Shown here: in pieces, positions 1 to 64,000 of the stretch
Numbering within the stretch: position 1 is the first letter of the stretch
Layout: every line of letters begins with the position of its first letter
Source of the DNA: Hyphomicrobiales bacterium
GTDB taxonomy: Bacteria; Pseudomonadota; Alphaproteobacteria; Rhizobiales; Rhodobiaceae
Length of the DNA: 64,000 nt
Assembly (NCBI GenBank): GCA_002869065.1
Contig: PKTR01000003.1
Span: 1-64,000, forward strand
Direction of reading: 5' to 3'
Program-made: the position numbers and the translations under genes
Notes under the pieces: model-generated
Seen by the model: the letters and a program-made list of their open reading frames with translations, nothing else
Databases searched by the model: none
What the model was told of the DNA's origin: nothing

Positions 1-96
1 GATCGCCGCCGTCAGCGTCGTCTTGCCATGGTCAACGTGACCAACCGTTCCGATGTTCACATGCGGCTTCGTCCGCTCAAACTTCGCTTTCGCCAT
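1..96 (-). CDS. tuf: Elongation factor Tu, N-terminal fragment (second tuf copy, cut by window edge)
   Basis: This is the first 32 codons of EF-Tu, the GTPase that brings aminoacyl-tRNA to the ribosome; the rest lies left of the window. The fragment holds the G1 loop GHVDHGKT. It is the last visible gene of the rpsL-rpsG-fusA-tuf unit and follows fusA after about 50 nt, with a GGAG ribosome site before the ATG at 94-96. Bases 1-99 are identical to 17041-17139 at the start of the complete tuf gene and diverge immediately upstream, so the two copies are kept alike, probably by gene conversion. Confidence 0.96.
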
Positions 97-146
97 CGGA
101 GTACTCCGTTCTCTCTCTAGCGTCTTAAACCTGGGCTCCGTACGCC

Positions 147-2222
147 TTACGCGTAACGGGCCTGAACCTCATCGGCCACCGCTTGCGGGACCTGCTCGTA
201 GTGATCGAAGACCATCGAATACTGCGCCCGACCCTGGCTCATCGAGCGCAGGGAGTTGACGTAGCCAAACATATTGGCCAGCGGCACCATCGCACTGACA
301 ACCGTGACGATACCGCGGTTTTCCGTGCCCGTGATCTGACCGCGCCGCGAGTTCAGGTCGCCGATCACGTCGCCCATGTACTCTTCCGGCGTCACCACTT
401 CGACCTTCATCATCGGCTCGAGCAGCTTCGGACCGGCCTTGTGGATGCCTTCGCGGAACGCAGCGCGCGACGCGATTTCGAACGCCAGCACGCTGGAGTC
501 CACGTCGTGGTAGGCACCGTCGATCAGCGTCACCTTGACGTCGACCATCGGGAAGCCAGCCAGCACACCGGACGTCATCACACTCTCGACGCCCTTCTGA
601 ACGCCCGGGATGTATTCCCGCGGAACGTTGCCGCCGACGATCTTCGACTCGAACTGGAAACCAGCACCGGCTTCACCCGGCTCGAGCACGATCTTGACCC
701 GCGCGAACTGACCGGAACCACCGGTCTGCTTCTTGTGGGTGTAATCGACTTCGGCCTGCTTGGTGATCGTCTCGCGATAGGCCACCTGGGGCTGACCGAT
801 ATTGGCTTCGACCTTGAATTCGCGCTTCATGCGATCGACGAGAATGTCGAGATGAAGCTCGCCCATGCCGGCCATGATCGTCTGGCCCGACTCTTCGTCG
901 GTCTTGACGCGGAAGGACGGGTCTTCGGCGGCCAGGCGGTTGAGCGCAATGCCCATCTTCTCCTGGTCGGCCTTGGTCTTCGGCTCGATCGCGATCTCGA
1001 TGACCGGATCCGGGAATTCCATGCGCTCGAGGATCACCGGCTTCAGCGGGTCGCACAGCGTGTCACCCGTGGTGGTGTCCTTGAGGCCTGCGATCGCGAC
1101 GATGTCGCCCGCATAGGCTTCCTTGATGTCTTCGCGGTGGTTCGAGTGCATCTGCAGCATACGGCCGATGCGCTCGCGCTTTTCCTTGACCGAGTTCAGC
1201 AGCGAAATGCCGGTCTCGAGCTTGCCCGAATAGATGCGCGCGAAGGTCAAGGAACCGACGAACGGGTCGTTCATGATCTTGAACGCCAACATCGAAAGCG
1301 GCTCGTCGTCGCTCGACTTGCGAACGGTCTCTTCTTCGGTCTTGGCGTCGATACCGCGGATCGCCGGAACCTCAACCGGGGACGGCAGGAAATCGACGAC
1401 AGCATCGAGAAGCGGCTGTACACCCTTGTTCTTGAACGCGGTGCCGCAAAGGATCGGCACGAACATGTTCTGACAGGTGCCCTTGCGGATCAGCGCCTTG
1501 AGCGTTTCCACACTCGGCTCTTCACCTTCGAGGTAGGCTTCCATCGCGGCTTCGTCGATCTCGACCGCAGTCTCGATCATCTTCTCGCGATATTCAACGG
1601 CCTTGTCGGCGAGATCGGCCGGAATGTCTTCCTCGTGGAATTTCGCGCCAAGCGACTCCTCGTCCCAGACAATGGCCTTCATCTTGATCAGATCGACGCA
1701 ACCGCGGAATTCGGACTCAGCGCCGATCGGCAGCTGCAGCACCATCGGGGTCGCGCCGAGACGCTTCACGATCATGTCGAGGCAGCGGTAGTAGTCGGCG
1801 CCGATCTTGTCCATCTTGTTGACGAAGATCATCCGCGGGACTTTGTACTTGTCGGCCTGGCGCCAAACCGTTTCGGTCTGCGGTTCGACACCGGCGTTGG
1901 CGTCGAGAAGCGCGATCGCGCCATCGAGAACACGCAGCGAGCGCTCGACTTCAATGGTGAAGTCGACGTGGCCCGGAGTGTCGATGATGTTCAGGCGCTT
2001 GCCGTTCCACGACGTGGTGGTGGCGGCAGAGGTGATCGTGATGCCACGCTCCTGCTCCTGCTCCATCCAGTCCATGGTAGCGGCGCCGTCATGAACTTCG
2101 CCGATCTTGTGCGAACGACCCGTGTAAAAAAGGATGCGCTCGGTCGTTGTCGTCTTGCCGGCATCAATGTGAGCCATGATGCCGAAGTTGCGATAATCTT
2201 CGATGGGATGGGTGCGCGACAT
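147..2222 (-). CDS. fusA: Elongation factor G
   Basis: EF-G is the cytoplasmic GTPase that drives translocation of tRNA and mRNA on the ribosome and helps recycle ribosomes. The 691-residue product is full length. It begins [20 protein letters not shown] and shows the GTPase motifs AHIDAGKTT (G1, near residue 17), DTPGH (G3) and NKMD (G4), followed by the expected domains II to V. It sits between rpsG (24-nt gap) and a second tuf, the classic str-operon order. I see no truncation or frameshift. The paralogue EF-G2 is unlikely given this operon context. Confidence 0.98.
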
Positions 2223-2246
2223 GACGGTGTGCTCTCGACCTTCGAA

Positions 2247-3127
<881 letters not shown>

Positions 3128-3552
3128 GCCTGCCTTCCCGTACTTCCGCCTATCGATCTCACGTGATGACTCACGCGAACGAACGAGCGCCATTTCCTCA
3201 GGTTCCCCGAGAGAAGGCGCTCACAACGAACAGAGGATCACGTGCCTTTAAGGCCGCGATCGTGCGTTCGACTTGTTTCCAATTTGAACGCGACACCGTC
3301 TGAACTGCCTTGGTTCTCTTCGTGTCGAAGCGAACGCTGCGAATTCACCGCGTGTCGTGAAAGTGGGCGGAACATATGCGTATCTCTGCGGTGCGTCAAC
3401 AGCCGACGTGAACTTTTTTGAAAGACTTCGCCGTAACCAGCGGCTGTCGACGCCAACTCAACGCTATTTACCGCAAATCGACGGAAAACCGGGCCGTATC
3501 GGGCAGCATACCGCGCCACCCCCGCCGACCTGCACCTGAATGCCGGGAATTC
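3128..3552. other. Non-coding leader/spacer between rpsL and the rpoC terminator
   Basis: No convincing gene is present. The stretch holds the str-operon promoter (3371-3399) and an inferred untranslated leader of about 235 nt to the rpsL start codon. Open frames here look random in composition and lack good ribosome sites. Confidence 0.7.
3371..3399 (-). promoter_or_regulatory. Sigma70-type promoter for rpsL-rpsG-fusA-tuf
   Basis: On the minus strand there is a -35 TTGACG (3394-3399), a 17-nt spacer and a -10 TATGTT (3371-3376). This is a good match to the housekeeping consensus, correctly placed between the rpoC terminator and rpsL. Transcription would start near 3364. It separates the str unit from the upstream rpoBC transcript. 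Confidence 0.7.
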
Positions 3553-3593
3553 AAAAAGAAAAACGGCGGCGATGAGGTGTCATCGCCGCCGTT
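3553..3593 (-). terminator. Rho-independent terminator after rpoC
   Basis: A perfect 14-bp stem (3562-3575 with 3580-3593) and a 4-nt loop are followed on the minus strand by a T-rich run (TTTTTCTTTTTGA). It lies about 95 nt past the rpoC stop codon and should end the rpoBC transcript. Confidence 0.9.
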
Positions 3594-3687
3594 GAATGTT
3601 TGCCGGATACCGAGTCGAACCAGAAAACGACTCGAATCTGTCGTCAAAGCGCGGGAATCATTTAGTGATTCTCGCCTGCCCCGATTC

Positions 3688-7893
<4,206 letters not shown>

Positions 7894-7999
7894 CGGCTCT
7901 GTCTCCTTCGCTGCGGTTGCCGGTGCCATCCGCCGCTCGTCTGGCACCCACCGCGCTCATCGCAAAATTGAAATCGTCGAAATCCGGCGACGCGGAGGA

Positions 8000-12142
<4,143 letters not shown>

Positions 12143-12270
12143 TCTCGCTCCTCGCATCGCCCAAAAAGGGAAGGCTGTCCGGGTGACCGCTCCGGCGCGG
12201 CGCGCCTCGGTCATCGGGATAGCCCTCACTCGGAGGACTGTGTCATACCGCCCCCTCCGGGACGGACGAA

Positions 12271-12298
12271 GCTCCGGAGGGCCTTTGCCCTCCGGAGC
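12271..12298 (-). promoter_or_regulatory. Hairpin in the rplL-rpoB spacer, probable attenuator or RNA processing site
   Basis: A perfect 12-bp GC-rich stem (12271-12282 with 12287-12298) has a 4-nt loop and no T-run after it on the minus strand. The rplL-rpoB junction carries a partial attenuator and an RNase III site in E. coli; by position this hairpin may set the ratio of ribosomal protein to polymerase output. The role is inferred. Confidence 0.55.
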
Positions 12299-12323
12299 CG
12301 TATTCATGTCAAGCAGGCGAAAC

Positions 12324-12704
12324 CTACTTGAGCTCGACGGTGGCGCCAGCCTCTTCGAGCTTCTTCTTGAGTTCTTCGGCTTCGTCCTTGGACGCGCCTT
12401 CCTTGACCGCCTTCGGAGCGCCTTCAACGAGATCCTTGGCTTCCTTGAGGCCGAGGCCCGTGATCGCACGGACTTCCTTAATCACGTTGATCTTCTTGTC
12501 GCCGGCCGAGGCCAGGATGACGTCGAATTCGGTCTTTTCTTCAGCAGCAGCAGCATCGCCACCGGCAGCACCGCCGACAGCCGCGACCGCGACCGGAGCA
12601 GCCGCGGAGACGCCCCACTTCTCTTCGAGCATCTTCGACAGCTCAGCCGCTTCCATGACGGTGAGAGCGGAAAGCTCTTCTACGATTTTTTCCAGATCAG
12701 CCAT
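12324..12704 (-). CDS. rplL: 50S ribosomal protein L7/L12
   Basis: L7/L12 is the acidic stalk protein, present in multiple copies per ribosome, that recruits translation factors. The 126-residue product has the N-terminal dimerisation segment ([20 protein letters not shown]), an Ala/Gly-rich hinge (residues ~34-52) and the C-terminal factor-binding domain ending in GATVELK. The ribosome site is modest (GATAGG). It follows rplJ by 54 nt and is probably co-translated from the same regulated message. Confidence 0.98.
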
Positions 12705-12758
12705 TGTATTGGTTACCTATCAGTTCGAACCGTTGTTATACGTTTTGTCCTTACGGCC

Positions 12759-13277
12759 TCACGCCGCGTTGCCCTTTTCAGCATAAGCCGACAGCACACG
12801 GGCGACCTGACCGCCAGGCGCCGAAAGCACCTGTGCGATACGCGTCGCGGGCGTGCTGATCATGCCGACCAGCTTGGCGCGGAGTTCGTCGATCGACGGC
12901 ATCGAGGCGAGCGCCTTGACACCTTCTGCATCGAGATTGGTCGTACCGAGCGCACCGCCCAGAACAACGAGCTTGTCGTTGGCCTTGGCGAAGTCCGAAA
13001 CCACCTTCGGAGCCGCAACCGGATCGTCCGAATAGGCGATGACGGTCGGACCCTCGAAAAGGTCGGTAATGTGCTCGATCTCCGTGCCCTTGAGGGCAAG
13101 CTTGACGAGGCGGTTCTTGGCCACTTTGACGGATCCACCCGCCGCCCGCATTTTCGACCGGAGGTCGGTCATCTTGGCGACGTCGAGACCCGCATAGTGG
13201 GCAACGACTACAACGCCGGCGCCCGTAAACACCTCGTTGAGCGCCGCAACGAGCTCTTGTTTTTCAGCTCTTTCCAC
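12759..13277 (-). CDS. rplJ: 50S ribosomal protein L10
   Basis: L10 anchors the L7/L12 stalk to 23S rRNA and is the usual autogenous repressor of rplJL. I choose the GTG at 13275-13277, giving 172 residues beginning [17 protein letters not shown], because GGAGAGG lies 4 nt upstream and the protein start then matches the family. A GTG four codons earlier (13289) has no ribosome site; its codons form the Shine-Dalgarno of the chosen start. The gene is preceded by a 346-nt leader with L10-leader-like structure. Confidence 0.93.
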
Positions 13278-13459
13278 GTGCCTCTCCACAAATGACGGTC
13301 GGGCGAGCCCGTCCGTCGGTTGCCTTTGCCGCCGCTCCCGCCGCTACATGCGCATAGGGAACCGGCGACGCTCACATGCCTGCCCCCTTGGCGCGCGATA
13401 CGGCAACGCAAAGGCTCAACGGATCGAACCGGATACGGAGGCGAACCTCCTGCAATCGG

Positions 13460-13530
13460 CTCTCTCCCGTCTCATGCAGGCCCGGTAGGCTTAAGCGGCT
13501 TGCGCCACACCTGCAGTCTCGGACAGGTTC
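13460..13530 (-). ncRNA. rplJ leader element, probable L10 autoregulatory RNA
   Basis: The rplA-rplJ spacer (13278-13623) has no gene. On the minus strand its centre carries a CTGCAGG arm pairing with CCTGCATGAGACGGG, with a small inner GGC/GCC stem, which resembles the conserved core of the L10 leader bound by L10-L12 in many bacteria. The distance to the rplJ start (~190 nt) and the position between rplA and rplJ fit. I cannot run a covariance model, so the family call is by resemblance and context. Confidence 0.55.
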
Positions 13531-13623
13531 GGCCCCGCACCGCCCCGGCTGCTGCCGGCATGGCTTGGAGCCTTCCCGCCCGAACCCATAAGGACCCGGG
13601 CGGTAATTCTCGGGTACCGGGGC

Positions 13624-14322
13624 TTAGCCGCCCAGCACGGTACCGATATCGACACGGATACCCGGGCCCATGGTCGAGGAAATCGCCATGCGCTGCATGT
13701 AGGTACCCTTGGCGCCGGTCGGCTTCGCCTTGGAAACCGCATCGGTCAGCGCCTTGATGTTCTCGATCAGCGCGTCCGCGGTGAACGACGCCTTGCCGAC
13801 GCCGGCATGGACGATGCCCGCCTTCTCGACGCGGAACTGGACCGCGCCGCCCTTGGCGTCGTTGACGGCAGCCTTGACGTCGACGGTCACCGTGCCGACC
13901 TTCGGGTTCGGCATCATGCCGCGCGGGCCAAGGATCTTGCCGAGACGGCCGACCAGCGGCATCATGTCCGGCGTCGCGATGCAACGGTCGAAATTGATTT
14001 CGCCCTTCTGCACCTGCTCCATCAGATCTTCCGCACCGACGATGTCGGCACCCGCCGCCGTCGCCTCTTCGGCCTTGTCGCCGCGGGCGAAAACCGCAAC
14101 GCGCACCGTACGGCCGGTGCCGTTCGGCAGCACGCAAACGCCGCGAACCATCTGGTCCGCATGACGCGGATCGACGCCGAGATTAAGCGCAATCTCGATG
14201 GTCTCGTCGAACTTCGTCTTGGCGCGTTCCTTGACCAGGGTCACCGCTTCTTCGAGCGGGTACGCCTTGGTGCGATCGATGCCCTCGAGGGCCGTGCGAA
14301 TCCGCTTACCTGCCTTGGCCAT
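13624..14322 (-). CDS. rplA: 50S ribosomal protein L1
   Basis: L1 forms the mobile L1 stalk that guides deacylated tRNA out of the E site, and it often represses its own operon. The ATG at 14320-14322 gives 232 residues beginning [17 protein letters not shown], the normal length. A longer in-frame version would run 27 codons into rplK and is rejected. Only 4 nt separate it from the rplK stop, so the two are translationally coupled. Confidence 0.97.
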
Positions 14323-14326
14323 CAGA

Positions 14327-14755
14327 TTACTCCACCACCTCGAGGCCCATCGAACGGGCCGAGCCTTCAACCATGCGCATCGCCGATTCAACCGACGCCG
14401 CATTCAGATCCTTCATCTTCGCTTCAGCGATCTCGCGCACCTGCGCGGAAGTCACCGAGCCGGCGACCGTGCGGCCCGGGGCAGTCGAGCCCTTCGGCAG
14501 CTTGGCGGCCTTCTTCAGGAAGTGGCTGACCGGCGGGGTCTTGATCTCGAACGAGAACGACTTGTCCGTGTAGTACGTGATCACGCACGGGCACGGCGCA
14601 CCCTTCTCGATATCCTGGCTCTGCGCGTTGAACGCCTTGCAGAATTCCATGATGTTCAGACCGCGCTGACCGAGCGCGGGACCGATCGGCGGCGACGGCG
14701 TTGCCGACCCCGCAGGCACCTGAAGCTTCAGGAACCCTTGTACTTTCTTCGCCAT
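14327..14755 (-). CDS. rplK: 50S ribosomal protein L11
   Basis: L11 sits at the GTPase-associated centre of the large subunit and is needed for the RelA stringent response. The 142-residue product begins [20 protein letters not shown] and contains the proline-rich [20 protein letters not shown] signature of the N-terminal domain. A GGGAGA ribosome site precedes the ATG. It is followed at once by rplA. The 183-nt spacer to nusG upstream shows no gene. Confidence 0.98.
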
Positions 14756-14938
14756 TTCATGTCTCCCATATCAGGCACCGGAACGACCGGCTTTGGAAGT
14801 GGGCGGTGCGGCCGTCAGACGGCGGCGAAACCGTCTCGTACCTCCCGCCCCTTTGCGAACGAGCGCCTCATGACGAAGCGCGTGCGCCCGGCTCTTTTCG
14901 GCACTCCGGCTGAACCGGACCGCCCGGACGGCGACAGC

Positions 14939-15469
14939 CTACAGCTTGTCGACCTGCCCGTATTCCAGCTCGACCGGGGTCGCCCGGCCGAAAATCGAAA
15001 CCGCAACCTTGAGCCGCGCGCGCTCTTCGTCGACTTCCTCGACGACGCCGCTGAACGAGGCAAACGGACCGTCCGACACGCGGACCTGCTCGCCGACCTC
15101 GAAGCTGATCGACGGCTTCGGCCGATCGACGCCTTCCTGCACCTGATGCAGGATGCGATCCGCTTCGGTATCCGAAATCGGGATCGGCTTCTTGTCGGCA
15201 CCGAGGAAGCCGGTCACCTTCGGCGTATTCTTGATCAGGTGATAAGCCTCGTCGGTGAGGTCGACCTTGACCAGAACGTAGCCCGGGAAGAACTTGCGCT
15301 CGGCGTCCACCTTGCGGCCGCGGCGCACTTCGACGACCTTCTCGGTCGGAACCAGCACAGCCTCGAACAGATCGCCAAGACCCGTCGCGTCGGCTTTTTC
15401 CCGAATGGATTCCGCCACCTTCTTTTCGAAATTCGAATAAGCGTGGACGATGTACCAACGCTTGGCCAT
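14939..15469 (-). CDS. nusG: Transcription termination/antitermination factor NusG
   Basis: NusG binds RNA polymerase to suppress pausing and links it to Rho or to ribosomal protein S10. The 176-residue protein begins MAKRWYIVHAYSNFEKKVAE, with the N-terminal polymerase-binding (NGN) domain to about residue 115 and a C-terminal KOW domain (GPFASFSGVVEEVD). It follows secE by 36 nt in the universal secE-nusG-rplK order. Confidence 0.98.
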   Translation of the reverse strand: MAKRWYIVHAYSNFEKKVAESIREKADATGLGDLFEAVLVPTEKVVEVRRGRKVDAERKFFPGYVLVKVDLTDEAYHLIKNTPKVTGFLGADKKPIPISDTEADRILHQVQEGVDRPKPSISFEVGEQVRVSDGPFASFSGVVEEVDEERARLKVAVSIFGRATPVELEYGQVDKL

Positions 15470-15505
15470 GATCGTCTAATCCCTGAATTCCATAAAGCCG
15501 CAGCT

Positions 15506-15703
15506 TTAGCCGCCAATGCCGAGCAGCAAACTGATTCCAAAACCCAGCAACTGATCAACGAGCAGGAAGAAAATCGACGCGATGAACACCATCACGAACA
15601 CCATGACGGTGGTGATGGCGGTCTCACGACGGGTCGGCCACGTCACTTTGGCCGTTTCCGCCCGGACTTGCTGGAAAAATGCTATCGGATTGGTCTTTGC
15701 CAT
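15506..15703 (-). CDS. secE: Preprotein translocase subunit SecE
   Basis: SecE is the small inner-membrane subunit that clamps SecY in the protein-export channel. I start it at 15701-15703 (MAKTNPIAFFQQVRAETAKV) with AGGA upstream, giving 65 residues with a single membrane segment (about residues 29-58), typical of the short alphaproteobacterial form. An in-frame start 18 codons earlier is not supported. It lies between tRNA-Trp and nusG. Confidence 0.95.
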   Translation of the reverse strand: MAKTNPIAFFQQVRAETAKVTWPTRRETAITTVMVFVMVFIASIFFLLVDQLLGFGISLLLGIGG

Positions 15704-15780
15704 ACGATCCTGGCCCATTACAGCGCAACGGGCGCGCGGACATGATCCACGCGCCACAATCAGGCTTAATTAAACCCTGA

Positions 15781-15803
15781 GGAACGACTTATTAAGACGT
15801 TCC
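15781..15803. repeat. Short palindrome between tRNA-Trp and secE
   Basis: GGAACG and CGTTCC arms with complementary CTTA/TTAAG inner bases form a 23-nt near-perfect palindrome just 3' of tRNA-Trp on the minus strand. It could be a processing hairpin for the tRNA or a weak attenuator ahead of secE. No T-run follows. The function is unproven. Confidence 0.35.
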
Positions 15804-15836
15804 GTATGATTCCGCAACCCCATCGGGACGGAAGAT

Positions 15837-15912
15837 TGGCAGGGGCAGAGGGACTCGAACCCCCGGCCTACGGTTTTGGAGACCGTCGCTCTACCAGCTG
15901 AGCTATACCCCT
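15837..15912 (-). tRNA. tRNA-Trp (CCA anticodon)
   Basis: The full cloverleaf is visible: acceptor arm AGGGGTA/TGCCCCT, D-arm AGCTCAGCTGGTAGAGC, anticodon loop CTCCAAA with anticodon CCA, T-arm GGGGGTTCGAGTCCCTC, discriminator G and an encoded 3' CCA. The gene lies between tuf and secE, a common bacterial arrangement. Confidence 0.96.
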
Positions 15913-15923
15913 AAAGGCATCAT

Positions 15924-15950
15924 GGGCGCCGCACCACAAGCGCGGCGCCC
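15924..15950 (-). promoter_or_regulatory. Hairpin between tuf and tRNA-Trp
   Basis: A perfect 9-bp GC stem (15924-15932 with 15942-15950) with a 9-nt loop lies directly after the tuf stop codon. No T-run follows on the minus strand, so it is more likely an mRNA 3'-end stabiliser or processing site than a terminator. Confidence 0.45.
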
Positions 15951-15960
15951 AGATAAGTCA

Positions 15961-17136
<1,176 letters not shown>

Positions 17137-17287
17137 CGGCGTCGCTCTCTCGTTTCGTGTCCAACAACAGAATTGGGCGAAGCCGGCAGTCCACCTCATC
17201 GGCGGAACCCCGAACCACACCCGGATGACCGTTATCTACTCCCGCCCGACATGGCCCGTTTTCCGGTCAGGCGGCTTGGCTGAATGG

Positions 17288-17361
17288 TGGAGCGGGTGAA
17301 GGGAATCGAACCCTCGTCGTCAGCTTGGAAGGCTGCTGCTCTACCATTGAGCTACACCCGC
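17288..17361 (-). tRNA. tRNA-Gly (TCC anticodon)
   Basis: The acceptor GCGGGTG/CACCCGC, D-arm AGCTCAATGGTAGAGC, anticodon loop CTTCCAA (anticodon TCC), T-arm GAGGGTTCGATTCCCTT, discriminator T and encoded CCA are all present. It is co-transcribed between tRNA-Tyr and tuf. Confidence 0.96.
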
Positions 17362-17384
17362 CCGCCGTATGATTTCGGTTCGGA

Positions 17385-17469
17385 TGGTGGAGGGGGTTGG
17401 ATTCGAACCAACGTAGGCATAGCCAACGGGTTTACAGCCCGTCCCCTTTAGCCACTCGGGCACCCCTCC
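17385..17469 (-). tRNA. tRNA-Tyr (GTA anticodon)
   Basis: This is an 85-nt tRNA with a long variable arm. It has acceptor GGAGGGG/CCCCTCC, anticodon loop CTGTAAA (anticodon GTA), T-arm TTGGTTCGAATCCAA, discriminator A and encoded CCA. It is the first gene of the tRNA-tuf transcript. Confidence 0.96.
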
Positions 17470-17548
17470 GAACACCGCCCCGAAACCAGACAAACAGGAT
17501 GGCAAAACGGAAACCTCCCCGCCGCAAAGCGGGGTAATCTGGTGCGCG

Positions 17549-17577
17549 TTTATGGCGGCATGAACCGATGCTGTCAA
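17549..17577 (-). promoter_or_regulatory. Sigma70-type promoter for tRNA-Tyr, tRNA-Gly and tuf
   Basis: On the minus strand TTGACA (17572-17577) and CATAAA (17549-17554) are separated by exactly 17 nt, about 75 nt upstream of tRNA-Tyr. A perfect -35 with optimal spacing fits a strong stable-RNA promoter. The rest of the 17470-17783 spacer contains no gene that I can see. Confidence 0.75.
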
Positions 17578-17783
17578 CACGGTAATTTCGGAAATCCGAT
17601 ACGGAATCGACCTTTCTGGAAAATCGGTTTATGCCTGACGCCCGCCGACAACGGCGACAGCCGGACAAAGCCGGGGTAGCTGACCGAGCCGAGCCGGGAT
17701 TGGCCGGGTTCCTATCGAAAACAGGGGCAACCTCCGGCGCTGCCCGTCGAATCGTTTTCCCGCACAACAAACAGAGCGTTCCC

Positions 17784-18566
17784 ATGACCCGTCCGCCGAG
17801 CAACAATCGCAAACAGCGCCCGCACCGGCGCAAGCCGGGCACGGAAACCGCCGAGGGCGGGCCTGCCCTGCTCTATGGCCTGCACACGGTGGCAAGCGCG
17901 CTTGCCAATCCCGCCCGCACCAAGTTGCGGCTGATCGCCACCCGCAACGCGCTCGCCCGCCTGCCGCAGGAACTGATCCCTGCCGATCTCCCGATCGAGA
18001 TCGTCAACACGCCGAAGGACATCGACCGCCGCGTGACCGCCGACGCTGTCCATCAGGGTGTGCTGCTTGAGGCCGAACCGCTGCCCGAGCGCGACCTGAC
18101 CTCGCTCGGCAAGGCTCGCCTTGTCCTCATCCTCGACCAGACGACCGACCCGCACAATGTCGGCGCGATCATGCGGTCCGCCGCCGCCTTCGCGGTCGAC
18201 GCCATCATCCTGCCGCGCCGTCACAGCGCCAGCGAGACCGGTGTCCTGGCGAAATCCGCCTCCGGCGCGCTCGACCTGGTGCCTCTGATTTCCGTCGGCA
18301 GCCTCGCCGACGCCATCGAACAATTGAAGAAGGAAGGGTTCCTGTGCGTCGGGTTCGACAGCGAGGGACCAAAGCCCTTCGAAGACGTCGACCTGAAAGC
18401 ACCGCTTGCCCTGGTCATGGGCTCCGAGGGCAAGGGTCTTCGTCCGCGCACCCAGGAAGTCTGCAGCGAGTTGGCCCGCCTAGACATGCCCGGCGAGATC
18501 AAGAGCCTGAACGTCTCGAACGCCACCGCGCTCGCGCTCTACATCGCCTCACGCGCGCTTGGGTAA
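17784..18566 (+). CDS. rlmB: 23S rRNA (guanosine-2'-O-)-methyltransferase, SpoU/TrmH family
   Basis: This enzyme methylates a ribose 2'-OH in 23S rRNA (G2251 in RlmB) using S-adenosylmethionine. From the ATG at 17784 it has 260 residues: a basic N-terminal tail, a substrate-binding domain (GLHTVASALANP) and a SPOUT domain with motif 1 (DPHNVGAIMRSAAAF), motif 2 (LVMGSEGKGLR) and motif 3 (SLNVSNATALALY). In-frame sequence continues 51 codons upstream but is low-complexity Arg/Pro-rich and unlikely to be coding. It diverges from the tRNA-tuf unit. RlmB is the best call; another TrmH-family specificity is possible. Confidence 0.88.
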   Translation: MTRPPSNNRKQRPHRRKPGTETAEGGPALLYGLHTVASALANPARTKLRLIATRNALARLPQELIPADLPIEIVNTPKDIDRRVTADAVHQGVLLEAEPLPERDLTSLGKARLVLILDQTTDPHNVGAIMRSAAAFAVDAIILPRRHSASETGVLAKSASGALDLVPLISVGSLADAIEQLKKEGFLCVGFDSEGPKPFEDVDLKAPLALVMGSEGKGLRPRTQEVCSELARLDMPGEIKSLNVSNATALALYIASRALG

Positions 18567-18603
18567 ACCGGACACGGAGCCGGCCTCACGTCCCTAGCCC
18601 TGG

Positions 18604-18635
18604 CAAAAGAAAACGGCGGCCTTTCGGCCGCCGTT
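18604..18635 (-). terminator. Terminator between rlmB and the BA14K-type gene
   Basis: A perfect 10-bp stem with TTTC loop (18612-18635) is followed on the minus strand by TTTTCTTTTG. It lies 47 nt past the stop codon of the minus-strand gene at 18682. It may also slow transcription from rlmB on the other strand, where the tail is weaker (TCTCGT). Confidence 0.8.
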
Positions 18636-18681
18636 CTCGTATCTCGGTCTGCGGCATCAGCCGCTTCGAACCCGCAAGCCG

Positions 18682-19335
18682 TTAGCGGCAGAAGCGCTGC
18701 TTGCCCGGCTTGTAGAAGTAGTAGCCGGAGCGCGGGTTGAAGGTGCGATACTTGCTCGCGCAGTAGGCATACCATTCCGGCGTCCACGGACGCGGAGCGT
18801 CGTAGTAGTAACGCGGCGGTGCGTCGCGATAGACGACCGACGGCAGGACCACGACACCGCCGAGCCACGCATACGGCCACCAGTCACCACGATAGTAGTA
18901 GTAGCGGTGACCACGCCAGTGACGCCACGGACGACCGCCACGCGGCGGACCCCAACGACGCGGCGGACGCGGATAGCGGCGCCACACATTGTGGCGGTTA
19001 CGCCATGCGGCACGATTGCGGAAGCGCGGCGCCGCCCGGTAGGCCCGGCGCGGCCCGTAGGCACGGCCGGCCCGGAAAGCACGACCGCGATAGGCGCGAC
19101 CGCCACCGCGATAGAAGCGGCGGGAGTTCCGCCAGCCGCGATTGTAGCCGCCGGCAACCGGAATAACGTTGGTCGAGCCACGTTCCTGGCTCGTTGCAGC
19201 GGGAGTTCCATTTCGATCAGGCACGAGTGCGCCGGGGGCAGAACCCGGAACAGCAGCCGATGCCACATCGGCCATCGCCACTACCATGACGACACCGAAA
19301 AGATAGGCCACAGCCCGTCCAATCTTCCCAGTCAT
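18682..19335 (-). CDS. BA14K-type secreted protein, Arg/Tyr/Pro-rich
   Basis: The 217-residue protein opens with a signal peptide (residues ~1-27, ending VASA). An extended middle segment is very rich in Arg, Gly, Tyr and Pro, and the C-terminal module reads WTPEWYAYCASKYRTFNPRS and ends QRFCR. That module matches the BA14K family, named for a Brucella 14-kDa immunoreactive, lectin-like antigen. The AACAGGAGATAACCC site supports the start. It ends at a clear terminator and has a paralogue just upstream. It is probably periplasmic or surface exposed; the molecular role is unknown. Confidence 0.82.
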   Translation of the reverse strand: MTGKIGRAVAYLFGVVMVVAMADVASAAVPGSAPGALVPDRNGTPAATSQERGSTNVIPVAGGYNRGWRNSRRFYRGGGRAYRGRAFRAGRAYGPRRAYRAAPRFRNRAAWRNRHNVWRRYPRPPRRWGPPRGGRPWRHWRGHRYYYYRGDWWPYAWLGGVVVLPSVVYRDAPPRYYYDAPRPWTPEWYAYCASKYRTFNPRSGYYFYKPGKQRFCR

Positions 19336-19590
19336 GGGTTATCTCCTGTTTCCTAGAGTTTCAGGGCCCCTTCATTGGAATAGTGCCACAGGAAAGAGGC
19401 GTAATAGCGGCACCTGTGTTCATGTGGCGTTCAGCTTGGAGCACCGCAATCCGCAGTTTTACGCGGTTTTCGACGGTAACCGAGAGGCAAAGAGGTCACC
19501 CGATCCGCCACAATTCGGCGCAATGATCCGGCCGCCGATTACCGGATGCCACACCACGCCGATCGACCTGCGAAATACGCCGAAAACCCG

Positions 19591-19884
19591 TCACCGGCAC
19601 AGACGCAGATGGCCGTCCGCGGCACGATAGTCACCGGTCTTCGGGTTGAAGGTCGAATAGCGGCGCGAACAGTAACGGAACCATTCGGGCGTCCACGGCG
19701 TCGGTCGACCATAGGGCCGCGGCGCGACGAAATTGATGCCGCCGGCGAGCGGCGCCGTGTCGGTGTAGTAGCCGAGCCGGGGCGGACGTTCGTCCATGCG
19801 CGTCCAGGCAAGCGCCGACGAGCTCGCGACAAGACAGACCGCAATGGCGCCGAGCCCGGCCAGTGTCCGTTTGCGTATCGTCAT
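19591..19884 (-). CDS. Small BA14K-type secreted protein
   Basis: The 97-residue product begins MTIRKRTLAGLGAIAVCLVA, a signal peptide cleaved near the SALA site. It ends with the BA14K module WTPEWFRYCSRRYSTFNPKT and a terminal RLCR, closely resembling the end of the neighbouring 217-residue protein. I choose the ATG at 19882-19884 because GGAGCG precedes it; an ATG eight codons earlier lacks a ribosome site. The 255-nt gap to the next BA14K gene shows no other gene. The two look like an old tandem duplication with a variable middle. Confidence 0.78.
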   Translation of the reverse strand: MTIRKRTLAGLGAIAVCLVASSSALAWTRMDERPPRLGYYTDTAPLAGGINFVAPRPYGRPTPWTPEWFRYCSRRYSTFNPKTGDYRAADGHLRLCR

Positions 19885-19966
19885 CGACTCGTCGCTCCGT
19901 TCAGTCATCCAGTGGCCGAAAGACTATCCGCGCCCGCCACGCCCATGCAAGCGCATCGGGTCGGCG

Positions 19967-22900
19967 CTAGAACCGAATCCCGATTTTCAGACTGCCGGTA
20001 TGCGATAGGGAATCCTGGCCGATGGCACCGTCGTAACGCAGCTTGGCCTCGACCCGTTCCCCACTAAACAGAGAGAGCCCGGCGGCGAAGGTGGCCTTGA
20101 TATCCTCGCGATCGACCTCCATCGACGCCCGCGCGCCGCCGAGCGAACCGAGCAGCGACTGCTCGATCGAGTGGTCGGTGACGGCAAACAGTGCACCCGC
20201 CTCCAAATAGGGCCGCATCACCGTATGTTCGCCAAAGCGGAACTCGGTGCCGAGAACGACCTTCGGATGCACGTCGAACAGGAAGCTGTCGTCAGCGTGA
20301 ACGCGCAGTCCGGCACTACCCGCATTGCGCTCGCGATAGCCGTAGTCGTGCACCCACGAAAGGTCGAGGTCGAGGGTGGGGATCGCGTACCACCCATCAA
20401 AGGCAAAGGCGCGCGCCGCCCTGAGCCTCGCCGAAGCGGCAAGCGCCCGCTGGTCCGAGAACGCGGTGTAGCGCCGCCCGCCCGCAATGAGCTGGCGCTG
20501 CGCGTCCGCCCAGCTGTAGGACGCCGAAAGGGACGCCGAGGCGAGCCACGGACCGTCGGTGTATTTGACCACACCGCCACCATGAACCCGGTAACCGTCG
20601 CTCTGGCTCGCGGCACTGCTGAACCGGGTCCGCTCGAATGCACCGCCGAAGCCGACCCGCCAGACATCGTCGAACGCGAATTGCGATCCGGCGGCGAACC
20701 CGGTGTCACGGGACTTCATGTTGGCGTCGTTGAGCCGTGTGTAGCCATAGGTGGCCTTCGCCCAGGCGCACTCCCCTTCCCGGATCATCGCCCACGGCCC
20801 GTCTTCGACGCCGCAGCTGTGCAGAGTGTCGAGATGGGCAATGGCCGCCGTATGATGCGCGACCGTCAGCCCGTAATGCTGCGAGGCATCGAGCTGGCTC
20901 GACAATTGGTCGCGCAGCGTCACGCGGTCCTCGGCATTGGCGGCATCGAGCAGGATCGCATAGAGCTGCCTGTCGCCGGCCGCGACACGCGTACCGTTGA
21001 TCCACTTGCGCACGACCGGGTCGGCGAGCGCGGCAACCTTGCCCGCATTGCCGCGCAATCCGGGCCGCAGGAAGTCGACATCGACATCGGTGATATTGAC
21101 CGAACTCCCGCTCGCCACCGCCGTGTAGGCAACGACAGGCGTGTTGACCACCCGCTCGACGATACCGTCCGGCAGCGTCGTGACGTTGATGATCTCGGTC
21201 GGCGCGGAAAGCCGAGAAAACTCGGTCAGATACGGGTGAAACGCCCCGCCGACGATCGTCATTTCCTGCGTCGTGATACCGCCCGCCGTTGCAGCCGAGG
21301 GGGTCAGCGCGATGAAATGATTGCCGGTGCTCCCGAGCACATAGTTGGCAAGGTTGCGCGCTTCACCGTCGATCCGCCCGTCATTGACGAGCCACACATC
21401 GCCAACCCCATCCGACCGGATCGCACCGGTCACCGAACCGGTGTCGGTGACCGTGACGGAGCCGTTGCCGGAGGTCGCGACAGCCATGAACGGCGTGCCA
21501 TAGGTAATGCCCGGAACCACCACCGTACCGGAAATCCCGACATCGAAACTGCCGAGTTCGTCGCGGACTAGGATCGCCTTTCCTCCGCGACGGGGCATTC
21601 TGCCATTTCGGAGCAGATGCCCGGCGGTAACCAGCGCCCCCTCTTCGATCTGGATTGTCGTCGTCTCTATGTTGCCGCAAGCCGCCGGCGGCGCGCCAGG
21701 CACCTTGTTGATCGCGCGCACGGCAGCTACCCCGTTGCCGACCGCCGCAACGGTCCCGCCAACCGTGATGTCGATCCCGATCCCGTCGGACTTGTGTGCA
21801 AAGGCGCTGATGCCGGTCGCGCCAAATCCTGATGTGAGAACAGTACCGGACTGCGTGATGGTCACCGTCCCCGACTGGCCGCTGCCAGCGCCGCCGAAGA
21901 CCTTGGTGGTGTTGATGTCCGACTGGAATACTGTCGCGCCGGCCGTCGACATGGCGAAAATGCCATGCGCGTGCAAGCCGGTGGTCTGGATGGTCCCCTG
22001 GGCATTGACGGTGACATCGCCGCCGACATCCGCCCCTTCCGAGGCAAGCTCGGTCGTCGTGCGTGTCGTGTTTACAAGATCGCCGCTGAACGTCACCAGA
22101 CCGCCGCCGCCGCCGACCGACTGCGCAAACACACCGACGGCCCCGGGCCCGGCGGTCGAAACCATGCTGTCGGCGCCAAGCGTTACGTCTACAGCGCCGC
22201 CGCCGCCCTGATTACCGACCATGATGTTGGTGGTGTTGGTGAGCGACGAACCGCCGCCTTCAACGGCAACGAGCCCGCCGCTGCCGCCGATCGACTGAGC
22301 GATGATGCCGAATGCCTGATCGCCCGTCGTGATGACCGTATCGTCGTCAAGATTGACTTCGACGTTTCCGCCATTGCCACTCGAACGCGCCGACGCGCCC
22401 ATCGTCGTCGTCAGAGTGACGCTGTCGAGCCCGGAAAGATTGGTGAGCGTCGCCGCCCCACCGCTGCCGCCGATCGACTGGACGACGATGCCGTGCGCGA
22501 GGTCTCCGCTGGTCTGGACATAGTCCACATCCTCGACCAGCACGAAACCGCCATTGGCGCCGGATGCGGATTCCCCGCCAACCCCGAGCGTGACCGTACC
22601 GCTGTCGCCGGCCGACATCTGATGCGCGATCTCGCCACCGCCGCCGCCGATCGATTGCGCAAGGATACCGAACGATGCCGTTCCTGCGGTGTGGACCGCG
22701 TTGAGCCCGGAAACGGTGACCGTACCGCCCGAACCGCTGGCGCCGCTGCTCGGGCCCAGATAGAGGTCCGCGATCTGCTGGGCGATGGAAATCGACGGCA
22801 GCGACGAGGTCGATATGCTGCCACCGCCGCCGCCGATCGACTGCGCCATGATGGCGTGGGACTGGTCGTCAAGCGTGATGACGGCCCCGTTCGGGCTCTC

Positions 22901-25588
22901 ATCGGTATCCAGCGCCACACCTTGATCGGCTTCGAGCAACTGCACGGCCACTTCGCCGCCATCGCCGCCGCGTCCGCCCGAGCCACCGATATGAACCGAA
23001 ATAGATTCCTTCTCCGCGTTGCCGAGCAGGAAGGAACTGGAATGGGCCCGTCCTCCGGTACCGCCGCCACCGCCGATCGACTGCGCGACAACACCCTTCG
23101 ATCCGGTGCCGGCGGTCATGATGGTTGCTTCGCGGCCGATCTCCACGTCAACATTGTTGCCGTTGCCGCCGCTGCCGCCATTGCCGCCAATGCCGATGTT
23201 GAAGTTGTAGGCGGTGTTGCGCTTGGTCGTGGACTCCGTCTCCGGGTCGGGAACCTTCTGACCCTTGCCGAACGTCACCGCGACGACGTGGCCGCCATCG
23301 CCGCCGCCGCCGCCGATCGATTGCGCCAGCATGCCGGTCGACAGATTGCCCGAAGTCGAGATCGACGATCCGTCCTCGGCAAACATGTTGACCGCACCGC
23401 CATTGCCGCCGGCACCGCCCTTTCCGCCGAGAGCAAGCGTCACCGAGCGCGTCGTGCTGCCTTTTTCGGGCGGCTGTTCACCGCCGGAGGCAAACGCCGT
23501 CGTCGCCGAAACCGTGACGACATGGCCGCCGGCACCACCGCCGCCGCCGACCGACTGTGCGACGGCGCCGTGCGAATTCTCGCCCTGGGTAGAGATTGTG
23601 CCGGCGTTGGTGGCCGTCACCGTCATGCCGTTGCCGCCAACCGCACCATTGCCGCCGATGCCGACATTGACACTGGCCGCCGTCTCGTCGCCTTCCTCCG
23701 ACCCCGATCCGATCGCGACGGAGAACGAGTAGACATTGCCGCCGCTGCCGCCACCGCCGCCAATCGACTGCAGCAGCATGCCGGGCGAGCGATGGCCGTT
23801 GGTCTCGATCACAGCGCCGGCTTCGTTCTCAAGCTCATTCTTGGGCACGAAGAAGTCGAATGGCGGAGTAAAGGCAATCCATGCACCGCCATCGCCGCCG
23901 CTGCCGCCGCTGCCACCAACCGCGACAGACGCCGAGGCGGCCGCTTCGCCGACGCTGGCCGCCACCGAGACCACATTGCCGCCATTGCCGCCGCCACCGC
24001 CGATCGCCTGCGCGAGCATGCCCGGTGAGTTGCTTGACCACGTCGTGATGCTGCCGGAATTCGTCCCCTGAACCTCGGTCGCGTGCCCGCCAGAGCCGCC
24101 AGAGCCGCCGATGCCGATCGACGCCGAGCCGGCTTCCTCGCCGGCGCTGAGCGCAATGCTGACCGCATTCCCGCCGTGACCACCGCCACCGCCGACCGAC
24201 TGGATCAGCACACCGGCTGAATTGTGATCGAGCGTTTCGATGGTCCCGGCATTGTCGACCGAAGCGGCTCCGCCCGCTCCGCCGGAGCCGCCGGAGCCGC
24301 CGAACGACGCCTGCACCGAAACTTCGCCGACCGCCGCCCCGATGGCGTTGCCGCCAGCGCCGCCGCCGCCGCCAATCGACTGAGCGATCACGCCGGGCGC
24401 GTTGGCCGCGCTGGTTGAAATGCTGCCGCTCGCATCGATGCCGACCTCGACCTTGCCGCCGGCACCGCCGCCGCCGCCGCTACCGCCGACCGCAAGGCCG
24501 GCCGAAACGCCGACATCGGCCGCATTGCCGCCGTGACCGCCACCGCCGCCGATCGAATGGGCCAGAATGCCCGTGCTGCCGTCCCCCTCGGTCGTGAGCG
24601 AGCCGGAATGCTCGACCTTGACGAAGCCGCCATTGCCGCCCTTGCCGCCGGAGGCGCCAAAGGCGAGGAACAATCCGCTGCCCGAACCGCCGTCGCCGCC
24701 ATTGCCGCCGATGCTCGCCGACAAAATGCCGTAGGAATTCGCGGCCCCCGTCAGCAAGGCGCCGGTATTGGTGACCTCTGCCGATCCGCCATTGTTGCCG
24801 TCACCGCCATCGCCGCTGCCGCCGAGCCAGCCGCTGCCGCTGCCATTGCCGCCGCCGCCACCCTTGCTCAGCGCATAGAGCGCATTGCTCGCGTCGCCCT
24901 GCGTGGAGACCGAGGCCGCATTGTCGATGGTGACATCGCCGCCATTGCCGCCAACACCGCCGTCATTGCCGGAATTGCCGATACCGGTGCCGGCGCCGCC
25001 CGCATTGCCACCCTCGCCGCCATAGGAATTGACGAAGATGCCGTGCGACGACCCGTAGTTCGTCGAGATTGTGCCGGTCGCTTCGTTGGTGACATCGATA
25101 TCACCGCCATCACCACCGCGCCCGCCGCGTCCGCCGTGCACATGGATGCCGCCGCCCGACTTGCCCCCATTGCCGCCATTGCCGCCCCACGACGACACCC
25201 ATATTGCGGTTTCCTTGGCGAAAATCAGGAGGAAGTCGCCCATGATGGCCTGAGCGATATTGGTGAAGACCGGCCGGTCGTTACCGATCGGGGAGGAATT
25301 GTCGAAGGTTATGTCTGCGCCCGCGTCGCCGGCATGACCGGGATGGCCGGAATGCTCGAAACTGCCGTGGCTACCATTTTCACCGTCGGCGCCGATGGCG
25401 AACTGCAGGATGCGGGGAGAGTCGGCAAGCACTTCGGATACCGGCAGAACCGACAGGGAAGCAGTCAGGGAAAGGGCAGCTGCCGCCAGCGTCAGGGAGG
25501 AAAGAGACGTACCCGTTTTGAGAGCGGCCTTGCGGAATCCCTCCCGGCAGTCCGCGCTTAAATGCGCGGCCAGCGACTCATTGCTCAT
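19967..25588 (-). CDS. Giant glycine-rich autotransporter (type Va secretion)
   Basis: The 1,873-residue protein has an extended signal region (hydrophobic LAAAALSLTASLSVLPVSEV near residues 35-55), a passenger of about 1,450 residues and a C-terminal beta-barrel (about residues 1590-1873) ending SLKIGIRF, with the terminal Phe used by the BAM machinery. The passenger carries about 16 copies of a motif like GVIAQSIGGGGGAGGNA at 50-90 residue spacing, plus one degraded copy. The start at 25586-25588 is uncertain (weak ribosome site; a GTG lies four codons earlier). The passenger probably forms a surface beta-helix; adhesion or biofilm is a guess. No protease motif is apparent. Confidence 0.85.
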   Translation of the reverse strand: MSNESLAAHLSADCREGFRKAALKTGTSLSSLTLAAAALSLTASLSVLPVSEVLADSPRILQFAIGADGENGSHGSFEHSGHPGHAGDAGADITFDNSSPIGNDRPVFTNIAQAIMGDFLLIFAKETAIWVSSWGGNGGNGGKSGGGIHVHGGRGGRGGDGGDIDVTNEATGTISTNYGSSHGIFVNSYGGEGGNAGGAGTGIGNSGNDGGVGGNGGDVTIDNAASVSTQGDASNALYALSKGGGGGNGSGSGWLGGSGDGGDGNNGGSAEVTNTGALLTGAANSYGILSASIGGNGGDGGSGSGLFLAFGASGGKGGNGGFVKVEHSGSLTTEGDGSTGILAHSIGGGGGHGGNAADVGVSAGLAVGGSGGGGGAGGKVEVGIDASGSISTSAANAPGVIAQSIGGGGGAGGNAIGAAVGEVSVQASFGGSGGSGGAGGAASVDNAGTIETLDHNSAGVLIQSVGGGGGHGGNAVSIALSAGEEAGSASIGIGGSGGSGGHATEVQGTNSGSITTWSSNSPGMLAQAIGGGGGNGGNVVSVAASVGEAAASASVAVGGSGGSGGDGGAWIAFTPPFDFFVPKNELENEAGAVIETNGHRSPGMLLQSIGGGGGSGGNVYSFSVAIGSGSEEGDETAASVNVGIGGNGAVGGNGMTVTATNAGTISTQGENSHGAVAQSVGGGGGAGGHVVTVSATTAFASGGEQPPEKGSTTRSVTLALGGKGGAGGNGGAVNMFAEDGSSISTSGNLSTGMLAQSIGGGGGDGGHVVAVTFGKGQKVPDPETESTTKRNTAYNFNIGIGGNGGSGGNGNNVDVEIGREATIMTAGTGSKGVVAQSIGGGGGTGGRAHSSSFLLGNAEKESISVHIGGSGGRGGDGGEVAVQLLEADQGVALDTDESPNGAVITLDDQSHAIMAQSIGGGGGSISTSSLPSISIAQQIADLYLGPSSGASGSGGTVTVSGLNAVHTAGTASFGILAQSIGGGGGEIAHQMSAGDSGTVTLGVGGESASGANGGFVLVEDVDYVQTSGDLAHGIVVQSIGGSGGAATLTNLSGLDSVTLTTTMGASARSSGNGGNVEVNLDDDTVITTGDQAFGIIAQSIGGSGGLVAVEGGGSSLTNTTNIMVGNQGGGGAVDVTLGADSMVSTAGPGAVGVFAQSVGGGGGLVTFSGDLVNTTRTTTELASEGADVGGDVTVNAQGTIQTTGLHAHGIFAMSTAGATVFQSDINTTKVFGGAGSGQSGTVTITQSGTVLTSGFGATGISAFAHKSDGIGIDITVGGTVAAVGNGVAAVRAINKVPGAPPAACGNIETTTIQIEEGALVTAGHLLRNGRMPRRGGKAILVRDELGSFDVGISGTVVVPGITYGTPFMAVATSGNGSVTVTDTGSVTGAIRSDGVGDVWLVNDGRIDGEARNLANYVLGSTGNHFIALTPSAATAGGITTQEMTIVGGAFHPYLTEFSRLSAPTEIINVTTLPDGIVERVVNTPVVAYTAVASGSSVNITDVDVDFLRPGLRGNAGKVAALADPVVRKWINGTRVAAGDRQLYAILLDAANAEDRVTLRDQLSSQLDASQHYGLTVAHHTAAIAHLDTLHSCGVEDGPWAMIREGECAWAKATYGYTRLNDANMKSRDTGFAAGSQFAFDDVWRVGFGGAFERTRFSSAASQSDGYRVHGGGVVKYTDGPWLASASLSASYSWADAQRQLIAGGRRYTAFSDQRALAASARLRAARAFAFDGWYAIPTLDLDLSWVHDYGYRERNAGSAGLRVHADDSFLFDVHPKVVLGTEFRFGEHTVMRPYLEAGALFAVTDHSIEQSLLGSLGGARASMEVDREDIKATFAAGLSLFSGERVEAKLRYDGAIGQDSLSHTGSLKIGIRF
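20870..25420 (-). repeat. Repeated SIGGGGG-type modules in the autotransporter passenger
   Basis: Protein-level repeats centre on the pattern G(V/I/M)(L/I/V)AQS(I/V)GGGGGxGG. They are tightest in the N-terminal two-thirds and degrade toward the barrel (SIGGSGG, then STAG). The DNA shows dense GCC/CCG codon strings on the plus strand. Boundaries are approximate. Confidence 0.7.
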
Positions 25589-25796
25589 GCTGCAACCCAC
25601 CCATGCCGAAAATATTCACAGCAGGGTGTGCTGATTCGCGAACAAACGTCCAGCGCAGCAAGATCAATTAATTGCTACAAATCAGGTTGTTCTGGAAATT
25701 ACTTCGCTTGGGCAAAGACTGGAAACGGCGCCGCTGCCAATAGATGTCCGGCCGCCGCGAGATCGATTGTCTGGCGGCGACCGGAGTCTTTATGCG

Positions 25797-27236
25797 CTAC
25801 CGAACCAGAACGTTTCGGAACTGCCAGGGATCGTCACGATCGATCTTTTCCGGGAACAACCCGTTGCGGTTCGTCAGCGGCGTCCAGTCCGTGTAGTAGC
25901 CCTTCACCGGGCCGAGATAGGGAAGCTGAACCTCGAGGCAGCGGCGATAGTCCATCTCGTCGGTCTCGACGATGCCGGCCTCAGGGTTTTCCAGCGCCCA
26001 GACCATGCCGGCAAGCACCGCCGAGGTGACCTGCAGGCCGGTCGCGTTCTGATACGGCGCAAGCTCCCGCGTTTCCTCGATGGAGAGCTGCGAGCCGTAC
26101 CAGTAGGCGTTCTTCTTGTGGCCGTAGAGCAGCACGCCGAGTTCGTCGATACCGTCGACGATCTCGTTCTCGTCCATGACGCGAAGTTCCGGCTGCGGCG
26201 TGCCGCCATTGCCGAACATCTCGTGCAGCGACAGCACCGCGTTATTGGCCGGGTGATAGGCGTAGTGGCAGGTCGGCCGGTAGGCGACGTCGCCATCTGC
26301 GTCACGGACGGTGAAATAGTCGGCGATCGAGATCGACTCGTTGTGGGTGACGAGGAAGCCGTACTGCGCGCCCGGCGTCGGGCACCAGGTGCGCACGCGG
26401 GTTGCAGCCCCCGGCTGGTCGAGATAGATCGCCGGACCGTGCTTGCCGCCCTGGTGATGGGCGTTCTTCGGCATCCACTTCTCGTGCGTCCCCCAGCCGA
26501 GTTCGGCCGGCTGCTGCCCTTCGGAAATGAACCCTTCGACCGACCAGGTGTTGACGAAGACGTTCATCGGCTTCGGATCGACGGAGCGCTGGGTGTCACG
26601 CTCGGCGATGTGAATGCCCTTCACGCCGGTGCGCTTCATCAGCTTCGCCCAGCCGTCGCGGTCGGCCGCCGCCGGTTCGTCGAAATCGATACCGCTCGCA
26701 CTGGCCACATCGACCAGCGCCTGCTTGACGAACCACGACACCATGCCCGGATTGGCACCGCAGCAGGACACCGCCGTGGTGCCGCCCGGCGAGCGCTGCT
26801 TTTCCTCGCGAACCGTCTGGCGCAGCGCATAGTTGGTGCGCGCGGCATTGTCCGCGTCGGCGTCGAAATAAAAACCCGCCCACGGCTCGACGACAGTGTC
26901 GATGTAGAGCGCGCCGATTTCCCGGCACAGCTTCATGATATCGAGCGAGGACGTATCGACCGAAAGGTTGACGCAAAAACCCTGCCCGCCACCGGCGGTC
27001 AGCAGCCCCGGCAGCAAATCGCGGTAGTTCTTGCGGGTGATGGCGAGCTTCTCGAAGCGGAAGCCGCGCTCCTCGACCAGCGCCCGGTCGGTATCGACCG
27101 GATCGATAACCACCAGCCGCGCCGGGTCGAAATCGAAATGGCGCTCGATCAGCGGCAGCGTGCCGCGACCGATGGAACCGAAGCCGATCATGACGATCGG
27201 GCCGGTGATGGTGCCGTGCTTGGGGTGGGTGGTCAT
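25797..27236 (-). CDS. hss: Homospermidine synthase
   Basis: This enzyme makes sym-homospermidine from putrescine by NAD-dependent transfer of an aminobutyl group. The 479-residue protein has the N-terminal Rossmann motif VMIGFGSIGRG and family segments such as NLSVDTSSLDIMKLCRE and DTVVEPWAGFYFD; the length matches bacterial Hss. A good AAGGAGC site precedes the ATG. It lies downstream of the decarboxylase that probably supplies putrescine, but a terminator-like hairpin at 27318-27357 suggests partly separate expression. The 208-nt gap to the autotransporter gene contains no gene. Confidence 0.93.
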   Translation of the reverse strand: MTTHPKHGTITGPIVMIGFGSIGRGTLPLIERHFDFDPARLVVIDPVDTDRALVEERGFRFEKLAITRKNYRDLLPGLLTAGGGQGFCVNLSVDTSSLDIMKLCREIGALYIDTVVEPWAGFYFDADADNAARTNYALRQTVREEKQRSPGGTTAVSCCGANPGMVSWFVKQALVDVASASGIDFDEPAAADRDGWAKLMKRTGVKGIHIAERDTQRSVDPKPMNVFVNTWSVEGFISEGQQPAELGWGTHEKWMPKNAHHQGGKHGPAIYLDQPGAATRVRTWCPTPGAQYGFLVTHNESISIADYFTVRDADGDVAYRPTCHYAYHPANNAVLSLHEMFGNGGTPQPELRVMDENEIVDGIDELGVLLYGHKKNAYWYGSQLSIEETRELAPYQNATGLQVTSAVLAGMVWALENPEAGIVETDEMDYRRCLEVQLPYLGPVKGYYTDWTPLTNRNGLFPEKIDRDDPWQFRNVLVR

Positions 27237-27317
27237 CGGGCGATGCTCCTTGTCTTGCCTTCCACTCCGTGGGCGAGACGCTCTGCTCGTCGACGGAAAA
27301 GGTCCCTTTCTTCAAAC

Positions 27318-27357
27318 AAAAAAACGTCCCCGAAGCCGCAGCGCAGCTCCGGTGACG
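27318..27357 (-). terminator. Probable intrinsic terminator after the decarboxylase-GNAT pair
   Basis: On the minus strand an imperfect stem (CGTC/GACG ends with inner CC/GG and GAGC/GCTT pairs) is followed immediately by seven T residues and TTTG. It lies 60-100 nt past the GNAT stop codon and before homospermidine synthase. The T-run is convincing and the stem has mismatches. Confidence 0.6.
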
Positions 27358-27416
27358 ATGGCTCGATACAGTCCGGAGGTTGCAGCCGGCGGTACGAATC
27401 CGCCGGCCGCTGGATG

Positions 27417-27998
27417 TCAGTTCCCGTTGATGGCGCGCTGTTCCGCCTCAAAGGCGAAACGCGGCTGATTGGCCGGGGCGGCGATCGGCAGCGCCGGGGC
27501 ACCGCTTGGCCGCAAGGTTCCGTGCGCCCGCTCCAGGGCGCCGGGCTTCAGCGCGAGACCGAGCATGCGATGCCGCTCAAACGGTCCCGGCATGGCGAGA
27601 CGCCGTGCGGTATGGGCCGAAAATCCGAAGCGCCCGTAATACGGCGCATCACCGACCAGGATCACGGCGTCGTAGCTATCAGCCTGTGCCGACTTCAGCG
27701 CCATCTCGACCAGACCCGCCGCGATCCCCGCTCCGCGCCAAGCTTCGTCGACGGCAAGCGGGCCGAGCATCAACCCGGCGCCGAGCCCGCAGGCCCGCAC
27801 GTTCCACAGCCGCACGGTGCCGACGAGCTTCGACCCGGCCATCACCGAAAGGGCAAGCCCCGGCGCCGGCAGCCGGCCTTCGCGAAGCCGCTCGGACGAC
27901 CGACGGAACCGGATCGGCCCCATCGTGCGGTCGAGTAACGCCTCGCGGGCGACAATATGAGTTTCTGCCTCCTCGACAAAGGCGATCGACTGGTCCAT
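27417..27998 (-). CDS. GNAT family N-acetyltransferase, YhbS-like
   Basis: The 193-residue acetyltransferase has the GNAT acetyl-CoA-binding core: LGPLAVDEAWRGAGIAAGLV (motif A with the RxxGxx(G/A) loop, residues ~95-115), followed by ILVGDAPYYGRFGF, a signature of the YhbS-like subgroup. The substrate is unknown. It follows the decarboxylase by only 10 nt, so it is co-transcribed, and a role in modifying polyamines is possible but unproven. A GC-rich stem (27385-27392 with 27400-27407) follows the stop codon. Confidence 0.82.
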   Translation of the reverse strand: MDQSIAFVEEAETHIVAREALLDRTMGPIRFRRSSERLREGRLPAPGLALSVMAGSKLVGTVRLWNVRACGLGAGLMLGPLAVDEAWRGAGIAAGLVEMALKSAQADSYDAVILVGDAPYYGRFGFSAHTARRLAMPGPFERHRMLGLALKPGALERAHGTLRPSGAPALPIAAPANQPRFAFEAEQRAINGN

Positions 27999-28008
27999 GG
28001 CCGCGGCC

Positions 28009-29142
28009 TCAGATCAGGTAGGTCTGCAGCGGCGGGAAGCCGTTGAACGCAACCGCCGAATAGGTCGTCGTGTAGGCGCCGGCACCCTCGATCAGGATCT
28101 CGTCACCGACGGTGAGCGAAATCGGCAGATCGTACGGGGTCTTCTCGTACAGCACGTCGGCGGAATCGCAGGTCGGGCCGGCCAGCACGCACGGTGCCTT
28201 GTGGTCGTAATCGCGCGGCGTGCGGATCGGATAGCGGATCGCCTCGTCCATGGTTTCGGCGAGACCGCCGAACTTGCCAATGTCGAGATAGACCCAGCGC
28301 ATCGTGTCCTCGGCCGACTTCTTCGACACCAGCACCACTTCCGCCTTGATGGCACCGGCGGAGCCGACCATGCCGCGACCCGGCTCGATGATCGTCGCCG
28401 GGATGCGATTGCCGAAATGGCGGGTCAGCGCGTCGAAGATGGCGTTGCCATAGGCCTGCGCGGTCGGCACTTCCTTCAGGTAGCGCGCGGGGAAGCCGCC
28501 ACCGAGATTGACGAGGCCGAGTTCGACGCCGCGCTCGCGCATGGCACCGAAGATCCGCGCGGCTTCGGCAAGTGCCGAATCCCAGGCGTCGATGTTGGTC
28601 TGCTGCGAACCGACGTGGAACGACACGCCCCACGGGACGAGGCCGTTTGCACGGGCGTGGTCGAGCACGGTGATGGCCATCTCCGGCTCGCAGCCGAACT
28701 TGCGCGACAGCGGCCATTCGGCGCCGGCGCCGTCGCACAGGATGCGGCAGAACACCTTCGCGCCGGGCGCCGCGCGGGACACCTTCTCGACTTCCTCGAT
28801 CGCGTCGACCGCGAAGAGGTTCACGCCGTGGGCATAGGCGCGCGCGATGTCGCGTTCCTTCTTGATGGTGTTGCCGAACGAGATGCGGTCGGGCGTCGCA
28901 CCGGCGGCAAGGGCCATCTCGATTTCAGGAACCGAAGCGCAGTCGAACGAGGACCCGAGACCGGCCAGAAGGGTCAGGACCTCCGGCGCCGGATTGGCTT
29001 TCACCGCATAGAAGATGCTCGTGCACGGCAGCGCGCTGCGATAGGCCTCGAAATTGTCGCGCACGACGTCGAGGTCGACAACGAGGCACGGGCCTTCCGG
29101 GCGTCGTTCGGCAAGGAAGTTCAGAATGCGGTCAGTGGCCAT
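28009..29142 (-). CDS. odc: PLP-dependent ornithine/lysine decarboxylase (fold type III)
   Basis: This alanine-racemase-fold decarboxylase converts ornithine to putrescine and, in some relatives, lysine to cadaverine. From the ATG at 29140-29142 (MATDRILNFLAERRPEG, GGGAG site) it is 377 residues, typical of the bacterial group related to eukaryotic ODC. The PLP lysine is Lys48 in YAVKAN; HVGSQ, GGGFP and EPGRG bind the cofactor phosphate; Cys325 in PTCDSADV is the usual C-terminal catalytic cysteine contributed across the dimer. It heads a unit with a GNAT gene and, further on, homospermidine synthase. Sequence alone does not settle ornithine versus lysine preference. Confidence 0.93.
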   Translation of the reverse strand: MATDRILNFLAERRPEGPCLVVDLDVVRDNFEAYRSALPCTSIFYAVKANPAPEVLTLLAGLGSSFDCASVPEIEMALAAGATPDRISFGNTIKKERDIARAYAHGVNLFAVDAIEEVEKVSRAAPGAKVFCRILCDGAGAEWPLSRKFGCEPEMAITVLDHARANGLVPWGVSFHVGSQQTNIDAWDSALAEAARIFGAMRERGVELGLVNLGGGFPARYLKEVPTAQAYGNAIFDALTRHFGNRIPATIIEPGRGMVGSAGAIKAEVVLVSKKSAEDTMRWVYLDIGKFGGLAETMDEAIRYPIRTPRDYDHKAPCVLAGPTCDSADVLYEKTPYDLPISLTVGDEILIEGAGAYTTTYSAVAFNGFPPLQTYLI

Positions 29143-29293
29143 TGTGGGCTCCCAGCGGTTCCAGATCCAACAGGTGAGCACCGACACGACTGCGCGCCGC
29201 GACCGCTGTGGAGACGGTCAGCGACATGCAGGCCGATAACGGCGCATGATCCGAACGCCGCGCGAACGCGAACATCCGGTCTGTAACTGCCAT
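29132..29293 (-). CDS. Possible 53-codon upstream ORF overlapping the decarboxylase start
   Basis: The frame begins MAVTDRMFAFARR at 29291-29293 and ends at a TGA inside the first codons of the decarboxylase (overlap 11 nt). The overlap would allow translational coupling, and polyamine genes are often controlled by leader peptides. Against it, I see no Shine-Dalgarno site before its ATG and cannot judge conservation. It is listed as a candidate only. Confidence 0.25.
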   Translation of the reverse strand: MAVTDRMFAFARRSDHAPLSACMSLTVSTAVAARSRVGAHLLDLEPLGAHNGH

Positions 29294-29590
29294 TGATTGG
29301 AAGGGAGACCCGTCCGCACGTCCGGCAAAGAAGGTGTGCCTCTTTGAAACCCGGCTTTGGACTGCCGGAGGAGACAAAGGGCCCTCACCGTCGTTGCTTC
29401 AAGGCGCCCGGCGGGACATCCAACCTTCCCGCCCCGAAACCCTCCGACATATGTCGGCGTTCCGGTTGTACCGTCGACCTGACTACCGCCTGCCCCCTAT
29501 TTCAGGGGCTCGACCGGCTTCGAAGTTTCGAGCCGATCCGGCGTCCGGGCCGTGGGCGCCCACAGGCACGTGCGACCTAGGGCGACGCGT
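29143..29590 (-). ncRNA. Structured 5' leader of the decarboxylase, probable speF RNA motif
   Basis: About 450 nt separate the promoter at 29591-29619 from the start codon. The RNA contains several clear hairpins: 29552-29563 (GTGGGCGCCCAC palindrome), 29516-29534, 29492-29509 (GCCCC/GGGGC), 29444-29457 (CCGACATATGTCGG) and 29410-29433 (GGCGGGA/TCCCGCC). A large conserved leader called speF lies upstream of ornithine decarboxylase genes in Alphaproteobacteria; position, size and structure fit it. The family call is inferred from context and has not been checked against a covariance model. Confidence 0.6.
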
Positions 29591-29619
29591 CTTCTACGCG
29601 TTTTGCGACGGAATGCAAG
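29591..29619 (-). promoter_or_regulatory. Sigma70-type promoter for the decarboxylase leader
   Basis: On the minus strand CTTGCA (29614-29619), a 17-nt spacer and TAGAAG (29591-29596) form a plausible housekeeping promoter of the alphaproteobacterial type. The start would be near 29584. The remainder of the spacer up to the GntR stop codon (29620-29703) holds no gene. Confidence 0.6.
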
Positions 29620-29703
29620 CGGTTTTTTCACGTTGGAATCGTGCAGAAATTCGGGCGAAAACAGCCCGGGCAAAAACCTGAACAAAATCAAGCAAACTAC
29701 TGA

Positions 29704-30450
29704 TTAGCCGCCAAAAATATCGGCGAGTGACGGCTCCTGCTCGGGCCGCTCGACAAGGTCGAGGCCCGAATGCAGATCGACGATATGGCTTTTCATGATT
29801 TCAAAAGCCGCCTGCCCGTCGCCCTCGCCGAACGCCTTCATCAGCGCGTCGTGCGAATGGCTCTCGCAGGTCGTGTCCGGTCGTTTCCAGTAGAGCGCGA
29901 TGATCAGCGAGGAGCGCGACACCAGCGAACGGATGATGGTCGCCAGAACCTGCCGACCGGAGATGTCGGCGATCGCGATGTGAAAGAGGCCGGAGAGCGA
30001 CAGCGCCTCGCCCTTGTCGCCGGCTTTCATCGCCCGGTGCTCGGAAGCGATATGCTCGCGCAGACGTTCCATATCCGATGGCGTCATCGCCTCCGCCGCC
30101 ATCTGCGCCACCCGCGGCTCGATCAGCGCCCGCGCCTCGAACACCTCATGCGCCTCGCGCACCGACGGCCGCGATACGAAGGCACCGCGGTTGCGTTCAA
30201 TGGTGACGAGAGCGGAATGAGCAAGCGCCTGCAATGCGGCGCGCGCAACGGTCCGGCTGGCGCCGAAGATGCGCCCGACCTCGTCTTCCGAAAGCTTCGT
30301 ACCGGGCTTCAGGCGATGTTCCAGAATGGCCTTTTGAAGCTGGACGCAGATCGACAGCGCGCGTCCCGGCGGCAGCGAAAACACCGCGTCGAACCCGTTC
30401 TCGACTCCCGATCCCATGCGATCCGTCCCGGTCGCCTGCATCGTCTTCAT
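29704..30450 (-). CDS. GntR family transcriptional regulator, FCD subfamily
   Basis: This is a ligand-responsive DNA-binding repressor or activator. From the ATG at 30448-30450 it has 248 residues: an N-terminal winged helix (LQKAILEHRLKPGTKLSEDE to ALVTIERNRGAFVS, residues ~36-98) and an alpha-helical FCD effector domain with the metal/ligand residues typical of the class (FEARALIEPRVA, FHIAIAD, HDALMKA). An ATG three codons later is an equally possible start. It diverges from the ABC-racemase operon and probably controls it through the GTATAC palindrome at 30503-30520. Confidence 0.9.
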   Translation of the reverse strand: MKTMQATGTDRMGSGVENGFDAVFSLPPGRALSICVQLQKAILEHRLKPGTKLSEDEVGRIFGASRTVARAALQALAHSALVTIERNRGAFVSRPSVREAHEVFEARALIEPRVAQMAAEAMTPSDMERLREHIASEHRAMKAGDKGEALSLSGLFHIAIADISGRQVLATIIRSLVSRSSLIIALYWKRPDTTCESHSHDALMKAFGEGDGQAAFEIMKSHIVDLHSGLDLVERPEQEPSLADIFGG

Positions 30451-30502
30451 TCTCCGGAATTGCCTTCCGAGATGTAGTCCAAACTGTCCAACAGAGCAAT
30501 TT

Positions 30503-30520
30503 GAAATCGTATACAATTTC
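30503..30520. promoter_or_regulatory. GTATAC-centred palindrome, candidate GntR/FCD operator
   Basis: An 18-bp near-perfect palindrome, GAAAT-cGTATACa-ATTTC, lies in the divergent spacer. FCD-type GntR proteins commonly bind short palindromes with a TATAC-like core. It is 53 nt from the regulator start and about 110 nt upstream of the sigma54 element. Confidence 0.5.
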
Positions 30521-30629
30521 TAGGCACTTCGTATTTCATTTGCCCATTTTTTTCGCACTCCAGCGCAGCGGGTGCCGCCCTGGATTCGGGTTCCACTTGA
30601 GATTCAAACGCTTAAACCCCTCGCGAAAA

Positions 30630-30646
30630 GTGGCACGCATGTTGCG
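30630..30646 (+). promoter_or_regulatory. Sigma54 (RpoN) promoter for the ABC-racemase operon
   Basis: TGGCACG (30631-30637), four bases, then TTGC (30642-30645) match the -24/-12 consensus exactly. The element is on the coding strand 33 nt before the ATPase start codon, the right distance for transcription to begin near 30657. It implies control by an enhancer-binding protein, as for many nitrogen-source genes. Confidence 0.75.
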
Positions 30647-30677
30647 AACCTGAGGCCAATCGAAACGGGAAGCGCTC

Positions 30678-31664
30678 ATGACCCAGCAAAGTGCCCTCGA
30701 ACTGGCCTCGGTGACCAAACGCTACGGAGAGATGGTCGCCGTCGACGCGATCTCTCAGAAATTCGCCGGCGGCACCTATGTCTGCCTGCTCGGCCCCTCG
30801 GGCTGCGGCAAGTCGACGACGCTGCGTATGATCGCCGGCCACGAAACCGTCACGGACGGCGACATCGCGCTCGGCGGCAACAACATCACCGACCTGGCCC
30901 CGGCCAAGCGCGGCACCGCGATGATGTTCCAGAACTATGCCCTGTTCCCGCACCTCACCGTGCTCGACAACGTCGCTTTCAGCCTCAAGATGCGCGGCAC
31001 CGACAAGGCGACCCGCCACGCCCGCGCCCTCGAACTTCTCGAGCTGGTCCATATGGGCGACTATGCCGGACGTCTGCCGGCGCAGCTTTCCGGTGGCCAG
31101 CAGCAGCGCGTCGCACTCGCCCGTGCCCTTATCACCGAGCCTCAGGTTCTCCTGCTCGACGAACCGCTCTCCGCCCTCGACCCGTTCCTGCGCCTGCATA
31201 TGCGGCTTGAACTGAAGCGGCTGCAGCGCGAACTCGGCATCTCCTTCATCCATGTCACCCACTCGCAGGACGAGGCGCTGGCGCTTGCCGACGAGATCAT
31301 CGTCATGAATGCCGGCCGCATCGAGCAGGCAGGCTCGCCGCACACCGTCTTCAACGAGCCGCGCACAGAATTCGTTGCCCGCTTCATCGGCGGCCACAAC
31401 GTGTTGTCCGGCCCGTCCGGGCCGATCGCCGTGCGCGCCGACCGCATCACCCTCGCCCGCGATCAGGCCGCAGGCGCCGTCGGCGCGACCATCCACGACA
31501 TCGAATATCTCGGCACCACTTTCGCCGTCGCGCTCGAAAGCAGCGAGACCGGACCCATCACCGCCTCGGTCCCCGAAGCGGTCTTTTTCGGCGCGCCGTT
31601 CGAGATCGGTGACGCCGTCTTCGCGTCCTGGAACGCCGACGACGCGCATCAGCTTGCGGTTTGA
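30678..31664 (+). CDS. ABC transporter ATP-binding protein, PotA-like
   Basis: This is the ATPase of an inner-membrane importer in the spermidine/putrescine/opine class. The 328 residues contain Walker A GPSGCGKST (39-47), Q-loop FQNYALFPHLTV, signature LSGGQQQR, Walker B VLLLDEP, H-loop VTHS and a C-terminal regulatory domain from about residue 240 (VRADRITLA), as in PotA/UgpC. The GGGAAG site and ATG at 30678 are clear. It is the first gene of an operon with a binding protein, two permeases, a racemase and a GNAT protein. Confidence 0.93.
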   Translation: MTQQSALELASVTKRYGEMVAVDAISQKFAGGTYVCLLGPSGCGKSTTLRMIAGHETVTDGDIALGGNNITDLAPAKRGTAMMFQNYALFPHLTVLDNVAFSLKMRGTDKATRHARALELLELVHMGDYAGRLPAQLSGGQQQRVALARALITEPQVLLLDEPLSALDPFLRLHMRLELKRLQRELGISFIHVTHSQDEALALADEIIVMNAGRIEQAGSPHTVFNEPRTEFVARFIGGHNVLSGPSGPIAVRADRITLARDQAAGAVGATIHDIEYLGTTFAVALESSETGPITASVPEAVFFGAPFEIGDAVFASWNADDAHQLAV

Positions 31665-31722
31665 CCGCTTCGCCCCTCGGCATCGCGCCGCGGGTCCAAC
31701 AGGAAGGGAACAGGAGAACCTC

Positions 31723-33015
31723 ATGACGACAGCAAAAGGCAGCAAAGGGATCGACCGCCGCTCGGTACTGAAGGGCGCAGCCGCCACCGCCGGCGCCGCA
31801 CTCGGCTCGGGCGCCGTCACCGGCTTCCCGACCATCTGGGCGCAGAACATCAAGAACGTCACGCTGCGCCAGTTCGGCACTGGCGTGTCGAACCTCAACG
31901 AGGTCGCGGCGAAGGTGAAGGAAGACCTCGGCTTCACGCTCGAAATGACGGCGCTCGACTCCGACGCCGTGACCCAGCGCGCCGCCACCCAGCCCAAGAG
32001 CTTCGACATCGCCGACATCGAATACTGGATCTGCAAGAAGGTCTTGCCGGCCGGCAATCTGCAGCCGATGGATGTCTCCAAGATCAAGAATTACGACAAG
32101 ATCGTCGGCATCTTCAAAAGCGGCAAGCTGACGCCGGAATCGACGATCGCCCAGGGCACCGCGCCGCACACCGTCGGCTTTGTCGACAGCCCGGACGCGA
32201 CCAGGTTCGCCACCGAAGAGACCGGCTGGATGACCCTCATCCCGACGATCTACAACGCCGACACGCTCGGCATTCGCCCCGACCTCATCGGCCGGCCGAT
32301 CGAATCCTGGACCGAGCTGCTGAACCCGGAATTCAAGGGCAAGGCCTCGATCCTCGACATCTCCTCGATCGGCATCATGGACGCCGCCATGGTCTGCGAG
32401 GCCATGGGTGAGATCAAATACGGCGACAAGGGCAACATGACCCGCGAAGAGATCGACAAGACCATGGCGATCTTCACCGAGGCCAAGAAGGCCGGCCAGT
32501 TCCGCGCCTTCTGGAAGACCTTCGACGAGAGCGTCAACCTGATGGCGTCGGGCGAAGTGGTGATCCAGTCGATGTGGTCGCCGGCGATCACCGCCGTGCG
32601 TTCCAAGGGCATCCCCTGCGTCTACCAGCCGCTCAAGGAAGGCTATCGCTCGTGGGGCGGCGGCATCGGCCTGTCGAAGAACCTGTCGGGCCTCGAGCTC
32701 GAAGCGGCCTACGAGTACATCAACTGGTACCTGTCCGGCTGGGTCGGCGGCTTCCTGATGCGCCAGGGCTACTACTCGGCCGTGCCGGAGACCTCGAAGG
32801 ACTTCATGTCGGAAGACGAATGGGGCTTCTGGTTCGAGGGCAAGGCGGCACAGGGCGACATCGTCAACCCGCAAGGCAAGGTCATGGAAAAGGCCGGCGC
32901 CGTGCGCGACGGCGGCTCCTTCTACGACCGCATGGGCGCGGTCGCCTGCTGGAACGCCGTCATGGACGAGAACCAGTACATGGTCCGCAAGTGGAACGAA
33001 TTCATCGCCGCCTGA
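31723..33015 (+). CDS. Periplasmic substrate-binding protein of the ABC importer, Tat-exported
   Basis: The 430-residue solute-binding protein resembles the PotD/extracellular family 1 class. Its N-terminus carries a twin-arginine signal (RRSVLKGAAATAG, Arg12-Arg13, then a hydrophobic stretch to about residue 40), so it is probably folded before export. The start at 31723 has CAGGAGAA upstream; in-frame sequence running back into the ATPase gene is not coding. Aromatic-rich segments (YRSWGGGIGLSK, YINWYLSGW) are typical of polyamine-type binders. The ligand is unknown. A strong hairpin follows the gene. Confidence 0.9.
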   Translation: MTTAKGSKGIDRRSVLKGAAATAGAALGSGAVTGFPTIWAQNIKNVTLRQFGTGVSNLNEVAAKVKEDLGFTLEMTALDSDAVTQRAATQPKSFDIADIEYWICKKVLPAGNLQPMDVSKIKNYDKIVGIFKSGKLTPESTIAQGTAPHTVGFVDSPDATRFATEETGWMTLIPTIYNADTLGIRPDLIGRPIESWTELLNPEFKGKASILDISSIGIMDAAMVCEAMGEIKYGDKGNMTREEIDKTMAIFTEAKKAGQFRAFWKTFDESVNLMASGEVVIQSMWSPAITAVRSKGIPCVYQPLKEGYRSWGGGIGLSKNLSGLELEAAYEYINWYLSGWVGGFLMRQGYYSAVPETSKDFMSEDEWGFWFEGKAAQGDIVNPQGKVMEKAGAVRDGGSFYDRMGAVACWNAVMDENQYMVRKWNEFIAA

Positions 33016-33028
33016 CGGCTGCGGTGAT

Positions 33029-33058
33029 GGCCTGCCCGGAGCTCCCGCCGGGCAGGCC
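33029..33058 (+). promoter_or_regulatory. Intercistronic hairpin after the binding-protein gene
   Basis: A perfect 11-bp stem (33029-33039 with 33048-33058) and 8-nt loop lie between the binding-protein and permease genes, with only a weak pyrimidine tail. Such hairpins commonly stabilise the upstream message and reduce read-through, giving excess binding protein over permease. Confidence 0.6.
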
Positions 33059-33092
33059 GCTTTCCCCCTGACACACCGAGGACATCGCCGCG

Positions 33093-33944
33093 ATGCAGAG
33101 TTCCGACAAGGCAAGCTGGTTGCTGGTCAGCCCGATCACCCTCGTCCTCGGCCTGTTCCTCGTCCTGCCGATCCTGACCATCGTCACCGTCAGCTTCTGG
33201 CAATACAACGAGTGGACCTTCTATCCGGCCTTTTCGCTGGAAAACTACCAGTATCTGCTGACTTCGAAGGTCACCCTCGACACCTATCTCAAGACCTTCA
33301 AATTCGTCATTCTGACCTGGGCGTTCTGCGCCGCGATCGGCTTCACGGTCGCCTATTTCCTCGCCTTCCACGTCCGCTCGCTGACCGTGCAGATCGCGCT
33401 CTTCCTCATCTGCACGATCCCATTCTGGACCTCGAACATCATCCGCATGATTTCTTGGATCCCGTTCCTCGGCCGCAACGGCCTGGCGAATTCGGCCCTG
33501 ATCGCCGCCGGCGTCATCGACGAACCGCTCGACTGGCTGCTGTTCTCCGACTTCGCCGTGGTGCTCGCCTTCGTCCACCTCTACGCGCTGTTCATGGTGG
33601 TGCCGGTGTTCAACACCATGATGCGCATCGACAGGTCGCTCATCGAGGCGGCCCGCGACGCCGGCGCCAACGGCCTGCAGATCCTCACCAATGTGATCAT
33701 CCCGCTGTCGAAGCCCGGCCTGATGATCGGCTCGATCTTCGTCGTTACCCTCGTCATGGGCGACTTCATCACCGTGCGCTTCATGTCAGGCGGCCAGAGC
33801 GCCTCCGTCGGCCGCGTCATCTCCAACGAGATCGGCCTCCTGCAATACCCGGCAGCGGCCGCCAGCGCCGTCGTCCTGCTCGTCACCGTCCTCTTGATGA
33901 TTGCGGTGATGATGCGCTTCGTCGACATCAGGAAGGAGCTTTAG
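33093..33944 (+). CDS. ABC transporter permease, PotB-like
   Basis: The 283-residue inner-membrane permease has six predicted membrane segments, beginning with LVSPITLVLGLFLVLPILTI. The EAA loop that contacts the ATPase is visible in EAARDAGANGLQILTNVIIP (near residue 185). It is the first of two permeases and is separated from the next gene by 2 nt, with the GGAAGGAG site of the next gene inside its last codons. Confidence 0.93.
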   Translation: MQSSDKASWLLVSPITLVLGLFLVLPILTIVTVSFWQYNEWTFYPAFSLENYQYLLTSKVTLDTYLKTFKFVILTWAFCAAIGFTVAYFLAFHVRSLTVQIALFLICTIPFWTSNIIRMISWIPFLGRNGLANSALIAAGVIDEPLDWLLFSDFAVVLAFVHLYALFMVVPVFNTMMRIDRSLIEAARDAGANGLQILTNVIIPLSKPGLMIGSIFVVTLVMGDFITVRFMSGGQSASVGRVISNEIGLLQYPAAAASAVVLLVTVLLMIAVMMRFVDIRKEL

Positions 33945-33946
33945 AG

Positions 33947-34786
33947 ATGGAACCCCGCTCCCGCTCCTTCTATTTGCTCGCCGCCTTCTTCGCGCTCTTC
34001 GTGCTGTTTCTTTATGGCCCGATCGTCACCATCGGCATCCTCGCCTTTCAGGGCCCGAATGGCGGCCTCACCTTCCCCATGAACGGCGTTTCCGTTCACT
34101 GGTTCTTCAACCTGTTCGAGCAGCAGGCCGTCGGCGACTTCTGGGGCGCCTTCAGTCGCTCACTGGTGCTCGGCCTGATGGTGATGGTGACCACCGTGGT
34201 GCTCTCGGTGATGGGCGGACTTGCCTACCGCCGCCGCTTCCGCGGCTCGACCGTGTTGTTCTACCTGGTGATCGCCAGCCTGATCATACCCTCCATCCTG
34301 ATCTCGCTCGGCGTCGGCCTCATCTTCAACATCGCCGACCTCGAGGTGCACTGGTCGACATCGGGCTTCGGCGCCCAGCTGACCTGGACGCTGCCCTTCG
34401 GCCTCTTGATCATGTTCGCTGTCTTCAACCGCTTCGACAAAACCTACGAGGAAGCCGCCCGCGACCTCGGCGCCTCGACCTGGCAGACGTTCCGCTATGT
34501 GGTGCTGCCGATGATCGCGCCGAGCCTGATTGGCGTAGCCCTGTTCGGCTTCACACTCTCCTATGATGAATTCGCTCGCACCCTGCTGACCTCTGGCTCG
34601 TACAACACATTGCCGCTCGAGATCTTCGGCATGACCACCAACGTCACCACGCCGGTGCTCTACGCGCTTGGCACGCTGACGACGATCTTCTCCTTCTTCA
34701 TCATCGCCACCTTCCTCGCCATCGCGATGATCATGCGCCGCCGCAGAGCCCGTCTCGGCTCGGACGCCGGAAAGGGACTGGTCTGA
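33947..34786 (+). CDS. ABC transporter permease, PotC-like
   Basis: The 279-residue partner permease starts at 33947 (MEPRSRSFYLLAAFFALF) behind GGAAGGAG. It has about six membrane segments and the EAA loop EEAARDLGASTWQTFRYVVL (near residue 165). Longer in-frame readings upstream overlap the first permease and are rejected. It ends 3 nt before the racemase gene, so coupling is likely. Confidence 0.93.
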   Translation: MEPRSRSFYLLAAFFALFVLFLYGPIVTIGILAFQGPNGGLTFPMNGVSVHWFFNLFEQQAVGDFWGAFSRSLVLGLMVMVTTVVLSVMGGLAYRRRFRGSTVLFYLVIASLIIPSILISLGVGLIFNIADLEVHWSTSGFGAQLTWTLPFGLLIMFAVFNRFDKTYEEAARDLGASTWQTFRYVVLPMIAPSLIGVALFGFTLSYDEFARTLLTSGSYNTLPLEIFGMTTNVTTPVLYALGTLTTIFSFFIIATFLAIAMIMRRRRARLGSDAGKGLV

Positions 34787-34789
34787 GCC

Positions 34790-35455
34790 ATGCGTTTTCT
34801 CGTCATCAACCCGAACTGCACCGCGAGCATGACCGACACCATCGCGGAAGCCGCAGAAGGCGCCGCCAGCGCTGGAACCCATATCGTCGCCCGCAATCCG
34901 GTCGGCGGGCCGGCCGCCATTCAGGGTCCCGAGGATGGCACCGCTGCCCTCCCCGGCCTGTTCGACCTGTTTCGTTCCGAAGTCCTCGACACCGGCGCCT
35001 ATGACGCCGCGATCATCGCCTGCTTCGATGACACAGGTCTGTGGGAGCTGAAGCAGCGCGCCTCGATCCCCGTCATCGGCATCGGCGAAGCCGCCTTTCA
35101 TGCCGCCATGCTGGTCGGCCAGCGGTTTTCGGTCGTCACGACGCTCGCGGTCTCGGTGCCAGTGATCGAGGAAAACCTGAAGCGCTATGGCTTTGCCGAA
35201 CGCTGCGCCCGCGTCCGCGCCTCTGGCGTCCCCGTCCTCGACCTCGAAAACGACCCCGAAAGCTCGATCCGCGCGATCCGCAATGCCATCAGCGCTGCCA
35301 TCGCCGAAGATAACTGCGATGCAATCGTGCTAGGCTGCGCCGGGATGGCCGATCTCCCCCTCCAACTGACCGAAGAGTTCGGCCTGCCGGTGATCGACGG
35401 CGTCGCCGCCGCAATATCGCTCGCCGAGGCCATCCATAATTGCGGAGCGGCCTGA
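34790..35455 (+). CDS. Asp/Glu/hydantoin racemase family protein
   Basis: The 221-residue cofactor-independent racemase carries the two catalytic cysteines of the family: Cys78 in IACFDDTG and Cys183 in LGCAGM. The opening RFLVINPNCTASMT is typical of the hydantoin-racemase branch. It would epimerise an amino-acid derivative such as a 5-substituted hydantoin in the cytoplasm. Its placement 3 nt after the permease suggests it acts on the imported compound. No hydantoinase or carbamoylase lies next to it, so the substrate remains open. Confidence 0.88.
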   Translation: MRFLVINPNCTASMTDTIAEAAEGAASAGTHIVARNPVGGPAAIQGPEDGTAALPGLFDLFRSEVLDTGAYDAAIIACFDDTGLWELKQRASIPVIGIGEAAFHAAMLVGQRFSVVTTLAVSVPVIEENLKRYGFAERCARVRASGVPVLDLENDPESSIRAIRNAISAAIAEDNCDAIVLGCAGMADLPLQLTEEFGLPVIDGVAAAISLAEAIHNCGAA

Positions 35456-35500
35456 AGGGCTTCCGGCAAACAAAGAGCGCGATAACGGAGATTGCGGGAC

Positions 35501-36355
35501 ATGACCGCCCTGACGATCCGCCCCGCCAACGCCGACGAGTTCGCAACCGCCATAGAGTGGGCGGCCGGCGAAGGCTGGAACCCGGGCCTCGACGACCTGC
35601 CCGCCTTTCATGCCGCCGACCCGGCCGGCTTCCTGATGGGGTTCCTCGACGGCGAGCCGGTCTCCTCGATCTCCGTCGTGCGCTACGGCGCTACGTTCGG
35701 TTTTCTCGGTTTTTACATCGTCCACCCGGACCATCGCGGCAGCGGCATCGGAATTGCGACCTGGAACACCGGCATGACCCATCTCAAAGGCCGCACCATC
35801 GGCCTCGACGGCGTGGTCGCCCAACAGGACAACTACCGAAAGAGCGGCTTCGTGCTCGCCGGCCGCAACATCCGCTTTGCCGGCATCCCGACCGCACTGC
35901 CAGACAAAACGGTTCCGGTCAGGCTGGCGAGCGCTGCCGACGCGCAAGCCCTCATCGCCTATGACCGCCGGTTCTTTGCCGACGATCGTACCGCCTTCAT
36001 CCGCGCCTGGGCCGCCCCGCCCACGCCGGCACGGCGCACAACGGTACTGGCAGAGCGCGATGGCGAGATCTCCGGCTACGGCGTCATCCGCCCGTGCCGC
36101 GAGGGTTACAAGATCGGACCGTTATTTGCCGACGACGCGGAAAGCGCGAAATCCATCCTCGCCGCGCTCGTCAAAACCCTGCCGGCTGGAGTGACCATCG
36201 TTCTCGACCCGCCTGAGGCCAACGCCGCCGCGGTCGCCCTTGCCGAAAGCCTCGGCCTTGAAAATGTCTTTGAAACCGCCCGCATGTATCGCGGGCCGGC
36301 GCCCGACCTGCCAATGGCGCGAACCTTCGGCATCACCACCTTCGAACTCGGCTGA
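35501..36355 (+). CDS. GNAT acetyltransferase with C-terminal Acetyltransf_18-type domain
   Basis: The 284-residue protein has an N-terminal GNAT domain (FLGFYIVHPDHRGSGIGIAT is motif A, residues ~66-85) and a second degenerate GNAT-like domain from about residue 130 (YKIGPLFADDAESAKSILAA). This architecture occurs in uncharacterised acetyltransferases. I prefer the ATG at 35501 over a TTG three codons earlier, which would sit directly on the GGAG site. It is the last gene of the ABC-racemase operon, 45 nt after the racemase, and may acetylate the imported amine or amino acid; this is inference. Confidence 0.82.
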   Translation: MTALTIRPANADEFATAIEWAAGEGWNPGLDDLPAFHAADPAGFLMGFLDGEPVSSISVVRYGATFGFLGFYIVHPDHRGSGIGIATWNTGMTHLKGRTIGLDGVVAQQDNYRKSGFVLAGRNIRFAGIPTALPDKTVPVRLASAADAQALIAYDRRFFADDRTAFIRAWAAPPTPARRTTVLAERDGEISGYGVIRPCREGYKIGPLFADDAESAKSILAALVKTLPAGVTIVLDPPEANAAAVALAESLGLENVFETARMYRGPAPDLPMARTFGITTFELG

Positions 36356-36376
36356 TCGGCCAGGAACCCACACGTG

Positions 36377-36407
36377 AAAAACCCGGACCGGCCAATGACG
36401 ATCCGGG
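36377..36407 (-). terminator. Terminator for the small secreted-protein gene
   Basis: A CCCGGA/TCCGGG stem with additional inner CG pairs (36382-36407) is followed on the minus strand by TTTTT. It lies 57 nt past the stop codon at 36464 and separates the convergent GNAT gene. Confidence 0.65.
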
Positions 36408-36463
36408 CAAGACTTCTACGTCACGAAAAATCGTGCGCCAATACTGATTGGGATGCCAACCGG

Positions 36464-36922
36464 CTATTCCTGGAGGCAGCTCTCTTCGAGAGCAGCATAG
36501 GCGTCTTCAAGAACCTTGCCTTCCTCGGATTCCGCGTCGAGGTCGCCGCCGATCATCCAGGCTGCCTCGTATTCTGGGCCGAGATCATGCATGAAGGCTA
36601 CCATAGCGTCTTCTTCTGCCGCGATCTTGGCATCGTCGCCGGTATCGTAGGCGGCGTAGAGCGCCTTGCTGTGCGCGCAATAATCGGTGCGCATCTTTTC
36701 GTCGGCCGCAATAGCGGCAAATGCATCGACCGCCGCCCACACGTCGTCGCCGACCGAGCCCGCCGTATCTTCATCAGCGGCCGGCTGTTCCGCCGGCGCG
36801 GCGTCAGGTGCCGCCTGCGTGGCAGCTCCGCCCCCCGCCGCGGGCGCCGCATCCGTTGTCTGGGCCACCCCGAGCGTTGTGGCCGCAATCAAAAACACGC
36901 CCCCAATGAGCAGTCTCAACAT
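36464..36922 (-). CDS. Small secreted hypothetical protein, Ala/Asp/Glu-rich
   Basis: The 152-residue product starts MLRLLIGGVFLIAATTLGVA, a signal peptide cleaved near residue 20-21. A low-complexity Ala/Pro/Glu linker follows (residues ~21-55), then an acidic helical domain with two cysteines (TDYCAHSKALY and the C-terminal EESCLQE) that could form a disulfide. AGAGGAT precedes the chosen ATG; an in-frame extension of 16 codons is not supported. I do not recognise the family. It is probably periplasmic. Confidence 0.7.
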   Translation of the reverse strand: MLRLLIGGVFLIAATTLGVAQTTDAAPAAGGGAATQAAPDAAPAEQPAADEDTAGSVGDDVWAAVDAFAAIAADEKMRTDYCAHSKALYAAYDTGDDAKIAAEEDAMVAFMHDLGPEYEAAWMIGGDLDAESEEGKVLEDAYAALEESCLQE

Positions 36923-37102
36923 CAACGTATCCTCTCGTAGCGACATTCGCCCGTTTGCCACCATCGGCAACGGGTCGCTGCATCAGCCGTTCCGGGCTCC
37001 GCCCGATGGCTGCTTCACGAATGTATGAATGCCGAATCCGCCGACAAGTTGGCGGCGGATGAGAGTGCGCGCGAACGCGTCAAAAGACAACAACAGAAAC
37101 AA

Positions 37103-40100
37103 TCACAGTAGGTCCGCGATATCGAAGACGTTGCTGCCGAAGCTGACCTTCTCGACGCCGATGAGGATGTCGGTTCCCAAATTGCCGACCGTGTCGACAA
37201 CACGGATGTTACCGTTGGCAAGTTCGGTGAAGGTGTAGCGACCGGAGCCGCCGACATAAGCCGCGGTATCGACGCCGGCACCACCAATCAACCGATCGTT
37301 GGCAGCGCCGCCGACAAGCACGTCGTTGCCGCCGCCGCCATCGAGCGTGTCGCGACCGCCGCCGCCGACAAGGCGGTCGGCTTGCGCGCCGCCGAACAGG
37401 AGGTCGTTCCCAAGCATCCCGTTCAGCGTATCGGCGCCGACGTCACCGCGCAGCGTATCCGCTCCGCCGCCGCCATTGATCGTATCGCTGCCGCCGCTGC
37501 CGGCCAGATCGTTGTTGCCGCCATTGCCGATGATTCTGTTGGCGAGATTGTTGCCGGTGCCGTCGACGTTGCTCGCACCGATCAGGATGAGGTCTTCGAC
37601 ATTGGCACCGAGCAGGAAGTTCGCCGACGAGCGGACGACGTCATGGCCATCGCCGGCGTTCTCGACGACACGGTCGTTGGCCCGGTCGACGAAATAGACG
37701 TCGTTGCCCGCGCCGCCGCGCATCGTGTCGACCCCGGCATCGCCATTGAGCGTATCCGATCCGGCGTCGCCAACCAGAAAATCATTGCCGCCCTCGCCGC
37801 GCAGAACGTCGTTCTGACTGCCGCCATCCATCCGGTCGTTTCCGTTACCGCCGAATATCGTATCCTTGCCGCCACTGCCCTGGAGCGTGTCGTTGCCGCC
37901 CTCGCCGCGCAGTTCGTTGTGGCGACCATTACCTGTGATCGCATTGGCCGCGTTGTTGCCGGTCCCGTCGATGTTGCCGGCACCCGTCAGGATGAGGTCT
38001 TCCACATTTGCGCCAAGGACGTAGTCAACCGACGAACGGACAACGTCATGGCCATCGCCGGCGTTCTCCAGGGCGCGATCGTTGCTCTGCGCGACGAAGT
38101 AGGTATCGTCTCCGCTGCCACCGCGCATCGTATCGACTCCGGCATCGCCGTTCAGCGTATCCGCCCCGGCTCCGCCGACGAGGAAATCGTTGCCGTCATT
38201 GCCGCGCAGAACATCGTCCTGAGTGCCGCCGTTCAGCGTGTCGTTTCCTGCGCCGCCAACGAGCGTGTCTTCGCCGGCATCGCCGAACAGCGAGTCGTTG
38301 CCGCCATTGCCGCGAAGTTCGTCCGCGCTGCCGAATCCGCGCAGCGTATTCGCCGATCCCGTGCCTATGATCAGATTGGCCTGGGCGTTGCCGGTGCCAT
38401 CGATCGCCCCGCCCAAAAGCACGAGCGTCTCGATATGGGCCGACAGGACGAAGCTCGCCGTCGCCTCGACCCGGTCGTCGCCACCACCGGCATCCTCGAC
38501 GACGACATCGCCGGAATCGTCGACGCGATAGGTGTCGTCGCCGGTGCCACCGGTCATGCTGTCGGCGCCCGTGCCGCCGGTCAGCGTATCCTTGCCGGCC
38601 CCGCCATCGAGCGTGTCGGCACCGGCCGCGCCAGCAAGCGCGTTGTGGCCGGAATTGCCGATCAGCTCGTTTGCCTCTGCGTTGCCGGTACCGCTCAGGT
38701 TCGCCGCACCGAGAAGGGTCAGGTTTTCGACATCCGCGCCGAGCACGAAGTCGATGGTCGAGCGCACCTCGTCGGTGCCGCCGCTGGCAATCTCGGTAAC
38801 CGTGTCGCCGACATTGTCGACATAGTACGTGTCGTTGCCAACGCTGCCCGACATGGAGTCGGCGCCCGTACCGCCGTCCAGAACGTCGTCATGGGCGTCG
38901 CCGTTCAGCGTGTCGTTGCCGGCGCCGCCCTCGAGCGTGTCGTTGCCATTGTCGCCGTTCAGCGTGTTGTCGCCGTCATTGCCGATCAGCTTGTTGTCGA
39001 ACAGGTTGCCCGAGCCGGAACTGTTAGCAGACCCCATCAGCTCAAGATTTTCGACCCCGACCCCGAGCGTGTAGTCCATCAGCGCGGAGCGAACCGTGTC
39101 ATCGCCGGCCTGCGCGCCTTCGTTGACCACGTCGTTGGCATTGTCGACAACGTAGACGTCATTGCCGGTGCCGCCGGTCATGTGATCCTGGCCGGCGCCG
39201 CCGTCGAGCGTATCGCTGCCGGCATCGCCATAAAGCGTATCGTTGCCCGAATTGCCGGTCAGCTTGTTATCACTGGTGGTGCCAGCGCCGTTGCTGTCGC
39301 TCGAGGAGGTGAATTCCAGGTTTTCGAGATTGTTCGACAGGCTGAACGATGTCAGTGACGTTTCGACGGTATCTGTGCCGTCGCCGAAGGACTCCGTGAT
39401 CGTGTCGGACACGTCGTCGACAATATAGCGGTCGTCGCCCGCGCCGCCCGACATGCTGTCCACGCCGGTACCGCCGTTGAGCGTGTCGTTGCCCTGACCG
39501 CCGACAAGCGTATCGTTGTCGGCGCCGCCTTCCAGCTCGTCGTTGCCGTTGCCGCCATCGAGTTCGTCGGCGCCATCGTCGCCCTGCAGCGTATCGGCAC
39601 CGCCATTGCCGGAAATCGTATCGGCGCCTTCAGCGCCCGTGAGATGGTTGGCCCCCGAATTGCCGATGATCACGTTGGCGACGACAGAACCGTCGCCGTC
39701 GATATCCGCGGTGCCGATCAGCGTCAGGTTCTCAACGCTGCTGATCGTGTCGAGAGAAAAGCTGATCGAAGCCTCGATCGTATCGTTGCCGCTGTATTCG
39801 CCCTCGATGCTGTCGTTGACGTTGTCGATGACGTAGACGTCGTCGCCGTCACGGCCGGACAGCGTATCGGCACCGGCACCACCGTCGAGCCGGTTGTTGC
39901 CGGTATTGCCGGCGATGTAGTTGTCGCCGCTGTTGCCGGTGCCATCGATATTGCTGGTGCCGGTCAGCAGGTACAGCGCCTCGATGTTCTCCGACAGGGT
40001 GAAGGACACCGAGGTGGTCACATAATCGTAGCCTTCATTGGCGTTCTCGGTGACCGTGTCGCCCGCATCGTCAACGGTATAGGTGTCATTGCCGTCGCCG

Positions 40101-43100
40101 CCGACCATGCTGTCGGCGCCGGCCTGACCGAGCAGCGTATCGTCGCCGTCACCACCGATCAGCGTGTCGTTGCCGTCATCGCCGCGAAGGTCGTTGTTGC
40201 CGATATTGCCGGTGATCAGATTGTCTTCGGTGTTGCCGGTCCCGTTGAAATCGCCGCTGCCGGTCAACGTGAGGTTTTCAACATAGTCCATGCTGGTGAG
40301 GAAAAGCGTGGCCGAACTGATGACCGTGTCCGTGCCCTCACCGGCATATTCGTAGATCGATTCCGTCGCGCTATCGACGTAGTAGACGTCGTCGCCGGCA
40401 CCACCGTAGTAGCCGTCCGATCCCGCCCCACCGTCGAGCGTGTTGTTGCCGCTGTTGCCGAAGAGAACGTTGTTGGCGCTGTTGCCCGTGCCGGTCAGAT
40501 CAGCGGTCCCGGTCAGCTGCAGTCGTTCGAAATTGGCGCCGAGCGTGAAACTCCGGTTGATGATGACCGTGTCGTAGCCTTCATTGGCGTTTTCGGTGAT
40601 GACGTCGTCGAGCGAATTGACGACATAGGTGTCGTTCCCGTCGCCGCCGGCCATCGTGTCTGCACCGGTGTCGCCGTCGAGAACGTTGTTGCCGGAATTG
40701 CCGGTCAGCACGTTGTCGAGGCTGTTACCTGTGGCGTCGACGCTGAAGGTCCCGATTAGTTCGAGGTCCTCGACATTGGCCGAAAGCGTATAGGTCGCCG
40801 TGGACTGAACAGTGTCATCGCCCTGCCCGGCCAGTTCGACGACAACATCGTTTGTGTTGTCGACGACATAGACATCATCGCCGGTGCCGCCCACCATACT
40901 GTCGGCGCCGGCGCCGCCATCGAGCGTATCATTGCCGCCATTACCCACCAGCGTATCGTCGCTCGACCCGGCATCGAGATTGTTGTTGCCGGAATTGCCG
41001 GTCAGCGTATTGGCGTTGTTGTTGCCGGTGGCATCAATGTTGCCGGTGCCGGTCAGCGTCAGGTTCTCGACGTGAAGATCGATCTCGATACTGAACGTGA
41101 CCGACGCCTCGACCGTGTCGTCGCCCTCGCCGGTCAATTCGCCGATCTGATCGCCCGCATCGTCGACGATATAGGTGTCGTCGCCGGTGCCGCCCTGCAT
41201 GTTGTCGGCGCCGGTTCCACCGTTGAGCGTATCGTTGCCGCCCTGGCCGTAGAGCGAGTCGACACCGCTGCCGCCATTCAGCGAGTCGTTGCCCTCGCCG
41301 CCATAGAGCGTGTCGCCACCGCCCGCGCCCGACAGGGTATTGGCGCCCGAATTGCCGGTAATTGTGTTCGCTTCGCCATTGCCGGTGCCGTCGATATCCG
41401 CGGTCCCGGTCAGCTCGAGATCCTCGACATTGGCCGACAGCGTATAGCTCGCCGACGCTTGGACGGTATCCGTGCCCTCGGCCGCATTCTCGGTGACGAC
41501 ATCGCTCGTATTGTCGACGATATAGGTGTCGTCGCCGTCTCCGCCGATCAGCGTATCGACGCCCGCGCCACCATCCAGCGTATTGGCAGCCGCATTGCCG
41601 GTGATCGAGTTGTCGGATGCGTTGCCGACCAGCGTCGACGTGTTGGTTCCCGTCTGGATGAGGTGTTCGACATTGGCCGAAAGCACGTAGCCGTAAACCG
41701 ACTGCACCGTGTCGTCGCCACCGCCGATACCTTCGGTCACGACATCGGAGCCGCCGGCGATATAGGTATCGTTGCCATCACCGCCGACGAGCGTATCGGT
41801 CCCGCCCGATCCGCCGCTCAGGACGTTGTCTCCGGAATTGCCGGTGATGAGATTGCTGGCGTTGTCGCCGGTCGCGTCGATATTCGCCGTGCCGAGCAGG
41901 GTCACGTTTTCGATGTAGCTGTTGCTGCCGAGCGCGATCGTGATCGTGCTCAGAATCGTGTCCGTACCCTCATTGAAGTTCTCGTCGGCGACGTCGCCCG
42001 CGTTGTCGACGTAATAGGTGTCGTCGCCCTCGCCGCCCGTCATTGTGTCGGCGCCGACCCCACCATCGAGCGTGTTGTTACCCGAATTGCCGACCAGCGT
42101 GTTGTCGGCGGAATTGCCAGTCCCCGAAAGGTTGGCCGTGCCGGTCAGCTCCAACCCCTCGACATTGGCGCCTAGCGTATAGTCGAAGCTTGCCTGAACC
42201 GTATCGGTTCCTTCGCCCACACCCTCGGTGACGACGTCGCCGGCATTGTCGACCACATAGGTGTCGTTGCCGAGCCCGCCGACCATGGTGTCGGCGCCGG
42301 CCCCGCCATCGATGATGTTGTCGAACTGGTTGCCGGTGATGTGGTCGTCGCCGGAGCTGCCGGTTCCACTCAACACCGCGCCGCTGTTGTAGAACACCAT
42401 GTATTCCACATTGTCAGCGAGCGTCATGCCGTTCGCATAGGCCTCAAGCGTGTCGATGCCGGCACCAGCAGCCTCGATGATCGTATCGTTGATGCTGGCC
42501 CGATAGACGTCATTGCCGGTACCGCCCTGCAGGAGATTGGTACCGCCCTGGCCGCGTAGCGTATCGTTGCCGCTGCCGCCGAAGATGGTGTCGTTGCCGG
42601 TGCTTCCTGCACCGCCATCGAGGGAGTCGTTGCCGGCGCCGCCGAACAGCGAGTCGCTGCCGTAACTGCCGTCGAGCGTATCGTCGTTGTCGCCGCCATA
42701 AAGAACGTCGTCGTGATTGCCGCCGTTGAGGCTGTCGTTGCCACCGTCGCCATAGAGCGTGTCGGCGCCGTTCAGCCCGTTCAGCGTGTCGCCAAAGGCT
42801 CCCCCGCGGATCACCTGATCGGCATTTCCGCCCGACCGCGTCACGGCGGTCGTCGGCGCACGGCCGTAGACAACATAGGCAGCGCCGGCACCACCGTTCG
42901 CATTCGAGCCGCCGACGATGAGATCGTCGAAGCCGTCATCATTGACGTCGCCGGCAGTCGACACCGAACTGCCGGAAAGGTCGCCCGCCGCAACGCCATC
43001 GAGGCGGAATCCGTTGGTGCCGTTCAGCGTGGAAAGGTCAAGGCTGAGCGTCGAGCCATACCCGCTACTGCCGAAGACGACATAGGCGGCGCCTTCGTTA

Positions 43101-44338
43101 CCGAGCCCATTGGGATCGGCTTCGGTTCCGCCGACGACGACATCGTCGAAGCCGTCGCCATTGAGATCGCCGGCCGTCGAAACCGAAACGCCGGCCAGAT
43201 CGCCGGAGCCGATGCCGTCGAGCCGGAGGCCTTCGGAGGCGGTCAGCGCAGCAAGATCGTAGGACGCCGAATAGCCGGAAGCCTTGCCGAAGATGATGTA
43301 GGCGGTGCCGCTCGCGGTATCGCCCGGCGCCCCGATGATCAGGTCGTCGTAGCCGTCGCCGTTGAAGTCGCCTGCCGAGGACACCGACATGCCGGCGAGA
43401 TCAGTCGCACCGGCCCCCTCGATCATGAAGCCGTTGGTGCCGTTGAGGCTCGACAGATCCATATCGGCGGAATAGCTCGACGCGCCGAACACCACATAGG
43501 CCGCGCCTTCGACGGTCCCGCCCGGATCGGCCGACGGCGCGCCGATGATGAGGTCCGCCTTGCCGTCGCCGTTGATGTCGCCCGCCGAAGAGACCGAGGC
43601 GCCCGTTTCGTCGCCGCCGGCAACGCCATCGAGCCGGAACCCGTTGCTGCCGTTCAGCGACGAAAGGTCGAAGTCGAAGGAAAAGCCGCCGCCGTTGCCG
43701 AACACGACATAGGAAACGCCCTTGTCGGCCTTGCCATCGACATCGAAGGTCGGCGCGCCAATGATGAAGTCGTCGATACCGTCGCCATTGACGTCGCCGG
43801 CGCCCGAAACCGTCAGATCCGAGACATCGTCGAGCACGCTGTCGATCAGGCGGAATCCGTCCCCGGTTCCCAGGTCGAGATAGCTGAAATCCTTCGGAAA
43901 ACCGGAATCGTTGCCATACACAACGTAGGTGTAGCCGCCGTTGTTGCCGGAACCGGACGCCGCGACCGGCTCGGTGACGGCAAAATCGTCGATGCCGTCC
44001 TTGTTGACGTCGCCGATACCCGAGACCGAAAAGCCGCTCGAGGTCAGGTCATCGATACCGTAGATGACGAAGCCGTTGCTGCCGTCGAGCGACGCCAGAT
44101 CAATGGGACCGCCGAAGCCGCCGGACTGGCCGTAGACGACATAGGTGAGGCCGGAATCCGTGCCGTTATCGTCGGCACCGGGCGCGCCGATGATGATATC
44201 GGCAATGCCGTCACCATTGATATCGCCGGCATAGCTGACCGAATAACCGGTCAAGTTCCCGCCCGCCGTACCGTTTATCGTGGCACCGGTCGAGGAGCTG
44301 AGCGAAGACAAGTCGATTGTCGCAGTAAAATCGGCCAT
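37103..44338 (-). CDS. Giant FG-GAP/RTX calcium-binding protein, probable type I secretion substrate
   Basis: The 2,411-residue protein has no N-terminal signal peptide. Residues ~1-490 hold seven FG-GAP (integrin alpha-like propeller) repeats, each with a calcium loop such as [16 protein letters not shown]. From ~500 on there are blocks of RTX nonapeptides (GGxGxDxL) alternating with 17 modules of the form GDDTYxVDNxxDVV...ANVExLxLxG...GTGNxxxNxxxG. The C-terminus ([20 protein letters not shown] to DIADLL) fits an uncleaved type I signal. It is expected to fold outside the cell on calcium binding and act as an adhesin or surface layer; no enzyme domain is visible. No secretion ATPase gene is in the window. 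Confidence 0.88.
37530..38340 (-). repeat. Recent 405-bp tandem duplication inside the RTX gene
   Basis: The last two large modules share long near-identical stretches at 405-nt spacing; for example TCATGGCCATCGCCGG occurs at 37641 and at 38046. The encoded segments (NDFLVG...[11 protein letters not shown]...[13 protein letters not shown]) are nearly identical, unlike older modules further upstream. Edges are approximate. Confidence 0.65.
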
Positions 44339-45101
44339 TACGAATCCACATTTCTCTTACGCAAATCGGATCCGCGCGTCGCCCAATACGCGGAGCTGCG
44401 GCATTTTGACCGCACGTGGCGAGACTAAATAATTAACAAAACGTTTGCACCCGAAAATTGTCCTAAGGGTAACCGTGGCGTCTGTGACTGTATATTCATC
44501 GGAATTCCTCCCCACATCGCGAGAGCAAAGCGGCCGAAACCGACCGCGTCTCCCGCACCAACCCCGCGGGCCACACCCGCCGCGCGAAGTTGCATCCAAT
44601 CCCTGTCGTCGAGTGTGGAGGGTGCCGGAAACCGGCGACGTGATCCGCGTCACGGCTTTCCGGTTTTCACCTTTTCGCCGAGTCCCCTCGCCGAACCTCT
44701 CCACGCCGACGCCGCCCACGCATCCGCGCACGGAGTCGAACCGTCACCCTTCGCGGAGCCTAGTGCGGACCGAAAACGCACGCATACCCCAATCGCAGTA
44801 GAACCACGTATCGCCCTGCGCCAACCGTATAGGGCCACGAAAACAGCGCACTACCGCACCCATCAAACTGTCATATGCGAGTGCTATGGCGGCGATGGAG
44901 TTCGGACGACTCGGCCTACAGCATGGCGAGCACGGACCGCGAGCCGGCCCCGGTCACCATGTGCGGCTACCGCGGTTGCGGAAAAGGTCCCATGGCGGGA
45001 ACGCACATGCTAAGACGGCTAAAACCGGAAACGATCCGTGCCGCGCACGCCGAAATCGCCGGAGAAACTGACGACCCCCTACCCTCCCAAGAGGCGCCCT
45101 G
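44339..45101. other. Gene-poor spacer between the RTX gene and ugd
   Basis: I see no confident gene in these 763 nt. The RTX-proximal 120 nt are AT-richer and probably hold its promoter. Open frames on both strands have random-looking composition. One plus-strand frame (44875-45102, 75 codons) ends in a TGA that overlaps the ugd ATG as TGATG, which could couple translation, but it lacks a good ribosome site. Confidence 0.5.
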
Positions 45102-46406
45102 ATGAAAATTGCAATGATCGGTTCGGGCTATGTCGGCTTGGTGTCCGGCGCCTGCTTCGCGGATTTCGGCCACGACGTCGTCTGCGTCGATACCGCCGAC
45201 GACAAGATCGAGGCGTTGAAGCGCGGCGAAATCCCGATCTACGAGCCTGGGCTCGAAGCCATCGTGAGCGACAACGCCGAAGCCGGACGGCTGTTATTCA
45301 CCACCGAACTTGCCAGCGCGGTCGCCGAGGCCGATGCCGTCTTCATCGCCGTCGGCACCCCGTCGCGCCGCGGCGACGGACACGCCGACCTGTCCTATGT
45401 CTACGCTGCAGCCCGGGAAATCGCGCACGCGGTCAAGGGCTTCACCGTCGTCGCGACGAAATCGACCGTACCCGTCGGCACCGGTGACGAGGTCGAACGT
45501 ATCATCGCCGAGGAAAACCCCGATGCCGACGTCGCCGTCGTTTCCAATCCGGAATTCTTGCGCGAAGGGGCTGCCATTGACGACTTCAAGCGGCCCGACC
45601 GCATCGTCATAGGCCTCAATGACGAACGCGCCCGCTCGGTCATGACCGAAGTCTACCGGCCGCTCTATCTGAACCAGGCGCCGCTGCTGTTCACCAGTCG
45701 CCGCACCTCGGAGCTGACCAAATACGCCGCCAACGCCTTTCTCGCCATGAAGATCACCTTCATCAACGAAATGGCCGATCTGTGCGAGCATGTCGGCGGC
45801 GACGTGCAGGACGTGGCGCGCGGCATCGGGCTTGATGGCCGCATCGGTTCAAAGTTCCTCCACGCCGGTCCCGGCTATGGCGGCTCGTGCTTTCCGAAAG
45901 ACACGCTGGCTCTGGTCAAGACCGCACAGGACCACGAAAGCCCGGTGCGCCTCATCGAGACCACCGTCGCCGTCAACGATCTGAGAAAACGCGCCATGGG
46001 CCGCAAGGTCATCGCGGCGGCCGGCGGCAATGTGCGCGGTAAGAAGGTCGCCATTCTCGGCCTGACCTTCAAACCCCAGACCGACGACATGCGCGACAGC
46101 CCGGCGATCGCCATCGTGCGAACCCTGCAGGACGCTGGCGCGGCGGTCACGGGTTACGACCCTGAAGGCATGAAAAACGCCCGCGAGGTGATCGACGGCA
46201 TGGACTATGCGACCGGCCCTTACGAAGCGGCTTCCGGCGCCGACGCGCTTGTCATCGTCACCGAATGGAACCAGTTCCGCGCCCTCGACCTGCCACGCCT
46301 GAAGTCGGTGATGAAGGCCCCGGTCCTCGTCGATCTGCGCAACATCTACCGCCGCGACGAGGTCGAAAAGCACGGCTTCGAATATTCCTGCGTCGGCCGG
46401 AGCTAG
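45102..46406 (+). CDS. ugd: UDP-glucose 6-dehydrogenase
   Basis: The enzyme oxidises UDP-glucose to UDP-glucuronate with two NAD+, feeding exopolysaccharide, capsule or lipid A modification. The 434-residue protein has the N-terminal Rossmann motif GSGYVGLVSGACFADFGHDV, the EPGL loop, the catalytic Cys263 in GGSCFPKD, and a C-terminal domain with LGLTFKPQTDDMRDSPA. It stands alone on the plus strand, converging with the chemoreceptor gene 18 nt away; no other sugar-nucleotide genes are nearby. Confidence 0.95.
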   Translation: MKIAMIGSGYVGLVSGACFADFGHDVVCVDTADDKIEALKRGEIPIYEPGLEAIVSDNAEAGRLLFTTELASAVAEADAVFIAVGTPSRRGDGHADLSYVYAAAREIAHAVKGFTVVATKSTVPVGTGDEVERIIAEENPDADVAVVSNPEFLREGAAIDDFKRPDRIVIGLNDERARSVMTEVYRPLYLNQAPLLFTSRRTSELTKYAANAFLAMKITFINEMADLCEHVGGDVQDVARGIGLDGRIGSKFLHAGPGYGGSCFPKDTLALVKTAQDHESPVRLIETTVAVNDLRKRAMGRKVIAAAGGNVRGKKVAILGLTFKPQTDDMRDSPAIAIVRTLQDAGAAVTGYDPEGMKNAREVIDGMDYATGPYEAASGADALVIVTEWNQFRALDLPRLKSVMKAPVLVDLRNIYRRDEVEKHGFEYSCVGRS

Positions 46407-46424
46407 AGCGAACGGCGCACGCCG

Positions 46425-48596
46425 TCAGGCCGCGGTGACGTTCTTCAGGAACGAGGCAATGGTCGCGTCGAGCCGGCCCGTTTCGGCCTGAACGCTCTCC
46501 GCCGCCACCCGCACGTCGTTGGCCGACTGCGAGGTTTCACCCGTCGCCGTGGTCACGCCGGTGATATTCTCCACCACCGATTGGGTGCCGACAGCCGCCT
46601 GCGCGACATTGTGGCTGATGTCGGCGGTGGCCGCCCCCTGCTGGTCCATCACCTGCGAAATCATCGACATGTTGCGATTGACCTCGCCCATGGTGCTGGC
46701 GATCTCCTCGATCGCGCTGACCACATCGCCTGTCGACGACTGGATCGCGGTGATCTGCATCGAGATGTCTTCCGTCGCCTTCGCCGTCTGGGTGGCGAGT
46801 TCCTTCACTTCCGAGGCCACGACGGCAAACCCCTTGCCGGCGTCGCCCGCGCGCGCCGCTTCGATGGTCGCGTTGAGCGCCAGAAGATTGGTCTGCTCGG
46901 CAATCGCCTGGATGAGCGCGATGACGGCGCCGATCTTGTTGGCGCCTTCGGCCAGTGCGGCAACCTTTTCGTTGGTCGAAACCGCGTTTTCAGACGCCGT
47001 GTTGACCACCGACGTTGTCGTGTCGATCTGGTTCGAGATCTCGCCGATCGATGCCGAGAGCTGCTGGGCGGCTTCCGCCACCGTCTGCACATTAACGGAC
47101 GCCTCTTCCGACGCGGCTGCGACCGAGGTCGCCTGCTCGCTGGTTCCCCCGGCGAGATGGGTTAGGGTTTCCGCTGTCGCCGTCATCTTCGAGGCGTTTT
47201 CGGCAACCGCATGAAGCCCGTTCTGAACATCTGCGCGGAACTGGGTGATCATATCGTCGATCCGCTTCTCGCGCTCACGCCGAGCTTCATTGGCATCGGC
47301 ACTTTCGGCCTCGAGGCGCTGGCGCTCGATCTGGTTGTCGCGGAACACGGCGACCGCCTTGGTCATGTCGCCGATCTCGTCACCGCGCCTGGCGCCGTCG
47401 AGGCCGATATCCGTATCGCCTTTGGCGAGCCGCGACATTTCCCCGACGAGAGCACCGATCGGTCGCGTCACGCCGCGCGAGGCAAAGAAACCGACCACAC
47501 CGACGATGAACAAAAGAACCGTCCCGATGATCGCCATCTGGTCGCGGATCGCGGCGACGGGAAGCAGAGCCTCATGGTCCGACTCCATCGCCACCACTGC
47601 GTAGTGCGCACCACGATAATTGAAACCGACGGCACTGATGTCCATCGGCTCGCCACGATAGAGCGGTGCGATCCCGCCCACCTTTCCATTTGAGAACACA
47701 TCCGTCAGGAACTCGGCGTCAAGACGGGTGGTGAGGATGTCGTTGACCTCCGGCGTATGCGCACTGTCGGTCCGCATCAGCATGTCGTCGCCGATCAGCA
47801 CGATCTCGCCGGTCTCGCCGATGCCCATGTCGGCGGCAAATACCTTGTTAATGGCGTCGACCGGCATCTGGAAGGCGAGCACGCCGAGCGTCTTGCCGTC
47901 CGCATCTTGAACCGGATAGGCGATAAAGCTGGCCGCCGCGCCGCTGCTCGGGCCATAGGCCTCGAAATCCTCGAACGCGATCGGGTCCTTGCCATTCTCA
48001 TTGCCGGCCTTCAGCGCGGCGCGAAAGACATTGCCGAGATCGGTGTTCGCCCACTCGCCGCCCTTGTCGGCGGCAAAATTGGTTGCGTAGTCGGCCTCCT
48101 TGAACACCGAATAGACGAGATTGCCCTCGGTATCGAACAGGAACACATCGTAGTAGCCGCTGTCCTGCTGCAGGGCGCGGAACCACGGATGATATTTCGC
48201 ATGCACCGTGTCGTAGTGGCTACCGGTCTCGGCCCGGTCGAGCAGATGCTTCGAGCCGACCGGGTTCGGATTCTTCTCCACATAGGCCGCCTTCAGCTCC
48301 TTCTGCGGATCGCCGCCGAACATCGCCCAGCCCTTCCAGGTCCCGGCGAACTCCTTCAGCGCGTCGATCGTCAGCGGGCTGGTGGCAACGAGCTTCAGCT
48401 CTTTCTCGATCCCTTGCAGATAGCCTTTGAAGTTTTCCTCGCCGATCCGGGCTGCCGCCGCGAGCCTCTCGCCCGCCGCCTCTTTCAGCTGCGAAGACGC
48501 GGTGAAATAGCTGGCAATGCCGATGCCGAGACCAACCACCAGCGCGCCCCCCAGAACCAGAAGGGGCAGCTTGGTCGACAGGCGCAGGTTTTTCAT
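46425..48596 (-). CDS. Methyl-accepting chemotaxis protein with Cache-like periplasmic domain
   Basis: This inner-membrane chemoreceptor passes ligand signals to CheA/CheW. From the ATG at 48594-48596 it has 723 residues: a first membrane segment (~11-30, [20 protein letters not shown]), a large periplasmic sensor (~31-350) containing [17 protein letters not shown] typical of Cache folds, a second membrane segment (~353-373), HAMP ([17 protein letters not shown]) and a signalling domain with the hairpin tip [21 protein letters not shown] longer in-frame start 43 codons upstream is less likely. The ligand is unknown. The 269-nt AT-rich region upstream (48597-48865) has no gene. Confidence 0.92.
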
Positions 48597-48865
48597 CAAA
48601 GGGGCCCTCGAGTTTATTGCTATTTGTTTCTGAATACCGAAGGCGGCTAAATTAAAAGTAAAAATACGGACAAATACAACTAACGTCGCAGAGGCCGCGA
48701 CGTAAGCCACAGACAGAGACTGCAAGAAGATCCGCTAGATTATTCCGGCGCAGCAAAAAAATAGTCTGTTTTTCGGAATATTATTTGATTTCTTTAGGAT
48801 GCACGAATCCGGCACCGGATCGGCATGTGCAACCACAGTGAATGATGCGCATCGCCTCCGCACAT

Positions 48866-49759
48866 TCACGAAGCAAACAGGTGTTTCGACTGCTTCACCT
48901 GTTCGCTGATGAAGGCGATGACGGTCTGAATGCGCGTTGAATCGCGCGAGTCCAAGTGGGCCATGATCCAGAAGCTACGGGTCAACTCGACCCGCTCGGG
49001 AAGCACGGGCACGAGGCCGGAGCGGCCATCGACAAGGAAATCGGGAAGGATACACAGACCGCCCCCCGCCTCGGCCGCATACATCTGGGCAAAGAGATTG
49101 GAGCTCGAAAGATGCGGCGCCGAGATTTCGGCGACCTTGTTCAGATAGTCGAGTTCCGGCATCGCGATCAGGTCCGGGATATAGCCGATGAAATGGTGCT
49201 TGCGGAAATCCTCCGGACTGTCGATCGGCCCGGCGTCTGCCAGATACCCCGGCGCGGCGTAGAGGTGCAGCCGGTAGTCGATGAGTTTCTTGGAGAACAG
49301 CCGGCCCTTGTCCGGCCGGGCGAGGCCAATCGCGATGTCGGCCTCTCGCTTCGACAGGCTGAAAATGCGCGGCATGGTGACGATCTGCAGCTCGAGCTGC
49401 GGGTGCCGCGCGCTCAGCTCGGCTAGACGTGGCGCCAGGAAGAACGCACCGAACGCGTCCGGAGCGCCGATCCGCACCGACCCGCTCAGCGAAAACTTCT
49501 CTCCCGCGATCTCGTTTTGCGCGTGCGCCGCGGAACTCTCCATCGCCTCGGCATGCATCAACAGTCGCTCGCCGGTATCGGTCAGCGAATAGCCACGCGG
49601 CGAGCGTGTGAACAGCGTCGCCCCGAGTTTTTGTTCAAGCGAGGTGACGCGACGGCTGACGGTCGCGTGGTCGGTGCCCATCCGCCGCGCGGCCGCCGTC
49701 AACCGGCCGGTTCGCGCGACCGACAGGAAGTAACGCAGATCGTTCCAGTCAAAGCTCAT
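48866..49759 (-). CDS. LysR family transcriptional regulator
   Basis: The 297-residue regulator has an N-terminal winged helix-turn-helix (residues ~5-62, with TAAARRMGTDHATVSRRVTS) and a two-lobed effector domain. The TDHATVSRRV recognition helix is typical of the subgroup with single-gene or divergent targets. It is divergent from mmsA with a 114-nt spacer, so it probably controls mmsAB. In Pseudomonas the mms regulator is AraC-type, so this would be a different control scheme. Confidence 0.9.
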   Translation of the reverse strand: MSFDWNDLRYFLSVARTGRLTAAARRMGTDHATVSRRVTSLEQKLGATLFTRSPRGYSLTDTGERLLMHAEAMESSAAHAQNEIAGEKFSLSGSVRIGAPDAFGAFFLAPRLAELSARHPQLELQIVTMPRIFSLSKREADIAIGLARPDKGRLFSKKLIDYRLHLYAAPGYLADAGPIDSPEDFRKHHFIGYIPDLIAMPELDYLNKVAEISAPHLSSSNLFAQMYAAEAGGGLCILPDFLVDGRSGLVPVLPERVELTRSFWIMAHLDSRDSTRIQTVIAFISEQVKQSKHLFAS

Positions 49760-49873
49760 GGCTCCTCATTTCAGTGCGAGCATAAGCGCACAACAGCTTG
49801 GCATTCAATCCCATAGATTTGCACAAACAAACTTATAGGATGGCTCCCAAACATCATGCCCAAGGAGCACATC

Positions 49874-51373
49874 ATGTACGAGATCGGCCATTTCATCGGC
49901 AGCGAGCGCGTTGCGGGAACGAGCGGACGCACGGCGCCTATCTTCAACCCGGCAACCGGCGAAGTGCAGGGTAACGTCGCACTGGCGAGTGCCGGCGAAC
50001 TGGCTGCGGCGATCGCCAATGCCAAGGCGGCGCAGCCCGCCTGGGCAGCGACCAACCCGCAGAAGCGCGCGCGCGTGATGATGAAGTTCGTCGACCTCCT
50101 GCATCGCGACATGGACAAGCTCGCCGAGGCGCTGTCGCGCGAGCACGGCAAGACGCTGCCGGACGCCAAGGGCGACGTCATCCGCGGTCTCGAGGTCGCC
50201 GAATTCTGCATCGGTGCGCCGCACCTCTTGAAGGGCGAATTCACCGAAGGCGCGGGCCCGGGCATTGACCTGCATTCGGTGCGCCAGCCGCTTGGCATCG
50301 CCGCCGGCATCACGCCGTTCAACTTCCCCGCCATGATCCCGATGTGGAAGTTCTGCCCGGCGATCGCGGCCGGCAACGCCTTCATCCTGAAGCCGTCCGA
50401 GCGCGACCCGTCGGTGCCGATCATGCTCGCCGAGCTGATGATCGAAGCCGGCCTGCCGGCCGGCATCCTCAATGTCGTCAACGGTGACAAGGAAGCCGTC
50501 GACGGCATTCTCGAGCATCCCGACATCGCCGCCATTGGCTTCGTCGGCTCCACCGCGATCGCCGAATACGTCTACACGCGCGGCTGCGCGCACGGCAAAC
50601 GGGTGCAGGCCTTCGGTGGCGCCAAGAACCACATGCTGATCATGCCGGACGCGGACATCGACCAGGCGGTGAACGCCCTGATCGGTGCCGGCTACGGCGC
50701 GGCCGGCGAGCGCTGCATGGCGATCTCGGTCGCCGTTCCGGTTGGCGAAGGCACGGCGGAACGGCTGATGGAGAAGCTGATCCCGCGCGTCGAAAGCCTG
50801 AAGATCGCCCCCTATACCGCCGGCGACGATGCCGATTTCGGTCCGTTGGTGACGGCGGAGGCACGAAACCGCGTGCTTGGCTATGTCGATAAGGGTGTCG
50901 AGGAAGGCGCCGATCTGGTCGTCGACGGCCGCGACTTCAAGATGCAGGGCTACGAGAACGGCAATTTCGTCGGTGGCTGCCTGTTCGACAACGTCACCAA
51001 GGACATGACGATCTACAAGGAAGAGATCTTCGGTCCCGTGCTGTCGGTGGTGCGCGCCAAGACCTATGACGAAGCGCTCGACCTCGCCATGACCCACGAA
51101 TACGGCAACGGCGTCGCCATCTTCACCCGCGACGGCGACACGGCGCGCGATTTCGCCTCGCGCATCAACATCGGCATGGTCGGCATCAACGTGCCGATCC
51201 CGGTGCCGCTTGCCTACTACACCTTCGGCGGCTGGAAGCGCTCCGGCTTCGGCGACATCAACCAGCACGGCCCCGACGCCTTCCGCTTCTACACCCGCAC
51301 CAAGACGATCACCGCGCGCTGGCCGTCCGGCATCAAGGAAGGCGCTGAGTTCGTCATCCCAACCATGAGCTAA
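49874..51373 (+). CDS. mmsA: CoA-acylating methylmalonate-semialdehyde dehydrogenase
   Basis: This enzyme oxidises methylmalonate semialdehyde (valine, thymine and inositol breakdown) to propionyl-CoA and CO2 with NAD+ and CoA. The 499-residue protein starts at 49874 behind AAGGAG. It shows the family NAD-binding GFVGSTAIAEYVY and the catalytic Cys281 in GERCMAIS; the residues around PFNFPAMIPMWKF are typical of MmsA rather than general aldehyde dehydrogenases. It is followed by mmsB across a spacer with a hairpin. Confidence 0.95.
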   Translation: MYEIGHFIGSERVAGTSGRTAPIFNPATGEVQGNVALASAGELAAAIANAKAAQPAWAATNPQKRARVMMKFVDLLHRDMDKLAEALSREHGKTLPDAKGDVIRGLEVAEFCIGAPHLLKGEFTEGAGPGIDLHSVRQPLGIAAGITPFNFPAMIPMWKFCPAIAAGNAFILKPSERDPSVPIMLAELMIEAGLPAGILNVVNGDKEAVDGILEHPDIAAIGFVGSTAIAEYVYTRGCAHGKRVQAFGGAKNHMLIMPDADIDQAVNALIGAGYGAAGERCMAISVAVPVGEGTAERLMEKLIPRVESLKIAPYTAGDDADFGPLVTAEARNRVLGYVDKGVEEGADLVVDGRDFKMQGYENGNFVGGCLFDNVTKDMTIYKEEIFGPVLSVVRAKTYDEALDLAMTHEYGNGVAIFTRDGDTARDFASRINIGMVGINVPIPVPLAYYTFGGWKRSGFGDINQHGPDAFRFYTRTKTITARWPSGIKEGAEFVIPTMS

Positions 51374-51390
51374 GGCGGGCTTACACCCGG

Positions 51391-51429
51391 CAGGATCGCG
51401 TCGACTGGAAAGCAATCGGCGCGATCCTG
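51391..51429 (+). promoter_or_regulatory. Hairpin in the mmsA-mmsB spacer
   Basis: A perfect 10-bp stem (CAGGATCGCG at 51391-51400 with its complement at 51420-51429) encloses a 19-nt loop. No T-run follows. It may stabilise the mmsA message or tune expression of mmsB. Confidence 0.45.
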
Positions 51430-51476
51430 GCTCCATGCGGAGCGGACAAACGAAATCTGCGACAGGAGGAAAAGGC

Positions 51477-52370
51477 ATGAGCCGGATCGCATTCATCGGC
51501 CTTGGCAATATGGGTCTGCCGATGGCCATCAATCTGACCAAAGCCGGCCATGCGGTCACCGCCTTCGACACGGTGCCCGAGGCAATGGAAAAGGCGCAGG
51601 CGGAAGGCATGACGGTCGCGCCGAGTGCGGCCGAGGCGGTTGCCGATGCCGAAACCATCATCACCATGTTGCCGAATGGCAGCATCGTTCTGAAGGTCTA
51701 CGAGACGATCGTGCCGGCCGCGAAGCCCGGCGCGGTGATCATCGACTGCTCGACGATCGATGTTGCGAGCGCCCGTCAGGCGCACGAGATCGCTGAAGCG
51801 GCCGGACTGCTGCCGCTCGACGCACCGGTTTCCGGCGGCACCGGCGGCGCGACGGCCGGCACGCTCACCTTCATGACCGGCGGGTCGCGCGAGGCGTTCG
51901 ACAAGGCATCGCCGGTTCTCGATGTGATGGGCGGCAAGCTGGTCCATTGCGGCACCGGCGGCGCCGGCCAGGCGGCAAAGATCTGCAACAACATGCTGCT
52001 CGGCATTTCGATGATCGGCGCCTGCGAAGCCTTCGCGCTCGCCGAAAAGCTCGGCCTGTCACAACAGGCCGCCTTCGACGTGATCTCGACCTCGTCGGGC
52101 TTCTGCTGGTCGGTCAACACCTATTGCCCGGTGCCGGGCGTCGGGCCGACGAGCCCCGCCGACAACGACTACAAGCCGGGTTTTGCAGCAGAGCTGATGT
52201 TGAAGGACCTCTGCCTTTCGCAGCAGGCAGCCGCCAATGCCACGCAGGCAACGCCGATGGGCGAGCATGCCATGCAGCTCTTCCGCCAGTTCATCGACAA
52301 TGGCGGGGCCGGCAAGGATTTCTCGGGCATCATCGAATATCTGAAGACCGCGAAGCGGGCCGGCGAGTAA
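51477..52370 (+). CDS. mmsB: 3-hydroxyisobutyrate dehydrogenase
   Basis: This NAD-dependent enzyme of valine catabolism makes methylmalonate semialdehyde, the substrate of mmsA. The 297-residue protein starts at 51477 behind GGAGG, with the Rossmann GLGNMGLPMA (residues 8-17), the signature DAPVSGGTGGATAGTLTFMT, and the catalytic lysine in GQAAKICNNML. It is convergent with the methylglutaconyl-CoA hydratase gene 49 nt away. Confidence 0.95.
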   Translation: MSRIAFIGLGNMGLPMAINLTKAGHAVTAFDTVPEAMEKAQAEGMTVAPSAAEAVADAETIITMLPNGSIVLKVYETIVPAAKPGAVIIDCSTIDVASARQAHEIAEAAGLLPLDAPVSGGTGGATAGTLTFMTGGSREAFDKASPVLDVMGGKLVHCGTGGAGQAAKICNNMLLGISMIGACEAFALAEKLGLSQQAAFDVISTSSGFCWSVNTYCPVPGVGPTSPADNDYKPGFAAELMLKDLCLSQQAAANATQATPMGEHAMQLFRQFIDNGGAGKDFSGIIEYLKTAKRAGE

Positions 52371-52419
52371 CGACGATCGTACCAGCCTTAATGCGAAGAC
52401 CTGGGCGGCGGATAGCCGC

Positions 52420-53208
52420 TCAGGCATTCCGCCAGGACGGCGTCTCCTTGTTGAAGAAGGCGGCGATGCCCTCTTGCGTCTCCGCCGTTTCCCAGCGGTC
52501 GGCGAGCGCATTGGCCGTCAGATCGGCGAAGCTCGCCGGATCGTTGCCGGCAAGCTTGCGGCACAGCGCCTTGGCAGCAGCCACCGCGCCGGGCGCGCAT
52601 TGCAGGATGGCAGCGACCTGCTCCTCGACCGCCGCGTCCAGCTCGTCTGCCGGACAGGACCGCGCGACGAGACCAACCCGCATCAGGAAGGCGGCATCGA
52701 ACGCGCTTGCGGTGAAGAACACCTGGCGCGCAAAGGCCTCGCCCATGCGGCGCACCACGAAGGGGCCGATGGTCGCCGGGATCAGCCCAAGCCGCGTTTC
52801 GGTGAGCGCAAAGCGGGTGTTTTCTTCCGCGACGACCACGTCGCAGACGGCGATCAGACCGAGCCCGCCGCCATAGGCCGCGCCGTGCACGCACCCGATA
52901 AGCGGTTTCGGCAACGCGTCCCAGAGCCCGAGCATATCGGCCAGCGCGCGCGCTTCGCCGATCTTGCCGGCGCGGTCCTTGTCGGCCTGCGCCCGCATCC
53001 AGCCGAGATCGCCACCGGCGCAGAAGATACGCCCCTCGCCCGACAGCACGACCGCGCGGACGCTATCGTCCGCAGCCAGCGCCGAGGCCGCATCCGACAG
53101 TTCGGCGATCATCTGGGCATTCATGGCGTTGTGCTTTTCGGCCCGGCACAACACGACGCTGGCAATGCCGCGCGCATCGCGCTCGACGCGGATGGTCTCG
53201 TAGCTCAT
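52420..53208 (-). CDS. liuC: Enoyl-CoA hydratase/isomerase, probable methylglutaconyl-CoA hydratase
   Basis: This crotonase-fold enzyme is expected to hydrate 3-methylglutaconyl-CoA to HMG-CoA. The 262 residues show the oxyanion-hole segments RIFCAGGDLGWM (~60-71) and GAAYGGGLGLIAVCD (~109-123), and the catalytic Glu in ETRLGLIPATIGP. Its assignment within the broad crotonase family rests on the operon: its ATG overlaps the HMG-CoA lyase stop by 4 nt, and MccAB lie just upstream. It is the last gene of the nine-gene operon. Confidence 0.88.
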   Translation of the reverse strand: MSYETIRVERDARGIASVVLCRAEKHNAMNAQMIAELSDAASALAADDSVRAVVLSGEGRIFCAGGDLGWMRAQADKDRAGKIGEARALADMLGLWDALPKPLIGCVHGAAYGGGLGLIAVCDVVVAEENTRFALTETRLGLIPATIGPFVVRRMGEAFARQVFFTASAFDAAFLMRVGLVARSCPADELDAAVEEQVAAILQCAPGAVAAAKALCRKLAGNDPASFADLTANALADRWETAETQEGIAAFFNKETPSWRNA

Positions 53209-54083
53209 TGGCCGTTCTCCCCGTTGCCTGCAGCGGCGGCGAAGCCGGCGACGAGCCGTCCTGCTTCGGCCAGAAGGTCACGGTCGATGCCGGTGTGAAA
53301 CCCGCGCCCTTCAAGCATCGTGACCAGTGTGGACGTGGCAAGGTTGCCCTTGGCGCCGGGCGCGTAGGGACAGCCGCCGAGCCCGCCGACGGCGCTGTCG
53401 AAGACCCGCAATCCCATTTCCAGTGCGACGGCAACATTGGCGAGCGCGTTGCCGCCGGTGTCGTGGAAGTGTCCGGCGAGACTGTCGACCGGCAGCCGTT
53501 CGGCGACGGCTTCGATCATGCGCTCGGTGCCATCCGGCGTTGCCCGGCCGATCGTGTCGCCGAGCGAGATCTCGTAGCAGCCCATCGTGGCCAGCGCCTC
53601 GGCGACATCGGCGACCGCTGAGGGACTGATCAGCCCGGAATAGGGGCACTCGACGACGCAGGAGACGTAGCCGCGCACGGCGACGCCGGCGTCGCGGGCG
53701 GCCTCGATGACCGGGCGGAAACGCACCAGGCTCTCGGCAATCGAGCAGTTGATGTTTTTCTGGCTGAACTCTTCGGACGCGGCGGCGAAGACTGCGATTT
53801 CATCGGCCCCGGCTGCAAGCGCCCGCTCGAAGCCCTTCATGTTCGGCGTCAGCACCGCGTAGTCGACGGCGTCGCGGCGCTTGATGCCGGCCATGACCTC
53901 GGCGGCGTCGGCCAGTTGCGGCACCCATTTGGGCGACACGAAGCTCGTTGCCTCTATCTTTTCAAAGCCGGCGCGCGACAGCAGATCGATCAGCGCGATC
54001 TTTTTTGCCGTCGGAATCAGCGCCTTCTCGTTCTGCAGACCGTCGCGCGGCCCGACCTCGTAGATGCGGACATGCTCGCTCAT
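53205..54083 (-). CDS. Hydroxymethylglutaryl-CoA lyase
   Basis: The lyase splits HMG-CoA into acetyl-CoA and acetoacetate, the last step of leucine catabolism. The 292-residue TIM-barrel protein has YEVGPRDGLQNE (metal-binding Asp and catalytic Arg), the metal site HFHDTGGNALAN and the catalytic loop GLGGCPYAPGA with its cysteine. It overlaps the mccA stop by 4 nt (ATGA) and the hydratase start by 4 nt, so the three are translationally coupled. Confidence 0.95.
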   Translation of the reverse strand: MSEHVRIYEVGPRDGLQNEKALIPTAKKIALIDLLSRAGFEKIEATSFVSPKWVPQLADAAEVMAGIKRRDAVDYAVLTPNMKGFERALAAGADEIAVFAAASEEFSQKNINCSIAESLVRFRPVIEAARDAGVAVRGYVSCVVECPYSGLISPSAVADVAEALATMGCYEISLGDTIGRATPDGTERMIEAVAERLPVDSLAGHFHDTGGNALANVAVALEMGLRVFDSAVGGLGGCPYAPGAKGNLATSTLVTMLEGRGFHTGIDRDLLAEAGRLVAGFAAAAGNGENGQ

Positions 54084-56074
54084 TCAGAAACATCCTCCTC
54101 GAAGCTGACGAGGACGCTGCCGCCCTCGACCGCGTCGCCGACCGCGCAATGCAGCTCGGCAATCGTTCCCGCGCAGGGCGCGATGAGCGCGGTCTCCATC
54201 TTCATCGCTTCCATGATGCCGATGGCGGTACCGGCCTCGACCGTGTCGCCAACCGCCACATCGAGGCGGACGATGGTTCCGGTCATCGGCGCCACCACGG
54301 CATCGCCTTCGTGACCCGTGGCAGCGCCGACCGTCCGGGGGTCAGGGAGAAAGAGGTCGCGAACCACCCCCCGGGAGAGAACGGAAACCAGCCGGCCGCC
54401 ATCGCGCTCGCTGAAGTGGACGCGCGCTTCGACCAGCGTGTCGGCATCGCCGGTGCGCGCGGAAAGGCGCATCCCGTCGATGGTCAGCTCGCGCAGCGTC
54501 AACGGCGCGCTCTCGGCACCGGTCAGCGTGACCGAACCGTCGTCGTTCAGCGTCAGGCGGCGAACGAGCGGTGTGCCGTCGAACACCACCATCAGATCGT
54601 GTTCGGCCGCACCCCACAGGCGCCAGCCGAAATGTGGCGTTGCCGGATCGATATCGAACGCGGCGACGGCGGCGAACGCGATATGGGTTTCCGACAGCGG
54701 CGCGACGGCCGTCAGCGCATCGAGACTTCTGTCGATGACGCCGGTGTCGAAATGTCCGGCGACGAAGCCGTCATGCTGGACCAGCGCGGTGAGGAATTCC
54801 GCGTTGGTGGTGGTGCCGGCGACGTGGGTGTGCCGAAGTGCATCGAGCAGCGTTTCGAGCGCCCTGCCCCGCGTCGACCCGTGGCTGATCACCTTGGCGA
54901 TCATCGGGTCGTAGAACGGGCTGATGACATCGCCGCCGCGCACGCCTGTGTCGTTGCGGGCCCGCCCGCTGAACTCCAGATGCTCTAGCTTGCCGGTCGC
55001 CGGCAGGAAGCCCTTGGTCGGATCCTCGGCGTAGAGCCGCGCCTCGAAAGCGTGGCCGTCGATTGCCAGCTCGTCCTGGATCAGCGGCAGCGGTTCGCCG
55101 GCGGCAACCCGTAACTGCCACTCGACCAGATCGACGCCGGTGATCGCCTCGGTGACCGGGTGTTCCACCTGCAGGCGGGTGTTCATTTCCATGAACCAGA
55201 AGCCGTCCTCGCGCAGCGGACCGGAGCCGTCGACGATGAATTCGATGGTGCCGGCGCCGCAATAGGAGATCGCCTCGGCGGCCTTCACCGCGGCGCTCGT
55301 CATGGCGCGGCGCATCGCATCCGTCATGCCCGGTGCCGGTGCTTCCTCGATGACCTTCTGATGGCGCCGCTGCAGCGAGCAGTCGCGCTCGAACAGATGC
55401 ACCACATTGCCGTGGCTGTCGCCGAAGACCTGCACCTCGATATGGCGCGGCGAGGTGATGAATTTCTCGATCAGCACATGCGGATCACCGAACGACGCCT
55501 GCCCCTCACGTTGCGCCGAAGCGAGCGCCTCGCGGAACGCCTCCGGCACGTCGACCTTGCGCATGCCCTTGCCGCCACCACCGGCGCGGGCCTTGATGAG
55601 AACCGGATATCCGATCTGCTCGGCCTCGCCGGCGAGGAAATCAGGATCCTGGCTGTCGCCCTGGTAACCCGGCACGACCGGCACGCCGGCTGCCGCCATC
55701 AGATCCTTTGCCGCGTCCTTCAGGCCCATCGCGCGGATCGCCTTTGCAGACGGCCCGACGAAGGCGAGCCCGGCGGCCTCGACGGCCTCGACGAAGCCGG
55801 GGTTCTCCGACAGGAAGCCGTAGCCCGGATGAATGGCTTCGGCACCGGTTGAAAGCGCCGCCCCGATGATGCGCTCGGCAACGAGATAGCTCTCGGCCGC
55901 TGGCGAAGCGCCGATATGGACGGCTTCATCGGCCATCTTCACATGCAGGGCGCGGGCATCGGCGTCGGAATAGACGGCAACCGTTTTCACGCCGAGGCGG
56001 GCGGCGGTGCGGATGACGCGGCAGGCGATCTCGCCGCGATTTGCGATCAGAATCTTGGAAAAGGGCTTCGTCAT
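54080..56074 (-). CDS. mccA: 3-methylcrotonyl-CoA carboxylase, biotin-carrying alpha subunit
   Basis: The alpha subunit carboxylates biotin with ATP and bicarbonate. I start it at 56072-56074 (MTKPFSKILIANRGEIACRV), giving 664 residues; AGGATG from the end of mccB serves as ribosome site. Domains are biotin carboxylase N (1-~110), ATP-grasp (~115-320, with KARAGGGGKGM and FMEMNTRLQVEHPVTE), biotin carboxylase C (~335-440), a linker domain and a biotinyl domain with Lys625 in EAMKMET. A geranyl- or propionyl-CoA carboxylase is possible from this subunit alone, but the HMG-CoA lyase neighbour supports 3-methylcrotonyl-CoA. Confidence 0.93.
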   Translation of the reverse strand: MTKPFSKILIANRGEIACRVIRTAARLGVKTVAVYSDADARALHVKMADEAVHIGASPAAESYLVAERIIGAALSTGAEAIHPGYGFLSENPGFVEAVEAAGLAFVGPSAKAIRAMGLKDAAKDLMAAAGVPVVPGYQGDSQDPDFLAGEAEQIGYPVLIKARAGGGGKGMRKVDVPEAFREALASAQREGQASFGDPHVLIEKFITSPRHIEVQVFGDSHGNVVHLFERDCSLQRRHQKVIEEAPAPGMTDAMRRAMTSAAVKAAEAISYCGAGTIEFIVDGSGPLREDGFWFMEMNTRLQVEHPVTEAITGVDLVEWQLRVAAGEPLPLIQDELAIDGHAFEARLYAEDPTKGFLPATGKLEHLEFSGRARNDTGVRGGDVISPFYDPMIAKVISHGSTRGRALETLLDALRHTHVAGTTTNAEFLTALVQHDGFVAGHFDTGVIDRSLDALTAVAPLSETHIAFAAVAAFDIDPATPHFGWRLWGAAEHDLMVVFDGTPLVRRLTLNDDGSVTLTGAESAPLTLRELTIDGMRLSARTGDADTLVEARVHFSERDGGRLVSVLSRGVVRDLFLPDPRTVGAATGHEGDAVVAPMTGTIVRLDVAVGDTVEAGTAIGIMEAMKMETALIAPCAGTIAELHCAVGDAVEGGSVLVSFEEDVSE

Positions 56075-56076
56075 CG

Positions 56077-57684
56077 TCACATCCTGAAGAGGCCGAACTT
56101 GGTGTCCTGAACCGGCGCGTTGAGCGCCGCGCGGAGCGAAAGGGCGACGACGTCGCGCGTCTTGCGCGGATCGATGATGCCGTCGTCCCAAAGCCGCGCG
56201 GAGGCGTAAAGCGGCTGCGACTGGCGCTCGAACATGTCGATGGTCGGCTGTTTGAAGGCCGCCTCGTCTTGTGCCGACCAGCTTCCGCCCTTGGCCTCGA
56301 TCGCGGCGCGGCGCACGTCCGCCAGCACGCCGGAGGCCTGCGCGCCGCCCATCACGGCGATGCGGGCGTTCGGCCACATCCACACGAAGCGAGGCCCGAA
56401 GGCGCGGCCGCACATGCCGTAATTGCCGGCACCATAGGAGCCGCCGACGACGACGGTGACCTTCGGCACCGAGGCGGTGGAAACCGCCGTCACCAGCTTG
56501 GCGCCGTCCTTGGCAATGCCGCCGGCCTCGTATTTCGAACCGACCATGAAGCCGGTGATGTTCTGCAGGAACAGGATCGGAATCTTGCGCTGGCAGCACA
56601 GCTCGATAAAGTGCGCGCCCTTGACCGAGCTTTCGGAAAACAGCACGCCGTTGTTGGCGATGATGCCGACCGGCACGCCGTCGATATGGGCAAAGCCGGT
56701 GACCAGCGTCGTACCGTAGCGCGGCTTGAATTCGGCGAAGTCCGAGCCGTCGACCAGACGCGCGATGATCTCGCGCGCGTCGTAGGGCGTCTTGTCGTTG
56801 GCCGGCACGACACCCATGATTTCATTTGCCGGGTAGAGCGGCCCCTTCGGCACACGGAAATCGACGCTCGGACGCGGCACCGGACCGAGATGGGCAACGA
56901 TCTCGCGAGCGAGCGCCAGCGCGTGGCGGTCGTCGTCGGCGAGATAGTCGGCGACGCCCGACTGGCGCGTATGGGTGTCACCGCCACCGAGCGTTTCGGC
57001 GTCGATGATCTCACCGGTGGCCACCTTCACCAGCGGCGGACCGGCGAGGAAGATGGTGCCCTGCTCGCGCACGATGATGGTCTGGTCGCTCATCGCCGGC
57101 ACATAGGCGCCGCCTGCGGTGCACGACCCCATCACCACCGAGATCTGCGCAATGCCGCGCGCCGACATCTGCGCCTGATTGAAGAAGATGCGGCCGAAAT
57201 GCTCGCGGTCGGGGAAGACCTCATCCTGATTGTTGAGATTGGCGCCGCCGGAATCGACCAGATAGATGCACGGCAGGTTGTTTTCCGCAGCCACTTCCTG
57301 CGCGCGCAGGTGCTTCTTCACCGTGATCGGGAAGTAGGTGCCACCCTTCACCGTGGCGTCGTTGCACATGATCATGCAATCGCGACCCTCGACGCGGCCG
57401 ATGCCGGCGATCGCGCCAGCCGACGGCACTTCGTCATTGTAGAGGCCGGAAGCAGCGAAGAAGCCAACCTCGAGGAACGGCGAACCGGGATCAAGCAGCG
57501 TCGCGATACGATCCCGCGGCAGCAGCTTGCCGCGCGAGACGTGGCGCTGGCGGGACGCTTCGGTACCGCCCTTGAGGATACGCGCCGCCTCGTCGGCCAC
57601 CTTTGCGTATTGCGCCTCCATCGCCCGGGCGTTCTCGGCAAACTCCGGCGAGTTCGTCTCGAGGCTGGTTTGCAGGATCGTCAT
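56077..57684 (-). CDS. mccB: 3-methylcrotonyl-CoA carboxylase, carboxyltransferase beta subunit
   Basis: The beta subunit transfers CO2 from biotin to 3-methylcrotonyl-CoA, giving 3-methylglutaconyl-CoA. The 535-residue protein has the two crotonase-like carboxyltransferase halves (about 30-280 and 290-535), with [15 protein letters not shown] and [20 protein letters not shown] as the oxyanion-forming glycine motifs. It is 2 nt upstream of mccA. The 94-nt spacer to dctM upstream contains a small GC hairpin but no terminator, so the transcript probably continues from the transporter genes. Confidence 0.94.
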
Positions 57685-57778
57685 CCGTCTTCACTCTCCG
57701 TTTGCGGCATGCAGGAACCCGCCCCTCGCGTAGGGGGGCGATCGCGGATCCAGTCGTTCGCTCAGGTTGGTTCGGGGC

Positions 57779-59068
57779 CTACCGCATCATCAAATCCGGC
57801 AGGAACAGCGTGATCTGGGGAAAGGCCAGCAACAGCGCGAGAATAACGATCTCCATCAACAGGAACGGCACGATGCCTCGGAAGATCGTCTTCAACGGAA
57901 CCTGCGTCTGCGCTGCCGCCACATAGGCATTCAGCCCCAATGGTGGCGTCAAAAGCCCGATCTCCACCGTCTTGGTGACGATTATTCCGAACCAGATCGG
58001 ATTGAAGTCGAGCGCCATAGCGGTCGGGAACGCCAGCGGCATGGTCAGCGACAGGATGGCGAGCTGATCCATGAACATGCCGAGCACCAGCAGCACCAGG
58101 ATGATGATCCCCATCACCATTTCGCGGCTCATGTCCGTGGCGGCGACGAATTCAAGCAGGCCATGGGTGATGCGGGTGAAGGCCAGGTAGTTCGAGAAGA
58201 TCGCCGAGCACGCGACGATCGCCACGATCATCACCGTTGCGCGGATCGAGCTGCTGACCGAGCGGTTGAAATCGAGGAAGGACAGGCTGCGCTGCAGGAT
58301 GACGATCACCAGCGAGCCCATGACGCCGAGGGCCGCTGCTTCGGACGGCGAAACGATGCCGCCATAGATCGCGCCGATGACGGCGAACATCAGCAGGATC
58401 ATCGGAATGATGTGGCGGCTGTCCTTGACCGCCTTTTTCAGCACGAAGGGATCGCCTTCCGGTGCCTGATCGGTGGTGTGCGCGATGATCTTGATGACCA
58501 CGGCAAGACCGACGGCCGTCAGCAGGCCCGGGAAGATACCGGCGATGAACAGCTTGCCGATCGAGGTCTCGGTGAGAACGCCATAGACCACAAGCACGAT
58601 CGAGGGCGGCACGACGACGGCAAGAGTGCCGCCGACGCTGACCACGGCGGCGGCCAGACGGTTGGAGTATTTGTGGCTGCGCATCTCCGGAAAGGCAGAG
58701 GTCGCCATCGCCGCGGTCGATGCGGTCGAGCTGCCGATCAGGGCCGCCAGAATGACGGCTGCTGCAACGGTCGCCATCGCCAGACCGCCCTTGACGTGGC
58801 CGATCCAGGATTGGCAGGCGACGATGGCGCGCCGCGTGACGTCGCCCGCCGTCAGCAACTCCGCCATCAGGATGAAGAGCGGAATGGCCACCAGAATGAA
58901 GGACGACGAGGAGTCGAAGAAGGTGCGTTCCAGAACGGCGAGCGCGGGCCGCGGTCCAAGCTGCACCACAATGCCGAGCGTGCCCGCCAGGCCCATCGCA
59001 AAAGCGATTGGCACGCGGATCGCCATCAGCGCCGCCAGTACGAACAATATGATGAGGAATGTCAGCAT
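57779..59068 (-). CDS. dctM: TRAP transporter large permease
   Basis: This is the main membrane component of a sodium-coupled TRAP importer. The 429-residue hydrophobic protein has the expected 11-12 membrane segments and family motifs such as GSSTASTAAMATSAFPEM, VVPPSIVLVVYGV and FMDQLAILSLTMPLAFP. It follows dctP by 74 nt. In this operon it should import the acid handled by the acyl-CoA synthetase and MccAB. Confidence 0.95.
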   Translation of the reverse strand: MLTFLIILFVLAALMAIRVPIAFAMGLAGTLGIVVQLGPRPALAVLERTFFDSSSSFILVAIPLFILMAELLTAGDVTRRAIVACQSWIGHVKGGLAMATVAAAVILAALIGSSTASTAAMATSAFPEMRSHKYSNRLAAAVVSVGGTLAVVVPPSIVLVVYGVLTETSIGKLFIAGIFPGLLTAVGLAVVIKIIAHTTDQAPEGDPFVLKKAVKDSRHIIPMILLMFAVIGAIYGGIVSPSEAAALGVMGSLVIVILQRSLSFLDFNRSVSSSIRATVMIVAIVACSAIFSNYLAFTRITHGLLEFVAATDMSREMVMGIIILVLLVLGMFMDQLAILSLTMPLAFPTAMALDFNPIWFGIIVTKTVEIGLLTPPLGLNAYVAAAQTQVPLKTIFRGIVPFLLMEIVILALLLAFPQITLFLPDLMMR

Positions 59069-59142
59069 CGAGGCGCCGCGTGCTCCGAGGTGGCGGGCGG
59101 CCGCACACGCGACCGCCCCCGTTTCAGGTTCAGAACCGCGAA

Positions 59143-60144
59143 CTATTCGCTGGTCAGCTTCCGGTAGGTCTCGAGCACGGCTTTCGCCGCATCGCTGCCG
59201 ATCCGCTCGGCCCAGTCGGTGCTGACGGCTCCGAGCGCCTCGGTCACGGCTGCCAGTTCCTCAGGCGAGAACTGGTATGTGTCGATGCCGGCGGCCTTCC
59301 ATTCCTCGATCAGACCGCCGACCGAGTCGTCCTGCGCCTTCGCGACATGCATGGCGGTTTCGTCGCCAAGCGTGAGCATGGCGTTCTTGGCGGCGTCCGA
59401 CAGGCCATTGAACAGGTCCGTGCGGACCACCATGACGAAGCTGTAGCCACCGAACGAGCCGTTGGTCGAGATATGGCTGACGACCTCGTTCAGCTTGTAG
59501 CCCGGCACCGAGGCCAGCGGGAACAGAACCGCGTCAAGACGCCCGCGTTCCACCGCCGTGTAGACTTCCGGACCCGGGATCGAGATGCCGACGCCGCCGA
59601 GCGCGCGGGCCGTCATCGCCTGGGTGGAGCCGGAGGTGCGGATATCGAGCGCCTTCCAGTCGGCCGGCGCGCCGAGCCGCTTCTTGGCGAGCACCTGATA
59701 GGGCGGCAGCACAAAGCCGAAGATCGGGGTCACGCCGGCGGCGAGGATCTCATCGCGCAGCGGGCCTTCCTGCAGCATCGCCTGCAGCGCCTTGGTGCCC
59801 TGCACCGCCGAACCGTAGAAGCCCGGCAGGCCGACCACCGAGTTCAGCGGCAGCGTTTCGGCATGGTAGGAGGGCCCGAGCAGCGCCGCATCGAGGATGC
59901 CGCCGCTGACCGCGTCAAGCTGGGCTTTCGACTTCGCCGCCTGCTGCGAGGGGAAATGTTCGAACTTGATCGCGCCGTCGGTCGCCTTTTCGACCGCCGC
60001 CATCCACTTGGTCGTCCCTTCGACCGAGACGATATGGCTGGTCGACTGGAAGTCGCCGAGGCGAAGCGTTTCGGCCTGTGCCGTCGCCACGCCGATGGCG
60101 AGCAGTCCGGCGAGTGCGGTTACCGCTTTCATTGCCGTTTTCAT
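59143..60144 (-). CDS. dctP: TRAP transporter substrate-binding protein
   Basis: The periplasmic binder delivers substrate to DctQM. From the ATG at 60142-60144 (GGGAGGAA site) it has 333 residues, with a signal peptide cleaved after ATAQA (residue 24). Longer in-frame sequence runs into dctQ and is not coding. The ligand-binding arginine conserved in DctP proteins is probably in KALDIRTSGSTQAM, so an organic acid ligand is expected. Gene order dctQ-dctP-dctM puts the binder in the middle. Confidence 0.93.
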   Translation of the reverse strand: MKTAMKAVTALAGLLAIGVATAQAETLRLGDFQSTSHIVSVEGTTKWMAAVEKATDGAIKFEHFPSQQAAKSKAQLDAVSGGILDAALLGPSYHAETLPLNSVVGLPGFYGSAVQGTKALQAMLQEGPLRDEILAAGVTPIFGFVLPPYQVLAKKRLGAPADWKALDIRTSGSTQAMTARALGGVGISIPGPEVYTAVERGRLDAVLFPLASVPGYKLNEVVSHISTNGSFGGYSFVMVVRTDLFNGLSDAAKNAMLTLGDETAMHVAKAQDDSVGGLIEEWKAAGIDTYQFSPEELAAVTEALGAVSTDWAERIGSDAAKAVLETYRKLTSE

Positions 60145-60167
60145 GTGTATTCCTCCCTGTAAGTTTT

Positions 60168-60650
60168 TCACGCGCGCTCGATCTCTCCTGCGAGCGCATC
60201 GGTGATCAGACGCACGACGAGTACGCCGCATCCGAGCGGGATAGCGGCGTAGGCCCAGCCGAGCGGCCAATCGATCACCCCGTATTCGATGTCCCCATTG
60301 GCAATCGCTTTCAGGGCAAATTTTCCGGACGTCCATGTGACCGCGGCGAAGAACACCGCGGGCAGCAAAAGGCGCACCTTTTCAAGAACGGTTGCCAGCG
60401 TGGCGGGCAGGTCTCGCGGCAGAAAATCGAGCGAGAGGTGCCCGCCATCCCGGAACACACGCGACAGCGACAAGGTCGCGAGTGCGGGCATCAGAAACAG
60501 CTCGGTCAGCTCGAACTGGATCTGCAAAGGCCGATTGAAAATCAGCCTGAGCAGAATATCCGCGTTGATGAGAGCCGCGACTGCGACAAGCGCGAGACAC
60601 CCCCCCAGATGAAGGATGTCCTCGACTTTGGTCAGGATTCTTTCGAACAT
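60168..60650 (-). CDS. dctQ: TRAP transporter small permease
   Basis: The 160-residue small membrane subunit has four predicted helices (the first around LHLGGCLALVAVAALINADILL) and the DctQ signature region FNRPLQIQFELTELFLMPAL. I prefer the ATG at 60648-60650 (MFERILTKVEDI) over a GTG nine codons earlier, since AGGAAAGG lies between them. It follows the hotdog dehydratase gene by 38 nt. Confidence 0.9.
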   Translation of the reverse strand: MFERILTKVEDILHLGGCLALVAVAALINADILLRLIFNRPLQIQFELTELFLMPALATLSLSRVFRDGGHLSLDFLPRDLPATLATVLEKVRLLLPAVFFAAVTWTSGKFALKAIANGDIEYGVIDWPLGWAYAAIPLGCGVLVVRLITDALAGEIERA

Positions 60651-60688
60651 GGTCGAATGTGCCTTTCCTGCAGTCACGGCCCGCTCAC

Positions 60689-61828
60689 TCAGCGCTTGGG
60701 CAGCTCGACGATTGCCGAACCGATGGCCGACAGTTCGCCATCCTGCTGTTCCGCGCGCTGCTGGACTTCCACCAGATAGCGGCCGTTATCCTCGAACTTC
60801 CGGGTAACGGTTCCGTGGATCAGGATGATGTCACCTTCAGGATTGTGCCGGCGGACCTGGCACTTCGCCTGTGACAGGAAGCCGTCATCGCCCATCCAGT
60901 TGGTGATCTGATGGGTCAGCCACGAGGTCCGCTCCGGCCCGTAGTCATAGGCGCCCGGGGCGCCGACCTCGATGGCGAATTCTTCTTCCCAATGCACCCG
61001 CTCCGGGCAGTCCGGGATGCCGAAGCGGTTCTTGATGCCTGCGCTCGGGTGCTTCTGCTGCAGCTGCCAGGCGAGCTTGTTGGCGCGGATGTAGAGACCG
61101 CCCCAGCCCTGCGCGTAGGCGATGAAGCCGGTCGCGGTCATCGGGCCCTTGACCATGGTCGGCAGCTCTTCGCCTTCCATCACGTCGTCCCAGTAACGCT
61201 TCTCGGCGCCGCGGATCGTTTCCTTCTCATAGTACTGGTAGTACTCGTCGAGCTCTTCCTGGGTATAGACCCGGCGGCCCTTGGCCTTCGCCTCGGTATA
61301 CTTGGTGCCGTTCTCGCGCGCCTGGTCACGGTCGGTGCGGAAGCACCAGCTGTCAGCGTCGGCAAGCAGGTCGCCGGTCTTCACGTCGAAGAAATCGACG
61401 TGATAGATCTGCTGCACCGCGCGCCCGGCAAAACGGGTGTCGTGCTCGATCAGGTCCTTCAGGTAGGCCTCTGTGCGGAACTCGGTGTTGCGCGGGATCG
61501 GCTTGTGCCACGACCAGTTGGCCCCCGACCACATGGCGTGCACGCCCGGCAGGCCGCCGACATAGCCCGAAATGATGCGGCTGGTGGCGAACAGGAAGCT
61601 CGGCAGCGCGATGACGTCGCCATATTGCGTGGTCTTGGCGTATTCCGGATCGCACCACAGCGGATTGTCGTCGCCAATGCCGTGCGCGTAATGGCGGATG
61701 TTGTCGCGGGTCGCCTCGTAGCACCACGGCTCGACGGTATTCTCGATCTTAACGCCGAGACGCTTGCGCAGGTCGTCGAGGCCTTCCTGCGTGATCTTCG
61801 GGAACTTCCTCACTGTCATGTCGTCCAT
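60689..61828 (-). CDS. Double-hotdog MaoC/FAS1-like dehydratase domain protein
   Basis: The 379-residue protein has two hotdog folds. The N-terminal half (~20-180) has the FAS1-like/MaoC N-terminal dehydratase pattern (RHYAHGIGDDNPLWCDPEYA). The C-terminal half (~205-375) has the second hotdog with WDDVMEGEELPTMVKGPMTA. Such proteins hydrate enoyl-CoAs or dehydrate 3-hydroxyacyl-CoAs. Between an acyl-CoA synthetase and MccAB it could dehydrate 3-hydroxy-3-methylbutyryl-CoA to 3-methylcrotonyl-CoA; that is inference. The AGGAGAAG site supports the ATG at 61828. Confidence 0.85.
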   Translation of the reverse strand: MDDMTVRKFPKITQEGLDDLRKRLGVKIENTVEPWCYEATRDNIRHYAHGIGDDNPLWCDPEYAKTTQYGDVIALPSFLFATSRIISGYVGGLPGVHAMWSGANWSWHKPIPRNTEFRTEAYLKDLIEHDTRFAGRAVQQIYHVDFFDVKTGDLLADADSWCFRTDRDQARENGTKYTEAKAKGRRVYTQEELDEYYQYYEKETIRGAEKRYWDDVMEGEELPTMVKGPMTATGFIAYAQGWGGLYIRANKLAWQLQQKHPSAGIKNRFGIPDCPERVHWEEEFAIEVGAPGAYDYGPERTSWLTHQITNWMGDDGFLSQAKCQVRRHNPEGDIILIHGTVTRKFEDNGRYLVEVQQRAEQQDGELSAIGSAIVELPKR

Positions 61829-61867
61829 TTGTTTCTTCTCCTGAGAATGTCTGTCGACGCCGGCGGA

Positions 61868-63427
61868 TCACTCCGCAGCGGCAAATTTCTTCGCTTCCTG
61901 ATCGCGCAGGATTTTACGGTTCACCTTGCCGGCGGGGGTCTTCGGCAACGTGCTGACGAATTCGATCTGACGGGGATATTCGTGCCGCGCGAGACGCGCC
62001 CGCACGTGCTCCTGAATGCTCTCGACGAGGCCGGGCTCTTTGGCCTGCTTCAAGATGACGTAGGCCTTTACGACCTGGCCGCGCAGCGCATCGGGGGTGC
62101 CGATAACCGCGCATTCGGCGACTGCCGGATGGCTGAGGACCGCGTCCTCGACCTCGACAGCCCCGATGGTCCAGCCGGCCGAAATGATGACGTCGTCGGC
62201 CCGCCCGCCGTGATAAAAATAGCCGTCCTCGTCAACGCGCCCGAGGTCCTTGGTCTGGAACCACTCGCCCCGCTTCTTGACCATGAGTTCGCCGGTTTCG
62301 CCGGGCGCGGCGGGACTGCCGTCGGGGCGCTGCACCTCGACCTCGACACCGGGCACGGCCTTGCCCATGGCGCCGTCGCGCACCTCGAGGTCGTCCGCAC
62401 CGGGATAGTTGGCGATGATCACACCGATTTCGGTGGTGCCATACATCGAGCGAACCTTGGTACCGAACACCCGCTCGACATAGTTCGCGGTCTCGCCGTC
62501 GATCGGCTCACCGGTGAAGGAGAGTTTCTCGAAGCTGTAGGTGTAGTCCTCGGCGGCGCCGGAATTGCGCATCATGCGGTAGTGCGTGGCGGCGGCCGTC
62601 AGATTGGTGATCTCGAAATCGTGCAGCGCCTTGAGCAGGCGGACCGGATCGAACTTGCCGCTGAACGTGCCCGTCGAGACACCCATGGCGAGCGGCGCCA
62701 GCGTGCCATGCCACAGGCCGTGGCCCCAGGCCGGCGATGACGGGCAGAAGAAGCGGTCGCCCGGACGGATGCCGGTTGCGTAGAGCGCGGCAACCATCAG
62801 GGTGACGATCGACTGGTGGCTGTGGTGAACGGCGGCCGGCAGGAGCCGCGTGGTGCCTGAGGTGTATTGCAGCACGGCAAGATCGGACCCAGCGGTATCC
62901 CAGTCGTAGGTCGTCGGCAGATCGTTCAGCCCGTCGAGGAAAGCCTGGTCGAGGATCGTGACGTTCTTCGCCTCGGCCTCGAGCGCGTCGGGCGCCTTTT
63001 CCGCATTGGTGAAAAAGATCTCCGGCTTGCAGTCCTCGGCCCGCAGGCGAATGCCGTCCGGCCCGAACAACGAGAACAACGGCACGGCGACGGCGCCGCT
63101 CTTCATCACGCCGAACATGGCGCAGTAGAACGGCAGCGACGGTTCGATCATGACCGCGACCCGGTCACCCTTCTTGATGCCCTTCGCCGTCAGGTAGTGG
63201 GCAACCTGCGAAGCGCGGCGCGAGATCTCCTCGAAAGTGATCAGTTCGTCGGCACCATCGGCATGCGCGATCCGCAGCGCGATCTCATCGCCATCGACGT
63301 GCCGGTCGATGCATTCGTGCGCGATGTTGAAACGTTCACGCGTCCCGTCGAACAGCTCCCAAAGCCCCTCTTTCGAATACTGGGCCTGTGCATCCGCGTA
63401 GGACGTGAATTCCGTCAGCCGGGTCAT
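61868..63427 (-). CDS. AMP-dependent acyl-CoA synthetase
   Basis: This adenylate-forming enzyme activates a carboxylic acid to its CoA thioester. The 519-residue protein starts at 63425-63427 behind GGAGG; 27 in-frame codons upstream are not conserved-looking. Motifs are YTSGTTRLLPAAV (P-loop, ~186-198), YGTTEIGV (A5), GRADDVIISAGWTIGAVEVE (A8) and the catalytic Lys501 in TPAGKVNRK. The P-loop is unusual: the common TSGTTGxPK is replaced by TSGTTRLLPAA, so the usual glycine and lysine are absent. First gene of the operon; it probably activates the acid brought in by the TRAP system. Confidence 0.9.
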   Translation of the reverse strand: MTRLTEFTSYADAQAQYSKEGLWELFDGTRERFNIAHECIDRHVDGDEIALRIAHADGADELITFEEISRRASQVAHYLTAKGIKKGDRVAVMIEPSLPFYCAMFGVMKSGAVAVPLFSLFGPDGIRLRAEDCKPEIFFTNAEKAPDALEAEAKNVTILDQAFLDGLNDLPTTYDWDTAGSDLAVLQYTSGTTRLLPAAVHHSHQSIVTLMVAALYATGIRPGDRFFCPSSPAWGHGLWHGTLAPLAMGVSTGTFSGKFDPVRLLKALHDFEITNLTAAATHYRMMRNSGAAEDYTYSFEKLSFTGEPIDGETANYVERVFGTKVRSMYGTTEIGVIIANYPGADDLEVRDGAMGKAVPGVEVEVQRPDGSPAAPGETGELMVKKRGEWFQTKDLGRVDEDGYFYHGGRADDVIISAGWTIGAVEVEDAVLSHPAVAECAVIGTPDALRGQVVKAYVILKQAKEPGLVESIQEHVRARLARHEYPRQIEFVSTLPKTPAGKVNRKILRDQEAKKFAAAE

Positions 63428-63512
63428 CCCTGCTTGCCTCCAAAACAATGTGTCGGACCGCCACCCAATGGCTGCCCGCCTCATTGACAAGGGTAGAGAT
63501 TGCGGCAAAGTA

Positions 63513-63546
63513 TTGTCAATACGCTTATATTATTGTATATAGACAA
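63513..63546. promoter_or_regulatory. AT-rich inverted repeat between the synthetase and iclR-type gene
   Basis: TTGTC (63513-63517) and GACAA (63542-63546), with partly complementary ATAC/GTATAT inner arms, form an imperfect palindrome in an unusually AT-rich divergent spacer. It is a reasonable operator for the adjacent IclR protein. No clear -10/-35 pair could be assigned on either strand. Confidence 0.4.
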
Positions 63547-63573
63547 CAATTAGCTGATTTTCCGGAGGCGATC

Positions 63574-64000
63574 ATGGCGAATGAAGACAGGAATACGGCG
63601 GCGAAACGGGCGGTACCCGCGGTGACGCGCGCCCTCGCAATCTTGCGGTTTCTGGCGCGTTCGCCCGTACCCGTCGGGGTCAATCCGATGGCCCGCGAGC
63701 TCAAACTGGTGCCGAGCACATGCCTTCACATCCTGCGTGTCCTGCAGGATGAGGGGATGGTGGATTTCGATTCGGTGACGAAGCGCTACTCGATCGGAAT
63801 CGGCATCCTGCCGCTGGCGCGGTCGGCCCTTCAGCGCAACAGCTTCTCGACGATGATTCAGCCCCGCCTGTCGGAACTGTCGATGAAATTCGGCGTCACC
63901 AGCATCGCCACGCAGATCTCCGAGCCCGGCCAGATGGTGGTCGTGGCGCTGTCGCAAGCCTCGGTTCCGTTCCGCCTCCAGGTCGATCTCGGCAGCCGCT
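63574..64000 (+). CDS. IclR family transcriptional regulator, 3' end outside window
   Basis: The visible 142 codons begin MANEDRNTAAKRAVPAVTRA with CGGAGG upstream. They contain the IclR winged helix (about residues 15-75: ILRFLARSPVPVGVNPMARE, STCLHILRVLQDEGMVDF) and the start of the effector domain (LPLARSAL and on). The gene is divergent from the nine-gene operon, 146 nt away, and probably regulates it in response to the acid or its CoA ester. It is cut by the right window edge. Confidence 0.92.
   Translation, partial: MANEDRNTAAKRAVPAVTRALAILRFLARSPVPVGVNPMARELKLVPSTCLHILRVLQDEGMVDFDSVTKRYSIGIGILPLARSALQRNSFSTMIQPRLSELSMKFGVTSIATQISEPGQMVVVALSQASVPFRLQVDLGSR

Follow-up and report, generated by a model that had tools for sequence, protein, structure and literature searches.

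The stretch analysed here, referred to as the window, comprises 64,000 nucleotides of a Hyphomicrobiales bacterium (assembly GCA_002869065.1, contig PKTR01000003.1, positions 1 to 64,000 of the forward strand). Towards its end it carries nine consecutive minus-strand open reading frames and, from 63574 onwards, a divergent arm that extends past the window end and is therefore continued in C3 coordinates. The ORF list together with domain and family profile searches confirmed the positions and families that the first-pass annotation had given for the nine genes, which are listed here in their 5' to 3' order, followed by the divergent features:

61868..63427, minus strand: acyl-CoA synthetase, AMP-forming (PF00501, 203.8 bits; PF13193, 85.5 bits)
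60689..61828, minus strand: double-hotdog MaoC/HadAB-like acyl-CoA dehydratase, putatively a 3-hydroxy-3-methylbutyryl-CoA dehydratase
60168..60677, minus strand: DctQ, TRAP small permease (PF04290, 74.9 bits)
59143..60144, minus strand: DctP, TRAP solute-binding protein
57779..59068, minus strand: DctM, TRAP large permease (PF06808, 293.1 bits; TIGR00786, 331 bits, above cut-off)
56077..57684, minus strand: MccB, 3-methylcrotonyl-CoA carboxylase (MCC) beta subunit (804.5 bits to 3u9r)
54080..56080, minus strand: MccA, biotin carboxylase and biotin carrier subunit (biotin carboxylase domains, Biotin_lipoyl)
53205..54083, minus strand: HMG-CoA lyase (NCBIfam PRK05692, 461.3 bits, cut-off 246)
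52420..53208, minus strand: crotonase, putative methylglutaconyl-CoA hydratase (PRK07468, crotonase/enoyl-CoA hydratase family, 365.7 bits, cut-off 350)
63483..63546, minus strand: conserved divergent operator region (TTGT-N6-ACAA, TATTGACAATA, TTGTCAAT)
63574..64000 in the window, to C3:64359 on the contig, plus strand: IclR-family regulator (75% identical to the IclR of a Pseudosulfitobacter plasmid cassette)
C3:64363-64791, beyond the window end: PaaI-like thioesterase (PF03061, 52.3 bits)
C3:64788-66011, beyond the window end: class III CoA-transferase (PF02515, 405.2 bits)

The nine genes had been described as a self-contained, same-strand operon with gaps of at most 94 nt and several 4-nt overlaps. 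This spacing holds, as the gaps from the synthetase to the crotonase are 39, 11, 23, 74, 94, -4, -4 and -4 nt, with three overlaps of 4 nt, and within the 94-nt gap between DctM and MccB a scan of the minus strand revealed nothing resembling a terminator. The operon is not self-contained at 52420..63427, since the divergent arm with its regulator, thioesterase and CoA-transferase belongs to the cluster. The missing isovaleryl-CoA dehydrogenase is a property of the operon, in which none of the nine genes matched an acyl-CoA dehydrogenase family in a Pfam profile search, and not of the genome, where the gene was found on C4 at about 282.4-283.7 kb.

The operator region is composed of three elements, of which the TTGT-N6-ACAA motif (63533-63546) is present in all 41 upstream regions, TATTGACAATA (63511-63521) in 40 of them, and TTGTCAAT (63483-63490) in 39. 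Of the 80 loci, 41 have a single copy of the first two elements as a pair, every time before the synthetase, and the pair was found nowhere else in 1,573,881 bases on both strands. TATTGACAATA contains a TTGACA box, but a role of this box as promoter element is only a suggestion, because a promoter scan of 52300-63700 gave no sigma-70-like site.

The same gene order was found again in other genomes, and the cluster is for this reason more than a chance arrangement. For the comparison, the best 80 of 306 dehydratase matches were taken, and some of these loci stop at contig edges. The loci, selected by their dehydratase, fall into a first group (L044-L078, n=35) and a second group (L079-L123, n=45). 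The synthetase was called in all 80 loci of this dehydratase-selected set (35/35 and 45/45), the dehydratase in 34/35 and 41/45, IclR in 34/35 and 34/45, and the CoA-transferase in 33/35 and 35/45. The five uncalled dehydratases among the 80 loci are misses of the greedy ORF caller, which overlooked the gene in L045, L095, L102, L114, L120 and L128, and each of the five has a sequence match. The importer differs: 34 of the 35 first-group loci have a TRAP system, and a Bug binding protein is found in 37 of the 45 second-group loci. Salipiger mucosus DSM 16094 and Puniceibacterium sediminis DSM 29052 are among the carriers of the cassette. In a further set of 11 loci, L129 and L131 are arranged differently, and L134 and L135 carry 34% paralogs. 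No gene at least 50% identical to the isovaleryl-CoA dehydrogenase of the source genome flanks any of the 35 first-group loci, and among all 80 loci only L083 has such a relative.

The synthetase, which is predicted to activate the imported acid, has acetate-CoA ligase and MbcS as its best NCBIfam models, but it scores far below their cut-offs, and no listed NCBIfam model reaches its cut-off. The neighboring enzyme adopts a double-hotdog fold according to a structure model (pLDDT 66.8) and a fold search, in which hydratases and dehydratases were the best matches and thioesterases ranked lower. MaoC/HadB enzymes use an Asp-x4-His catalytic dyad. In the C-terminal half of the cluster enzyme, Asp and His are kept in 83/83 aligned orthologs, spaced as Asp-x5-His in loops around which the structure model is too weak for the residues to be positioned, and the N-terminal half has Trp in the place of His. 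These two features distinguish the protein from the fused double-hotdog dehydratases 4v12 and 5i7n and from the mesaconyl-CoA hydratase MeaC (8hgn), to which it is only 14-15% identical. Paralogs with 33% identity have a CoA ester lyase and a pair of CoA-transferases as neighbors. The class III CoA-transferase of the divergent arm has succinate-glutarate, oxalate and mesaconate CoA-transferases as best models, each below its cut-off, and the nearest solved relatives of its Pseudosulfitobacter homolog include succinate-HMG CoA-transferase.

DctP, DctQ and DctM all exceed their Pfam cut-offs and thus form a complete TRAP transporter. Structure-model comparison gave 12-22% identity of DctP to solved TRAP binding proteins, and deducing a ligand from DctP relatives, by sequence and by model, was dropped, as the matches are generic TRAP proteins. 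In the open-licence literature, we found neither a paper on PDB entry 7nqg nor a report of TRAP import of 3-hydroxy-3-methylbutyrate or 3-methylcrotonate.

MccB scores 804.5 bits against the MCC beta chain 3u9r versus 487 bits against the geranyl-CoA carboxylase 5ikl. An active-site Phe has been described as diagnostic for MCC-type versus geranyl-CoA-type beta subunits (PMC4673880). Residues 155-171 of MccB match the 3u9r chain at every position, all four Phe included, and the diagnostic Phe appears to be among them. A geranyl-CoA or terpenoid acid route was rejected on account of this MCC-type MccB. The genome has a second MccAB on C4, whose MccB and MccA are 66% and 56% identical to the operon copies. 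The HMG-CoA lyase is the sole close one in the genome (next own-genome match 33% identity, E 2.9e-11), and the same holds for the crotonase (next own match 33% identity, E 1.5e-26), which by family and position would be a methylglutaconyl-CoA hydratase. As the operon holds the only close copies of these two enzymes, leucine breakdown in the source genome probably depends on it as well. Among 21 relatives, an HMG-CoA lyase of at least 63% identity occurs only in the source genome and in G018, with all others at or below 44%. G018 also has an MccB 81% identical to that of the operon, yet no match to the dehydratase.

How firmly are the MCC genes linked to the rest of the cassette? MccB lies within the flanks (up to 10 kb) of 14/35 first-group and 3/45 second-group loci, whereby L073 (G423), which has a fragmented MccB, is included among the MccB-bearing loci and excluded from the clean operon-type copies. 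The 3/45 have a probability of 0.0015-0.010 if the chance per locus is assumed to be 0.5-1%, a calculation confined to the second group because the first-group loci are kin. In the phylogenetic tree, the operon MccB groups with other cassette MccB sequences in a clade of 16 rows with 99/98 support, and MCC genes of separate tree groups occupy three different places in the cassette. In 15 chosen loci they follow DctM at a distance of about 25-103 nt, measured to the longest ORF start, with L137 omitted, as its DctM is uncalled. In L074 they lie 8 nt away from the CoA-transferase, and in L087, from Azohydromonas australica, the spacing behind the Bug gene is 18 nt. That MCC genes of different lineages joined the cassette at three positions suggests that the cassette probably delivers 3-methylcrotonyl-CoA, and we regard an entry into the pathway at this intermediate as rather probable. 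Co-occurrence of cassette and MccB at the genome level was dropped as independent support, because it overlaps with synteny and the baseline is high. MccB is present somewhere in 32/32 first-group genomes searched (L057 left out) and in 44/45 second-group genomes, but with a Rhodobacterales baseline of 177/196 the 32/32 is little informative (probability 0.04). In the order of the window, MccB occurs in 9/10 cassette genomes versus 188/387 others (Fisher p 0.010), which is not independent evidence because MccB is inside the cassette in 5/9. Among the other five cassette genomes of this order, MccB exceeds the cut-off in four, and in G171 it is a fragment at a contig edge. The cassette-bearing MAG G459 has no MccB above 46%.

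On these grounds, the locus may well be an IclR-controlled divergon through which a beta-substituted isovalerate is taken up and fully degraded, with 3-hydroxy-3-methylbutyrate (3-hydroxyisovalerate, HMB) as the most likely compound, a reading to which we give about an even chance. HMB is a by-product of leucine, and it is the best candidate given the constant presence of the dehydratase in the cassette; that it is the main substrate is likewise an evenly balanced call. DctPQM would import the acid and the synthetase would form the CoA ester with ATP, a step that the class III CoA-transferase probably also carries out from another acyl-CoA. The double-hotdog enzyme would then eliminate water to give 3-methylcrotonyl-CoA, which MccAB would carboxylate, the crotonase would hydrate 3-methylglutaconyl-CoA to HMG-CoA, and HMG-CoA lyase would cleave the latter to acetyl-CoA and acetoacetate. 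IclR is predicted to act at 63483-63546, and the PaaI-like thioesterase may release CoA that is trapped in side products. A combined view, in which a cassette common to alpha- and betaproteobacteria with differing importers provides a dedicated IclR-controlled HMB route, in which a HadAB-like dehydratase with altered dyad acts on a tertiary beta-hydroxyacyl-CoA, and in which MCC was recruited several times and leucine breakdown depends on the operon here, is tentative and falls somewhat short of an even chance. Against the divergon reading speak the absence of MccB from the flanks of 21/35 and 42/45 cassette loci, the pairing of synthetase and CoA-transferase, which HMB alone leaves unexplained, the MccB without dehydratase in G018, the cassette without an MccB above 46% in G459, the Asp-x5-His spacing of the dehydratase, and the low identity of DctP to solved TRAP binding proteins.

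What alternatives exist for HMB as substrate? The imported compound could be 3-methylcrotonate (senecioate) or another prenyl-type acid, from which the synthetase would directly give 3-methylcrotonyl-CoA, with the hotdog protein serving as a hydratase that buffers or salvages 3-hydroxyisovaleryl-CoA. The downstream genes would be identical, a hydratase and a dehydratase run the same reversible reaction in opposite directions, and the thioesterase and CoA-transferase would fit overflow and salvage, but the dehydratase accompanies the synthetase in every one of the dehydratase-selected loci and thus looks obligate, not like a side reaction, which makes this proposal unlikely, if worth keeping in mind. 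Alternatively, the operon could represent the lower half of leucine or isovalerate breakdown combined with an isovalerate importer, so that the synthetase would produce isovaleryl-CoA and the dehydrogenase would come from C4. The distribution of genes in the source genome, with the close lyase and hydratase only in the operon and isovaleryl-CoA dehydrogenase and a second MccAB on C4, agrees with this idea, and of nine genomes with an MccB of operon type, four have no other MCC-type MccB. Such a function would, however, render the dehydratase superfluous, as well as the duplicate MccAB of the source genome, and with a dehydrogenase relative near just one of the 80 loci it is decidedly unlikely.

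An isovalerate skeleton with another beta leaving group, such as beta-valine, would turn the hotdog protein into a CoA-dependent lyase. Beta-alanyl-CoA ammonia lyases are hotdog proteins. Hydratases and dehydratases as top fold matches, with thioesterases lower, do not favor such a lyase, and the TRAP importer differs from the amino acid transporter of the Pseudomonas SBV1 cluster for beta-valine, which follows the same logic of ligase, lyase, MCC and HMG-CoA lyase and in whose description beta-alanyl-CoA ammonia lyases are named (PMC4619459); we consider beta-valine very unlikely. Finally, the acid could be unrelated, for example a branched dicarboxylate (3-hydroxy-3-methylglutarate or a mesaconate-like compound), with MCC adjoining for another reason. 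The sub-threshold best models of the CoA-transferase, the succinate-HMG CoA-transferase among the solved relatives of its Pseudosulfitobacter homolog, the neighbors of the 33% dehydratase paralogs, and the lack of adjacent MCC in most cassettes would be in line with this, but HMG would need neither a dehydratase nor MCC, and the cassette has acquired MCC genes from separate lineages at more than one position, so that an unrelated acid appears quite unlikely.

The initial description of a liu-like operon, in which importer, synthetase and dehydratase replace isovaleryl-CoA dehydrogenase, is supported by synteny, repeated MCC recruitment and the conserved operator, and the substrate is putative. 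MccB, MccA, HMG-CoA lyase and methylglutaconyl-CoA hydratase follow the same order as in the liu-type operon of G034 (L164), where isovaleryl-CoA dehydrogenase leads this order. In contrast to the liu operon, the cluster lacks this dehydrogenase and has no gene resembling a synthetase between MccA and the lyase. Ahead of the MCC genes it has instead the acid synthetase, the double-hotdog dehydratase and the importer, and it possesses an IclR and an operator of its own. The nearest printed layout that we found is the bva cluster of Pseudomonas sp. SBV1, which, as far as its description goes, likewise combines a transporter, a CoA ligase, a beta-elimination enzyme and mcc/HMG-CoA lyase genes, has no isovaleryl-CoA dehydrogenase among its tabulated ORFs and enters at 3-methylcrotonyl-CoA (PMC4619459). 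By that same description its protein types are others, namely a ligase of PaaK-like type, ammonia lyases that resemble enoyl-CoA hydratases, and a transporter for amino acids, and the cluster described here is set apart by another synthetase type, a MaoC/HadAB-like hotdog enzyme, TRAP, a class III CoA-transferase and IclR.

In strain HxN1, 3-hydroxy-3-methylbutyryl-CoA was identified against a standard, with its role unclear in the account given (PMC8141488). The cluster would offer a candidate role for this compound if that strain carries the cassette, and it offers a candidate dehydratase family for a tertiary alcohol thioester. The pair of TRAP and Bug binding proteins now has a testable candidate ligand. 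Leucine breakdown genes may hide within other operons, and the cassette is a specific candidate for the route by which bacteria of sea and soil use a leucine-derived branched hydroxy acid.

The nine minus-strand genes at 52420-63427, examined as open reading frames and by Pfam, match the layout that the first-pass annotation had described. That gene set stands, but it needs to be extended by a divergent arm of regulator, thioesterase and CoA-transferase that continues on the same contig (C3) past the end of the window, which covers C3:1-64000.

Minus strand, synthetase (Pfam AMP-binding)
Minus strand, dehydratase (double-hotdog; Pfam FAS1_DH_region/MaoC-like)
Minus strand, TRAP genes DctQ, DctP and DctM (one Pfam family each)
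Minus strand, MccB (Pfam carboxyl transferase)
Minus strand, MccA (Pfam biotin carboxylase with biotin carrier)
Minus strand, HMG-CoA lyase (Pfam HMGL-like)
Minus strand, crotonase, putative methylglutaconyl-CoA hydratase (Pfam ECH_1)
Start 63574, divergent from the operon, IclR regulator
C3:64363-64791, divergent arm, PaaI-like thioesterase
C3:64788-66011, divergent arm, class III CoA-transferase

From synthetase to crotonase, the intergenic gaps are 39, 11, 23, 74, 94, -4, -4 and -4 nt, and a search of the DctM-MccB gap for a minus-strand terminator-like site found none. As MccB scores 804.5 bits against the beta chain of 3-methylcrotonyl-CoA carboxylase (MCC; 3u9r) and 487 against geranyl-CoA carboxylase, it is of the MCC type. 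An annotated Pseudosulfitobacter plasmid has the same arm (IclR, PaaI family thioesterase, CoA transferase), facing an AMP-binding protein, a MaoC-type protein and TRAP genes. Convergent with the operon, valine-type genes on the plus strand (49856-52370) encode an MmsA-like aldehyde dehydrogenase and a protein resembling 3-hydroxyisobutyrate dehydrogenase. Just past the CoA-transferase (C3:66150-71776; L009 2150-7776), translations show a TetR-like regulator followed by apparent export genes for a membrane-fusion-like protein, a fused ABC ATPase and a permease.

A neighbourhood search in related genomes, which the first-pass annotation had proposed, confirmed 306 dehydratase relatives among the genomes that have record titles, and neighbour clustering took in all of the best 80 of these 306 loci. 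Two groups emerged: L044-L078, by title mostly Roseobacter-group bacteria plus Martelella, Thalassospira, Roseibium and Oricola, and L079-L123, mostly Burkholderiales with some other proteobacteria.

Occurrence of genes in the TRAP group (L044-L078) and the Bug group (L079-L123)
Gene; TRAP group; Bug group
Synthetase; 35/35; 45/45
Dehydratase; 34/35; 41/45
IclR; 34/35; 34/45
CoA-transferase; 33/35; 35/45
Thioesterase; 28/35; 27/45
MccB in flanks; 14/35; 3/45
MccA in flanks; 11/35; 2/45
HMG-CoA lyase in flanks; 10/35; 2/45
Hydratase in flanks; 9/35; 1/45
Isovaleryl-CoA dehydrogenase in flanks; 0/35; 1/45

The five uncalled dehydratases are ORF-caller misses, since the relative search lists a match in each of those loci. 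What recurs is thus a core of synthetase, dehydratase, CoA-transferase and IclR together with an importer, which is of the TRAP type in the first group (DctP and DctM 34/35 each, DctQ 23/35) and has a Bug binding protein in the second (37/45). In one alpha-beta pair each, the transferases are 38%, the thioesterases 35% and the IclRs 42% identical. In two other genomes of the window's genus, the dehydratase ortholog is absent (no match in G001, a 36% match in G002). On plasmids of Salipiger abyssi (L160) and Agrobacterium pusense (L161), 33% dehydratase relatives belong to a related system that also includes a pair of CoA-transferases, a CoA ester lyase, an ABC transporter and a GntR regulator. 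In Martelella radicis (L068), the cassette shares 21 kb with a 34% dehydratase paralog adjoining CoA-transferase relatives.

The region upstream of the synthetase is conserved as well, and 41 such regions (the window, 35 first-group loci and five further genomes) share three elements, listed here with their coordinates in the window.

63533-63546, TTGY-N6-ACAA (41/41 regions)
63511-63521, WATTGACAAY (40/41)
63483-63490, TTGTCAAY (39/41)

The first two occur together, once each and always upstream of the synthetase, in 41 of the 80 loci (34 in the first group, seven in the second), and at no other site in 1,573,881 bases on both strands. Within about 450 nt before the second-group synthetases, the first element alone is found in 42/45 and a relaxed second element in 24/45. 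On contig C4 of the source genome, a search of the stretches at 248.5-286 kb and 296-308 kb that tolerated as many as 3 and 2 mismatches gave no operator site. The elements at 63483-63546 are putative binding sites of the IclR.

The MCC genes are joined to this cassette in different ways. In the 15 loci measured, the distance from DctM to an MccB on its own strand, taking the longest ORF start, is about 25-103 nt. The MccB of L074 lies in the divergent arm at a distance of 8 nt from the CoA-transferase, that of L087 comes 18 nt behind the Bug gene, and the cassettes of L112 and L083 are bordered by MCC genes. In the MccB tree, 16 cassette rows form one clade (support 99/98) that excludes the C4 copy as well as L074/L077 and L083/L087/L112. 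The closest sequences outside this clade are those of G018 and G034, neither of which stands in the cassette; that of G034 is part of a liu-type (leucine/isovalerate utilisation) operon, and G018 has no dehydratase match in the relative search of the window's order. These varied positions and separate tree groups argue for repeated joining of the cassette by MCC genes from different lineages. In Salinihabitans flavidus (L055), a short HMG-CoA lyase ORF (14126-14554, about 142 codons) follows DctM without MccB, which suggests that the MCC module decayed there. In G018 (L163 8473-15264), a 63% HMG-CoA lyase that neighbours a distant TRAP transporter and a GntR/MocR-like ORF perhaps marks another HMG-CoA-lyase-linked acid importer.

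Genome-wide co-occurrence says less. Among the 32 first-group genomes searched (L057 left out of 33), nine have an operon-type MccB (82-90%), five of them with a second copy of 66-70% and four with none; G423 has MccB in fragments, and the remaining 22 have a copy of 66-74%. In the second group, 44/45 genomes have MccB at at least 61%, the exception being G459. The Rhodobacterales baseline is 177/196, and MccB presence there is therefore weak evidence. In the window's order, probably Hyphomicrobiales, MccB is found at E 1e-150 in 197/397 genomes, and in 9/10 with a dehydratase ortholog of at least 69% vs 188/387 others; the Fisher p of 0.010 is weaker than it looks and repeats synteny, because 5/9 have MccB inside the cassette. 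The other five ortholog genomes have MccB elsewhere (G006, G244, G256, G375) or, in G171, as a fragment of 74% that adjoins isovaleryl-CoA dehydrogenase at the edge of a contig.

What enters the pathway? The acid would be imported by the cassette transporter, activated to its CoA ester and converted by beta-elimination to 3-methylcrotonyl-CoA, which would be carboxylated, the product hydrated and then cleaved, the last three steps following from well-known enzyme families. Entry at 3-methylcrotonyl-CoA is likely and fairly well supported; the main argument for it is that MCC genes have joined the cassette repeatedly, and it is rated slightly lower than it would otherwise be because genome co-occurrence repeats synteny. 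For 3-hydroxy-3-methylbutyrate (HMB) rather than 3-methylcrotonate or isovalerate, the strongest reason is that the dehydratase is a constant part, in loci that were selected by the dehydratase itself, and HMB as substrate is moderately supported. Roles of the CoA-transferase and thioesterase are weakly supported. Work on Pseudomonas SBV1 describes a beta-valine cluster of like plan (transporter, ligase, elimination and MCC genes), a precedent in nature (PMC4619459), and work on strain HxN1 identifies 3-hydroxy-3-methylbutyryl-CoA, with no role assigned to it (PMC8141488). The open-licence literature searched gave no description of bacterial HMB import or of the cassette, which does not imply that none exists.

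The first-pass annotation was right that none of the nine operon genes is an isovaleryl-CoA dehydrogenase, but the genome (4.04 Mb, 7 contigs) has one: of eleven matches to the acyl-CoA dehydrogenase N-domain, the best, which lies on C4, is this enzyme (681 bits to 4o5m in comparison with solved structures). C4 also carries a second MccB (66%) and MccA (56%). For HMG-CoA lyase and the hydratase, the next match in the genome is 33% in each case. The operon thus duplicates MCC, yet has the genome's only close lower-pathway lyase and hydratase, and leucine breakdown therefore probably relies on it. The system is real and conserved and probably regulated, and the operon is a liu-like one re-tooled for an imported acid.
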